Shown: one piece after another, positions 1-64,000 of the stretch
Numbering within the stretch: position 1 is the first letter of the stretch
How the letters are laid out: every line of letters begins with the position of its first letter
Assembly: GCA_001661515.1 (NCBI GenBank)
Contig: LUVW01000023.1
Coordinates: 659,551 to 723,550 of the forward strand
Length of the DNA: 64,000 nt
Direction of reading: 5' to 3'
Source: Capniomyces stellatus
Lineage: Eukaryota > Kickxellomycota > Harpellomycetes > Harpellales > Legeriomycetaceae
Notes under the pieces: model-generated
Told to the model about the DNA's origin: nothing
Database searches by the model: none
What the model saw: only the letters and a program-made list of their open reading frames with translations
Translations under genes and position numbers: made by a program

Positions 1-32
<32 letters not shown>

Positions 33-233
33 AATTACAGATAATTTCAGAGCAATTCCAAATCTAAAATACCAAAGATATTGTGATTAGAAAAGCAAAG
101 AAAAAGATAACTGATGGTGTATTTTTCTATCTAGGTTTTTTTTTATTTGTTGTTTTGTTTATTTATCAGTACCATAGGCAACAAAATCGACAAAAGTAAC
201 AAAGACAACAAGAAGGTATAAAATAAGGAAAAG

Positions 234-932
234 ATGAGTTTATTGGCAAGATTAGTTAAATCAGCCAGAGTTCAGCAGGTAACAATAAATCCACGGTTGA
301 ATTTACGGAAAGTTGGATTGACAAGATCGGTGTTTTCAAGCAGTATAAGATACGAGCAAGCAAAAGAGTCTGGTCAAACAGCGCAAGAATCGTTAGAGAA
401 AACAGCAGAAGATCAAAAAGTAGCAGCTGATCAAGACACCCAATCGAAAATAGAAGCGACAAACGTACAAAGCGATGCAGCAGGAAAATCGCCAACAGTA
501 CTATCGAAGCTAGTCAGTCCACGACTACCAACAAAGTTCACTTCGTTTAATGACTACTACAACTCGGACGAGGAACAAATCAAAACACATATTCTCCACG
601 TAAAAGCTTCATCAAACAACACCATCGTCACGCTCACAAAACTCAACGGCGAGACCTTGGTTGCTGCAAGCGGCGGTACCTGTGGATTCAAGAAATCAGC
701 TCGCTCTGGTCATGAAGCTGCTTACCAAGCCACCCTCAAGGTTGTTGAGAAGGCCACCAATCTAAACCTCAAAATATCCGGAATTGAACTCAAATTCAAC
801 GGAATGGGTCCCGGCAGAGAAGCTTCTTTCAAGGCCCTTCGCGGTAACACTGACTGGCAAATCGTCACAATCTCCGACGTCACCCCCATCCCCTTCAATG
901 GTTGCCGACCTAAAAAGGCTAGACGATTATAA
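234..932 (+). CDS. MRPS18: Mitochondrial small-subunit ribosomal protein uS11m
   Basis: A single-exon 232-residue protein. The C-terminal half (about residues 100-232) reads as a complete bacterial-type uS11: an ILHVKASSNNTIVTLT start, the glycine-rich TCGFKKSARSG segment, GMGPGREASFKALRG, and the ending PIPFNGCRPKKARRL. This protein binds 16S-like rRNA on the platform of the small subunit near the mRNA exit and E site. The first ~100 residues are basic and Ser/Gln-rich with no conserved motif, as expected of a mitochondrial presequence plus extension. I chose the first ATG because the arginine-rich, acid-poor start (MSLLARLVKSARV) suits import. It converges with the myotubularin gene, 252 bases apart. 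Family assignment is firm; the S. cerevisiae symbol is by homology only. Confidence 0.93.
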   Translation: MSLLARLVKSARVQQVTINPRLNLRKVGLTRSVFSSSIRYEQAKESGQTAQESLEKTAEDQKVAADQDTQSKIEATNVQSDAAGKSPTVLSKLVSPRLPTKFTSFNDYYNSDEEQIKTHILHVKASSNNTIVTLTKLNGETLVAASGGTCGFKKSARSGHEAAYQATLKVVEKATNLNLKISGIELKFNGMGPGREASFKALRGNTDWQIVTISDVTPIPFNGCRPKKARRL

Positions 933-1184
933 AAGAAACATCAACCTTCTCTAAACTATTATTATTAATATTACACCCGCCAAATTACAACTATAACATT
1001 TTACTTTCTTACTTTTAAACTTTTTAATTATAAAAAAAAAAAAAAAAAAGTAAAGTCAAAGCTCACATACAAATATAATTGTCAATTAAAGTTCAGTTGC
1101 ATTGGTTAATAGTTGGTATAAAATAACAGGTATAATAAATAGATAAAATAATAGTAATAGAGATAGTGAATGTAACCAAAGTGA

Positions 1185-4072
1185 TTAATCGTCAGCCAAC
1201 CAAGGATTGTCAAAATTGACGGGCAATGATGCTAACGGACTTTTGTTGGAATTAGGACGATGGTCTGCGACTTTGGTGGAGGAAGGATTTGGCAGCAGCT
1301 GGTCAGACTCAGCGCCATTATTTTTAGCAACACTCTGTTCGGTGGTATTCTGTTCAGAGTTGAGGGGATTAATCGGCAATAACTCGACTTCTTTCGAATT
1401 GATTACTTTCGAGTTGATTTCTTTCGAGTTGACATTTACTTGGGTTTCTTTTATCTCCAGGTGTTGAAGATCCAAGCGAGATTCACCAGCCTTGTTAGCA
1501 TTAACGTGGAAATCAGGCAAAGGATTGGTGGGCTGGACTTCAGGGGTTGTGGATGTTATAGGGGGGGTGGCGTCTGGTGTTCTGGAGGAGTTGGGGGATT
1601 TGGGTTTGTTGAGCAAATGTTGAAAGTAAAACTCGGACCAAAGCTGCAAGACATTGGACTCGGGATGTAAAACATGGGTTTCGGGACTGTTTATGTATCT
1701 GGGGTTCAAGAAACTGGACCTGTTGTTGTCAATGTGGCGCCACAAACTCGGTGTTCTTTCATTCAGCCGTAGAGCAACGCGTTCGCTCATACAATCGCCC
1801 AAAAAGGTGCCAAACCGGCAACTGGACAAATGCTTGCCCAACTCGACCAAAAAGTTGATGTTGAACTCAAAGTGGCAAGGGTTCTGGCGGAATATCTGGT
1901 AGACACAGTCGAGAAACTGGGAAAAAACTGGGCACGATTCGTTGTTTGGGTCTGGGTTGGACAGAAACCGGGACTTGTTTGCGTATGATCTGTTTTCCAG
2001 GGCAAAATTCGCGTTTGTGACGTCTGCATCGCCTAGCAGAACCGGTGACTCTCTGAACGCCGCAGTGATCCGCGACTGAACACCCCTGAACGTCCTTGAC
2101 GCAAACCGACCTAGAAGCGCGCTGCCCTGCGTCAGGTCAAACGGCATGCCCTCACTATTGCTGCTACTGGCTCTGCTGGTCTCTACACCAGGTCCCGAGC
2201 CTTCAGACCAGCCCACCGCAGCCGCAGAGTTGGTTCTAGCGTCGGGGCCCGAGTCTTTGACACGGCCGGTTCTTTTCGGGCTTGGACTGGCTCCAGTTGG
2301 CTGCAGGACGGGGCTGCTGATGTCGTTATTTGCGACGGTGAATCGCGACTCTACACCCAGAAACGCGTTTCGTTTGCTGAACTGGTGCCCAAACGACATC
2401 CACTCCTTCTCTACCAGCACCTTGAACCCATCGATCGTTCTGTAGTACGGATCCAAACACAGCTGCGCCAAACTCGTCAACTGCGCCGTTCTGTCCCAGC
2501 CGTCCGAGCAATGAACCAGCACGTGTTCTCCCCGCTCAACACACCCCACGACCTGCCCTGCCCCCTCAACTATGTTTGCCAAGTGCCGCAGCCAGTCGTT
2601 CTGCGCGCTTTTCACCTTGCTTGACGCTATGCTGCCTCCGCTAAACACCTCGCACACCGCCTCCAGAACCTTGTTTGCCGACGCCCTCATCACGTGGATG
2701 TTGTCGATTCCCAAGTACAACTTCCGGCTGCCCTTGTAATGGTCCATATTTTCTGACCCTGCCCCCACTGCCCGGTTCGCCACCGCGTTTGTTGTCGGCC
2801 TCGCATCCACTATCACGTGTGTCGTCTTTGCCCTGTCGCCTATCCCAACTCCAAATATCGACTCCACCAGCTTTTCGTCCTGTATCGATCGCGCCTGCTT
2901 CAGCCCTACCAACGGCTGACTCGACCTCGATATCGTTGTCCCATTGCTTCTATGGTAGTAGCACAGCACTGGCAGCCGCCGCTTGCTTCTGTACTTTGAC
3001 GCATGCACTATTGTCGTGTCGCTTATGTTGCTTGGAACCGCAAGAATCGATGGATAAGTCTCGCATATATCAAATCCCTTGTTTATCAACGTTATTCTCC
3101 ACCGCTTAGACTCGTCCATCGTTACCCCCATTCGCTCAAACTCCTTTACAATGTCGTAGCTGTCCCACCCCACAACCAACTCATCTTCCCTGTTATCAAA
3201 CGCATACAGCTCCTCAATCGACTCTATTCATCCATCCAATCACTTTCTTACTTTCTCTACCCATCTCTTCCTTAATTTTCTTCACATAAACTATCATTTC
3301 ATCTCATTTCTATTCTTTTATCACTCTAACCCCCCCCCCCCCCCCCCCCCCCTTTCNCCCCCCCCCCCCCCCACCACATCATTTCTACACCTTTATAGTT
3401 ACTATTTACCTTTGCAGCTCTGGTGCTTGATTGTCCAAAACACATCGTGTAAATCCTTTATACTCGCACAATACAGGCTTAAAAAATCATAATCATACGT
3501 TCTAATCTCAATCAGCCCATTTCGTTCCCAATCAATATCCCATTCATCAACCGAACTTCTTTCTTTTGCCTTTTCCGCTTTAAAATCACTATTCATGCCT
3601 TTTCTTATTTCCACTCTATCTATTGCCAACTCTGTTTGCGCCTCTCTCACTCTTGGTGGCGGTCTCCGCAGCACCGCCGAGTGTATCATTGAATACGGTA
3701 GCTATTTTCAATATTCAAGTTGCCCAAAGTCATTTTCTTTTTGTTCCCGTCTACCTTTTGTTTTTATATTTACTTGTATTCTCTCTTTTGAATTGCAAAC
3801 TTACCCATTCTTGTTCCGAGTTATCATCAAATATCATGTGATTTGTTGTCAAATGCAGAACCACATTCTTTTGGCTACTATTTCGAGTTATACGCGCCTT
3901 GTCTACCTTTTTACAAATTAACAATTTCCAACTTTTTATTTCATTTATTACCTCTCTCTCTTTCTCCCCTCCCCTCCTTTCACTACATTTTTCGCATTTC
4001 TCTATATTCTCCACATTTCTCTTTATACTATTCGATTTTGCTCCCTACCTTTGCTATCTTTATATAATCCAT
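1185..4072 (-). CDS. YMR1: Myotubularin-family phosphoinositide 3-phosphatase, four exons
   Basis: Spliced model: exons 4072-4049, 3906-3805, 3701-3410 and 3223-1185, all in phase, 818 residues. The start MDYIKIAK resembles the S. cerevisiae Ymr1 N-terminus and fixes the tiny first exon. A PH-GRAM domain follows (LHLTTNHMIF, then LPYSMIHS across a splice). The catalytic CX5R motif is HCSDGWDRT, with Cys378 and Arg384. The enzyme removes the 3-phosphate of PI3P and PI(3,5)P2 on endosomes. About 140 low-complexity Ser/Gly/Pro-rich residues (roughly 429-568) interrupt the phosphatase domain between FGHQFSKR and the conserved CPVFSQFLDCVYQI. The C-terminal tail carries three NSKxx repeats and looks disordered. 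Intron 3 contains a poly-C run with an undetermined base. Introns use GTAGGG, GTAAGT and GTAAAT donors. Confidence 0.92.
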
Positions 4073-5456
4073 GTTTATCCTACTTGCTCTATCCACTCTA
4101 CCTATTTATTCAAATCTCCCTCGACTTTTACCCCCTTTGACTTTCCTCTTGACTTCTCTCTTGAAGTATAATACCTTCCCCCGTTTTTCGGTAAAGCCAG
4201 TGTAATGCTAAGCCTCTATTATTTTGTTTTATCTTATTTTCAGCACAAAAATTCTCTGGATGTCTATGGAGCCTACAACTGTATCGGGATTTTGACTTTA
4301 TTTATCCTGCTCTCTCTTTCTCTTCTCTTTCTCTTCTCTTTCTCTTCACTTTCTCTTCACTTCTCTCTATTTCTCTATTTCTCAAAAATAAATCCTATTC
4401 AGCTTCACATCTCCATTTCTTTTTCATTTACTATATACTCTTTTTCTACTTTGTCATTGACTACTTGAATATTTTCTTTTATTTTATTTTTTTGCCTTTT
4501 GTTCTCTGTATGTCTGTTATAATTACCTCGTGTTTTGATTGGTTTTCGGCAATTACCAACATTTGTGACCTTTTAAAACACCCTTTTTTTTTGCTTTTTC
4601 TTCTCTAGATAAATACAACTTGCCCAACTTCCTGCAACCCTTTCCAAACTCAACTTTAACCTTTTATTTAATTTTCCCCCAATCTCCTCTAAAGGAGATA
4701 TTTCAACATTACCTCTCACGCTGCAATATTATCCACATATGGGTTAAATACGGTGTATATTTCCCGTGCAACTCGGTATCGAGTTGGTCCATCACATCAC
4801 ACCACACCACCATACATCTGGGGGTTTTCGACTCTGAAATTGGCCTAAACCCCTATATTCTCGAACCTAAATACCATTAATTAAACCCGCTGCTTTCCTA
4901 CTTTTAACCAGCCTCAGTTTATAGCTTACTATCATGTGTGTATCAGCTCGATTTTGACTAGTTTCCCAAACGACAAATTCATGAATTATAGCAAAAGAAT
5001 GAAAATAACAAACATAAAAGTTAGAATTGGTATTTGCTTTGTAAAGCCATAGCCTCTATAATCTGCCATAACTATACCAATAATTGTCTTTAAATATAGC
5101 ATATAATATAATTTTGTAAATGGACGGTCTCAACACGCCCACTTGACCAGGGTTGCCTACGCATTTTTTATAACCAAAGCGTTCAATGGTGCCTTGGTTT
5201 TGTAGCGAGAAAGTTGTAAAGTGAAAAGATTTGAGGTTTATGGGCTGCGTTTTGGCATTTTTAATTTATGCTACATGAATTAATTTAAAGGAATTGGTCT
5301 TGATTTCTTTGGACATTATTTGCTTTTACTACCAACTTTTTCTTGGTATTTAAAAAAAAAAGCGTCTCAGTTACAGTTCAATCCGTCTTGGTTAAAGTAA
5401 AAAAGACGGTTTTAGTTGAAAACATAAAAAATAAAGACAACAAAAAATGTTATTTA
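4073..5456. other. Intergenic, no gene recognised
   Basis: Upstream region of the myotubularin gene. Up to about 4,900 the + strand is strongly pyrimidine-rich with TTTCTC runs near 4310-4370, so the transcribed strand is purine-rich. I see no protein with family features, and the short open frames are low-complexity Ser/Phe/Leu. The stretch 5,100-5,260 is less biased in composition, but I recognise no RNA in it. Confidence 0.5.
5442..5447 (-). terminator. RNA polymerase III terminator of tRNA-Glu
   Basis: A run of six A on the + strand, so six T on the tRNA strand, begins nine bases past the 3' end of the tRNA. This is the standard Pol III stop signal. Confidence 0.8.
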
Positions 5457-5528
5457 CTCCGATACGGGGAGTCGAACCCCGACCGCCTCGGTGAAAGCGA
5501 GGAATCCTAGCCGTTGGACTATATCGGA
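5457..5528 (-). tRNA. tRNA-Glu (anticodon UUC)
   Basis: The reverse complement folds as a 72-base tRNA. The acceptor stem pairs TCCGATA with TATCGGA and is followed by a G discriminator. The anticodon stem pairs CCTCG with CGAGG around the loop CTTTCAC, giving anticodon TTC. The T-arm is CGGGGTTCGACTCCCCG. No intron and no encoded CCA. The sequence is close to yeast tRNA-Glu as I know it. A T-run follows on the same strand. It reads GAA and GAG-type glutamate codons in cytosolic translation. Confidence 0.97.
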
Positions 5529-8437
5529 CACAGAAAACAGAGCTTTTTATAACGTAATGTATGATTTGCAAAACCAAGCAAACCAAGTGACTAGGTGTAA
5601 TTCAAGTTGGTCTATCGTACCCTTGTATTATTTTTTAATATAACGATTGACTGGCGTTCCGACATTTATATATATATAGTTGTTTTTTCTTTGGACTGTG
5701 TTGACTATGATAGATAAAAAAAACTATTGCTATCATTTTTTTTCTTTCTGTTTGATTTTGGTTTTTTTTTTTTGACTCTGTTGAATTTTTGGCTATGCAC
5801 ATTTCAGAAACCTCAGTATGGCGTCAATAGGCTTAGTGGTGTAAATCTTGTGGATACACGTTTGTTGATGATATTGGCTAAGAGTTATATCAACGCAACG
5901 TGGTTTGATTTTATAAAAAGACTAGCTCACACCAAACACATACTCACACATTAGGCGATGTTATTATAGCAAGAAGCTGGTGAATAAATGTATCGTAGAA
6001 AGGGCATTCTGTGTAATGCAACCAACACTTGGCACAAATAATACCAAACTAACAAAAAAAAATTGTGTCAAGATTTCCGTTTTCTCGAGCGAGGCTTTTT
6101 TTTACCATAGCATATTTCAGCCGAAACTATTGAAAGTCGCAGTCATTTTGTTATTATTAAAAGAAATTGACATCGCAGCTACCAAACTAGTAAAACTTTG
6201 AACTGCAGCATATTCAGTATTAGTGAATATTGAGCAAAAAAGGAAATTCTTGCAAACTTTTACAAACTTTTACAAACACCTTATATCAAGCGTTCTTATT
6301 TATAAGGTTTCTTGGTTTTTGGCAAACGGGATTTTTTGCCAACACAAAATTCCCAAACCATTGATAAAATTGTTCTTTTCTCAATCTTAATCAAGAAAAA
6401 AATTGGCACTATTTGTAACAATACCAAGAACGAGTGAATAAATTGAAAAGCAAAGCAAAATGCATTTTATTCGTTTAAAACCAAGAATCTACCAAATCAT
6501 TCGCTGTCTTTTTATTTGGAAGAAAGTAGTGTTAGTAACCAAAAGTAAAACCATTGGCTCTTGGCAACCAAATGACTAGAGCAAGATGGTAGTATATTAG
6601 CTTTTTCCCCCTCTTTTTCCCTCTTTTTTATTCTTTGTTGTTGTGTTTGTTTATCAAGAAAAGTATCGACTATAGGAGCAGTTAGTTACTCAGATGGCTA
6701 GCAGAAAAATAAAGATCAAAGAGTTGTTGTGGAGCAAAAAAGTGCCGAGAACTGTGATGCTAAAGAAAAGATGTAAAAATACTGCCTAGTTAGAACGTTT
6801 GATATTTTTATTGCTCAGCTTGGCACATTAGCTAAATATATGCAGGGGGTTGTGTGTTTTGCCTAGTTAATCAAGCATGCTGCCAACAAAGTCCATAGCC
6901 CATATGGCGGCTAAGATCACTTTACTCTATACATAACATTATGTAGAGTGTAAGTCTAGTGCTAAGCAGGAAAGAGTTTAAAAAAAACATATTTTTGTTG
7001 AGCGGGGGGATATCAACAAGACTGTGACTATTCGTGATGACATAGCTAAAAAAAGTATTCCAGTATAGCAATAAAGATGGGTTGGTCGAGTGAGAACTTT
7101 TCTTTTTTAAATAAAAAAGTAAAGAAATAAAAGGAAATTGTGTTCACCAGATATTAATTGGCGAATAGAAGCAGAGGAGTTGAAGGTCAAACAATGCCCA
7201 TATACGAATTTGGAGGTTTTAGTGTCATCTCATTTCATTAAATAAACTATGGCGTGCCCGTATAACCAAAGTTTTGGTATGCTGATATGATGGAAATAAA
7301 TTATAGTTGTTCGAGTGCTTCTCTTTTATTTATTATTATCATTATTTTTTATTGCTTTTGTAGGTTTAAAACGCATGTCGAGTTGTTGAAAGCTAGTTTG
7401 AATTAGAAGGAATAAAAAATGATTCGAGAGGATTTTCCAACTGATAGTGTCGAAAATTGAGGCGAATAGAACGTAAAAACAAGGAAAATAACGGTTTAAT
7501 AATTGTAACAAAAGAGGAAAAAAAACATTGCAAAAGCAAAGAAATTACAAATGTAATTGTGTAACGTGTGTAAAAAGGAAGAAAAAGGCAGTTTCAAAGT
7601 TTTGAATTATGAAGTGAAAATTTATAATTCAATAGAAAATTTGTTGATGGGTTTGCTTGAAAAATAAGCTGTTTTAGTCGACCTAAGTGGAGAGAAATTA
7701 GAGCTTAGAAACTTTCAAATTACACAACAGAAAAAGAAAAACGAGACAAGTTCACATACTTTGGAAGCGATATAAATCAGCTTAACTATACAATAGGCAA
7801 GCGAGGAAGCGAGAGTCGACATTTATTCTTTAAAAAGTCCAAACAGCTGACACAGCATAAATATAAAGCATATAAAATAAAATAAATAGAAGGCAGGAGC
7901 AGAGTTGATAGCTTTTGTTAGTGTATAATTAAACATATAGATTATATTTACATTTCCGATAAAGCAGTATACTTTCCATTTAAACATTCTTGTAAATATC
8001 ATTCGTCGACTTGTTAAAAGAGAATAGAGATATACTGTTAGTATTGGACATAGAAGATACATTTGCCTGTCATTGCTTTTTCTTTTCTTCCACTTTTTTT
8101 TGGTATTAGAAAGGTATACGAGCAATTCAAACGCCTGTACTAGTAGAGACGGTGTAGAGAGTTTTTATTTTATTAGCGCGGTTGAGAAATAGGCCCGAAA
8201 CTTGAAATTTGAAGCTTAGAATTTGGAGCTTGGAGCTTGAAGAATAGGCTGTAAAGGAAACTGTTGAACGGGGACTATCACGAAACAACACCGGGAGAGT
8301 AGTATATAAATGTAAATAGTTTTACAAGAGTAACTTGGAGTCAAACATCAAACGAATAGATTGAAAAGGAATACAGGTCTTTATTATATATACATAATTT
8401 TTTTTAAAAAAAGGAGAGCTAAAATAAATCGGCAAGC
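5529..8437. other. Intergenic, 2.9 kb, no gene recognised
   Basis: Between tRNA-Glu and the C2-domain gene. AT-rich with T-runs near 5,740 and A/G-rich from about 7,000 towards the C2-domain start. I find no open frame with domain character, no tRNA-like arms and no complete snoRNA box pair. It presumably holds the promoter and 5' leader of the downstream + strand gene. Confidence 0.5.
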
Positions 8438-10630
8438 ATGAGTTCAGTGAAAGACAAGTACGAGGGAAAGCTGGAAGCGTTTGTGATTCAGGGGCGTAAT
8501 TTGCCAGTCACAGACAGGTTTAGCAAGAAGGAGTCGCTTGTGGAATTGACGGTGGATACGTTGATTAAAAAGACACAAGTTGATCGTAGAGGAGGCAGTA
8601 CACCAAGATGGAATGACAGATTGACGTTTACAATAACAGGGTTGGGAAAAAACTCGATGCTGATAAAGATACTGGAGTCAGGGAAGGCGCACTCAGATTC
8701 GATTTGTTCTGGGATTATAGATTTGAGAAAGATATACGAGGAGGAGGAGCTGGACGCATGGTTCCCGCTGACAAAGAAGGGCAAGCCGGCGGGTTCGATT
8801 TACATTGAATTTACGTTTACACCAAAGAGCGGGAGAAAAAAGGCTAGCAAAGTGCAGCAGCTTAACGATTTGAAAATAGTACCAACATTAGCACCACCAA
8901 CGATCAGGAACACATCGACAGTTGCATTTGCGTCAGCGCCGCCAAGTAGTTTGGCGAGCTTAAAGGTCCAGGCAGAGCAAAAAACAAAAGTGAACACAAT
9001 AAGAAGCGATCGCAGATACAGTTCGATTCCGCAAGTATCGTCAGAAACAATCACGTTATCAAGCCAGACAGATTTTTCTTCGCAGTACGCGCTGGCAAAT
9101 GGAAAAAAGCCATTGCCACAAAAGCCAGAGTACTCGGCAATAAGCCAAGGAGGATCGTCAAACGAAACGTATGTGTACAGCGGCGGGCCGAGTATTTATG
9201 CGGACAGTAGCTATAGCAATATACAAATCCAAAATCAGAATCAGAATCAGAATCAGAATCAGAATCAGAATCAGAACCAAAATCAGAATCAGAATCAGAA
9301 CCAAAATCAGAACCAAAATCAATATCAGGTTCAGTTCCAATCGACATCCAGTTATGACAACAACCAAGTCTTTGTTGACGAAAATAGATACAGTACTTAT
9401 GGGCAATATTCGACAATTAATAGGCGGAGAAGCGTGGGGAGCGAGCCAGATCAGCTGTACCACCAAAACATGAATGGAATACACAATGGACGAAACGACT
9501 ATTTGGATATAGTAGATTCATTCCACAACAGAATGCAAATAAACGAACCGCAATTTAGCGACGAACAAGCGCGGATTCAGTTACAGTACCAAAACCAGCT
9601 TCAGGGTGGCCAACTTTACGGATACGGAGATGCAGATCCACACGGGTATGGCCAGCAAATAGACGTAAACAACCAGACGATGTATGGGCTAAACGGACAG
9701 CAGATGTATGGGTACAACGACGCAGGTTTCCAATATGAAGATTTCAGTCCACCGAAATTTTCAAGAAAAAGTTTAAAGCGACAAAATCGGTACGTGGACA
9801 ACCAACAGAGTTTTGATACAGATGTAGATGCAGATGTGGGAGTAGGAGTAGGAGTGGGTGTGGGGGTGGGGGTGGGGGTGGATCCAGAACATCAGCTATA
9901 CCAACACTCAGTAGGACAACAACTACAACAACAACTACAACAACAGCAGATCCAGTACCAGCAGATTGTGAATAACCATCATGATGGCCTATTTGAAAGA
10001 GACTTTGTACAAATACAAACATCAGTTGAAACTCCAACTCATAGACAAAATCAGTTTTCCAACGAATACACCAACATCAACAACATCAACAACGCCCCGC
10101 AACGGCCTCTACCCAAAACCCCCAACCAAGGACCTCAACTGGAAACCATCGAGTATTCTGGGCCTGGATTTAGTGGATTACCTGTAGATAACAGAAACTA
10201 CAATTTGACAACTCTAATCCAAAACCAAAACCAAAACCAAATCCAAAACCAAATCCAAAATCAGTACCTTGGTATTGGCAATAGTGATGTCGAGTTTAGA
10301 ACCGATTACAACAATCCAAACATTCCTAATCAACCACCAACAACCTCACTAAGAGCAAACTACGAACCATCAGCTCCCCCTTTACTCATTCTCAACCAGT
10401 CCCCCAAAGTCCTCCAGTCAAAACCACTGGATTCCGCCTATTACTCCGGGTCTGAGCTAAATTGCAACTCTAACGCCCGCAACTCTGGTTACATCAACAA
10501 CACAAGCTATGACTCCGTTGACTATTCCAGCAACAATCCCTTTGAATCCCACAGCCCACACAACCAACAATTTACTTATTACTCTTCTAGAAATCATCCC
10601 ACTGTGAATAGCCAATATTACCATAACTAG
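8438..10630 (+). CDS. INN1: C2-domain cytokinesis protein, Inn1/Fic1-like
   Basis: A single-exon 730-residue protein. Residues ~8-130 form a C2 domain (GKLEAFVIQGRNLP, then STPRWNDRLTF, then GSIYIEFTFTP). The remainder is long, Gln/Asn-rich and disordered. Two proline motifs, KKPLPQKPE near residue 223 and RPLPKTP near 556, are of the PxxP type bound by SH3 domains. That layout, an N-terminal C2 plus a PxxP-bearing tail, is the one of yeast Inn1 and fission yeast Fic1, which link the contractile ring to septum synthesis through Hof1/Cdc15 and Cyk3. Most acidic calcium-ligand positions seem absent, as in Inn1. The tail holds QN-dipeptide (9227-9323 and 10218-10262) and VG-dipeptide (9834-9881) repeats, making it longer than Inn1 (~400 residues). 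Orthology is inferred from architecture. Confidence 0.75.
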   Translation: MSSVKDKYEGKLEAFVIQGRNLPVTDRFSKKESLVELTVDTLIKKTQVDRRGGSTPRWNDRLTFTITGLGKNSMLIKILESGKAHSDSICSGIIDLRKIYEEEELDAWFPLTKKGKPAGSIYIEFTFTPKSGRKKASKVQQLNDLKIVPTLAPPTIRNTSTVAFASAPPSSLASLKVQAEQKTKVNTIRSDRRYSSIPQVSSETITLSSQTDFSSQYALANGKKPLPQKPEYSAISQGGSSNETYVYSGGPSIYADSSYSNIQIQNQNQNQNQNQNQNQNQNQNQNQNQNQNQNQYQVQFQSTSSYDNNQVFVDENRYSTYGQYSTINRRRSVGSEPDQLYHQNMNGIHNGRNDYLDIVDSFHNRMQINEPQFSDEQARIQLQYQNQLQGGQLYGYGDADPHGYGQQIDVNNQTMYGLNGQQMYGYNDAGFQYEDFSPPKFSRKSLKRQNRYVDNQQSFDTDVDADVGVGVGVGVGVGVGVDPEHQLYQHSVGQQLQQQLQQQQIQYQQIVNNHHDGLFERDFVQIQTSVETPTHRQNQFSNEYTNINNINNAPQRPLPKTPNQGPQLETIEYSGPGFSGLPVDNRNYNLTTLIQNQNQNQIQNQIQNQYLGIGNSDVEFRTDYNNPNIPNQPPTTSLRANYEPSAPPLLILNQSPKVLQSKPLDSAYYSGSELNCNSNARNSGYINNTSYDSVDYSSNNPFESHSPHNQQFTYYSSRNHPTVNSQYYHN
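9227..9323 (+). repeat. Hexanucleotide array encoding Gln-Asn repeats
   Basis: Near-perfect CAGAAT/CAAAAT/CAGAAC units, about 15 copies, inside the C2-domain gene. Every unit stays in frame and reads Gln-Asn. Synonymous changes (CAG/CAA, AAT/AAC) show selection on or tolerance of the peptide. Confidence 0.95.
9834..9881 (+). repeat. Hexanucleotide array encoding Val-Gly repeats
   Basis: GTAGGA/GTGGGT/GTGGGG units in the C2-domain gene, read as about eight Val-Gly dipeptides. Confidence 0.9.
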
Positions 10631-10985
10631 AAACAATCCCCCCACCCCACCTCACTCAAATAGTATATCTTATTTCACTTTTTTTTTCTTCTTTCTTTTC
10701 CTTCTTTTTCTTCTGCTCAGTGTAAAATTCCATCTATTCCCCTTCCCTCTATTTCTTACTGCTTGGGTTTTAGCTGGACAGAAAGTTAGAGGGTGTTTTA
10801 CACTGATAAAATATATATATATAAAAGAAGGATTTATTGATACTTTTGTGCTTTTTGTAACATTTCCATTTTTATATTCCCCATATCTTGCTTTAAATAA
10901 ACCAAACAACTTTTTCTTTTTCTTTTTCTTTTTACTATTTTATTCTTCGTATGAAATACATAAATCTGACAAAACACGGTTTCAA
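10631..10985. other. Convergent intergenic spacer
   Basis: A 3'-to-3' spacer between the C2-domain gene and DID2. Pyrimidine-rich just after the C2-domain stop, as in other 3' flanks of this window. No gene seen. Confidence 0.6.
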
Positions 10986-12125
10986 TTAGGCATTACGCAG
11001 CTTAGACAGCCGCTCAACTAACGCTTCTTCGTTGGCTAGGTTTCCTGTTGGCGCAACAGTGCTGCTGAGCTCGTGTTTCATCTCTAATCCTGCCTCGTCT
11101 GCAACTTGCTGCATCAAGAAATCTACTTGGTCTTGTGGTGTGCTAAGTGCCGTTACTCCTCCCATTGTCCCCTCCATGTATCCCGTCTGCACATCCAAAT
11201 CCTCAAACTGGGTCTCGAATTTGTCCATAATCATCGATATCTACTCCCAAACCACATATAAACATACATATTCACCCCCCCTCTCTCATTAATTACCACA
11301 TTTTTACACTCTTCCTCTCCCACACAACCAACCATCTATTTATAACAGCTTTTATTTCTAAATGTGTATTACAACCGCTTTTTTTATTCATTACCTGCTC
11401 CAAATTCATCGAATCCATTGCTCTATCCATCCCCTTCACCACCGTCGCCATAGACCCTGTAATCTGCCTCATCGTAACTGCCGTCTGTACCCTACTCGCA
11501 ACTCCCTCAATTCTTGACGACAGCTTTATTAAATTCAGTGTCTCGTTTTTTTTGCGAATCGCATTTGATGCATATATCCTCGCGCTTTCCACATTTCCTT
11601 GTTGAATTGCCTATTTTTTATTTTATTTATTTTGTTTTTCATTTTACCCTTAATTGTTATTTATATAAAAATACTTTTATTGCATTCTATTTTGTTCAAG
11701 CATCTAAATTCACACTGATATCCCTATATTTTCCTCCATCTGTCTACCTTTTTCACTTTTTCCTTTTCCTTCTTTTCCTCCTTTTCGCTTTTCTTTGCCT
11801 GGCGAGCCAGCGACTTTGCTGTAAACTATTACAATATTGTAAACATCAAACACTCTATTGGAATACTTGCAACAGTGCTATCAATTCACCAATTCAATCC
11901 ATTCAAGCTTGGTTTTACTTTAATTTATTGTTGTATCCCAACATGTAAACTTACCTTCAAGTTAAACAAGCTGTCTACTCGTGCAGCCGTTGTAATTGTT
12001 ATTTTCAGATATATTTTAAATTATTATGGTGCAAGAATAAACATATTCAATGTGTCCAAATGACCAACAACGTCTCATTGTGATGTGTTGCTGCTTTATA
12101 ATCTGCTACAGTACTTACTCTCCAT
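10986..12125 (-). CDS. DID2: ESCRT-III subunit Did2/CHMP1, five exons
   Basis: Spliced model: 12125-12119, 11974-11955, 11825-11748, 11610-11395 and 11240-10986, in phase throughout, 191 residues. The joined start is [21 protein letters not shown], which matches CHMP1/Did2 through both first junctions. It continues with [23 protein letters not shown] and the near-invariant [13 protein letters not shown]. After the last splice comes [13 protein letters not shown]. The C-terminal end ([13 protein letters not shown]) is the MIM1 helix that binds the Vps4 MIT domain. Did2 acts late in ESCRT-III on endosomes, recruiting Vps4 and Ist1. Length is typical (about 200). The first two coding exons are only 7 and 20 bases, so the start codon is reached only by splicing; donors there are GTAAGT. 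Confidence 0.93.
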
Positions 12126-14904
12126 TGCTCCTTTTTGCTAACCCTACTTTTTATTTATTTTACTTCTATTTCTATTTTGCGCCTCCTGCTGTTTCCCCTG
12201 TTTTATTTACCGCGTTGGGAATGACAAAGATTTAAACTCCTAGTCTGATATAATCGTTAAGCTGAAAAGAATTTGTCTCTGTTTAGATCCCAATCTTGCA
12301 CTTTTAAACTTTCTAGTATTATATTAACTAACAAATACCTTGTTCTACTTTGAAATAAACGGCTCTATTAAACTTGTTACTTTCGCTATTAATAGCACCC
12401 GGACTAAGTATTATTTCACAATCGATTTACTGGCTATTTTGCATTAGATTTATTTTTGTTTTTAACACTTCGTTTTCCAACCTTAATTTCGTGCCAATTT
12501 GCCAAGCTCGCATAATCCAACAGCCAATAAACTGGCTGCAATCTTTCAACTATTTTAAACAAACCGCAAAACCTTCTCAACCTGGGGGTTCCTCCATCAA
12601 TCCAAGTAGCTCATGTTCACTTTGTTCTGCTGCCGTCAGATAAGCAAGGCAGTAAAACGAACTACGTACCTGGTGTTGTATATTTCTTGAAAAAGAAATC
12701 CAAAAAAGTGGTAGTAAATAGCACCTCCCGTATTATTAATAAAACAAATTGAATCCGAGTAGTCAGCATTTATATTCTAACCAAACCAATCCAAAAGTAA
12801 AAGGAAAATAATACAAGAGTAAAGAGAAATTTTAGGTGGTGTTTTTTTTAATAAAACACCAATTAGTCATGCCTTCTGTATGCCGTAGCCATTTCAGAAG
12901 GTTCAGAGAGGCAATGCTGTCTTTTTTTTATTTTTAGTTGCTTTGAGTGGTAAGGAGAATCCACCCCTTGATGAATTTAGCATCAACTCTTTAGGCTCAA
13001 CAAGAACCGAGTAAACAAAACAAAACAAAACAAAACAAGTTTTTTTGGTGGTAAAAATAAAAATGCTTGAGGGGTGAGGGATGAGGGGGGAGAAAAAAAA
13101 AAGAAGTATAGAGTAGTAAAAAATTTACAAGTCAGGGAATCAGCAAGCTGAACGATTTACTATTTAAATAACTTAAAGTTGGAATCTGCAAAAGGCAGTA
13201 ACTAAGGAGAGCTCTTGACATGAAAAGAATTGGCGAGTAGTCTGTTGTGACGAAGATATATTATAGAAATAAACAGATGTTGCAGCGATATATCTCACTT
13301 GGACTGAGTTAGTTGGTATTCGAGCCAAAACTTTGGTCGATCCAAATATTTTGGTACTATGCCTTTGGTTTTAGCCTTGGATGCAAAATCTCAACAAGAC
13401 GGAGTAGGGGGGGGTAAAAGTTTCTGTACTCGGGTTACAAGTGCTTTGTGGAATGCTAGACGTGACGTGTAGACAAAAAAAAGGACAAGGTAAAAGGCAC
13501 TGAAGAATGAGGAACAGACAAAAGAATGATCAGGAATATTAATGATATATTTGCTTATTGAATTCGATTTGTTTGTTGGTTTAAACATCGACTTTTTTTA
13601 TCATGTAAATTACGTGAGAATTATAAACAAAATTTTATGTGAGGGTTTTGAGGGAGAGAGAGAAATGGAGTTTGTGCAATGAATTGTGATTTTGGTAAAA
13701 CGGTTGAAAATTTGGAATAATGTACTATGGAATAATGGAGACATCGATGATAATCTTTACCGCTCACAATTGGATTGTTTCTCAAAAGAGAAGGAATATA
13801 GAACTAGGAGAAAGAAAATTACAAACTGAATGTAAATAAACTCTGGGTTTAATCTATTGAATTTTGGATTTAAAAAAGGCAAAAAAACAAGGAAAAAAAA
13901 CAAGGAAAAAAAATTGGGCAATATTTAATGGAGCCACAAAATATTGGCGATTTTAATGGTGAAGAAAAAAAAAAGCAATAAAAATCACTGATCCAATAGG
14001 TAGAGACAAATTGAACGGCTTTTCAGACGTTTAGTTGAAACCAAGTCATTAAGTATGTTAATATTTGGTTACAGAAGAAATAAGCTTTGTTTCAAGTTTG
14101 GAAAATGGAGCAAAAGTTAAAATAACCGAGTAGAAAAATGGCTTAGTAATTTTTTTTTTCTCAATGGTAGAAGCCCGAGATTGTTAAGATAGGTTGATTA
14201 AAGCGGGATAAAAGTAAGAAACAAAATTAATTAATTAGTAAACGAGCTTTTTGGATGTGATTTGAAAAAAAAAACAGATTTGAAGGAAAAGAAAGAAAAG
14301 CAAAGTGAGATATAAATTCCACTCTGTCAGCTAAATAAAAAGAAACGGTACAAAAAAAAAAACCAGTTTTTGATCCTCAAGTTTATTTGGGTAAAGAAAT
14401 CATTACCGATTTAAAAAAAAGTCAATAAAAAAAAACAAGCTACTTATTTATATTAATACAAGTCAATAAAACCAAGCAAACGTACTAGTGAATAAGATAT
14501 TTACCAGCGCAAAGCGATATTTCAAGGTAATTTTGTTTACTAGGCGGGATATAGACAAGAGGAGTTGAGTTTGTTTTTGATTTTTTTTTTTTGCTTCAAG
14601 AAAAATCAAAAAGCATAAATCAACGCCGAGAAAAAGGTAGAAGCAATAGATCAACATTGATTCAAAAGTGGTGAAAAGAGCCTACAGTTTGGTTGAATTT
14701 GTAGACAAAGAAAAGGTGAATTCGGGTCGAGTTAGTAGCTCAGGATTTACTCTATAATCAGAATACTGATATTAACACTACCCAAACAAATGTAAAATAA
14801 ATAAATTATAGGAGTAATTCAACGACCAAGCAAGCAACTAACTTTCAACTATATTTTTTATTAAAAAAAAACACAAAAGGGGTAAAAAAAAAAAAAAAAA
14901 AAGG
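12126..14904. other. Intergenic between divergent DID2 and HEM1
   Basis: 2.8 kb divergent promoter region. Up to about 12,650 it is pyrimidine-rich (DID2 side); after that it is purine-rich with many A-runs up to the HEM1 start. An AAAAC pentamer repeats about five times near 13,014-13,037. No gene, tRNA or conserved RNA recognised. Confidence 0.5.
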
Positions 14905-16521
14905 ATGGAAAAGATGATATTTTCAGCGTTTGGCAAATCATGTCCGTTTTTGAAGCGGACACCAGCAGCAGAGGTGCAAAAGTTGATGGCAAGAACAATC
15001 AGCACGAAGCCAAGCATCAACGCCAAGGACACAAACTGTCCATTTTCAAGTGGAGGGAAGGGACTTATGGACAAGGCGGCGGAATGTCCAGTTATGGGGG
15101 CGGCGGTTCCAGCCAGTCAGCTGTCAGCAACACACAGCGGGTCGGAGTCAGGATTTGACTATGACGGAGTACTGGAGGGCAAGTTGAAGGCGAAGCATGA
15201 TGACAAGAGTTACCGGTACTTTAACAACATCAACCGTCTTGCAAAGCACTACCCAAAGGCACACACGGCGAAGAAGGAGCATGTGGTTGAGGTATGGTGT
15301 AGCAACGACTACTTGGGGATGTCAAAAAGCCCAGTTGTGCTTGACGCGATGAGAGGAGCGTTGGACACGTACGGGGCGGGAGCAGGAGGGACGCGTAACA
15401 TTGCGGGGAACTCGGGGCTTCACCTGGAGCTGGAGGCAGAGCTTGCCTCATTGCACCACAAAGAGGCGGCGTTAGTGTTTTCGTCGTGCTTTGTAGCAAA
15501 CGACGCGACACTGTCAACGTTGGCGTCAGCAATGCCAAATCTGGTTTACTTTTCAGACGCGATGAACCACGCGTCGATGATCCAAGGAATCAAGAACTCG
15601 CGGGCAAAGAAGGAGATTTTCAGGCACAACGATGTGGGGCACCTGGAGGAACTGCTTGCAAAGTACCCGATCAGCACGCCAAAGATAATCGCGTTTGAGT
15701 CGGTGTACTCGATGTCCGGAACAGTAGGGCACATTCCGCAGATCTGCGCGCTGGCCAAGAAGTACGGAGCGCTGACGTTTTTGGACGAGGTGCATGCTGT
15801 TGGGATGTACGGGCGCACTGGGGCTGGTGTGGCGGAACACTACGGGTTCAACGGGAGCGACACCACGATTGTGGACCAGGTGGACATGATCACCGGAACC
15901 CTGGGCAAGGCGTACGGATTGGTTGGCGGGTACGTTGCGGGAAATTCCAGGACTATTGACTTTTTGAGGTCGTATGCACCAGGCTTTATTTTCACCACCT
16001 CAATTCCCCCAGCAATTGCTGCTGGTGCCACCGCAAGCATCAGGTACCTCAAGGCCAGTGGCAAGGAACGCTTCCTGCAGCAGACCCACACCCACGACCT
16101 GAAGAGCCGTCTTGCCAGCGTCGGCATTCCAGTTGTTCCCAACCCATCTCACATTGTCCCTGTTCTGGTTGGCGATGCTGAAAAGGCCAAGTACGCGTCT
16201 GACAGACTCCTGTCCCAGTACAACATCTACGTCCAAAGCATCAACTACCCAACCGTCCCTGTTGGCGAGGAAAGACTCCGCATCACTCCGGGTCCAGGTC
16301 ACACCGCCGATCTCTCCGACAAACTCGTCAATTCTTTGTGCGAAATCTGGGAATCTGCCAACTTTAGAAACGTTAGCGACTGGGAAAAAGCCGGTGGAAA
16401 GTGTGGTGTAGGTGTTTCTGACGCCCAGATGGCTGCTTATACAAAGCACCGCGGCTGGTTTGACCACGAGGATAACATTTGGTCAGAGGACAACCTCAGC
16501 TTTGCCAAGTACTCCAAATAG
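14905..16521 (+). CDS. HEM1: 5-aminolevulinate synthase, mitochondrial
   Basis: A single-exon 538-residue protein. It condenses glycine and succinyl-CoA to 5-aminolevulinate in the mitochondrial matrix, the first step of heme synthesis, with PLP as cofactor. The core is unmistakable: VEVWCSNDYLGMSKSP, GAGAGGTRNIAGN, HKEAALVFSSCFVAN, FLDEVHAVGMYG and MITGTLGKAYG, in which Lys335 should bind PLP. The N-terminus is presequence-like and carries three Cys-Pro pairs (Cys13, Cys45, Cys61) of the heme-regulatory type, seen in vertebrate ALAS. The start is the first ATG, directly after a long A-run. Length matches yeast Hem1 (548). It converges with the EF-P gene, 187 bases between stops. Confidence 0.97.
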   Translation: MEKMIFSAFGKSCPFLKRTPAAEVQKLMARTISTKPSINAKDTNCPFSSGGKGLMDKAAECPVMGAAVPASQLSATHSGSESGFDYDGVLEGKLKAKHDDKSYRYFNNINRLAKHYPKAHTAKKEHVVEVWCSNDYLGMSKSPVVLDAMRGALDTYGAGAGGTRNIAGNSGLHLELEAELASLHHKEAALVFSSCFVANDATLSTLASAMPNLVYFSDAMNHASMIQGIKNSRAKKEIFRHNDVGHLEELLAKYPISTPKIIAFESVYSMSGTVGHIPQICALAKKYGALTFLDEVHAVGMYGRTGAGVAEHYGFNGSDTTIVDQVDMITGTLGKAYGLVGGYVAGNSRTIDFLRSYAPGFIFTTSIPPAIAAGATASIRYLKASGKERFLQQTHTHDLKSRLASVGIPVVPNPSHIVPVLVGDAEKAKYASDRLLSQYNIYVQSINYPTVPVGEERLRITPGPGHTADLSDKLVNSLCEIWESANFRNVSDWEKAGGKCGVGVSDAQMAAYTKHRGWFDHEDNIWSEDNLSFAKYSK

Positions 16522-16708
16522 TATGCCTTTCTCACCGCGCATTTCTTTTTTTTCTTTTTTTTCTTTGGTTGTTTTATTTTATTTCCTCGCTTTTGTCTAG
16601 TACTTTAATTTTGGAAATTTTATAACCCCATACAATAAGAAGAAAGAAAGAGATGAAAAAGAAAAGAAAAGAAAATTGTTTTTATGTTTTTGTGTTTCCA
16701 ATCCCATT

Positions 16709-17884
16709 CTACGCTCTTGAAACGTACTCTTTGGTTTCTGTATCTATAACCACTTTGTCTCCAACATTAATAAAGTCTGGAACTTTAACTTCTGCTCCGC
16801 CGTTGATGATGGCCGGGTTATACGTCGATCCTTTTGCCTGCAGAATCCTCCTGTTAATCGACTCTATCGTGTATGGGTGACGCATAGGCAGCCGCCACGA
16901 TATGGGTCCTGGCTCTGGCTCCAACACTTGCACCGTCACTGTCATTCCATCTACATTAAACATCAATCAGTTCAGTTTTTTTATTTTATTTTTAAACTGC
17001 GACTAAATTCCACTTGGGCTCTATAAACATAATTAATCAATTCTTTTGGATCCCAACCAGCAAAACATATATTCAGCACTTTAATGACTGTGGCCTCTTT
17101 CAACTTGCCTTCCAACAGCTCCATTTTAGATTTCCCACCTAATCAATACCAAATTCCACAGAGAGAAAAAAGAGAGAAAAAAATCTTTACTTTACTATTC
17201 AGCATATCAGTAAAAAACAAAACAAAAGCAAACACAACATCCAACTCTGGTTGCTATCATATACAATACACGCGTTTACCCTCTAGCATATCTATCTTTA
17301 GGTCCAACTCGTCATATGTCTCCATGTTCAACAGGTTCACCGAATTCTCAGCTGTGTATAAATATTGGTAGGGTATCTGTCTCAGTTGCAACACCTCAAC
17401 GCTTTCACCACTCCGAACCCGCACGTTGGTCTTTTGCCCAGTCACAGGATCTTTCAAAATAACCTGGGGTTTATTATCATCAAAAATTAGTTAATATCGA
17501 GAGGGGGGAAGTAAACTGTAGTAACAATAAACAAATGAAAACCACTTGCTTTGATTACGGCTCCTCCTCTTCCTGTGCCGCCGATTTCTTTTCCAGATAG
17601 AATCGAGGCTTTTCCATCATAATCAATAACTTGGCCTAGCTTTACATTGCTGATGTCGGTTTTAAAGAATCTCTATTTAAATAATCCAAGTCAATCAAAT
17701 TATTTAATCACACCTTGCTTAAATCCAAGCGGCAAGTAAAGAAAAAAAAAAGAAAAAGAAAGAAAAAAGAATACGACGTGTTTACCTTGTTAATTAGAAC
17801 GCTAGAGCGTAAGGATTGGCAAACTGGATTCGCTTTAACGCTGCTGGCTTTCAAAAATGAAAACAATTTTACTCCCCGATTCAT
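16709..17884 (-). CDS. Bacterial-type elongation factor P, predicted mitochondrial, five exons
   Basis: Spliced model: 17884-17786, 17672-17550, 17463-17280, 17138-17004 and 16950-16709, about 260 residues. Residues 1-35 are basic and Ser-rich with few acids, a likely mitochondrial presequence. Domain I follows (DISNVKLGQVIDYDGK, then GGTGRGGAVIKVILKDPVTGQK), then domain II (YLYTAENSVNLLNMETYDEL) and domain III ending VKVPDFINVGDKVVIDTETKEYV. EF-P binds between ribosomal P and E sites and relieves stalling at proline runs. The loop tip carries Arg68 where E. coli has the modified lysine. Intron 2 has a GC donor (GCAAGT). The donor of intron 4 is uncertain: GTCGCA at 17003 or GTTTAA at 16997 both keep phase. 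An insertion of some 20 residues lies between domains II and III. Confidence 0.85.
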
Positions 17885-19456
17885 TTTTTTTTTTATTCTT
17901 GCTCGTATGCTCTTGTTTAAATTTTGTCGTAAATACAAGGTAGAATGTACTTTAAATAAAAGGCAATTCACGGCTTGATGTTTTTGAGTTTGAATAATTC
18001 TAAACAGCTCGAATATATTTTGATAAAGTCGATTAAAAAAACTTGTTGAAGTTTGGCTTGCAACTTGATTAACAAAACAATTTTCGATACGGAATATCAA
18101 GGCAAATCAGGTTATTTGTTTTTTTTTGGATTTGGATCTGGATTTTAGTCTAGTTTGGTTTTTTCAATAGTAAAACCAACGAATCAATATAACCTGGAAA
18201 CAAAAAAAAACATGAAAGGACTCGGGGTGGACGAGTTAAACTTGGTTTTGACAGTTCCATAATATAAGGCTAAACTACTCAAATCCCCAAGATATTGCAG
18301 TGTAAACGGAATGACTTTTCCCTTCATAGGCGGAAAAAGTTAGAGAGGAGGGGCGAGGCAGCAGTATTTGATGTGGAATATGCAAAATTGTGCCGCTTTA
18401 TCATGTCTTTTTTTTAAAAAAAGTAGCAACATCATTTAAATGTCATGTGGGCGGGGGACGAGGGGGGGGGGATGCCACACCCACTTCCCCTCCATTCTGC
18501 ATTTTTAAAAGGGTTCTTTTTTAGAGTTGTAAAATCAGACGAGAAGCAAGTTTAACTTGACAATGATTTTTTATCAATCACGCTGAGATAAAATGTGATA
18601 TTTAAAGATTAAAAAAGTGTTGCAAAAAATAAAACATTCAAGCCCTTTTTATGAGCTAATTAGTAAAGTTGGTTTGACAATTCGGGAAAACTCAAATGCT
18701 GCTTGGTAATAATTAAACGTAGACAAATGGATTATTAGTCAAGTGACCTAAAATAAGTAAAAATTATAAAAAAGGTATAAAAGTATAAAAAGTATAAAAT
18801 AAGAGTGAAATAAGAGTTAAATAAGAAAAAAAAAATGAAAAAGTTTACCAATCGTTAAAACTTGCAAGTCTCTTGACCTTTATTTTGTTTTTTTCCCACT
18901 GGCAAACAAAGTTGTAATTAAGGTTTGCAGAGCATTAACACCTCAACAACTTAAAGCTTTATATATAAAAGAAGGAACTCGATTTGTCAATAGAAAAAGT
19001 AAGGCCTGGATAACAAGATTTCTTGGTTTTTTATTTCATTTTGACCTGTATTTCGTCTCAATCTCAAGTTCGAGGCTTTGTAAATTAAATTATGGGGGGG
19101 GGGAAGTTTTCTCTTATTTGTTTATTTGTAAAAAAAAACATGTATTTTCGAAAAGTAATTACTAAATTGGTTAATTAAAGTTTTAGTTTGGATTATTTGG
19201 TTAAAATTTGAAATAGTAAAATACAAAAACGGAACATTTCAAGCATTCAGACAACTTTAATAATATAAAACACCTTAATTTCGAGTCAAAAGCAGACCTG
19301 AATTGCGAATTAAAGAATACACATAATAATATCAAGTCCGCTAGTGGAATTACTATTGAGAATTAAAGAGAGTAGTATTGTATTGCTGGTTGGTTCAAGT
19401 AATTGTTGAATGAAAATTCGGTTGAAGCAAAGACGGAAATTTATTATAGCGGCGCA
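17885..19456. other. Intergenic between divergent EF-P and HOOK-CTL genes
   Basis: 1.6 kb divergent promoter region, AT-rich with scattered G-runs (18,460-18,470 and 19,094-19,103). A/T-rich with repeated TATAAAA-like words near 18,770-18,800. No gene seen. Confidence 0.5.
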
Positions 19457-20261
19457 ATGGAAGAGGTGGATGGATTGCAAATTGTCAATTCATTCCTACA
19501 ATGGGTAAGTAACACAGCAACCATGCATTGCCAAATTTGTAGAACCATAAAACAAGAATGTAACGGGGATTTGGCAAATTCCAAGCTTAAAGTATAATAA
19601 TGAAAAGAGCGAAGGATGTCTAATAACGTATTCTGACTGTGTAATAGGTTGAAGGTAGTATAGGGTATCATGTAGAGGGGTTTGAAGATTTGGAGGACGG
19701 GGCGATATATTATGAACTGGCACAGAAAGCGTAAGTGGCGTTGGAGAAGGTTTGCGGGTTATGTACAGAGATAGAGGAAATGCGAGTGAACAAAGTTGTT
19801 CATTTTTAATGTTATAAATTAAATAACGTTGTTTTTATGTTTTTTTATTTAAAAAATATATAGGGATAGGGATTGGTTTTCAAGCAAGGTCATTGATGAA
19901 ATGTTAAAGTCAAATAAACGAAATATAGCAGCTATAAACACAAAGCTACTGGAGCTACTGGAGAACTACTTTACAACGCATTTTAAGCGGAGAATAAGCG
20001 AGGAGGATATCCCTTTTAGCAAGAACGTGGGGCAAGAAGGATACATGGAGACAAGCGATGGCGACAACGAGCATGACAGGTGGGAGGATATATACAAGCT
20101 TGGAGTGTTGGTGTTGGCCATATCGCTGTTAGGGAAGAAGAGCTCGCTGGCAGTGCAGTTTGAGAAGCTAGACTCTGACACACAGGTTATATTGGAGCAA
20201 ATAATAGAAAAGGTATGTTGTAAATATTTTTGGTATAGCAAGGCTAATGCTGGATACCAGC

Positions 20262-20298
<37 letters not shown>

Positions 20299-21664
20299 AA
20301 AGTTGGAAGAGTAGGAATGAGTTGCATTGATGTGCGTACCAGTTTAAAGACATACTGACTTCAATAAAACTGTAGATTTGGATCAGGAGCAGAGACGTGA
20401 ATAGTGTTGGCAAATCGCAAAGCCCCAAGAAAAGGGGAAGGCGAAAAGCGCAAAGCAAGCGAGCGGAAAAGAGCTTTTCTGAAGGGAGACAGGGAACTAG
20501 CAGGCGTTTTGAGGGCAACGGATTTCCGAGCAGTGTCGAAGGCAGCGGAAACGGCATAAACGCAAGCAAAAACATACACGGGTTGGTTGAACGATTTAAG
20601 TCTGAAAGAGAAACGGACTCGTCAAGCATTTACAAAACAGGGGACTCTTCAAATGCAGAGTCGGTGTATGAGTCGATTATATTCAAAAGCAGTTCAAGGG
20701 CAGCAGGAAAGAGTAGTTCAGGGCTGGAGGAAAGCAGAATGGCCAACAATGGGTACAGTAACAGCAGCAACAGTAGCAACAGCAGCAGTAACAGCTATAA
20801 CAGTGGTGATGGTAGCAGTGATGGTAAGGGTGACGGTGACGGTAATGGTAGAGATTTTAGGAATAGCAGTTATAGGGATAGTCGGATAAAGAAAAGTAGT
20901 AGCATCAATGGTAGTGGAGGGTTTAGTAGGGGGTATGGATCAACAAACCAGAAAAACAGTTTGTTATCAGAGAATTCAAACAGTATGAGTATTATGAGCG
21001 AATCAAAAACTCAAAAGAAGCAGAACGGAGAAAATAGCCAGTTCCTAAGTCAGATGCTGGACTCGATGGTTGGGAATAATTCACGGTTGTCGGAAGAAAG
21101 TGCAATTTCGATAAGGAGCGAGGAGGAGGAGGAGGAGGAGATAGAAAACGATGATTCAAGTGGCGAGAGGTCAGATGAAGAGTGTTTGGGTGGTGGGAGT
21201 GATGTTAGGATTCAGTTGGACGGCAATGGTGATGGTGTTGATGGTGGTGATGGTGATGGTGATGGGGGCTGGAGTGAGATAGATTCACGGCAGTCGAGCT
21301 TTTCAGACTTGAATGATTTTGATGTAGAGAGTTTGACTGGTTTGCGGAGAATTAGTGATTCAAACACCAACAGAATCAAGGCCAAGAGCAACGACGAATT
21401 TTTCAAGTACTTGTTTATTCTGAACACATTTGCATTTTTGGTTATGGGTCTGTTTGAACTGGCTACAACCGAGGTAATAATTGGTTGTTAAGTACTATGC
21501 TATGTTTATATACGGACATAAAGATAAACCTTACTAATATGATTTTTGTTATGGGTTTATTTTAGGCTCCAGACAAAGGAAAAGGTCCAGGAAGAGACAA
21601 AGTGCTGTTTTTTGCATTTGTTGATGTTTTATGCAAGTTACTTTTTTTTTTTTTTTTTTTACTN

Positions 21665-21698
<34 letters not shown>

Positions 21699-23873
21699 TA
21701 TTTATTTATTTATTTTCTCTGCTTTTGCTTTTGAAACTCGTCTAGTTGATTGGTAGTAATCGAGTTTCCTTGTTTAATTAGGGCTGGGAGGTGCATTGAC
21801 AATATTGACGGCAGTTTTGGGGTACTTTTGGATAAAATTAGCTAAAAAGCAGACCAAGGTATGTGAAAAAGACGGTTATAACGCATCTACTCTGCTCAAT
21901 TATATAGGACCAATTGAAATCAAACTGGAGAATCTAGGTTGAAACTAAAGCAAGAGTGATGATAAATTAACTGTTATGTGCGAATTATGCCTATATGTTT
22001 GTGAATTAGCCGTTGGTGTGGTTGACCGTTATTTTTGTTCCAATTTCAAGCGTGTTTATTGCCTTGAACTCGCTGTACAGTTTGATTTTCCCAGCACAAA
22101 CAGACAAGATTGGACTATTCAATGGCTACTATTTGAGGTAATGCATAATAAATCATGCCAATATTATTGTTATTAGTGGAATGTTGGACTTTGTGGTAGC
22201 GAAAAATACTATATTTCGCCAACTGTTGTTATTGTCTTTTTGGTATTAACAGTTGTTTGATGAATTTGGGGGTGTTTAGAGATATCACAGTGTTGGTTGC
22301 TTCGTCTATGGTGGCAATTTCTAGCGTCGCTTATTTACTTTCGCAAAAAAGGTCGATTCACCAGGCAGCTTCGGTTCTTCAGGCAAGTGGAAAAACAAAT
22401 ATTGAAAAATGAATATGAAAAAACAAATGAAGAGTTGACGAAATTAAACAAATAATGTGTGTGTTTTTATTGGAGCACCCGAGTCTGGATTGAATCAGGT
22501 CAATTTTTCTCTTTGTTTATCAACTGATTGTTTTTTTTTCACTTTGGCGAATAGATCGCATCAGATGTTGTTAACGATATCAAGTCTTTGTTCGGACTGG
22601 CCTTGCTGCTGTTTTCGATGTTTATTTGCGTAACTTGTATATCACTAGTATTTATTTCACGGCTTGCAATCGAGGCATACCCACTAAAAGGTAATGATTA
22701 TTTATTTATTTATTTTTTTGGTAAATAATGCAAGTGTACTGGACTATAGTGTTTATAAATGTTCATGTATTCTTGGTTAATCTGTAATTAGGGTTTGGTT
22801 CGTTGCCAATTGGAATGTTGTTGTGGTTTGTGTTGTCGTACTTTTGGATTACTTGTGTCTTGCTGCAGTTCCATCGAGCTGTTTGTTCGTCGTTGGTTGG
22901 CCAGTGGTATTTCAACAGACATGATCCAAACGACTACCGGGCTGAGCTAGAGTTGGCCCAGGCGTCCATATACTTGGCCCTGACCAAGTGGATAGGATCA
23001 ATTTATTTGTCTGGGTTGGTGCTGATGACATCCAGTCTATTCTGGACAATCGATATGATTATAACTGTAAGTTGATTGGCTTGTCTATCTGTTTATTGGT
23101 CTATTTGTCCTGTTTGTCCATCTGTTTATTGACCTATTTATTCAATTGCTTTTCCTCTAGGTACTTTTATTGTTTGTCAGGCCGTTTGCCCCAATTCTTG
23201 CAACGATGTTTTACGTCTTCATTCCTAAAACATCGTCGTTACTGCACAGAGTCCCGATTGTTGCTCTAAGCAGATACACAATTGTGTACAGTGGGTTGTC
23301 AGGACTTCCATTCCACCCGTCCTATATAACTGTTGAAAAGCTGTTGAAAAAACATCACCTGTTGCTGCCCCCAACAAGTAAGTTGGTCTTGACTAAACAC
23401 TCAAGTTGTCAGTTTCTATCAGTATTTTATTGTTTCTTGTCTTATTCTCCTAATTCCTTTGTCTTTTTTTTTCTTCTTCTTTCTTTCTAGTTTTGGCCTT
23501 GCAGACGGTTTTCACCTCAGCTGCATCGTTGTTGGCTATTGTGTCATTGTACTTGGTGTACACTTATGTCCTGGCTGTTTTGGATTCGCCGTACGCCTAT
23601 GCCTTGGCAATATCCTTTTCAACTCTTCCATTTATTTCCATTCAATTTGTATTCCGAGTCTTTTTGCACACGTAAGTCTTTTTCTTTTTTTTTTTTCTTT
23701 CTTTCCAGCTCTTATTAGTTGATATTTTGTAATAGCTAATTTCTAACGATTTATTCGGTTTTTATGTATTGCTAAAATTTAGGGTGGATGCGTTGATTGT
23801 GTGCTACGCAGTTGATCTGCAATCCAATGCTTGCCACTCTGTCCGTATAGAACAAGCACTGGCCTTTATATAG
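19457..23873 (+). CDS. HOOK domain fused to choline-transporter-like (CTL/SLC44) membrane protein, 13 exons
   Basis: Spliced model: 19457-19504, 19648-19730, 19864-20212, 20376-21473, 21566-21632, 21782-21858, 22010-22137, 22253-22382, 22555-22690, 22792-23066, 23161-23377, 23491-23671, 23783-23873. Every junction keeps phase, giving 959 residues. Residues 1-160 resemble the HOOK N-terminal domain: LQIVNSFLQW, DRDWFSSKVIDEML, NTKLLELLENYFT, YKLGVLVLAISLL and LDSDTQVILEQIIEK. Residues ~161-500 are a Ser/Asn/Gly/acid-rich linker without heptads. From ~505 on come about ten membrane spans with CTL signatures: WITCVLLQFHRAV, LVGQWYF, ALTKWIGSIYLSG and a final VDALIVCYAVDLQSNACHS. HOOK domains bind dynein light intermediate chain and cargo; CTL proteins (yeast Pns1) are membrane carriers. 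Introns 5 and 8 have GC donors. Alternative: two genes, with CTL starting at 20739; that leaves 121 open codons unexplained. Confidence 0.75.
20376..20404 (+). promoter_or_regulatory. Cluster of alternative 3' splice sites after the HOOK exons
   Basis: The acceptor ending at 20375 (CTGTAG, preceded by the branch-like TACTGAC at 20353-20359) keeps the frame into the CTL part. Two further AG dinucleotides, ending at 20386 and 20392, would shift frame and reach a TAG at 20402-20404, giving a soluble HOOK protein of about 165 residues. Whether they are used is unknown. Confidence 0.4.
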
Positions 23874-24250
23874 AGCAAGAGCCATCATCATTTTTAATAT
23901 ATTGTCAAATATTTTTTTTCTCCACCTAACCAATTCACTTGTACATCAACAAAGACAGAGCAAAGGCGTTTTTACAGCGGTTCTGTATTTCACTTTGTTT
24001 AATTATTTTTATTTGTTGTTTCAAATCTGTCGATTTTATATTTAAAAGTTGTGTTGGGAAGTTTTAAAAGTAAAAAAAAAAAAAGAAATCGTTGTTAAAG
24101 GCTAAATATATTTTGGCGTATATCAAGTGAAACATTATGTTGAGTTTTAGTTATTTTATTTTTATTTTTTTGTTGCTATTATTGTTTTTATCAGATCTAA
24201 CAAGTATATCAGTGGTGTTTATTCACTTTGTTTTTAGGGGGGGGGGGGGT
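23874..24250. other. Convergent intergenic spacer with G-run
   Basis: 3'-to-3' spacer between the HOOK-CTL gene and the SFT2-like gene. T-rich, with a run of G ending at 24249, directly beside the SFT2-like stop codon. No gene seen. Confidence 0.55.
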
Positions 24251-24903
24251 TTAAATATCAAATATTGATCCGCAAGTTGACTGAATCATTTTTCTTCCAA
24301 ACGGAATGTAACTTGCAGCGTACCAGGTCAAAGCGAGGAACTGGATTATAACCATGATTAGACACAAAAGAGCAGATATTTTCTTGACTCCAATAATAAT
24401 GGTTAGGATCATTAGTACAAGATAGATTATTCCAGCAACCATCCGAACAGGTGCAAAGGACATTTTCAACTGTTTTTTAAATCCGACCAGGAAACCCAGG
24501 CTATTATAGTCGAGTATTTACAAAAATATTGAGAAGAAGAAGAAGAAGAAGGGATGAAATAATGTCGGAATAAGCAAACAAATAAGCAAACAAATAAGCA
24601 AGTGAATAGAGTTGTAACAAAGTTGAGGCAAGTATGATTAAAAGCACCTCTTTTTAAAACATCAATTTACCTGAAAATGGCAAGTAAATTGCCAAAAGTG
24701 TACATTATAGCAAATCCGGTGACGTTATAGCTGAAGAGTAAGATGGTTCCGAGAATACAAAGAATCATTCCACCACCTAAACAACCGGCAAAAGCGTAGA
24801 GTCTTTCTGTTCGAGACAAACCAAACATTCCTGGATCGGAACCCATTGGATCGCTTAAAGGGTTGTTTTCGCCCGTTTGTCTGACATTGAATGGCAAAGA
24901 CAT
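24251..24903 (-). CDS. SFT2: SFT2-family Golgi membrane protein, two exons
   Basis: Spliced model: 24903-24671 and 24500-24251, in phase, 160 residues. Four membrane spans fill the C-terminal two thirds. Family landmarks are RLYAFAGCLGGGMILCILG, then FAIMYTFGNLLAIF before the splice, and LVGFKKQLKMSFAPVR followed by TWYAASYIPFGRKM after it. Sft2 is a tetraspanning protein that acts with Got1 in retrograde traffic from endosome to Golgi. The cytosolic N-terminus is short, as usual. The intron has a GTAAAT donor and a TAG acceptor and interrupts a codon between spans 2 and 3. No other start fits; the first ATG gives the expected length (about 200 in yeast). Confidence 0.9.
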
Positions 24904-26220
24904 GGTTGCTTATTGTTATATTATAAATTCTGGGTGAGAAGTGTGTCTTTTCTTTTACTCCTTGATGTGGAAATCTATTGTTTTTGATAAAAAGAAGTAG
25001 TAGTGGTAATGATGTTAGGTTTGGTATTAGGTTCGGGTGGTGACAAGAGTTGAAGGTTATAAAGACAACATAATGTAATTAATTAAAGTAAAAGAAAAAA
25101 CAGAGAAAAATAAATAGCAAGTAATTGGGGTATATTTTTTTTTCTGTTTACCTTTTTTTTTTCTAGCCAAAATTGCGAAATATAAAGTACAAGACGGCGA
25201 AGATAATACAATTCAAAAAGTATCCGTGTTGTAGTAGTTGTGACTTTTATTTTAATTATTTTTACTATAACAAGAATCTAGTAATTAATTCAAAACAAGA
25301 ATGTATTTATTAGATATAAAACTAGAGAATGAAAGGCAAAGAAGAAAGTGTAAAAGTAAAAAAGAGAGAATTTTTTGTATAGTTAAATTGTCGAGTTTCT
25401 TTTCAACTTGTTTTCTTTTGTCGTCTTTGTCTTGGTATTTCTTGGTTTTTCGTGGTAAAAAAAAAAAAAAAAAGGTTAAATCGTTATGGGAACTTTGTTA
25501 ATGTTTGTAAAATGGCAAATTAAAAGTCAAGAGAAAAAACAAAGGAAAATAAATAAAAATAAATAAAAAGAGGAAAATTCGTGAAATCTGACTTTTAAAA
25601 TACCGTCAAATCAACTTGTATCAATTATTTACTTGTTAAAGCTGTTTTTTAGTCCAACAAACCAAACAACAAAAACAAAAATAACTAAAATCAAAACAAA
25701 AACAAAAACTAAAAACCGAGAGAAGATGAGTGAAATAAAAGTCAAAAGATGGTGTAAAGTTTTCCCCTTGGGAAGAAATAAAATAAAATATAAAAGAAAA
25801 GAAAAGAAAAGAAAAGAAAAGAAAAGAAAAGAAAAGAAAAGAAAAGGTTAAAATATATAGATCTTTATTAATAGTGGTAACAATCAATGGTTGGTAGTTT
25901 TGACTTGATGGGGATGATTATCAAGAATGTATATTAGTATATTAGAAAAACAAAAAAGAATAATTATAATAATAGCTAACAAATACTAGTAACAAAAAAA
26001 ATGAAGAGAAAGAAAACCTACTAAATCGATAAATAAAACACAGCAATATAATATAATAGCAGAAGAAAAATAGAAAAGCTAAAAAGATAAATAAATAATA
26101 AAACAAGAGTAAATAAGCAGTTATAAATGTACTAGTAAATAAATAAATAATGATCAAAAAGAAAAAAAAAATACAAAAAGAAAGTAAAGAAAGTGAAAAA
26201 AAAAGTAAATATTTGGTTTA
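24904..26220. other. Intergenic, 1.3 kb, with AAAAG microsatellite
   Basis: Lies upstream of SFT2 and downstream of the PUF gene, both on the minus strand. The + strand is A/G-rich, so the PUF 3' flank is T/C-rich in sense, like other 3' flanks here. Long A-runs and the AAAAG array at 25789-25847. No gene recognised. Confidence 0.5.
25789..25847 (+). repeat. AAAAG pentanucleotide microsatellite
   Basis: About 11-12 perfect tandem copies of GAAAA in intergenic DNA. Any open frame through it is trivial Lys/Arg/Glu and not a gene. Confidence 0.95.
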
Positions 26221-29200
26221 CTAGTTATGGATGTTTTGGTTAAAAGTGGAAGAACGAGGAAGTGGTTGGTGAATATGGCCAAAAGTCTGCTGGTTGTTCT
26301 GAACGTTCATACCAGGTTGTCTTTGTGGTAGTTGAGGCTGTTGAGGCTGTTGAGGCAGTTGTTGGAACTGGTGAGATTGTTGAAACTGATGGAACTGATG
26401 TTGTCTGGCACTGTGAGCCGGATTGATTGCAGGATACTGGGAAAACATTAGAATATCAGGGGAATGATTCTGCTGAATAGCTACTAAACCACCAGCACCG
26501 AGTTGGGATAAACTTTGGCTATGTTTTTGAGATTGAACCAATGGTTGAATGTTTGCACAACTGTTATTGTTATTGGTATTGAGTGGTTGGGTATAGTTGT
26601 GGTTGTTTGTAAAGTCATGAGCCATTGATTGAGAGTATAACTGATGTAAAGAAACTTGGGAATTGTACTGAGACGCTACTCTAGAACCAGACCCAGACCC
26701 AGACCCTAGACCTGACCCTAGGCCTGTATTGTGGATGTTGATAGGGAGGTTATTGTATTGGTAATGGGGATGGTTATAAGGAATATTGTTATTACTGTTG
26801 TTGTTGTTGTTGTTGTTGTTGTGGTGATAGTAAGGGGTATTGTTAGGGGTATTGTTAGAGGAAATATTTTGGGAGGGAGATGGTAGCCTTGAGGGGTTAG
26901 TTGAGGGGAAATTGGATATGAAGCCATCGCGTTGGAGTTTAGAGTAAATTCGTTTTCCATAAGTGGTTTGTCTGATGGAGGGCAAGATGGGTCTGATGAG
27001 ATTGACGAGGTCAGAGCGTTGAGTGGGGTCAGCGTGATCAAGGATGGTTTGAACGACATAATTGCCATATGAGTCGCGAATGAGTTTCTCAAGAGAGTGA
27101 GCGTCAAGGATGGGGGCAATGAGGGAAGCGCGAGTGGCAGGGTCAGCAAGTCGAATACACTTTTCCATAACGTTAGAGGAAAATTTCTGCATTGACAGAG
27201 CGCAGATGTGAGCAACAAACTGAGCAATCAGCAGGGCAGAAAAGTCGTGACGGTGCAGCCCCAGCACGTACTGGACCACATAGTTTCCAAACGGATCCTG
27301 GACCAGAAACAGGGCGTTACGCGTGACTATCTGCACCAGCTGGACCTTCTGCGGCTCAGTGGACAAGTCGATACACCGCTGGAACACACAACATCCGTGA
27401 CGGTGCGTGGCTACCTGCGTGCAGTTCTGCGCAACCGCGTCGTATATGAACTGCGAGCTTTCTGATGAGAGACGGTTGAGACATTTCTGGATCACGTGAT
27501 TTCCGTTCAAGTCGCGAATCAACATCACTACGCTGTGCTTGAGCGCGTCCGTCACCGCGTCAATCTGTTCCTGGCTGCCTAGAAAGTCGATCAGCCGTTG
27601 TACCGCCCGCGTCCCGTGCATGTTCAGCGATATCCCCACCAGGTCCGGTGCAATGTTTGCTATTACTGCAGACCGTTGCTGGTCGCTACAGTGTTCCAGG
27701 AACTTTTGGCACAAATAATTCCCAAATGGATCCACCATCAGACTCCCAAAATCCACGCTAATCTCCCTGAACAACATCTCCACATCCCTCACATCGCCCT
27801 CCTCCAGCTTCTTCTGCAAGAATCGACACCCGTGCTGGTCCTTACACGCTCCTAACAGTCCCCCTACCAACTCTTCCATTGTCTCGTACACGTACCTCCC
27901 TCCTACCCCTTCATTACTTTCACTATTATTATTACTATTACTATTATTATTGTTACTATTACTGTTACTGTTACTATTCTTAATACTCTTATTCTTGTTA
28001 TTGTTATTGCTGATATTCTGTACTAGGTCTTGATGTGGTTCCTGGTGTTGACTCCCTGTTTCTCCCGCCCCAAAAAACCCTCTTCTTGTTTGCTGCCCCT
28101 CAAACCCTGTTCTGCCTATTCCATATTCACTGCCTTGATTCGGTGAAACTTTGCCCGAATAAACCCTACTGTCTATCACACTCGACATGTACCCTCCACT
28201 ATCTCTATCTCTATCTCTATCTTTATCTCCATTTCCTTCTTCTATTCTTACTCCTGGTGCTGATGTTGATCCTGAAACTGATGTTGTGTTTGACAGTAAT
28301 CCCCCATTTACTCCTCCTACTCCTACTCCTACTCCTACTCCTACTCCTACTCCTACTCCTACTCCTACTCCTACTCCTACTCCTACTCCTACTCCTACTC
28401 CTACTCCTACTCCCCCATCAATCCTCACTCCTCCCGCTAATTCCATTCGTGAATTTCCCCCTCTGCCACTACCAATATTTTTGCCTTCAAAAAACAATCC
28501 TTCATCCTCCAGTAACCCTTGTGGCAACTGCGCTCCACTTTCACCTTCCATTCCCAGTCCCATACCCAGTCCCATCCCCAATCCTTTCCCCATTCCCATC
28601 CCCTTCCCTATTCCCATTCCCATTCCCATTCCCATTCCTTTCCCCATTCCCATTCCCATCCCCATATCCATATCCATATCCAGTCCTAATCCCAACCCCA
28701 GTCCTAGTCCCAATTCCATCTTTTCCTTCCTGTTGAATATCGCCGATCTGTTCGCTCTCAACTCTGATCCTGCTCTAAAGTCATACATGTTGTTTATCAA
28801 CGTCAAGTTTGTGTCGCACTTTGGCTCTGTGTTCACTTTGAACCCCAAGCTCTTGTTATTTGCTGTATTCATGTTTATAATGCTCATTCCCATGCTTGGA
28901 CTCCCATTATCTGCCCTTTCTCCCATCGATATCCTTGAAAATCCTCCCCACAACGCATCTATTTCCTTTTCCATCTCCTTTTCCATTTCCTTCTCCATTT
29001 CCTTCTCCCTTGGTCTGTCTTCTGCTCCTACTCCCAACTTCCCCATTCCCCCAAACTCTCCCCCCTCTTCTCCCTCTCTATTTCCCATCTTTTTCAAGTA
29101 TGCCTGCGACTCTGTCTTGCTCTTACTCATCCCTTTTCTTCCCCCAGTAAACTCCATTCTTTCTCTAAACGTCATCCTGTCCCCAACTACGCTTTTAATC

Positions 29201-29538
29201 CCCTCCCCGCTCTCCCTCCCTACCCTTATCTCCTCGTGCCCATCAATCCTCCCCATTTGCTCTCCAACTGCCATCGACCCCCCTCTAAAGCTATCTAAAT
29301 CAAACCCTAGCCCCATCGTGTTGCCTCTGCTCCCCAGTTCGCCTTTCAGCTCCTGCACATCTTCGCCATTTAATACCGAATCAGTCTTAACCGCCTTTGA
29401 CCCATTCTGCCTAATACCTTTCATCTCCTCTCCCCCAATCCTGCCTCCCCCCCTAAACTCTGTGCATGTATCTTTTGGCCCCAGAAACATCTCGTCGTAC
29501 TCGTCTACCGGCAACGACTTTTCCTCCTTTGTTCTCAT
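26221..29538 (-). CDS. Pumilio/PUF-family RNA-binding protein (Mpt5/Puf4 type)
   Basis: A single-exon 1,105-residue protein. Residues ~548-872 hold eight PUF repeats with cores, in order: HGCRFLQ, FGNYLCQ, HGTRAVQ, NGNHVIQ, HGCCVFQ, FGNYVVQ, FSSNVME and YGNYVVQ. By the PUF code these residues read an element starting UGUA: repeat 8 N/Q for U, repeat 7 S/E for G, repeat 6 N/Q for U, repeat 5 C/Q for A. PUF proteins repress or destabilise mRNAs through 3'-UTR sites and recruit Ccr4-Not. The N-terminal half is low complexity, with GL/GM and long GV dipeptide repeats and Asn/Ser runs; the C-terminus is Gln/Asn/His-rich. Repeat cores resemble Mpt5 and Puf4 more than Puf3, but I cannot choose between them without alignment. 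Confidence 0.9.
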   Translation of the reverse strand: MRTKEEKSLPVDEYDEMFLGPKDTCTEFRGGGRIGGEEMKGIRQNGSKAVKTDSVLNGEDVQELKGELGSRGNTMGLGFDLDSFRGGSMAVGEQMGRIDGHEEIRVGRESGEGIKSVVGDRMTFRERMEFTGGRKGMSKSKTESQAYLKKMGNREGEEGGEFGGMGKLGVGAEDRPREKEMEKEMEKEMEKEIDALWGGFSRISMGERADNGSPSMGMSIINMNTANNKSLGFKVNTEPKCDTNLTLINNMYDFRAGSELRANRSAIFNRKEKMELGLGLGLGLGLDMDMDMGMGMGMGKGMGMGMGMGIGKGMGMGKGLGMGLGMGLGMEGESGAQLPQGLLEDEGLFFEGKNIGSGRGGNSRMELAGGVRIDGGVGVGVGVGVGVGVGVGVGVGVGVGVGVGVGVGGVNGGLLSNTTSVSGSTSAPGVRIEEGNGDKDRDRDRDSGGYMSSVIDSRVYSGKVSPNQGSEYGIGRTGFEGQQTRRGFFGAGETGSQHQEPHQDLVQNISNNNNKNKSIKNSNSNSNSNNNNSNSNNNSESNEGVGGRYVYETMEELVGGLLGACKDQHGCRFLQKKLEEGDVRDVEMLFREISVDFGSLMVDPFGNYLCQKFLEHCSDQQRSAVIANIAPDLVGISLNMHGTRAVQRLIDFLGSQEQIDAVTDALKHSVVMLIRDLNGNHVIQKCLNRLSSESSQFIYDAVAQNCTQVATHRHGCCVFQRCIDLSTEPQKVQLVQIVTRNALFLVQDPFGNYVVQYVLGLHRHDFSALLIAQFVAHICALSMQKFSSNVMEKCIRLADPATRASLIAPILDAHSLEKLIRDSYGNYVVQTILDHADPTQRSDLVNLIRPILPSIRQTTYGKRIYSKLQRDGFISNFPSTNPSRLPSPSQNISSNNTPNNTPYYHHNNNNNNNNSNNNIPYNHPHYQYNNLPINIHNTGLGSGLGSGSGSGSRVASQYNSQVSLHQLYSQSMAHDFTNNHNYTQPLNTNNNNSCANIQPLVQSQKHSQSLSQLGAGGLVAIQQNHSPDILMFSQYPAINPAHSARQHQFHQFQQSHQFQQLPQQPQQPQLPQRQPGMNVQNNQQTFGHIHQPLPRSSTFNQNIHN
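28312..28410 (-). repeat. Hexanucleotide array encoding Gly-Val repeats
   Basis: CTACTC units on the + strand, about 15 copies, inside the PUF gene. On the coding strand they are GAGTAG units, read GGA-GTA as Gly-Val at about residues 375-408. Confidence 0.95.
28556..28700 (-). repeat. Degenerate hexanucleotide array encoding Gly-Met / Gly-Leu repeats
   Basis: CCCATT/CCCATC-type units on the + strand in the PUF gene, read as Gly-Met with Gly-Leu, Gly-Lys and Asp-Met variants. Less uniform than the Gly-Val array. Confidence 0.85.
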
Positions 29539-32500
29539 CTCTATCTAGTCTTCTTGTCTCTGTCTGTTGACTCAATCTTTGTCCACAATTCTATTCTCTG
29601 TTTTAATATACTACAAACTAAAATATTAAATAACTCCCTCTTTCTTTCTCTAGTTCTAGTTCTAATTATAAGAGGTAAATCTATCGCTTGTTTATTTTTT
29701 CTTTTACTACTTTTTGATTTTGATAAAGTATTCTTATGACCTCATTCGCAATTACTGTCAAGCCTGTTTTACTCCTCTTCTCTACTTTTTCTTTTTTTCT
29801 CTTTACTATCAAGTTGGTTGTTTTCTATATTGTTTTGCTTTTCTTGATGATTGATCGCTAAACAGTGTTATTGTTAATAGTACAATTGAGATTGAGTTTC
29901 TAAATGTTTTTTATGTTTAGGAGTAATGAGAGGAGCGATTTTTTCTTTCCTTCTTTGCCAAGTAGATTGAGAATTTTTCTTTAGTTTACTTTTTCTTTTT
30001 TTGTTTACTCGTTTACTTTACTTGTTCAAAGTCGATTTTTAGGCCAGTCATGGGGTGGATTGATATTACCAATTCTACTCTTTATCTTACTTTTCTTGAT
30101 CCTTCCTTTCTTGTTTATAAAGTTGATAAGGTCTAGTATTGCTTTTTTGTTGTCTTCCCTTTCTCTTTCTTATTGCCAAGTTTCGGTAGATAATAACCAA
30201 TTTAGCAGTAATTGCTGCTGTTTTACTTTTTTTTTTTTTTTCCTTTTTTTCTTCTTCTTGTTCTAGTCTTGTAGGTCTAACTAAAAAAAAAGATGTTGAA
30301 GCTGTGTTGTTTATATACAGATTGGTTGCCAAAATGATCTGTCGAGCAGGTGTATTATAGTTGTGTGTATATAATACAGAAGGTATAACTAAACCAAGAA
30401 ATAGTTATATAACCCAATTCCAAAATCCAAACTAAAAATAGTTACAATCGGTTTGGCGTCTATACCAATCTAAAGAAAATAAATAGAGTTTATAAGTATG
30501 GAATGGCTGGGCAAAATAAAAAAAGATATATATATATGTATATATATTGTGCTATACAGTTCTTGTTAACGCTGTCTTGACAGTAATCAGCAGTATTGAC
30601 TTACAAGTCCTAACTGTGTTAACAAATAAATGAGTATTTAGAAAAATGAAATGCTACTGATACACCACTTTTTTTTTTCAGGAAAATATTTTAATTTTAA
30701 TTTTTGTGTTCTATTTAAGCAAAGAAATTAATTAACTTTTTTCAAGATCAACATGTATAATGTATATTTACCTCAGTAACTATGAACATTATCAATCCAC
30801 TCACTCTTTTTTTTATCATTATCAAGCAACTACACTGTTAGCTCATTTATCTCGCATTCTTTCAATTTTTCCTTTCTTTTTTTCCTCTTTCAGTCTTCAT
30901 TGAAATGAACTCTAAAAACCAGTCAATTTAGTTATAAAACTGCAAATTTAATTGTCATGGCAATTAACATTGCTGTTAACTGACTGAAAAAAAAAAAGGT
31001 GCAATAGTAACGTAATAACACAAAAGGTTTGGTCTAAACCAAAATTCATTTGCTTTACATTGGACTCGAATAATAATCAGTCTCATTCTAATCTTATTCC
31101 TAAAACCTTGTGGCTTCCTTTTACTACTTTATATTTTTCATTTACTACTTTTTGCTATTTTTTTTTCTTTTTTTCTTTTTTTCTTTTTTTCTACCTTTCT
31201 GCTTTTTTTTTGGCTTTGTTAATTTGTTCCCAAATTTATAAACGTCAATTGCTTTTATTTCCCCCAAACCAATCACAGCTAGTTTTTAGTTGCCTTTTTT
31301 TTATCATCGTTTTAGTGGTATGAAAGACACTTTGTTCTCTATGACACGAGCACTTGGCCAAAACTTCTTGTCTTTTGTAATAGTTTTATGTTTACTCTTG
31401 CTCCTTTCAATTATCTATTTTTTATTTTATCACTTCTTTCTATATTTCTTTTCTCAACAAAAACTGACCATCTCAGTTCAACAGCACCATGACCAACGGA
31501 CCTTTTATTTCATACATAGAGCTCTACTACTGCTTTCCTTCTTCTCCCGCTTCTACTTTTATTATTTGCTCTTTTTTCCTTGCCTCCCCCCCCTCTCACT
31601 CATCTCTTTCTAATCACCCGCTTCGCAACATGCTAATTGGGTTGCATAATATGGTGTGTTTGGCATATATCACAATCTAATCATCTCACCATTCAACTCT
31701 TCATTTTTGCTCCTCCAAGACTTGATTATTTCAATAACCAATGTAATTCAAATCAAGAATTGTTTACACTATGTTTATTTCTACAATTCCATTTCAAAAA
31801 AGCTATGGTTGTCTAACAATCACAGGAAATTCTGTAAAGCTAATAACCTCACACTCTTTTCTTTCCCCATCTTTTTTTTTCTCTTCAACAGTTTTTATCA
31901 TTCATCTCCTTTTCCAATTGTTTTATTTCCCTCAACATTTGAATATTGTTTTGGTATTACTGCATTACAATCAAAACACTGTATACTACTCTTTACATCT
32001 CGTGAATAGAGATGCTTCGTTGCACGCAAACAGTCAGAATAATTTCTATATTTGCAACGCTGAGTATAAACCCTGTTCACAGCGCTTTTAATCCCGAAAT
32101 TATCCTTATAAATATAGCACTCGACTCTCCTGAGATTGCAAGGCGCTCAGGCTGTGATGTCATTAATTCGCACCAAAAAATAATTGCATACACCTCCCAA
32201 GTCACACGCATCTGATGTTTCAGGATTTGACTATATTATAGTATAAAACATTGCTACTAGACACGTTTCAACTTTTAGCCAATAATAATACAATATAACC
32301 ACGCAACAACAGTATTTCCATACTGTGGATTTCAACCAGCTAGCCAGCATATCATACCGTTTCCAACACGTACCAAACTCGCTCTTTGTATTAATCTTAT
32401 CTCGCCCAAACTCTGCAGAACCCTGTATACATGAACACTTGAAAAGTATAGACCGCTGATGAAAACCGTCAACACCTACAACTCTTATAATTACACTGTC

Positions 32501-33789
32501 ACTCGCAAACATCTCAGTTGATAGTTGGCGAAAGTGAAGGATAGGTAGAGTCTTGGCAATCATTTGCAATAATAAACAAAAACAATATAATCTCCGACAA
32601 TCAGAACTTTACCAACATTAGCCCTTGGCACCAAGGCACTCCTGGCAATATCAAGCCTTGCGCCATTGTCTTTTACGTTGTAGCCGGTCACATCTCTCTA
32701 AAGTTAAAGCAGTTGGCTAAACACTTCCACTATGTGTTGCTAGCAGTACCACTCTACCAAGAGCTATGGTTATTGAATACAACACCATCACACAATACAT
32801 TTAAACACCATTTCCTCGACTAGGCTAAAGTCATTAAGGCTAAAGAAACAATACATCTCAAGCAATTTTTAATCCTCCTCTTTTCTCTCCCTCTTTACTC
32901 TCCCTCTTTTATCTATCTTTTTTCCTTTTCCTTTTTTTCTTTTTCTTGTGCATGTGATACTTAAAAGATTTAATCTGTTTAAGGCTACCTTGACTACTTT
33001 TCAACGTCCGCTATAAAGTTTCAAGCATTTGTAAAACCTCATTGACTAGCTAATATTTTATTGTCAACCTAAAAAAAAACCCTATGAAAGTTGGTCATAT
33101 GCTCTCACGGTTTATTATTCCCAAAATCCAAAACAACCACCATTCTCAACTCATAACTGACGTTGCAATGGTTAAACCGTTATAAAGTATCCACGAGTGC
33201 AACTTGACTCGGTTAAAAAGATGAATACTGCATTAATAAATGCTTCACTGTGTTTTGAGGGCGCCTTCTTTTTATTGATATTAATAAGGGTAGTTATTAC
33301 TTTTGGCTAAATGAGGATGTTTTTTTATTTAATTATTTCCTTGAAATTTATTAATATGAACGTTGATAAACGTGAAAAATCATGAATATTACTATATTAA
33401 ATTGGTGTCCGTTTAATTAGAGTTAATCCGTTGAATTTAGAAGTTTGACAGTCGAAATATTATTTTAATTTAATTTACTTTTACCAAGTTTTTTTTATTG
33501 TAGTTTGTTTTTTGTTTTTGAACTGCTTAAACCGAAATAGAGAGGAAAATAAGTCTAAATAATGATACGTTGTGCCTAAACCATTGTGTATAGCCTGGAT
33601 AGACACACATTAGTAAACACTGTCTTTACAGAATACGCAGCTGATGGCGCAAGTGCTAGATGGCACAACTCTCCATCCCCAGCTACCCAGTTTTTTTTGA
33701 GCAGTATTAATAATGTCATCAAAACTCGAATAATAATAAAGTAATAGTTACAACAGCCATGTAAGCAGCCCAAAAAAAGAAAGATTTTT
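29539..33789. other. Intergenic, 4.25 kb, no gene recognised
   Basis: Upstream of the PUF gene. From 29,540 to about 31,950 the + strand is T/C-rich with TTTTTC runs, so PUF leader RNA would be purine-rich. The part 32,000-32,830 has noticeably more balanced composition but only short, featureless open frames. After 33,230 it is plain AT-rich. No tRNA, snRNA or protein family recognised. Confidence 0.45.
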
Positions 33790-34557
33790 TTATATAGTCA
33801 TTGTAACCAACTCGGTGCTTTCCAAGGTTTTAAATGGAGTCATAACAGGTTCTACTGTTGTTGCTCGTAGAGCAGATATACTGCTAGGCTGAGTCAAAGA
33901 TGCATTGGCTGCTCTAACCATGACTGCTGCAATTTTCACTGTTGCCGAAGGTATAATTGCTGCTGGAGCTACGGAGGAGCTTTTGGTGGTTGCTTTTGCT
34001 TTGGCTTCAACTTTTGGTGAAACAGCCGGCTTTAAAGTGCCGCTGGCTTTGTTAGGAGCTGTAGCTGGGTTTATGAGCAAAATACTAAACTGGATTTTTT
34101 TGGTACTGCAATCGACAAAATACTTTTGGTCCTTTTTTGTTTTTACCTTTAGTACCAACGAATCGATAATAGAATCTAATGATTCACCTATTCCAAACCG
34201 TTTTGAGGTTTTCGATATTCTCAGCTTAATATTCCACATTTTCCCGCTGACTCTCTCTTTGTAAACTTCGCTTATCTCTATCAGGTCCCCCTTTGTATTT
34301 TTTTTGCGCTTAATGTATCCCATAATGACTTTTCTTAGGTCTCGTGGAACCTCTGTTTTTAAGTTTGCTTTATAATCGCTAAACATAGCGCATTTGTAAG
34401 AATAGTGACGCTCAAGTTGGCAGCAGTTTGTCGCGTTTGCCCGATTCTCTGGTGCACATCGCTTAATCGATGCAAAGCTATCTACACACTTTGTAGCTCC
34501 AACGGTCAGCGAGGCCATTGACGCAAGTGCTACTCTGGCTAGTGTGGTGATAATCAT
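33790..34557 (-). CDS. Unrecognised secreted protein with cysteine-bearing N-terminal half
   Basis: 255 residues if started at the ATG at 34557; the frame is open upstream to an ATG at 34707, but the inner start gives a good signal peptide (MIITTLARVALASMASLTVGA, cleavage near residue 21). The mature N-terminal half has cysteines at 24, 34, 45, 46, 56 and 150 and a possible N-glycosylation site at Asn41. A basic, lysine-rich middle (residues 70-165) follows. The last 85 residues are Ala/Ser/Thr/Pro/Val-rich without acid clusters and look like a stalk or mucin-like tail. No hydrophobic C-terminus for a GPI anchor is obvious. I do not recognise the family; cell-wall or secreted function is inference from composition only. 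Confidence 0.6.
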   Translation of the reverse strand: MIITTLARVALASMASLTVGATKCVDSFASIKRCAPENRANATNCCQLERHYSYKCAMFSDYKANLKTEVPRDLRKVIMGYIKRKKNTKGDLIEISEVYKERVSGKMWNIKLRISKTSKRFGIGESLDSIIDSLVLKVKTKKDQKYFVDCSTKKIQFSILLINPATAPNKASGTLKPAVSPKVEAKAKATTKSSSVAPAAIIPSATVKIAAVMVRAANASLTQPSSISALRATTVEPVMTPFKTLESTELVTMTI

Positions 34558-37500
34558 AGTGCCGCAATAGTCCAGTGTCTCTATTTGATTGTAAAAATTG
34601 ATAGAAATAAATAAAAGGCGAACAAAATATGGCTCAGTGCTGGAAATGTTAACAAAGTAAACTCGGATGTGGCTTGGAAGTGTAATATATGATATTCTGG
34701 AGAACATAAAAATAGAAATAGGAAAATGTAGATTCGTTTGTATTTAGTCGATTTCCGAGTAATAGTAGCTAAGTTTGAGCAATGCAGGAAAATATGCTAA
34801 TACTCAAATATATAGTCTAGGGTAGTCTATGATCTGCAAGCTAAACACTTGATGCGAATGATGCTTATTAATTGAGAATGATGTATTTTGGTTTGGTTTG
34901 AGTTACAAGCTAATTGCTCACAAATTCCTGGATTATTTTTATGCTATGGAGGGGGGGAGGGGATGAGCACCAAGCTCGCTTTTTTTTCCTACTCTGGCAA
35001 GTGAAATTTAGTAGTTGAAAGTCTAGACTTTTTTGCGCATATTAGTTTGGTTTTAAGTCCAGTGCTTATCAAATTAATTTAATATACTTGGATAACTTTC
35101 AGATCGTGTTCTATGAAGCAATATGTAAATCGAGCAGTCTCCAGATCCACGGTATAATTATGATTCTATATCAAAGTTTGTCCGTAGTAGTAGAACAGTT
35201 GCGCTTTTTATTTTTGAAACTTCAAAGCCAATCCTTGTCAGTGTTTGGAAATATTGAGCAACATCCGAGACTTTTATGGTTAAAAAATCAATACATCCTT
35301 GAAAAAAAAGGGCATAATTTCAATAATAATAAAAAGACACTTGAAATAATTGTCAATTGATGTTGGTTTGGCTGCAGGCAGTGCAAACTTAGCCATAGAT
35401 ATGTTGATCAGGCAGAACAAAATTTAAATGCATAAAAGGTCAATGCCGGACGATCTTTGGAGACTGGTTAACACAAAAGAGTTGTGTTAAAAGCAAGGGA
35501 GACATGACTCCACACCGCACATTCTAGTTGAATAATAATAATAATAAAAGTAAAAAGCAATTAATTATCAGGGCCTGAAAATGTACTGAAGTAAAAAAAA
35601 GGCGCGAGCTGCTTAAGGTATTGGTTGGTTTTTTCTTTATTGAGAGAAAAATAGCGAGTTGGTTATAGGTTCAAGTAAATTGGGATAGGAAGGAAGGGGG
35701 CTAGTGGGAGAGTTGAGAGTAGAGAATGTGGATTCGTTACCAAGCGAGTCAAATTGAATTAAAAGAATTTGAAAGTTAAACCGGTTTACCTGGGATTTGC
35801 AAGCGTAGTTGGGTAGATGAAGCTAAAAAGTATGGAATAATTCAATAAAATAAAAATAGCGAAAAGTATGGAAAAATGTTTCATAAAGAAAAAAATCCAT
35901 AAATAGATTTAGTGTAAAAAAATATTACGTAATCAAAAAAAAAAGAATTATATCTCGATAATAATAAAAAAATAAATATTATGAAATGGCAAATTCAAAG
36001 TGGAAGACACGAGAAAATAACAAGTCGAAACGTAAACAATAACTACGAATAAAAAAGACGGTTGTCGCGATTTAAATGTTGGCAAAATTTAAAAAGAAAT
36101 AGACGAGTTCCAAATTTGTGAGAATAATCTGGGAAAAGGCAAAACATCAAGAAAAGTGAATAAAAGGCAAGTGAAAGCCAAAACTGGAATTCAATAAAAA
36201 GCAGATTTATGGCCAATGTAGTCGATGATTAAAAAAAAGCCAATGCAAAACGAGTCAGCAAAACAGAGCTACGCAGAAATCAAGTCGAGGCAAAAAAAAA
36301 GCAGCTAAACATGTATATTGCAAAAGAGAAACCTAAAGTGATTTCAAATGTGTAAACAGTACAGAGTTTCCAGGTGCAAGTTGCACAGGCAGAAGAGATT
36401 TCGGTTGTGTATAAATCATGAGTTAGTCAAAAAAAAATAGTGGCAGGCTGGATATAGAAAAGGGGGGCCGCAGTTTGATTAACGTGTGAGGGGTATTTAT
36501 TGGTGTTAGAGATACAATGCAGCAAAAAAATGGTGCTTGGAAAATGTGTTTGCATAGTACAAACCAAAGAAACTAAAACAGGCATCAATAGTAAAAAATT
36601 AAAATTAACTCAGATTTCGAGATTGAAGAGAATGATAAAAGCAAAAGTGATTATTAAGAGGCATTATGATTGGGGGAGGAAGGAAGGAATGTAACATTTA
36701 AAGTACACTAACGTGAAATAATTGAGAGGAAAAAAATGTAGGTAAAGCCTGTCCGAATAAAGAAAAGATAAAGGTCGAGAAAAATCTAAATCTAAATATA
36801 AATATAAATATAAATATAAATACAAATACAAATACAAATACAAATACAAATACAAATGGAAAAGGAAAGGGACAAGGACAACAAGGATAGTTGTTGCGTA
36901 GAATGATTGAAGGGCAAGTGGTTTAGCGTGTAATAATCTGGTTAATGTAATAGCGATTAAACGTCATATGATGCAATTGGAATAATTGAAAACAAGTGTA
37001 AGAGAATGGGGAAAGAGTGATGAGCGGGGGAGCGTAAGGTGGAGAGCTGGGACCTAGGTCTGGGAAAAGAAAAGAGGAAGGGGGGTAAAAGATTCCAGAA
37101 ATGGCAAGATCTGTACCAAGTGTATAGAGTTAATAAAAATAAATGATGAGACGAATGTAGCGTATAGCTAGTTTGTCGTGATATAATTTGGATGGCCAAG
37201 TTTTGTAGCAAGCAAAAAAACAATTTTTATGTCGTATTTCCAAAAACCAGAATTTGTAGTGAATTGGTAATGGTAATAGTAGCGAGGGTGGAGATAAAAA
37301 GAAAAAGTAAACAAAACAGACGCGGTGAGCTGTTTAGTTTAGCAATTTATTCAGGATCATTTTTACATGATAAATGTGTTCATGTTAAATGTTTGGCTAA
37401 TCTGGGCTGATTTTGGTGAAAAGAAAACAAAGATTTACGAGAAAAAAAAAGAAATTAGATAAAATGGGGGAGAAAATAACAGAAAACAAGGTAGATGAAA

Positions 37501-38530
37501 AAAAAAAAAGTGTTGAACAGCAAAGAAATTGGAAAAGTTCATCATTCTTAAAAAAAAGAGGGATGAAAGAAAAAGAAAAAGAAAACAAGAAAAGGTAATA
37601 AGACCAAAAACAAATCATTGGAATTAAACGCAACGAGAATAACAAGAGAATTAACAACAGAAAAGGCAATTTGATTAAGACAATTTTAATTGACGAGATT
37701 AAAAGCAGAAAATTATTTTTAGGGAGCTTGGACAAAGTTATTGATTTATACATTGTTTACTGTACCTAGTTATCTCGAAAGACTAGGCTTTAGACAAATG
37801 CTTTTTTACTTTTAAAACAGGGCTTCTGGATAAACAAACTCCAACTTTACTTTCAAGCAAAAAAAAAAAACAAAAAAAAAAAAGTGATTCAAAGAAAAAA
37901 AGAGTGAGGTACAAGTAACAGAACAGATACGGAGTATTGTTGTTTTTTTGGTTATAGATAGGGAGGAAAAAAAAACACAGCTATTTGAAACTCTTTTATT
38001 TCTTGGTTGTAAAAAACAGATTTATTTCAATGTACTACAGTAAAGCTTTTGAAACCCAACACTAGCAGTAGGAATAGGTTGCAAAGCATACTTTTATTTC
38101 GCACATTTACTTTATTTTTTTTTACACAATATTATTATTATTTTTCAGCTTACACTTAAAAAAACACGGACAGTATATACACAGCGATATATACATTTAG
38201 TTGGTACAGGTAATATACTCACAAGCACACGCATTAGCGAGGTAAAACTGGGCAGAGTCGGGCAGAGAACAGCGGGGTAGTATAAAGAGGCAGGAAGGAG
38301 TAAAGGGGATATAAATTGTTGTATTTCCTTGGCGCAAGTCATAAAAAGCCGATAAAAGTAGTGATTTTTTTGCTTTGTAAACGCGATAGTTCAAATAAAC
38401 AAAAAGCTAGGACAGGTTGAAAAGCAAGAGAGTTCTGTTATTGGTAAAAGTGGGTGTTGGTGTAGCATAGCCGGGTAAAGAAAAAAAAAAGAAAGAACTA
38501 GAGAAACGCAAATAAGCAAGAGAAGAAAAG
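34558..38530. other. Divergent intergenic region, 4 kb
   Basis: Between the secreted-protein gene (-) and IQGAP (+). From about 35,580 on, the + strand is A/G-rich up to the IQGAP start. Contains a hexanucleotide array at 36786-36856. No credible open frame; those seen are Lys/Asn-rich or simple-sequence. Confidence 0.5.
36786..36856 (+). repeat. AAATAT/AAATAC hexanucleotide microsatellite
   Basis: About 12 tandem units with a clean switch from AAATAT to AAATAC halfway, in intergenic DNA. Same unit length as the coding arrays in this window. Confidence 0.93.
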
Positions 38531-41500
38531 ATGGTTAGAGAAAGGGCCAATACGGCAGTTGAGCAAACAGACAGACTTTATATAGATGAAAGTTACAAGT
38601 ACAGGACGCCAACAAAGTCTCGAGGAAACACAAGAGTTGAAAGATATGATGGGAAAGATGGGGGAGACAGAGGAAAAGAGTATGAGAGGGAAGGGCAGCA
38701 GTCAAGTGGTAGCGAAATAGGACTAGAAGACGGGCAGTTTGGCAGGGCAAGTATGAGGAGCCTGCACACAAAGTTAACAGAGCCTGAGGAGCTGTATGAC
38801 GGAGTAGACATGACATCAGGAAGTTTGGTTGGTGGGTATGGAGAGGAGGGCGAGAGGAGGGGGAGGGACGATATGAGTGGTTATAGAGGAAGCATAGTAG
38901 ATTTGCAGGGAAGTTTGATAATGAGGGAGGGGAAGGGTGAGGGGGTTGGTAGACCGATGTCGGCAATGATGATGGTGGCGCCACAGTCGCCTGATGTGGT
39001 TGGGATGAGGGGGCGACATAAGTTTAAGTTGGAGGGAATAGCAGCGACGGTAAGCGCGATAGACATGAGGAATGGAAAGTGGTGTGATATAAAGAGGCGG
39101 TATTTAGCGGCGTACGAGTACCTGTGTCATGTTGGAGAGGCAAAGCTGTGGATGGAGGAGTGTATTGGACGTGAGATAAGCGGGATATTGGAGATGGAGG
39201 AGTCGCTGAGAGATGGAATAGTGTTGGCAGAGCTGGCGAGGGCGTTTTGTCCAGAGGCAGTGGGCAAGATATACAAGGGGAATAGGACGAGTTCGATAAA
39301 GGCGAGAAGGAGTAGTATTCGGAGTGGTAGGTCAAGGAGAAGGTCAAAAAAGTTGCACTTTAGGCATTCAGACAACATAAATTTCTTCCAAAAGGCAATA
39401 AGGAAGGTGGGGTTGCCAAGACAGTTTTATTTTGAGCTGACGGATCTGTATGACGGCAAGAACATCCCAAGAGTGATATACTGTGTGCATGCGCTCAGTC
39501 ATTACCTGAATGCGATGGGGATTACGGTTGGGATAAAGAACTTGGTGGGTGTGCTGGAGTTTAGCGAGAGTGAGTTGCTGGAGACACACAAAAAGCTGGC
39601 AAATTTGGGGGCCTCAAGCAAGCTGGAGTTTGGCGGGCTGGACCGGCGAGTTAGTGGAGTTGACAGAAGGGAGCAGACAGGAAAAGTGCTAGTAGGGTTG
39701 AAGGAAGAAGAGGAAGAAAAAGAAATAGAAGAAGAAGAAGAAGAAGAAGAAGAAGAAGAAGAAGAAGAAAATGTAGATGGTGGAAAGGATGATGGGATGG
39801 TAGAGTGGAGTAACGAAAGAGGGAATAACGGAACGGTGAGTAGCAATGGGACAATTAACGTGCAGTTGTCGAGAAAGTCAACAGTGACAAACGTGAACAA
39901 GGATGAAGACTATTACTACCTGGACATGCCGATTCCGATTGAGAAAAAGGCGACAAGGTACTGGACAACAAACATTGAAACGTTAAAGGCGATGCAAAAC
40001 ATGATTAGGTCGCGACTGGCGGTTCTAGAGTTTACAGAGAAGAAGCAGGCTAACTATTATAGGCAGATTGTAAAGTCAACCAGGTTTATCCAGACTTATG
40101 GACGAGGGATCTTGGCAAAGAGAGCATACCAGACACAGCTTGGGCAAATAAAACATGCTCGGGAGTTGACCAGGACTAGAGGCATTGATGAGATGGCGAG
40201 AAAGGAGAGAGAAAGAGAAGAGAGAGAAAGAGAAGAAAAGGAACTTTTAGAAAAGAAAAAAGAGTTGGAAGAAAAGGAGATTGAACTGAGAGAGTTGGAG
40301 GAGCAGGAAAAGAGGGAAAGGGAAAGGGAAAGGGAAAGGGAAAGGGAAAGGGAAAGGGAAAGGGAAAGGGAAAGGGAAATGAAGGAAAGAGAAAAGAGAG
40401 TAAAAGAGGAAAGAGAAAGAGAGTTGAAAGAAAAAGAGTTGAGGGAAAGAGAATTGAGGGAAAAAGAGTTGAAGGAAGAGATGATGATCGACAAGGAGAG
40501 ACAAGAGTTAGAGTCGAGAATAATAGAGATCCAAGGGTTGATTCGGGGACATTTGGCGCGAAAGTTGTTTGTGGAGATGAAAAAGTGGACAGGAAATGTG
40601 ATGAGGATCCAGGGATATTGCCGGGGGTATTTGGCAAGAGCAGAGTACTCGGACAAGCTTGAAAACTGGCACCTAGTGCAGATAGGAATAAGACGGGTTC
40701 AAGGGTTGATTAGGGGGTACTTGGAGCGAAAGAAGAGAGAAGTGAAAGTTGAGGAGCATTATAAGCGGAACATCAAGGTGATAATAAAGATGCAGAACAT
40801 GTACAAGACAAAGCTGGCATCGAGGGCGTTTAGGACGCTGACGATTGAGGATCCGCCGCCAATAACGCCAGAGTTGGTGAAGACTTGTGCACCGCTGCTG
40901 GAGGACAACGAGGTAGATTTGGCGGAGGAGCTGGAGGTTGAGCAGTATAGGCAGAAGGCGGTGATGAAGATCCGGGACAATCAACAGGTGGAGATGGTTC
41001 TGAAGGATCTGGACATCAAGATTGCGCTGCTGGTTCGAAACCGGATCAGCGTGGAGATGGTGCTGAACCAGACAAAGAAGCACTTTAAGTTTTTCAGGGA
41101 GTTAAAGTCGCCAAGTTTCATTAATCTGCCGATATTCAACAACAAGGTGGTGAGTAGTGGTGGGGCAGGAGTGGGGATGGGGATAGGAGGGGGAGATAAG
41201 TTGAGTAGTATTGGGAGCCTGGACAAGGACTCGCGGAGGAGACTGGAGAGTTACCAACATATGCTGTATCTGTTGCAGATGCAGCCAGTGTACTTGTCGC
41301 GGCTGTTGGTGGACCAGCAGAGGAACAGGGATAAGCTGATGGACTTTGACTACAACTACACGATGCGGTACAAGAACAGCACGGCGAGCAAGAGCCTGAC
41401 AAACCGGCCGAGGCTGAAGCTGAGCATGGAGATGGTAAAATCGATGTTTGGGCAAGTGCAGAACAATAGGGAAGAGTTTCTGTTTCTGAAGCTGGTTAGG

Positions 41501-44284
41501 AGCACGATGGAGCGGGAGTTGGAGCAGGTGGGCAGTCTGGCTGAGCTGGAGGCAATGGTGGGCGAGGTTCCGGTGTTTGTGGAGCTGATGCGGATGTTTA
41601 ATTTGGGGGAGAAGGAGACCAAGTACCTGCGGCTGGTGCTGCGCACGGTGGTGGCAAAGGTGATGGGTAACAACGAAATTGACTTGGAGACAGATCCACT
41701 GGTGATTTACCGGTCGCTGATCCGGAGCGAGGAGAGCCGGAGCGGGACAAAGAGCAGGAGGAGCTACGATATAAGCCGTGACGAGGCGCTTAATGATATA
41801 GAGACGAGAAACATATTCATAATGAACCTGAGGCATCTGCGGGTGATAGCAGAGGAGGTGCTGGGTGCGATAATGGGGTCTTTAGACGCAATGGCGTTTG
41901 GGATGCGGTTTGTGGCAAAGGAGCTGTACGAGATGGCAGCTTTGAAGTTCCAGAGATCAGGACTGGAGTCGGGAGGGGGTGAGGAGGGCGAGGTGATTAA
42001 GGTGGTTGGGTACATGGTGTACATGGCGATGTTTGACAAGGCGATTTCAAGTCCAGACGAGACTAATGTGATCAACGAAAACGTGTCGCCGCTGCAGAGA
42101 AAGAACCTGAAGGAGGTGTCAAAGCTGTTGAGGCAGATTTCCAAGTCGCGGCAGTTCAGTGACAAGGAGATTTTTTTGCAGCCGCTGAACAATTACGTGA
42201 TGTTTTCGTCAGCAAAGTACGCGACGTTCAGCTATGCGGTGGCCAAGTGTGTAGACATATCAACACACTATGCAATTGACGAGTTTACCGAGCTGTCGAT
42301 GCTGCACAACCCAACGTTATACCTGTCGGTTTCTGAACTAATGAATCTGCATTATGTGGTGCTTGACAATCTGGCGGTGTTGGCACCAACAATGGACTAT
42401 GCAGAGGTGGGCAGCGAGCTGATGAGGAGCGAGTATCTGGCGGGACTGTTGCGGAAGTCTGTTAGGAACAAGTTTAACTCTTCGTTGAGGCGGAGTTCTA
42501 GCAGCTACTTTAATGGGTCTGACAGTGCGTTGCCTTTGCGGTCAATTGCGTCGTTGTCGTCTGTGCGCGGCTCAATGAACTACGGCCACTTTGACGGGCT
42601 GGTTAGCGGACTGCCTGCAGGAACGGTGTTGGTTGAAAAGATGAACACTATGACGGGAAATAAAGAAATGGTCCTGGACGACCCACTGCACGTGATCCTG
42701 AACGAACTGGGCAGCCCACCAAACATCCGTCGCGAAACCAACCTGAACCAGCAGCTGTACCTGAACCTGGCAGACCGATTTGCAAACGACACAATTGCGT
42801 TTATGACGACAAACTCTGGTGCAAGGGTAATGGGAGTCAATGGCGAGGCGTCATCGTTGAATGCCCTGTTTTTAAACACCAAGCATATTTGGCTGCTGGT
42901 GCTAAAGGTACAGAGCGGAAGCAATTTGCTTGAGATTCTTAACAAAAAGGTCACTGAACACGATGAGGCCAGGTTTGGCGATCTGGTTGCAAGTGAAATA
43001 GCCAAACTCAACGCAAAGAAACGCGTTCAGATTGCACAGTTTGAGATGCAACAACGTGCAACAAACATGTTGATGTCTAAATCTGTCATCAACCTCAACA
43101 CAACTTCTGGTAAGGGTTCTAATTCCAGGGCTGCGGTGCCGTTGCTGCCATTTGAACACGCGATTCTTGAGCTTCAGCACCTTTTGTTCAGCGATTTGAA
43201 GGCCAAGCTGAAGATGTCGATGAGGAAGTTGGAAAAGTCAGGTTATTCGCCTGAAAACACAAGAAAGTCGTTGCTGGCCACATGCAGCAGTACCATTACA
43301 GACAAATCAGCGTCTAAAAGCAGTATTGTTTCAGCATCAAATAACTACAGTGCGATGATGGACTCTATTGTCAGAGACTTGAAGTTCAAAGTATCGCGCC
43401 GAAATCACAGACGAACTGAACTGCGCAGAATCAGACTGACATTGATTAATTTAAACAGAAAGTCCGAGTACTTGCTCAACCAACTCGAGTACTACGAGAT
43501 CTACCTCAACACCTGCGTTTCTCAGTTGCCGTCCTCTGCAAGTTCAACTTCAAACGTTTCGAGAATCGGTGGTAAAAAACTCAACTCTCTCTTTAACCAG
43601 CTCAACATCAAGTCTGATCAAGTCACCAAAAACTTCAAATCCTTTGCAAAATCAATTTCCAAATCCAAGAAATTCCCAATTCCTTTTGCAAACAAATCAA
43701 CTCCCGAGCACTCGTTCAACTTTCTTGGCTCAAATCTAACCAGCCCACAATCAACCCCAACAAACCCACAGCTAACCCTAACACAATCAAACCTCCACTT
43801 AAACTCCTCATCCAAATCCAACCTAAACCAACCGACCACCTCTTCAACAAAGTCGTACAGGTACAATGCAGAAAAACTCTACTTGAAGGGAATCATCACC
43901 TCAATCAACCAACACAACTCCAGGCAGTTTGACAAGATCGAATTCTTCATTTCAAACTCCAACTCCTCTAAACTCCCCCATCCACCGCCCCCCGCCTCAT
44001 TCAACTTTTCAACCCCTTCACTCATCACAAACAACATATCTCCCTCCCTTACAAATCTACCTTCCCTCACCGGCTTGGGCAGCTTTGACGGGTTTGACGG
44101 TGACGAAATCAACTTGCAAATGAAACTTCTTGGCGATCCTGTCCCCAAATTCGACCAAATCACTTTCCAGTCTCTTTTAAAGTTCCAGTACGACAATCAG
44201 ATCTCCTTTACCCTCTTTGACGGTTTCGTTACTTTTAACGTAAACCTGTTTGTTTTGTTTGTCAACAAAAAGTTCTTTATCTAG
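38531..44284 (+). CDS. IQG1: IQGAP-family cytokinesis scaffold
   Basis: A single-exon 1,917-residue protein. A calponin-homology domain lies at ~190-325 (YEYLCHVGEAKLWMEE, DGIVLAELARAFCP, NINFFQKAIRKVGLP, RVIYCVHALSHYL). An acidic Glu run sits near 397-415 and a highly charged Arg/Glu helix at ~555-665. IQ motifs follow from ~667 (IQGLIRGHLARKLF, IQGYCRGYLARAEY, VQGLIRGYLERKK), with an earlier degenerate one near 514. A RasGAP-related domain spans ~915-1320 (FLFLKLVRSTMERE) and the RasGAP C-terminal region ~1540-1910. Yeast Iqg1/Rng2 gathers actin at the contractile ring, binding F-actin by CH and myosin light chain and calmodulin by IQ motifs. It is longer than Iqg1 (1,495) because of disordered inserts. 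No intron is needed. Confidence 0.95.
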   Translation: MVRERANTAVEQTDRLYIDESYKYRTPTKSRGNTRVERYDGKDGGDRGKEYEREGQQSSGSEIGLEDGQFGRASMRSLHTKLTEPEELYDGVDMTSGSLVGGYGEEGERRGRDDMSGYRGSIVDLQGSLIMREGKGEGVGRPMSAMMMVAPQSPDVVGMRGRHKFKLEGIAATVSAIDMRNGKWCDIKRRYLAAYEYLCHVGEAKLWMEECIGREISGILEMEESLRDGIVLAELARAFCPEAVGKIYKGNRTSSIKARRSSIRSGRSRRRSKKLHFRHSDNINFFQKAIRKVGLPRQFYFELTDLYDGKNIPRVIYCVHALSHYLNAMGITVGIKNLVGVLEFSESELLETHKKLANLGASSKLEFGGLDRRVSGVDRREQTGKVLVGLKEEEEEKEIEEEEEEEEEEEEEENVDGGKDDGMVEWSNERGNNGTVSSNGTINVQLSRKSTVTNVNKDEDYYYLDMPIPIEKKATRYWTTNIETLKAMQNMIRSRLAVLEFTEKKQANYYRQIVKSTRFIQTYGRGILAKRAYQTQLGQIKHARELTRTRGIDEMARKEREREEREREEKELLEKKKELEEKEIELRELEEQEKREREREREREREREREREREREMKEREKRVKEERERELKEKELRERELREKELKEEMMIDKERQELESRIIEIQGLIRGHLARKLFVEMKKWTGNVMRIQGYCRGYLARAEYSDKLENWHLVQIGIRRVQGLIRGYLERKKREVKVEEHYKRNIKVIIKMQNMYKTKLASRAFRTLTIEDPPPITPELVKTCAPLLEDNEVDLAEELEVEQYRQKAVMKIRDNQQVEMVLKDLDIKIALLVRNRISVEMVLNQTKKHFKFFRELKSPSFINLPIFNNKVVSSGGAGVGMGIGGGDKLSSIGSLDKDSRRRLESYQHMLYLLQMQPVYLSRLLVDQQRNRDKLMDFDYNYTMRYKNSTASKSLTNRPRLKLSMEMVKSMFGQVQNNREEFLFLKLVRSTMERELEQVGSLAELEAMVGEVPVFVELMRMFNLGEKETKYLRLVLRTVVAKVMGNNEIDLETDPLVIYRSLIRSEESRSGTKSRRSYDISRDEALNDIETRNIFIMNLRHLRVIAEEVLGAIMGSLDAMAFGMRFVAKELYEMAALKFQRSGLESGGGEEGEVIKVVGYMVYMAMFDKAISSPDETNVINENVSPLQRKNLKEVSKLLRQISKSRQFSDKEIFLQPLNNYVMFSSAKYATFSYAVAKCVDISTHYAIDEFTELSMLHNPTLYLSVSELMNLHYVVLDNLAVLAPTMDYAEVGSELMRSEYLAGLLRKSVRNKFNSSLRRSSSSYFNGSDSALPLRSIASLSSVRGSMNYGHFDGLVSGLPAGTVLVEKMNTMTGNKEMVLDDPLHVILNELGSPPNIRRETNLNQQLYLNLADRFANDTIAFMTTNSGARVMGVNGEASSLNALFLNTKHIWLLVLKVQSGSNLLEILNKKVTEHDEARFGDLVASEIAKLNAKKRVQIAQFEMQQRATNMLMSKSVINLNTTSGKGSNSRAAVPLLPFEHAILELQHLLFSDLKAKLKMSMRKLEKSGYSPENTRKSLLATCSSTITDKSASKSSIVSASNNYSAMMDSIVRDLKFKVSRRNHRRTELRRIRLTLINLNRKSEYLLNQLEYYEIYLNTCVSQLPSSASSTSNVSRIGGKKLNSLFNQLNIKSDQVTKNFKSFAKSISKSKKFPIPFANKSTPEHSFNFLGSNLTSPQSTPTNPQLTLTQSNLHLNSSSKSNLNQPTTSSTKSYRYNAEKLYLKGIITSINQHNSRQFDKIEFFISNSNSSKLPHPPPPASFNFSTPSLITNNISPSLTNLPSLTGLGSFDGFDGDEINLQMKLLGDPVPKFDQITFQSLLKFQYDNQISFTLFDGFVTFNVNLFVLFVNKKFFI
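40317..40378 (+). repeat. Hexanucleotide array encoding Arg-Glu repeats in IQGAP
   Basis: GGGAAA-type units, about ten, read AGG-GAA as Arg-Glu (residues ~596-616). Part of a continuous charged helix just before the IQ motifs. Confidence 0.93.
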
Positions 44285-44862
44285 TCTAAATTATCAATTC
44301 TTTTCTCTCTATTACATTACATCTTGTTTTATTTCATTTTATCTTATTTTATTATTCTAGACTTTTAAGACGAACTTTTATTCTTATTTTTTTTTTTTCT
44401 TTCCTTTTTTATCATCTGGTTTATTTCATTTTATTATAGTTTGGTCTTTACCAACGGGATTATCCTTTTATTGCTTTTGCATCAAACGTGCTATAATATC
44501 ATTATTATCAATCTGTTTCCCAGCTACTACTACTACTACTACTACTTACCAATGCCCTAACTGAACATCATTCAACAATACACCGTTTTTTTTTTTTTTT
44601 GCTCGACAAAATCTCATCATTTATTTGTTGGTTACTTGATCGTTTTTTTTTTCTTCTGTTATTTTTTAAATTTTAAATTTTTTTGATTGATTTACTTTTT
44701 TATATCATTGATAATGTCGATTTTCTTAATACCAAGTTTTAATTACAAACTTGCCTGGTTAATCAGATTTTAACCCCAATTTCTCTTTTTCTTATTCTTA
44801 TTCTTATTCTTATTTTTGAATTCATAAATTATAAATAGAAAAACTCAATTCCTATTTCAAAA
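44285..44862. other. Intergenic spacer
   Basis: Between IQGAP and the ribosome recycling factor gene, both +. T-rich IQGAP 3' flank, with a short ACT/CTA repeat near 44,524-44,546 and TTATTC repeats just before the next start. No gene seen. Confidence 0.55.
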
Positions 44863-46016
44863 ATGAACACTTCAGCCAAATTAACCATAAACCCGCTGTT
44901 CAGGCTTACTTCCATTGCTACAAGAAGGCTACAAGTTCATAGCTCCAAATTCCAACTAATCACAAAACCAAACCAATCTTCACAAACTAATGCAAGTGCC
45001 AGTATTCTTTTCATTTCTCCAAATCTCTCAAACTCGATTTTCCAGTACAGAAGCTATGCGAAAAAAGTAAAAGGTTCTTCAAAACAACAACAACAAACAA
45101 ACAGCGCCTCGAAAAGTCAATCTGATCAATCCGACCTTGTTGATTTAGAATCCTTTAAAGACAAACTCTCCAAATCATCAAACTACTTTAAAATCGAACT
45201 TTCCAAACTCCGGGTTGGAAGAGCAACACCTTCTTTAATCTCCAACATCCAAATCTCAATCAAATCTATGCCCAACAAAAGGGTCCCACTAAACAACATT
45301 GCATCCATTTCGATTAAAGACGCTCAAACCTTGATAGTCCTACCAAACGATAACTCTTACCTCATGGACATTGAAAAGTCAATCCAGCTAGCCAACCTCG
45401 GTTATAACCCAGTTATTAAAGACAATGTTCTCAGAGTCCCAATTCCTCGGTAAGAAGAATTATTTTATTTTTTTACAAGCTCATTTTTTGTTTATTTCCA
45501 ACCAAAACAGCCTTTTTTTTTAAATATACATTAAACCATTTTTATTCTTTTTTTTATTTCCGCTTTACTTGATCTCTCCTTTATTACTATTGCTATTATA
45601 GTGCCACACAGGAATCCCGCGACTTGCTTTCTAAAGATATTTCAGCACAAGCTGAAAAATCCAAAGTCATCATTAGGAAACACCGCCAAGATACCAACAA
45701 AAAACTTAAAACTGACTCCAAAATACTACCAGACATTTCAAAGGACGACATAAAGTACTGGGAAAAACAGGTAAATTAACCCATCCAGTCATTTTTTTTT
45801 TGTATCCTCATACCTGTATACCATCATCGGATTTTTTTTTACACCCAAATTGCCCCCCACTCCTTCTCTCCACCGCCTTATATTTGTTATTCTGAAAACC
45901 CTTCCCCCTCCTTTTATATTCCATTGTTATTGTAGATTGACACCGTGACTGCTGAGCATATAAAATCCATTGATGACGCTGTTAAGCTCAAACTAAAGGA
46001 ACTATCAAGCTCATAG
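44863..46016 (+). CDS. RRF1: Mitochondrial ribosome recycling factor, three exons
   Basis: Spliced model: 44863-45449, 45602-45770 and 45936-46016, in phase, 278 residues. The first ~85 residues are Ser/Arg/Gln-rich with few acids, a mitochondrial presequence and linker. The RRF fold begins at LESFKDKLSKSSNYFKIELSKLRVGRATPSLI, containing the conserved LRVGRATP. It continues with VPLNNIASISIKDAQTLIVLP and, across the first splice, NVLRVPIPRATQESRDLLSK. The third exon supplies the last helix of domain I (VTAEHIKSIDDAVKLKLKEL). The protein splits the post-termination mitochondrial ribosome with EF-G2mt. Donors are GTAAGA and GTAAAT. Yeast Rrf1 has a similar length (230). Converges with the SET-domain gene. 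Confidence 0.93.
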
Positions 46017-46256
46017 TCAACACCGTTGCCTTCAAATTAGACAATCTAGAACATCACATCTTTGCTACGACTCTTTTTCTCGTTCTAAACCACTTTTATT
46101 TTATCAATTACAATTCTATTCTATAATAAAAACAACGCTACATGAACTACATCAACAACTATAATCCCCCCCCCCCCCAACACACTTATACCAATATATA
46201 TATTTATATTCGGATGTTGAAGCCGTCTCACAACTAATATCTTATACACACTCGTT

Positions 46257-46868
46257 TCAACTATACAGCTCTCTCGCCTTCCAAAAACCCTTCCCATAGC
46301 TGATACACATCTCATTTTTCTTTTTAATCATAGGCTTATCCTTGTTTACTGTTTTGCCCCCATAGTTGCAAACAAATATACCCATCTCAACCATATTGTT
46401 GTCCAAGTTGATAAACTCCCTAAACTCAACATTGGGCTTTGAGCAAATCCCCCTATAATCATTCACAAATCTACCCTCATTTCCGCACTTTTCCCCATCA
46501 ACAACCACACTTTTCATGTTTAATGTATAATCACTGCTTTTACTCTCTTCATTCTCAGAACTCACTGCCCCATAGTACGGTATAACAAACTCCTTAGCCT
46601 TAAGGTCCTTTTCTGCAAACAGCCCATAATGCGGATACGCAGGATGATTAGGCATATCCTTAAGCCCAGTAATCTTTGCTCTGCCCCTAACCGAACCACT
46701 CACGCTTATTCTCTCCATCTCACTTAGCTCCTTCTCATTGTATATACAGTCCTTGCTATTTACCGATAACTTGTGTTGCAATTCTTTGCTTTTGAACAAA
46801 TTACTCTTCAAATACCTCACTTCTGACAGCCAATTTTTTGGTAAACTTCCTGAATTGTTGCTGCTCAT
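46257..46868 (-). CDS. Small SET-domain protein, probable lysine methyltransferase
   Basis: A single-exon 203-residue protein. A SET domain occupies ~55-198: GLFAEKDLKAKEFVIPYYGAV (residues 82-102, the GxxA entry), GNEGRFVNDYRG near 129-140, then SKPNVEF, and MCISYGKGFW at 187-196. The asparagine-bearing NDYRG...PNVEF stands in for the canonical NHxxxPN, and SYGKGFW for the catalytic-tyrosine segment, so the cofactor and active-site parts look complete. There is no cysteine-rich post-SET or pre-SET and no other domain. SET proteins transfer methyl from S-adenosylmethionine to lysine; the substrate cannot be told. Family call is good, orthology unknown. Confidence 0.8.
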   Translation of the reverse strand: MSSNNSGSLPKNWLSEVRYLKSNLFKSKELQHKLSVNSKDCIYNEKELSEMERISVSGSVRGRAKITGLKDMPNHPAYPHYGLFAEKDLKAKEFVIPYYGAVSSENEESKSSDYTLNMKSVVVDGEKCGNEGRFVNDYRGICSKPNVEFREFINLDNNMVEMGIFVCNYGGKTVNKDKPMIKKKNEMCISYGKGFWKARELYS

Positions 46869-47500
46869 TCAATCTTTTCTTTCTTTCTCCAATTGCACTT
46901 ACTTTTATCTATTATCGTTGTATATGTGTTGCCGTAAATATGATGCTGTATATATGTTGCTGTGTATATTTCGTTACTGGATTTAAACAAAAAAGCAAAG
47001 AAAATGTTTCGTCTAGCCAAGTGATTTCAATTTGGATTTGAAACCCAAATCTAAAATCCAAGAAAACAAAGGAAACGTGTAAAGCGAAATCAAAATTGAT
47101 CCTTTTTTATTTCACTTTTGCTCTTAATTTTCTTTTTTTCTTTTAATCGAAATTTTACTTGGTTTACGTTTCAGTAAAAAAAAAAAAAAAAGACAAATTA
47201 AGGCCATAGAAAAATGAGAATTGAGACTTTTTGATCAAGACTTATACTCAACAACAAGAGACGTTGGTCAGGAATAACAGTTCAAGTGTATTTGCATTTT
47301 TGAAAAAAAATATAGATACTGGTGTAAAATATTTTAAAAAGCACTGTAAACTGATGAAGAGTGCAAATAGACTGTTGTCAGAATTCCCGTATTAAAAGCC
47401 AAGTATAGGCAAACAATACCCCAGAGTTACACGCCAGCCTTTTGTCATTGACTGGTTATGCACCAAGAAAAGGTGAGAGAGAAAAAAAATAGTAATATGG
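46869..47500. other. Intergenic spacer
   Basis: Upstream of the SET gene and downstream of the dihydropteridine reductase gene. AT-rich with an A-run near 47,177-47,191. No gene seen. Confidence 0.55.
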
Positions 47501-48879
47501 TCAATTAAAAGTCGTAACTCCTCCTTTGGTAACCACTTCGACCAGCTTGCCATTATCAACCGCTGACTCTCCCGAGCTCCATGCATATATTTTTCTATAA
47601 TTTCGCACACATTCATTTATTAAAAGGAAAAGACGCAACTTTAGTGAACAACACCATCAGATTATAGAGTATCACAGGTGTACTTATAGGGCCTGGTGTC
47701 TGGACCAACTTACTCTGCTAGCTCTTCAAGAGGCGTCCATGTTGAAAAATCAGCACCAGGCATCCCGGCTCTGTTCATAGCAGTGTCCAAAGTCACTCTA
47801 GTTGAAAAGCAAAATACAAAATACAAAATAAATGAATAAAAGAACCAAGGAACAACATTTTATCTCCCTCTTTTTGTCAACTCTGATTTTAAAGGGTATA
47901 GCACCAACAAAAAAAACCAGCAGCTGAACAAAGTCGACAGAGTAAACTTACGGCAAAATGGCTGCTACTTTTGATCCACTTGGCAGACCGCTGCCTTCAA
48001 GCGCCAAACTCTTTACTAAGTGGTGAACCGACGCCTTGGCCATGCCATAGCCTATCATACCCGGGGTTCCTGAAAGCGCAGCCTGTGCTCCAGTAAACAA
48101 CGCCAAACCGCCACTATATTGATTTAGAAGAGAAGTTTGATAGTGCAATTGCAGGAGTTGAATAAATAAAAAGTTATTGCTAGTTGGTATATTGTAAATG
48201 TAAGAGTAGGCAACCGATGTAAAACCAACCTTTTCAGATATTTCGAGGCAAGATTGGCTGAAACAATAGACGAGTAAACAGACTGCTTTATGCTCATATC
48301 AGTGCTACTAAAGATTCCTATTTACTCAAACAAAGGAAATGACATTTATATAAAAGCTGGAACCATCTGGAAACAAGTAAGAAACGTTAGAGTTTATACA
48401 TATGGGTGTATATATAATGCGGTCTTACCTGTAGAGGCTGCATTCCCCCCGGCCCAACCACCAGCAACACAAATAATGGACTCGACACTATTTCTAGGAA
48501 TTCCCTCCCTGGCCATAGACTCGTTCACGTTTTTGCCTTGGGATTCCAAGTCAAGCTTTGGGTTGATGATAATGTTTTTGGGGGCCTCTGGATTAGCTGT
48601 AATGTCTATATTTATTACCACCTACTTATTTTACAAAAAGATTTACTTGTCAGTATCGTATACTTTTGTCAAAATACACTCGAGTGAAGACAGTGTGTTG
48701 TGAAACGGTGCATTTATTCAAGCGGAAACAGCTTGGCTCAGTTTAGCCAGCCTTGTTGTTGGGTTTATTTTCTATTACTTAAAAAGTGACCAACTACATA
48801 CCCAATTCCTCGATTTGAAGAATCTCGTAACTACAGACCCGAGCGCACCGCTTCCTCCATACACTATAGCTGTTGGCAT
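47501..48879 (-). CDS. QDPR: Quinoid dihydropteridine reductase, six exons
   Basis: Spliced model: 48879-48802, 48621-48429, 48317-48230, 48113-47952, 47797-47714 and 47594-47501, all in phase, 232 residues. It is a short-chain dehydrogenase that reduces quinonoid dihydrobiopterin to tetrahydrobiopterin with NADH. The Rossmann start is [15 protein letters not shown]. Family-specific segments match human QDPR closely: [36 protein letters not shown] (YxxxK as Tyr142 and Lys146), [23 protein letters not shown] and the end [15 protein letters not shown]. Length fits the family (about 240). Intron 3 has an unusual GTTGGT donor; the rest are GTAAGT-like or GTATGT. No pterin-dependent hydroxylase is in this window. 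Confidence 0.93.
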
Positions 48880-49567
48880 TCTTGTATAACTTTTTTCTGT
48901 TTACGGTTATGTTTAAGTCTTGTTGTAAATATCGTTGTTGTTGTTGTTATTTTTTTTGGAGTTTGGGATTGAGTAATTCAACGCTTTTGAAGTTAAAGAG
49001 TAAAAAGCAAGTTGGGGGAGATTGCGTCTGGAAATGAGCCAAATATTAAAACGTCAAAATGGATTTTGAAGCTTTTGGAACAGTAAAAGTGGCCTGAAAT
49101 TAGTGAACTGCAAGCTGGGCCAATCATCTCAACCACTTGACCATTTTCAGGGCTATTTCTGCTTTTGATGGAACAATTGAAGTATTTTGAGTCAAACATG
49201 CATAGCACAATGAGGCTTAATTGCAAGATGATGATTCAAGAAGCACAAAAACAGCGTAAACAATAAAGGCAAAAAGACTAAAAGTTTAGGAGATTGATTG
49301 CGATTTTACATGAACTTTGATGTTTATCTGCCAAATTTATGAACACATCAAATATGTATAATATGGGCGGATTTTTGGGTTATAATGAATAAAAGCGGAT
49401 TTATTGGTATTAAATACAGAATACATAACACTATTTAATATGTACGAAGATTAGTATATGAGTAAGAACAAAGATGAGGAATAATAAAAAAAAGAGAAAA
49501 TTATTAGGCTAGACGCGCTATAGGAAGTTGGTGCATATATCGAAAGGGTTGAGAAGGGCAAAAAGAT
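48880..49567. other. Intergenic spacer
   Basis: Between the reductase start and the permease stop, both minus strand. AT-rich. Short open frames have no family character. Confidence 0.55.
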
Positions 49568-51109
49568 TTAGTCCTCAGCGTCGGAAATATAAATTTCGTC
49601 TTCTTTGACCCAGGCAGTGAGGTCTTTGTTGTGTTTATCAGCCCACCAGTACATGCGGAAGTACCATGGAATAAGACCAAGAATGATGGTGACAATACCA
49701 AGCAGTGGTGAGAGATAGTATGGGTAGGTGTCGCCTGAAGAGCCGCTTGGCACAAATGGCAAAACACTTAGATATACGCAAACAATCACAAAGATACCAG
49801 CAAGAATCAGAGACGATTTGAACCGTCTTCCTTCAAAGTTGGGCAGTCTCTTTCGCAGCATAATCATACCCACGGCGGTGAGTCCGTAGAAGAACCAGGT
49901 TGGGTATTGGACAAAGTCAACCAATAACTCGAATACATCTCCTGGTGGTGGGGCAAGCAGGTAGATCATAGAAAGGAACCAGTTGAGCGCGAGAGCATAT
50001 AATGGTGTCTTGAAAGTAGGGTGATATTGGCTCAAAACCTTTCCGTATGGAATGTAGCCGACCTCTGCTGCAGAACTGACAATTCTGCCAACGGCGAACA
50101 CCTGGGATGCTACGGATCCAAATACCGAGAAACCGATAAGAACAGGCAGGATCTTTTGGCCAGCAATGTTACCGAAAATAGAGTTGGTGAAGGTGGCAGC
50201 AAGAATTTCTTTGGCGGCGATGGCAACGTCGTAAGGCACGACTGAGAAATAGGCGACAACGGCGAATACGTACAAAACTGAAACGAGTCCTACACCCAAA
50301 CTGGCAGCGATTGGCAGATTGCGTCTTGGGTTCTTCATCTCGCCTACAGAGTAGCAGAGATTAGACCAACCGTCATAGGCCCAAAACACCCTGTTCATTG
50401 CGGACGCGTAGGATGCGATGCTGGAAGAAGTTCCTTCAAATCCTCTTGACCAATTGTCGTTCTTCTCAACCTTAATGGCACCTGCCAATACAAGAATACC
50501 GGTGACACTGATGACAACGAGTACTAGAATCTTCATTATGGTCAAGACATCAATGAGTCTCAATGACCACTTGACGCTGAACATGCAGATCATTGTAATC
50601 AAAGTGATTCCTCCAACCGCAATACCTCTGTAGATCCAGTCCTTGTTTTCGAATAAGGATGGGTATGAAGTTGCCAGGTTAGGTCCATCAGCAACTCCGT
50701 ACACCCAGTACCTTGCAAACACAGGTCCGTTTGCCGCAATGGCTCCAGGTCTGATGCAGACAATCATGCACCAAGCAAACACATAACTGAGCATCAGTCT
50801 GAACTTGGGGATTCCGTGTGCGAGATATCTGAGCGAACCTCCGTTTTGTGGGAACATAATGCCCAACTCAATAAAAGCAAGCGCTCCTCCCAGAGAAAAG
50901 ATACCACCAAGTACGTATAAAACGATTGCCATTGCGGGTGTTCCGGCGATTCTGACTACTGATGCTGGTGTTGAGAAAATACCTGATCCAATCATAAGCG
51001 AGATGGAGATAGCAACTCCTGAAAAGATGCCGATCTGCTTATCAGGCTTGATCCTGTAGCTCAGCACGCTAATGCTTCCCTTATTGTCACTACCATTGGG
51101 GCTATTCAT
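49568..51109 (-). CDS. Amino-acid permease, LAT/Mup1-like (APC superfamily)
   Basis: A single-exon 513-residue membrane protein with about 12 spans. The first span has the APC substrate motif GSGIFSTPASVV; next is GGIFSLGGALAFIELGIMFPQNGGSLRYLAHG. Later landmarks are NRVFWAYDGWSNLCYSVGEMKNPRRNLP and GRIVSSAAEVGYIPYGKVLS. Pattern and length fit the fungal branch with the methionine permeases Mup1 and Mup3 and heteromeric-type LAT carriers. The C-terminal tail is acidic (VKEDEIYISDAED), typical of permeases turned over by ubiquitin through arrestin adaptors. It should import neutral amino acids at the plasma membrane; substrate is not determinable here. Coding sequence uses balanced codons with no low-complexity insert, unlike many neighbours. 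Confidence 0.88.
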   Translation of the reverse strand: MNSPNGSDNKGSISVLSYRIKPDKQIGIFSGVAISISLMIGSGIFSTPASVVRIAGTPAMAIVLYVLGGIFSLGGALAFIELGIMFPQNGGSLRYLAHGIPKFRLMLSYVFAWCMIVCIRPGAIAANGPVFARYWVYGVADGPNLATSYPSLFENKDWIYRGIAVGGITLITMICMFSVKWSLRLIDVLTIMKILVLVVISVTGILVLAGAIKVEKNDNWSRGFEGTSSSIASYASAMNRVFWAYDGWSNLCYSVGEMKNPRRNLPIAASLGVGLVSVLYVFAVVAYFSVVPYDVAIAAKEILAATFTNSIFGNIAGQKILPVLIGFSVFGSVASQVFAVGRIVSSAAEVGYIPYGKVLSQYHPTFKTPLYALALNWFLSMIYLLAPPPGDVFELLVDFVQYPTWFFYGLTAVGMIMLRKRLPNFEGRRFKSSLILAGIFVIVCVYLSVLPFVPSGSSGDTYPYYLSPLLGIVTIILGLIPWYFRMYWWADKHNKDLTAWVKEDEIYISDAED

Positions 51110-54100
51110 TTTGTATTATTATTTTGAAGTCTTTGTTGTATTTATGGCTGTTTGAATAAATGCTATACGCTCTATAAGCCCAATGCTGAATCCAGTTGAT
51201 AGATGAAAACAGAACAAATGAACTCTTGTACGATTAATAGCTACAAGTTATTTTGTTACTTGATTTAAATAAATAAACCTAAAAACTATAATGTATTTAG
51301 TGATCTAGTTTGTACTTTTTTCTATTTGGGTATTCTGATGCCTGTTTATATACAGCTTGGAAAAAAAAACCTGCTTGTTTTTTTTTAATTTTTTTTACTT
51401 TCAGCTGCTCCAAAACAGAAGCAGGCCAACAACTTTGGTTTTTCTTTTTGTTTATTCAAGTTTCTATTAATATTAAAAGGTAAAAATAATGTTTTTCATA
51501 AAGATCAATAATAGTGGGCTTTGTTGAGCAAATCCCACCATCTTCATTGCGCAATTGGGGTTCTAGAATAATTTGTCAATGAACTTTTTCTAATTATATC
51601 TTGACCAAAACAAAATCTCTAACAAAAATACGCCAGCAAAAAACAGTTACCGAATGTGTTTTTGTTTTAATTTTTCCTCAATGAAAACACACTTTTCAAA
51701 TGTTTACTTGGACGCTTTTAGAACTAGCCCTTAAACGAGCTTGCTGATTTACTAATGATAATAATAAAAATCAGTAAAAAAAAAAAGTGCAACATAATTT
51801 TGATTCATCACGACATCGATAGATTACATGGGGTTTTACAAGGTTTTTTCGTAAAGTTTTTTAAAAAAAAAAAACTTTTCACCAAGCCTAGTCTATTAGT
51901 AATCAGTTGCCCTGTTCATTACACCTTGTGTTTAACTATTGGGCTCATTTTGGTTTCTTTTGATTTTGACCTTTGCTTTATTTAGTAAATTTCGCTTGTA
52001 AAAATATTTACTAATCCAGGTTGGAGCTGTGAAAAAAATATTCCGATACACGTTCATTTTATTTTATCACCAAATTAAAATTCAATCTATTTTAAAATTT
52101 TAGATTTTTTTTTTTATATCGATTTTGTTATTTTTACCATCTTTTCACTTTACGTTCAGCTTATTTAGATTAAATCAGAAAAAGCCCGCTTTGGTCTAAT
52201 CTGCTCAAAACAAATCATGGCTCTAGTGTAACATTTAACTTTATAACTGCCAAATTGTAAATTACGTGATCTGGTTCGCTAAATAAGACGCAATACTCGA
52301 ACAATATTTGCAACGTATTTATGCTACCCAATTAGCGGACAAGATTTATTGGCTCCATTAACTGTTTAATTTAGATTTTCGATCATAACAACTTCTAAAC
52401 TTATGTACCATTTGTGTGACAATTAAAAAAAAAAAAAGTTGAATTAACATCAATCATGGCTACCCATTGGCCAGCCTAATTATTAGCCCACTAAACGCCT
52501 GGGAGTCAACTCAAGACTTGCAATCAAGTAGACGCTTGGATGGGGGAGATAAACTTTACCAAATTTGACTAAGATTAATGCTGTAAAATCTCAGCTCAGC
52601 TCGCCTTAAATAAAAGTACCCAAGTCAATTAATTAATCACACAAAAACTCGACCATAATTGTTTACAGCTACCACACGCACTATTTTATCAAAACCCACC
52701 TCAATGTTTAAAGCTGATAGCTAATGTTGTGTTTACAGTTTAGGTGCAATTCTCGTGCATAGCTTGTTTAACATGTTCAAAGTTGGCAAGTACTTAACGC
52801 AATGAAGCTTGTTAAAGCTGCGCTAAGCAGCCATATAGGTATTGCAGCTTTAACTTGGGAAATATCTTGACATATTACTTTTAGATAAAGTGCAAGTGTA
52901 GATGTGAATGTGATTATTCGAGTAAACAGCAATGCAGTTAGAGATGGTGTGAAAAAGGTCTTGACCATCGAAAGGGCATCTTAGTTTTTGAGTTCAAGCA
53001 GTTAGTTTGGCTAACCCATCGATTGCCAGGCTCTTGAAGATATTTTTTTTTACTATCCACATTACTGGCAACAAACCAATCAATGTAGGTCCAGGGAGGG
53101 GATGTTGTTGAAAAAAAAAAAAAAAAAGGTGGTGAGAGAGCGCTTTACTGGGACGAAGAAGTGATGTTAAGAAATGCCAAATCATAGTGAAAAACATTCG
53201 TGTAATTTTGGCATGACGTTAATTCAGAATTGACAAAAGCAACAACAATTATTTTTTTTAAAAAAAGAAGGGCTTAAATGGTAAGAAGGTGGTAGATCAA
53301 TAATGAAATTTATAATACAACAGATTGAACTAAATGTGAAAAACCTCATGCCCGCTAATTAGAGCTCAGGAAAAAGGCGCAATTATATTGAAATGTTTGC
53401 TAATAAATTTTGCAAACCGACCAAAAAAAAAACCAAGTTATTACATAATTGTTATTGAAGTTAGTTTTTTTACTTGAAAAATAAAATAAAATTTCAAGTG
53501 ACCGCTAAATACATTATTTTTTAGAATTTTGAAATTGAAATTGAATTTTTTTTAATTTTAATTTTTTTGGAAATGAAAAAAGCTGGAGGGAAAAAAAAGA
53601 GGAAGAACAACCCATCCCTTTTTTTTTATCAAGCACAAATAAACGATATATTAGCAATAAGTACAAACTATTAGGCGATCAAATGGAGGTATTAATTTAT
53701 GTGAGGATTGCTCAATTCGTAAAGGGAACTTGCGAAATTAAGAGGAATTGGGACGTGGAATATTGATCCCATACATTCGGTATATCATAGACGGCTCAAG
53801 TCAAACGCAAAGAAGATTTAATTAGCAAGAAATAACCAAGTCGCAGTTTAAAACCCATGAAATTACAACTGAAAAAGGGGGAATATTTCAAGTGATTAGA
53901 ACAATTAGGCAGAAATAACGTCATTTGGCACCAAAAAAGGGAATATGGCAGTAATAAAACCTCGCGCGCGATGAGAGTCCAAAGGATTAACAGCCAACAA
54001 AAATGCCGGCTTGGTAACAATCGTCAATCTTGAACTGTTTACTTGGAACCAACCGGACCTTTGAAACGTCACTTTTGTCCAGATCGGTTATATGGAACTT

Positions 54101-54916
54101 TTGAGCTTTTCTTGGTAATACACACAAATAACAGGCAGCAAAGATAGATGGATAGAAAGAGAAAACGCTCGGTTGTGGATGTGGTCCATCCAGTTATGAA
54201 TTGGCAGCGTTTGATAGGACTGTTTGGTGGTTGAATTGAAGCGGTGGCTGCGGGATATGACTCGAGAATTGGTTTGGGAGAAGTTACGCAAAAGAATTGG
54301 CTGGAATTCGATGAATTCCGAGTTTTGCAATGAACAAATCCAACACAATTTTAAACAACAACAAAAAATAAATAAAAGGCGTCTAGTTTAAATAGGAAAT
54401 GTAAGGATAAAAAATATGAATAGAAACGGGAACCCAGTCCAATGGTAAAAATATCGGGAATAGTTGAAAAAAAACCCCAAAGTAAATCAAAGTCTTGGGG
54501 GGGGGGGGATTGGTTTACTTGATTATACCCAGTATAATTAGTGAGAGTTTTGAACAACCCAAAACAGGTATAAAAAGTTGTCAGAGACAAAAGACAGAGA
54601 GAGAAAAAGAAGGTAAAACAGCAAAAAAAATAAACCAGAAACCAAAAAAGGAAATAAATAAATAATGTGTTACGGGTAGTTTCTGTTGAGAATATGTTGA
54701 GAATATGTTGATATCACGTTGATATAACGTTGATTACACAGTTACTTTTAGTCTTTTGATTTTTTATTATTATTGGTGAATTTAATATTTTGAAACACGG
54801 ACCAATGTTTGAATAAAGACTTGAAATTGGAAAAGATAGAAAACAGATGAACCAAGTTGACGATGTTTTTTTTTTTTGCTATTAATCCAGTTTGAGATTT
54901 GGATGGGGGGGGGGGG
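51110..54916. other. Intergenic, 3.8 kb, up to assembly gap
   Basis: From the permease start to the gap. Pyrimidine-rich at first, then A/G-rich on the + strand from about 53,000, which is T-rich in the sense of the large minus-strand gene beyond the gap. A-runs, a T-run and G-runs (54,499-54,508). No gene, tRNA or repeat family recognised. Confidence 0.45.
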
Positions 54917-55262
54917 NNNNNNNNNNNNNNNNNNNNNNNNNNNNNNNNNNNNNNNNNNNNNNNNNNNNNNNNNNNNNNNNNNNNNNNNNNNNNNNNNNNN
55001 NNNNNNNNNNNNNNNNNNNNNNNNNNNNNNNNNNNNNNNNNNNNNNNNNNNNNNNNNNNNNNNNNNNNNNNNNNNNNNNNNNNNNNNNNNNNNNNNNNNN
55101 NNNNNNNNNNNNNNNNNNNNNNNNNNNNNNNNNNNNNNNNNNNNNNNNNNNNNNNNNNNNNNNNNNNNNNNNNNNNNNNNNNNNNNNNNNNNNNNNNNNN
55201 NNNNNNNNNNNNNNNNNNNNNNNNNNNNNNNNNNNNNNNNNNNNNNNNNNNNNNNNNNNNNN
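54917..55262. other. Assembly gap of 346 undetermined bases flanked by G-runs
   Basis: A block of N with 11 or more G on the left and 8 on the right. Sequence presumably failed in a poly-G tract. The gap ends 61 bases before the stop codon of the ASH-like gene, so it should not remove coding sequence. Confidence 0.97.
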
Positions 55263-55323
55263 GGGGGGGGGTGGGAACGTGTGAAAATTAGTACACGGGT
55301 TGGAGTGCGGTTGATTAGAAAGA

Positions 55324-58300
55324 CTAAAAAGATAGGCCAATAGACAATTTGACAGATTTAACAACGTCAAGATCCTTTTGTTCGTAAACAATAAGCTGAG
55401 TAGTCAACCCACATGCGGGAGACAAGGGGATAGAGTCAAAATCAGCAGGTTTGGTGGGGGGTTGGGAGTTGATCGAAAGCTTTTGCAAATGGCAAAGCAA
55501 ACATGGGGGGTTGGGGGGGCAAATTGGGTTGTTTGGAGATGAGTTGGTAATAAGAATGGAGACAGGGATTTGGAGGGTTGAGTTTGGTTGAATTGTTGCT
55601 ATAATGGAGTCGTTTCCGTATGGCTTGTACAAAGGCGGTGGAGTTGGATGGTCAGTGGTAGCGCCCATAGATCCGGAAATCCCAGATGTAGGGTGAGAAT
55701 CTGTTGGGGTTGCTGTGGCTGCAGAAGCAGTACTGGGGTGGGTTAATGAAGAGAGTGGTGGGATGGGTTTGGGTGGATACGTTGGGGTATCGGACAAGTT
55801 TGGAGAGTTTTGAGTTGGAGATGGGGGGATTGAGGGGGTGGGGGGTTGAGTGTCAGATTGGTTGAAGTTGGGCAGGTTAGAGGACTTTATAGAATTGATT
55901 TTTTTGAGGTATTTTTCGACTTTTTCCGGCCTGTTTTTGCGGGTTGCGATTTTAATTTTCTGGGTAAGCGATTCGATAATGTCAAGCTCATCCTTTTTGA
56001 GGTACATGGCAATATCAGGGGACAAGACAGAGTAATCAGAGTCGATGGCAGTGGGTTGAGCTGCAGTTTGTGATTGGTCGTTGGTGCTGTTTTGTGGGGG
56101 TGTGGGAAGAGAAACTATTTGGGAGGAGGAAAGTTTGGATGAGATTTTGGCAAGGTCGGATTGGAGCAAATAAGAGACTTTGATGTGAGTTGAGGAAAGA
56201 GTGTTGAGGCATGAGGGCGGTACAGGACCAAAAAAGGCGGTTTCAGAGATGTTGAGCTTTACAACAAAGGTGCGTTGAACAGGTGACGTGTTAGTTACGC
56301 ACAGGTGCTTGGCAACAGACCTGACACACCCGTGCAAAAGAGGCAATGCAGCAACATTGATGGTTTCAAAATCAAGAGATAAATGGTTAACAAAGAAAGT
56401 TGTAATTTTACGCACAACGGCCTTAAGGGTAGCCACTTGGGACTGCTCAGTATCCACAACGTTGGTGACCTTGATAGCCTCGTTATAAACGCCATTGAGC
56501 GATGGTTTAAAGTCAAAATCTATCTTCTTCTCGTCAAACCCACGGACCACACCGTACCTGTAGTCCTTGAACCGGATGTCGCCACTCGCTATTGACCCAG
56601 TTTTCTTGATTGCATAAAGAAGCGGAATCTCACACGGGTTCCGCAGCAGCAAGTACTTTGCCACTATATCGTTTATCGTCAGCATTCCAATATTTATCGA
56701 CTTTTGTGCTATTTCCATCCGACTCGAACTCACCATACTCTGCACAAAAAACCGGTTTAGTGGCAGTAACGCACCGTGACTCAGAAGTTCCGCCTGTTCT
56801 TTAGGAAGCTTTGGCGATACATATGCAATTGGGTACTTTGATATCCGAAAGTACAGGCTTGTGTCGTACCGCCTCGACACTTTCTCTGCATTCGCCACCA
56901 AACTCTTCTTACCCTTGAACAGCACAAAAAGCGGCCTTGAACAGTTCGCCTTCAACTCCAGTCTGGCCACCGGAACTAAAAACTCTGCCCGCACAAGAAT
57001 GTCCAGGTACTTGCGCAAGTCCACTTGATACCGCACATAGCTATCCTCACTCTGCGGCGACTCAAAACTGCTGGGTGGACTCTCGCTCAGCCCCGCAACC
57101 ACCTTGCGCAACAGCTCCAGCGCCCTGACATATGCCACCAGGCCTACATTGCTACCGAGCACACTCAACTTGTCCTCCCTGCTCCGACCATTCAGCTCAG
57201 AGCTCTTCAGGTATCTGACTGTGCTCTCCAGGTATCCCCCTGAACCCCACCCGTTTTCGGCCCGAGTCCCGCGGCCAACTCCCCGCAGCGCTTGACCCAA
57301 CACCTGCTTAAACAGCCTCGAGTCTGAATTCAAGTCCAGGGCATACGATGCCATCTGGATGTTTCTTACATGGCCCCTGATCGCCCGCTTGATATCTGAC
57401 CTCAGCGGGACCAGGCACCGGTGACCATTGACCACCCCAAAGCTAGCAGCTCTAGTATAACTGCCGCTGCCGTTTTCCATCCCTCTAAAGCCCGCATTGC
57501 TTGGTGCTAGCAACACACCATCTGCAGTTGAACTATCAGATCTCTGGACAATAGCCATGTTGCTCGTTGATGCTCTCTTGCGTCTGTCGAGCATTGGCCG
57601 AAACGTTTTGGATGCTGAATCGTCATTAGTGTTTCCTCTGGTGCTGGTGCTGTTGTTACCTGGCACCAAACCGTTGTCATCTCCATTACCATTACCATTA
57701 CCATTACCATTACCATTACCATTACCATTACCATTACCATTACCATTACCATTACCATTACCATTAGTGTTACTGTTACTGTTACTGTTACTGTTACTGT
57801 TTGCTGAAAACTCTGCTGACCCAACATTGCCATCACTTTGTTTTCTGGTGTGAGTGGCTGGATGTCCATAACTTTCGCTCAGGAATCTCCCGCTAGAACT
57901 CTTTCTCAGCGCCGGGGTAAAGCCGCCTGAATCGTCATGAGAACTGCTTGTTAGTGCTTTTCCGAATTTAAGCTTGGGTATTTCTGCGCTCGTGAGACTA
58001 CCGCCTCTGCTGTCGTGGGAAGCAACCGAATCTCTGGAGGTTGCAGGACCATTGGTACCAGTATTGTTGTTGTTTGGTTGGTCATTTAAGCCTGGAAACC
58101 CAGCACTGTCCAAATCCAAATCCAAATCCAAATCCAAACCACCACTATTATTATCGTTGTTGTTGGGGTTAACAAGACTGGCATTTGGATTTGGATTTGG
58201 ATTTGGATTTGAATTTGAATTTGGATTTGAATTTGAATTTGAGTTTGAGTTTGAATTTGAATTTGAATTTGAATTTGAATTTGAATTTGAATTTGAATTT

Positions 58301-61300
58301 GAATTTGAGTTCAATTTGGAGGAACTTTTAGAGTCTGAAATACTCTTCATTTCACTAGTCTTTTGCTTGAACCGTTCACGGCTGCTGTGAAACTCGGCTA
58401 GCTTCAGCAGCTCACAAACTCTCAGTGCCTGTGCAGCAACACGGCTACTGGGGTAATAGCTATGTTGGTGTACACCATTACGGTTCCTGGGGTCCAAGAG
58501 TTCTTTGGCAAAGACAGTTGGATCATTGAGCGGGGTTCCCAGCAACGCCTGTGACTTGGCCCACGGAATATCAAGCGCTGACCCGTTGTCGCCGCAAATG
58601 GAAAACAGCTGCAGTGTCTCGGGGTTCTCGGCTGTAACTTCAATCTGGATATCGTCTGGACATATATTGGCCAATTGTGCTACTTTGATTACGGGCGAAT
58701 TTGCAGCACATTTGCCAAAATCAATAAAGTTCTGCTCACGGCCAAATAGTAACGTCTTGTAGAACAGGTTGTGGTACGCCATTCTTGCGGGGTCCACGTG
58801 CTCGCTCCGGATATCCACCAGCAAATCCGCCTGTTTCTTGTTCTTTAGGTTGACAATATTGATCTGCTTTCTGTACCGCGGGTTCACTCTGCGCGGGTAA
58901 ATATCTACGCGCAAACTAACTGTTTTCCGTGGTTCAATCGTGATTGGCTGCCTGTTACAGTTCACTATTTTTGACTCCACGCGACACCGGATCAGTGCCT
59001 CAATGTCCGACAAGTTCTCCACCACCAGCTCCATGCTAGTCACCGTCCCCACGTCAATCGTTCCCGTGTCCAGTACCAACGGCCTCACCGCTATAAACGA
59101 CGTACAGCTCTTCATTACACACGGTACCGATATGTTCGACTTTCGCCCTACTACCTTGCCCATGTTCAGTCCTCCATATTGACATTCTAACGTAAACATG
59201 TCCTGTCTGATCTGTCCTGCCCCATACTGCTGGCTGCTGCTCTCCGCCCGCCTCTTCACTGCCAGAACTAGTTCCTGTGTCGCCCCGGCTTTCACTATAA
59301 GTTCTTCCAGCGCCATTTTCTGCCGCCCTTCTTTTACCTTTACTACTCCATTACCTCTTTCCCTCGCTCGACCATCTTCACCTACATCATCACCCTCGTC
59401 GCCTTCCTTGTCTCCTTCATCACCATCACCATCATCCTCATTTTCTTTTCCTTCATCCAATCTCAAGCCCAAATCTGAATCCAAGTCCAAGTCTAAATTC
59501 AAATTCGAATTCAAATTCGAATTCAAATCCATCCCTGAATCCAAATCAAAATCTATTCCAAAATCCATCACTTGACTTTTACTCTTCACTTTATCCCTTC
59601 CATCCCAGCCCTCTCCGCTCGTTTTTTTTTCTCTAGCAGCTCTTCCTGCTTCATAATTCTCATTTACTTTATTTATTCCATAACCCTCACCACCTATTCC
59701 TACTGACCCAGTCGACCCTACTGATTGGTTTCTAGACTCCATTCCCATTCCCATTCCCATTCCCATTCCCATTCCCATTCCCATTCCCATTCCCATTCCT
59801 GACCCTAAATCAAGTCCCAGTCCTAGCCCTATTCCTACTCCTATTCCCAGCCCTAATCTTCCAGAATTTTCTTCCTCACCATTACCCGTTGTTCCTGTCT
59901 CTGATTCAACAAAGCTCGGGATTCTACTCGAGATTCTACTTGGAATTCTACTCGGGGTTCTACTTGGGATTCTACTTGGGGTATCTAATGATTGTACCGT
60001 CTCGGTTCTCTGACCAGAATCTCTTTCCTTGTAATTATATTTTTCTCTTTCTCTTTCTCTTTCTCTTTCTCTTTCTCTAGTTTCATTGTCTCTTATCATG
60101 TTTCGTTTAATAAAAAGCCCTGACTCTTTTTTCAACTCTTGTTTTCTTTCTCTTTCTCTTTCTCTTTCTTTTAATAGTTCCGACTCTGTCTCCATATCGT
60201 CTTCTGAAACTGTCTGTGAAACTAATGCTGATCCTGGCCTTGACTCTTGAACCGAAACGTACTGCGGAGTTCTAACATACGAACTCGAGTTTTTTCTGCT
60301 TTCTTTTCTTGAATACAGTCCATTTTTGCCCCGTAACGACCGACTTAACTCAATGCTGTTACTGATGCTGTTGCCCAAATACCCCATCTCGCTGTACTCG
60401 TTCTCGCTTGTCACTCTACTCATTTTCCCCTTGTAATATTCCCCATCACCATCCTTTTCAAACTCTCTATCCCTATCCCTATCTCTATCCCTATCTCTAT
60501 CTTTGTCAAATGTAAGCGAGTCTCTACTCCCTGTCACTTCTTCTTCTCCTTCTCTCCTCGCTTTGTCCGAATGCTTCACTTGTTTCATTTCGTGACTATC
60601 AAGAGTTCGAAAGTCCAAGTCTTTTGTTTCCCCTTCAATCACAAAAGTCACCACTAATTGTTGATCCCCCGTGTTCTTAAACACCAGCTTCTGTTGCGCC
60701 CACGTTCCTGACGCCACTGTTCCAAAATCCAGTTCTGTTTTCCCCACCAACTCCAACCTACGCTGGTTCTGTTTCTCCTCAGCCTTCCCTCGAACATTCC
60801 ACTCAAACTTATTGCTTCTCTCGTCGATATCCTCAATTACCAACCGTGCCTTAACTGCCCCCTCTTCGTTTGGCTGGTACACTAGCCTCAACTTTTCTGT
60901 TTGCCCCGCCTTCAACTCTCCTGAACTTTTCACCACCCCATCACTGTCCTCTACCCTTAGAATTGAAACCTTGTTTTGCTCCCCACCTGCACCTACACTT
61001 CCACTTCCACTTCCACTTCCATCTCCTACTCCTACTCCTACTCCTACTCCAGCTTTACCATTTTCCTCTTCGTTCTGACCTCCTGAAACTTTACTGTTTA
61101 CATTTTGTTTTTCGTTGATCCATTTTATATTCACCAAACTTGTGCTCCAATCCAGCGTCAGTCTGCTGCTATTCGTTATATTTATCTCTTTTGTATACGC
61201 CTTTCCAACTACACAGTTGTCAAAGTATATGTGAGGCGACTCATGGCTCACTTTAAACCCTCTTTGCCCCACCTCCACCATCAGCTTCAGTCTACACCTA

Positions 61301-62460
61301 TCTGCCTCCTCAGCTCCCTTATCTGCCTCCTCCAGTACCAAGTCCCCATCAACCACCACATTCAACACCTGCCTCTCCAACTCCTTCTTCTCCGCTCTGT
61401 CAACCCCAAACACACTTCCTGTCACTAACGATATCCTACGCCAATATTCCTCCTGCTCGCTCATCAAACTGTATTCCGACCCTTTCCTGTCCCCTACTCT
61501 ATCGCCCATATCCGTTCCTTCCCCCACCCCTTCTCCACCCCTCTCTATCCCATTCTCACTCTCATCTCCATTCCTACCTCTTTCAATCTCCCCTTCACTC
61601 TGAATCGATTCTCTCCTCATCAATATCGACTTTTTCTTAGAACAATACTTTTCAAGCACCTTGATACTTGTTCTTATCACCAAGTAGTACTTTTTATTTT
61701 CTCCTCCTCCCAATACTATCTCATCAACCCCATTCATCTCATTAAATATCTCCATAAACCTTCTCTGTGGCTTTGGGTCCAAACTCAGTCGATACGTCGT
61801 CTCCTCCCCACTATCTCCTTGTTTCATTACCTCTCCCACTTTACCCTCAATACCACTTTCATTACCTCCTTTTACATCATTGTCTCCTTTTACATCTTTT
61901 ATATCTTTGTTTTCATTTTCCTTCTCGTCCTCGCTCTCTTTCTCGTTTTCGACCACCTCAACCACTTTAACTTTTTCAACTGATTCTTCATTCCTATCTT
62001 TACTATCCTTTTCACTCCTCGATAACTCTAGCTCCAACTCCTCTACCAACTTTCGATTTTCCTCTTCGCTTCTACTCCTTGGAAGATCCGCACCACTGCC
62101 AACTTTTGGATCCAATCTATCCAACTTTTCCATTCTATTCAGCTTGCTCTCAATTACCTCGGCTACCCCAATATACTCGCTCTTTCTGCTCTCGTCCTTT
62201 GTATACCGCAGATATTCTGCCCTCTCCTTCACCGTCAACAGCTCCCAATTGGCATTGTACTCTTGAACACTGAAAACATCACTCGGAAATCCCCCGACTT
62301 TTAATCTCAGTTCCTCATTCGTCAAATTCTCCACCTTAAACGGAATTATCGTACTCAAGTAGCTAATCGCCACCTTTTCAATCACCAAATTATCCGAAAT
62401 CCCTTCCACCCTAAACTTTCTCTTTTCCGACTCTTTATTCAATCTCATTTTTAATTCCAT
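55324..62460 (-). CDS. Giant protein with ASH/MSP-like beta-sandwich domains
   Basis: An uninterrupted 2,378-codon frame. At least five segments look like ASPM-SPD2-Hydin (ASH) or MSP-type immunoglobulin-like strands: ~398-447 (SPHIYFDNCVVGKAYTKEI, ITNSSRLTLDW), ~570-612 (LDFGTVASGTWAQQKLVFKN), ~1125-1165 (LDTGTIDVGTVTSMELVVEN), ~1242-1287 (FIDFGKCAANSPVIKVAQL) and ~2033-2072 (LCVTNTSPVQRTFVVKLN). The pattern D-F/T-G-x-V followed by N-T-G/N-x-S is the family hallmark. Between them are long charged or simple stretches (Arg/Glu, Asp/Arg, Gly-Met, Ser-Asn, Asn-Gly). No enzyme domain or membrane span is visible; the C-terminus is Pro/Thr/Ser-rich. ASH domains occur in centrosome, cilium and Golgi-trafficking proteins. 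I do not recognise the yeast orthologue, and function is open. An ORF this long without stops is certainly coding. Confidence 0.8.
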   Translation of the reverse strand: MELKMRLNKESEKRKFRVEGISDNLVIEKVAISYLSTIIPFKVENLTNEELRLKVGGFPSDVFSVQEYNANWELLTVKERAEYLRYTKDESRKSEYIGVAEVIESKLNRMEKLDRLDPKVGSGADLPRSRSEEENRKLVEELELELSRSEKDSKDRNEESVEKVKVVEVVENEKESEDEKENENKDIKDVKGDNDVKGGNESGIEGKVGEVMKQGDSGEETTYRLSLDPKPQRRFMEIFNEMNGVDEIVLGGGENKKYYLVIRTSIKVLEKYCSKKKSILMRRESIQSEGEIERGRNGDESENGIERGGEGVGEGTDMGDRVGDRKGSEYSLMSEQEEYWRRISLVTGSVFGVDRAEKKELERQVLNVVVDGDLVLEEADKGAEEADRCRLKLMVEVGQRGFKVSHESPHIYFDNCVVGKAYTKEINITNSSRLTLDWSTSLVNIKWINEKQNVNSKVSGGQNEEENGKAGVGVGVGVGDGSGSGSGSVGAGGEQNKVSILRVEDSDGVVKSSGELKAGQTEKLRLVYQPNEEGAVKARLVIEDIDERSNKFEWNVRGKAEEKQNQRRLELVGKTELDFGTVASGTWAQQKLVFKNTGDQQLVVTFVIEGETKDLDFRTLDSHEMKQVKHSDKARREGEEEVTGSRDSLTFDKDRDRDRDRDRDREFEKDGDGEYYKGKMSRVTSENEYSEMGYLGNSISNSIELSRSLRGKNGLYSRKESRKNSSSYVRTPQYVSVQESRPGSALVSQTVSEDDMETESELLKERERERERKQELKKESGLFIKRNMIRDNETREREREREREREKYNYKERDSGQRTETVQSLDTPSRIPSRTPSRIPSRISSRIPSFVESETGTTGNGEEENSGRLGLGIGVGIGLGLGLDLGSGMGMGMGMGMGMGMGMGMGMESRNQSVGSTGSVGIGGEGYGINKVNENYEAGRAAREKKTSGEGWDGRDKVKSKSQVMDFGIDFDLDSGMDLNSNLNSNLNLDLDLDSDLGLRLDEGKENEDDGDGDEGDKEGDEGDDVGEDGRARERGNGVVKVKEGRQKMALEELIVKAGATQELVLAVKRRAESSSQQYGAGQIRQDMFTLECQYGGLNMGKVVGRKSNISVPCVMKSCTSFIAVRPLVLDTGTIDVGTVTSMELVVENLSDIEALIRCRVESKIVNCNRQPITIEPRKTVSLRVDIYPRRVNPRYRKQINIVNLKNKKQADLLVDIRSEHVDPARMAYHNLFYKTLLFGREQNFIDFGKCAANSPVIKVAQLANICPDDIQIEVTAENPETLQLFSICGDNGSALDIPWAKSQALLGTPLNDPTVFAKELLDPRNRNGVHQHSYYPSSRVAAQALRVCELLKLAEFHSSRERFKQKTSEMKSISDSKSSSKLNSNSNSNSNSNSNSNSNSNSNSNSNSNSNPNSNSNPNPNPNPNASLVNPNNNDNNSGGLDLDLDLDLDSAGFPGLNDQPNNNNTGTNGPATSRDSVASHDSRGGSLTSAEIPKLKFGKALTSSSHDDSGGFTPALRKSSSGRFLSESYGHPATHTRKQSDGNVGSAEFSANSNSNSNSNSNTNGNGNGNGNGNGNGNGNGNGNGNGNGNGDDNGLVPGNNSTSTRGNTNDDSASKTFRPMLDRRKRASTSNMAIVQRSDSSTADGVLLAPSNAGFRGMENGSGSYTRAASFGVVNGHRCLVPLRSDIKRAIRGHVRNIQMASYALDLNSDSRLFKQVLGQALRGVGRGTRAENGWGSGGYLESTVRYLKSSELNGRSREDKLSVLGSNVGLVAYVRALELLRKVVAGLSESPPSSFESPQSEDSYVRYQVDLRKYLDILVRAEFLVPVARLELKANCSRPLFVLFKGKKSLVANAEKVSRRYDTSLYFRISKYPIAYVSPKLPKEQAELLSHGALLPLNRFFVQSMVSSSRMEIAQKSINIGMLTINDIVAKYLLLRNPCEIPLLYAIKKTGSIASGDIRFKDYRYGVVRGFDEKKIDFDFKPSLNGVYNEAIKVTNVVDTEQSQVATLKAVVRKITTFFVNHLSLDFETINVAALPLLHGCVRSVAKHLCVTNTSPVQRTFVVKLNISETAFFGPVPPSCLNTLSSTHIKVSYLLQSDLAKISSKLSSSQIVSLPTPPQNSTNDQSQTAAQPTAIDSDYSVLSPDIAMYLKKDELDIIESLTQKIKIATRKNRPEKVEKYLKKINSIKSSNLPNFNQSDTQPPTPSIPPSPTQNSPNLSDTPTYPPKPIPPLSSLTHPSTASAATATPTDSHPTSGISGSMGATTDHPTPPPLYKPYGNDSIIATIQPNSTLQIPVSILITNSSPNNPICPPNPPCLLCHLQKLSINSQPPTKPADFDSIPLSPACGLTTQLIVYEQKDLDVVKSVKLSIGLSF
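57683..57765 (-). repeat. Hexanucleotide array encoding Asn-Gly repeats
   Basis: ATTACC units on the + strand, about 14 copies, read GGT-AAT as Gly-Asn in the ASH-like protein; followed immediately by a TTACTG array (57766-57800) read as Ser-Asn. Confidence 0.93.
58186..58315 (-). repeat. Hexanucleotide array encoding Ser-Asn / Pro-Asn repeats
   Basis: GGATTT and GAATTT units on the + strand, about 20 copies, read TCA/CCA-AAT as Ser-Asn and Pro-Asn in the ASH-like protein. The change of unit is a single base. Confidence 0.93.
59741..59798 (-). repeat. Hexanucleotide array encoding Gly-Met repeats
   Basis: CATTCC units on the + strand, about nine copies, read GGA-ATG as Gly-Met in the ASH-like protein. 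Confidence 0.93.
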
Positions 62461-63735
62461 TTTCTTTAACTTTCTCTTCTTTTTAATTCACTCGTCTTGT
62501 TCTTTCACTGTTTTTACTCCCAACAAGCATCCTTTCCTCTACCTCTATTCCTTCAATTTTTTACTACTCGCTTATTATCAAAGATATAAGCTGCTTTCCA
62601 TTAATTATACTTGTATATTCAATTCTAGTTTTGTTCTTGATTTGGTAACAGATAGTTGATGTTTCATTTGATTATTTGTGTTCCTATTTCAACTCTTCTT
62701 TTTTTTTAGTTGCTTTATTTATCTTTAATTTATTTTTTGAAATTAATAAATAAATCCAAAAAAACAAACCCTTTTTTATTTTTAACTCACTAATTTCCCT
62801 ACTCTTTTTTTGTTCTTTTCCTAATTTGACAACAGTTCCTTCAGACGTTTTTTTTTTTTGTTTTATCTAACTTTGCAAGCCTTCAAAATAATAATTTGTA
62901 AACTCAGTGAAACAAAAGCTAATCGTGCATATTGATCTTTTTCTTTCTTGCTTCAAGTTTGTATTGAATAAATAGCCTCGCTTTTCCCTAAGCTAATTCT
63001 ATCTCTCTTTTGACAAAAAACTAAAATTAACTGCTTTGATATACCACAGATATGTCTACCCACCCTTCCTTTGTCTAATTTATCACCTTGTTGCAACAAC
63101 CTCACAACCTTACGACCTCACAACTCTGGTGGTCTATTTCTTTTGCACCACTTAATTGTATTACCCTGTTATATATTACTAAATTGTTTTATTTCGGCCA
63201 ATGACAATCAGGACCGGGATAAACCCTATTTACTCGAGAATACTTTTCAGTACTGCACTATTCTGATTTGCATAATTTTTTTTTAAAGCTTTTGTAGGGT
63301 TCTTTTTTTTGTTCACAAATTCATCCTGTCCGTTTTTCATTTATATTTTCGTCTTGCTTTTAAATTGTACCAAAGTACAAGGTCGAACTTTTGCTTTTTG
63401 CTCAATCATTTAAAGCAAAGCATATTTATTTGCTTTTAGATTACTTACCACACCACTGTTAATTGAACTTGAGAAACAAAGAAAAATCGACAACTCGAAT
63501 AGTAAAAAAGTAATAATAATAAATACGCCGGTTTAAAAAGGGAGAGCAAACACCAAAGAAATAAAATAGGATTCAAGAGTAGAAAGCAAAACAACATTCA
63601 ATCTAACCATTAATCCATCCCAATTCATCCTTCCAACATAAAAGGATTTCGATCTTGAAAAAAAATCCTTGACAACAGAAGAATATAGCAATAGCGAGCG
63701 AATCGATAAATACTTGATCCAAAAAAAAGATAAAA
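62461..63735. other. Divergent intergenic region
   Basis: Shared upstream region of the ASH-like gene (-) and DPH3 (+). T/C-rich next to the ASH-like start and A-rich for the last 250 bases before DPH3. No gene seen. Confidence 0.55.
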
Positions 63736-63840
63736 ATGTCTGTGTACGACGAGGTAGAAATAGAAGACATGGAGTTTGATGAGGATATGCAGATTTACCA
63801 CTATCCTTGCCCATGTGGAGACATGTTCCAAATCACAATG
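63736..63840 (+). CDS. DPH3: Dph3/Kti11 first exon, truncated by window end
   Basis: 35 codons from ATG to a GTAATT donor at 63841. The start [15 protein letters not shown], then [15 protein letters not shown], is the N-terminal part of the CSL zinc-finger protein Dph3 (Kti11). CPC (Cys25 and Cys27) gives the first metal-ligand pair. Dph3 is an electron donor for diphthamide synthesis on eEF2 with Dph1-Dph2, and supports Elongator-dependent tRNA wobble modification. The second ligand pair (CPSC) and the C-terminus are not found before the window ends, so the next exon lies at or beyond 64,000. The whole protein is about 80 residues in the family. Confidence 0.9.
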
Positions 63841-64000
63841 GTAATTATTGCTGAATCCTTGACTGCTTGTTTAAAACTCCTGAATCTTAATTTACCAGCT
63901 TGGATTATATAAAGTGTATTCGTATTTAAATTTGACTCAAATTAAATGTAGTATTATTATGTTTTTAACCAAGTTCTATTTCTTTTGTTTTTTTTTTACA

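Follow-up and report, generated by a model that had tools for sequence, protein, structure and literature searches.

Does a single gene of Capniomyces stellatus join a HOOK domain to a choline-transporter-like (CTL/SLC44) membrane protein, and could such a protein contact dynein directly? Both were proposed in an initial annotation of the 64,000-nucleotide stretch analysed here (the window), which covers positions 659551-723550 of contig 16 in a genome of 24.5 Mb and 59 contigs. Judging from the DNA sequence, we consider it probable (about 0.65) that the locus is one gene, encoding a 959-residue membrane protein with a diverged HOOK domain at its N-terminus, a multi-span CTL/SLC44 domain and, between them, a long linker that is probably disordered.

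If the gene is transcribed as modelled, a dynein-binding domain would form part of a multi-span CTL protein, and a HOOK domain would occur apart from the coiled coil usually present in activating adaptors. With such a protein one could test in a simple way whether anchoring in a membrane and clustering are able to stand in for the adaptor coiled coil, and it would link to dynein a family that is tied to Atg9 traffic in fission yeast.

Exon structure and reading frame

The 13 exons of the initial annotation (19457-23873) join to 2,880 nt, i.e. 960 codons including the stop, in one frame of 959 residues without inner stops. The features are as follows:

Exon 1, 19457..19504, plus strand: HOOK residues 1-16, ending in ...FLQW
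Exon 2, 19648..19730, plus strand: HOOK residues 17-43 and two bases of codon 44
Exon 3, 19864..20212, plus strand: putative remainder of the HOOK domain, up to residue 160; contains Q151, I158 and E144
Junction intron 3, 20213..20375, plus strand: strong donor AAG/GTATGT, CTGAC branch-like motif, low-scoring acceptor ACTGTAG
Exon 4, 20376..21473, plus strand: linker of ~340 residues (residues 161-500), after which the first hydrophobic span begins
Exons 5-13, 21566..23873, plus strand: CTL/SLC44 membrane domain, with the stop codon at the end
Exon 5, 21566-21632, plus strand
Exon 6, 21782-21858, plus strand
Exon 7, 22010-22137, plus strand
Exon 8, 22253-22382, plus strand; alternative start at 22280
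Exon 9, 22555-22690, plus strand
Exon 10, 22792-23066, plus strand
Exon 11, 23161-23377, plus strand
Exon 12, 23491-23671, plus strand
Exon 13, 23783-23873, plus strand

The introns are 92-172 nt long. Ten of the 12 are of the GT-AG type and the other two (21633-21781 and 22383-22554) are GC-AG, both with the donor GCAAGT.

The region 19300-23950 was parsed with intron 3 excluded from splice training and the exons of the fusion gene excluded from codon training. All six settings gave as best parse one fused gene joined precisely at 20212/20376, 40-46 bits over two-gene parses; this test of the junction is not fully independent, because the gene's 11 other introns were used in splice and noncoding training. 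Together, the joined frame and the parses support reading the HOOK exons, linker and CTL exons as a single fused gene, as initially proposed. The best unconstrained parse equalled the initial model except for exon 8, which may begin at 22280, a change that keeps the frame, shortens the exon by 27 nt and improves the score by 2.3 bits. A parse with unrestricted GC donors placed the junction at 20196/20387 (donor 20197) and kept the gene fused; that donor was judged spurious after the result was seen, and GC donors were then restricted to GCAAGT. Extra introns mined from the window for the acceptor matrix yielded four dubious candidates, which were dropped.

The fusion gene has a tail-to-tail neighbour at 24251-24517 on the minus strand, a Got1/Sft2-like Golgi transport gene (PF04178, 61.5 bits over this ORF); the window also contains a myotubularin-like phosphatase (PF06602, 448 bits) at 1188-3227, likewise on the minus strand. 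Long dipeptide runs (e.g. GV, NS, NQ and GM) occur in the long coding frames 26224-29544 (minus), 55324-62487 (minus) and 8423-10627 (plus), and one of these three frames is a Pumilio protein.

Coding signal of the linker

The in-frame TAG at 20373-20375 is present as claimed, as is the ATG-free and stop-free frame of 121 codons that follows it (20376-20738). This frame is coding-like, with a mean codon log-odds of 0.38 bits, although base composition accounts for part of this signal, since the remaining forward frames also score high (0.18 with two stops and 0.25 with nine stops). For reference, none of 1,200 noncoding window-frames exceeded 0.09 and 243 coding windows averaged 0.37; the scores had been trained on these same two sets. 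A clear frame preference is seen only in 20616-20738 (0.49 versus -0.09 and 0.12); in the 120 nt that open the linker (20376-20495) it is absent, the three forward frames scoring 0.37, 0.37 and 0.44. Intron 3 has a GC content of 0.30, which increases to 0.48 after it. At the dinucleotide make-up of 20376-20738, 121 stop-free codons arose in 325 of 20,000 simulations.

Ser, Gly, Asn and charged residues are abundant in residues 161-500. A simple heptad count detected a coiled coil in none of 313 linker windows, versus 64 of 149 windows from part of the canonical Hook protein of the same genome.

The HOOK-CTL junction

The two splice sites of intron 3 differ in quality. Donor 20213 falls within the top 0.3% of the GTs in the window. 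Acceptor 20375 scores poorly with both of two small matrices (-1.5 and -0.6), and 58% of the AGs in the window score at least as high; where it reaches -0.6, the 14 training acceptors range from 4.4 to 10.8 and an alternative acceptor at 20342 reaches 2.7. Acceptor 20375 is the first AG downstream of the CTGAC motif, but this branch-site argument is weak, because CTRAY occurs in the last 60 nt of only six of the 12 introns. Acceptor 20342 is in frame, 33 nt upstream of the fusion acceptor, and reads FKDILTSIKL before the TAG at 20373-20375.

A rival reading has two adjacent genes. A HOOK-only gene would use acceptor 20342, continue as ...IIEKFKDILTSIKL and stop at 20373-20375 or end nearby, and a separate CTL gene would begin at ATG 20739 or in a short unseen upstream exon. 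Besides the acceptor scores, this reading is favoured by the in-frame stop directly before the linker and by the first 120 nt of the linker, which, lacking a frame preference, could be a purine-rich leader; gene modelling also often merges neighbouring genes in error. It would, however, deprive a stretch of 121 codons, with a score of 41.7 bits, of any start. The two-gene constraint in the parse had also excluded acceptor 20342, and this rival was therefore scored separately. With TAG 20373 as the end of the HOOK gene and ATG 20739 as the start of the CTL gene, it reached 216.6 versus 268.5 for the fusion, or 226.6 versus 273.5 with cheap gene ends, and thus lies 47-52 bits behind. A version in which the HOOK gene is read through into the intron fares worse (209.4 and 219.4).

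The initial annotation had further held that the linker can be translated only by splicing from the HOOK exons. This is slightly overstated, as a 15-nt micro-exon (20317-20331) followed by a 44-nt intron also opens the linker frame. That model requires an intron shorter than any in the gene (44 nt versus 92-172 nt) and scores worse than the fusion (37.9 for the HOOK-only gene plus 208.0 for the CTL gene, versus 268.5). The only other start with fair splice sites in 20001-20375 is ATG 20045, which lies inside exon 3, and the GC content of 20343-20375 is intron-like (9 of 33 by hand count). Taking these points together, we regard two separate genes as unlikely.

Both acceptors might also be used. 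Since 20342 leads in frame to a TAG, the choice of acceptor could switch between a soluble HOOK protein of 170 residues (20342) and the membrane fusion (20375, which drops the stop). Exactly 11 codons, all in one frame and including a single TAG, separate the two acceptors, and the CTGAC motif between these sites suits the downstream one. On the other hand, the codon score of FKDILTSIKL is negative (-2.8 bits), AG pairs of this kind can arise by chance, and the evidence is confined to the sequence; alternative splicing of this type seems improbable to us. A single fused gene, in which splice 20212/20376 would be the one used in cells, remains the preferred reading.

Ancestry of the N-terminal domain

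Identification of the N-terminal domain as HOOK could be upheld, although not by Pfam: HOOK_N gave no match to the domain, even at E up to 10. Elsewhere in the genome, HOOK_N has at least one match, a canonical Hook gene on contig C14 (83.8 bits; 92 bits to Hook3). The genome was searched family by family with single exons, so that all counts given here are lower bounds.

Comparison with this canonical Hook gene provides the first line of evidence. Both introns within the HOOK part are shared with it, at the identical aligned codon and in the same phase: intron 1 follows ...FLQW in the fusion gene and ...FIEW in the canonical gene (phase 0 in both), and intron 2 lies inside the codon preceding DRDWF and DPHWF, respectively (phase 2 in both). 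The two gene models were both read from sequence alone, and the columns were compared in a MAFFT alignment.

A home-made profile of the canonical Hook, Hook3 and Hook1 provides the second. It matched residues 13-101 with 19.3 bits, versus at most 8.7 bits in 2,000 shuffles, and hhalign gave a probability of 88% for a HOOK domain. When 332 sequences (330 ORFs of ≥ 60 aa from the window, the spliced domain and the fusion) were ranked, the spliced 160-aa domain came top with all three HOOK models. It scored the 19.3 bits of the joint profile against 5.8 for the best unrelated ORF, 15.7 against 6.0 with the genome's own Hook as sole model, and just 11.0 against 4.1 with an animal-only profile.

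For the HOOK fold (CH-like plus helix 8), exon 3 alone, folded from one sequence, reached a pLDDT of 51 and its best structural match was unrelated (E 2.1); a search of the HOOK part against solved structures returned a single unrelated chain (E 0.31). On the shared introns and the profiles, HOOK ancestry is well supported and we hold it to be very probable, the domain being a diverged relative of a Hook gene.

Matches to the FHIP family were observed at two places in the genome (C10:339988-341487 and C12:954891-956513, with 188 and 55 bits). Six-frame reading of the C12 match meets inner stops, which may reflect introns, and the genome may thus contain two FHIP-like genes.

The CTL/SLC44 membrane domain

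The C-terminal part is readily recognized. Pfam Choline_transpo (PF04515) matches residues 635-942 with 73 bits, versus a curated cut-off of 26.9, and covers profile positions 4-325 of 326; hydropathy peaks span residues 502-940, consistent with a multi-span membrane domain. A search of solved structures with the CTL part gave no match at E ≤ 1. Protein searches returned no match at E ≤ 0.01 for residues 505-959 (the 8,000 candidates with the most common words scored), none at E ≤ 1 for the last 260 residues (4,341 candidates) and none at E ≤ 10 for HOOK residues 1-165 (418 candidates); as the fusion protein itself was not among the results, these nulls say nothing on orthologues.

Fungal CTLs form two clades, Ctl1-like and Pns1-like (PMC3738441). 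CTL genes were found at two places in the genome, namely the window and contig C1. The C1 gene matches the solved Protein PNS1 with 204 bits, so that the window copy may be Ctl1-like by elimination. Ctl1 of S. pombe is reported to interact with Atg9 and, starting at the Golgi, to reach the site of autophagosome assembly, and both of its termini are predicted to be cytoplasmic (PMC3738441). Atg9 was also found in this genome, as were three chitin synthase matches at two places, the latter pointing to a fungus.

Potential contact with dynein

Binding of Hook3 to the dynein light intermediate chain (LIC) crucially involves Q147 and I154 (PMC6400558), and the mutant M140D does not bind LIC (PMC5841405). 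In the MAFFT alignment, Q147 corresponds to Q151, I154 to I158 and M140 to E144 of the fusion protein; these helix 8 assignments rest on MAFFT alone, because the profile and hhalign alignments span only about residues 11-101. On the side of the motor, LIC helix 1 binds through L444, F447, F448 and L451 (PMC5841405). The genome has at least one match to the dynein stalk domain of the heavy chain, and a LIC was matched on contig C7; eight of 14 prokaryote controls also matched, those being below the cut-off. By eye, a helix-1-like LxxFFxxL motif, SEVLSSFFQNLLDKK, was recognized in an ORF downstream of the matched LIC exons.

The initial annotation suggested that the carrier contacts dynein directly, with no adaptor, to move its own vesicle. 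The first half of this proposal is plausible, in that the kept Gln and Ile and the LIC motif would allow the HOOK domain to bind LIC. The Glu at the M140 position counts against it, and activation of the motor would likely need another factor.

The fusion gene could equally be real while its N-terminal domain has lost dynein binding and taken on another role, a reading that overlaps with our preferred one. The divergence of the domain beyond recognition by Pfam and the acidic residue where Hook3 tolerates no Asp (PMC5841405) point that way; the equivalents of Q147 and I154, kept at the correct spacing, and the codon score of exon 3 (0.36, as in other coding sequence) point the other way. We consider such a loss a serious possibility, at somewhat less than even odds.

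Returning to a fusion protein with an intact LIC contact, its N-terminus would lie on the cytosolic side, in line with the prediction for S. pombe Ctl1, and the HOOK domain of the membrane protein could recruit dynein there. The protein would thereby tether or concentrate dynein at the membrane, and dynactin engagement and activation might follow through clustering or a partner factor. A tether is more likely than a self-sufficient activator, because the linker has no coiled coil. The fullest version, in which a Hook-derived LIC-binding domain and a Ctl1-type CTL make a carrier able to attach its own vesicle to dynein, and tandem acceptors 33 nt apart switch between soluble and membrane-bound HOOK, is speculative and in our view rather doubtful.

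Comparison with known systems

No report of a HOOK-transporter fusion was found among the entries listed by searches of open-licence literature. The notion that HOOK domains occur only in separate soluble adaptors, on which the initial annotation relied, is wrong, as C. elegans ZYG-12 is described as a transmembrane HOOK protein (PMC10071310). KASH5 has an EF-hand domain, a coiled coil and a C-terminal transmembrane domain, and like ZYG-12 it is an integral membrane protein whose N-terminal domain binds dynein (PMC10071310), an arrangement that the predicted fusion would share. The single C-terminal span of KASH5 resides in the nuclear envelope, whereas the fusion would have a CTL domain with several spans and a linker that lacks a coiled coil. 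The membrane anchor of ZYG-12 is also a lone C-terminal span in the nuclear envelope.

With the Hook family (animal Hook1-3, fungal HookA/Hok1), the fusion shares the N-terminal HOOK domain and the equivalents of Q147 and I154, but not that of M140; unlike these proteins, it has neither the coiled coil nor the Hook C-terminal region, and carries a CTL membrane domain instead. With Pns1 and S. pombe Ctl1 it shares PF04515 over almost the whole profile, and differs by the added HOOK domain. Given ZYG-12, a membrane HOOK protein as such is not new. What would be new, on the strength of this one genome, is a HOOK domain fused to a multi-span CTL domain without a coiled coil between them.
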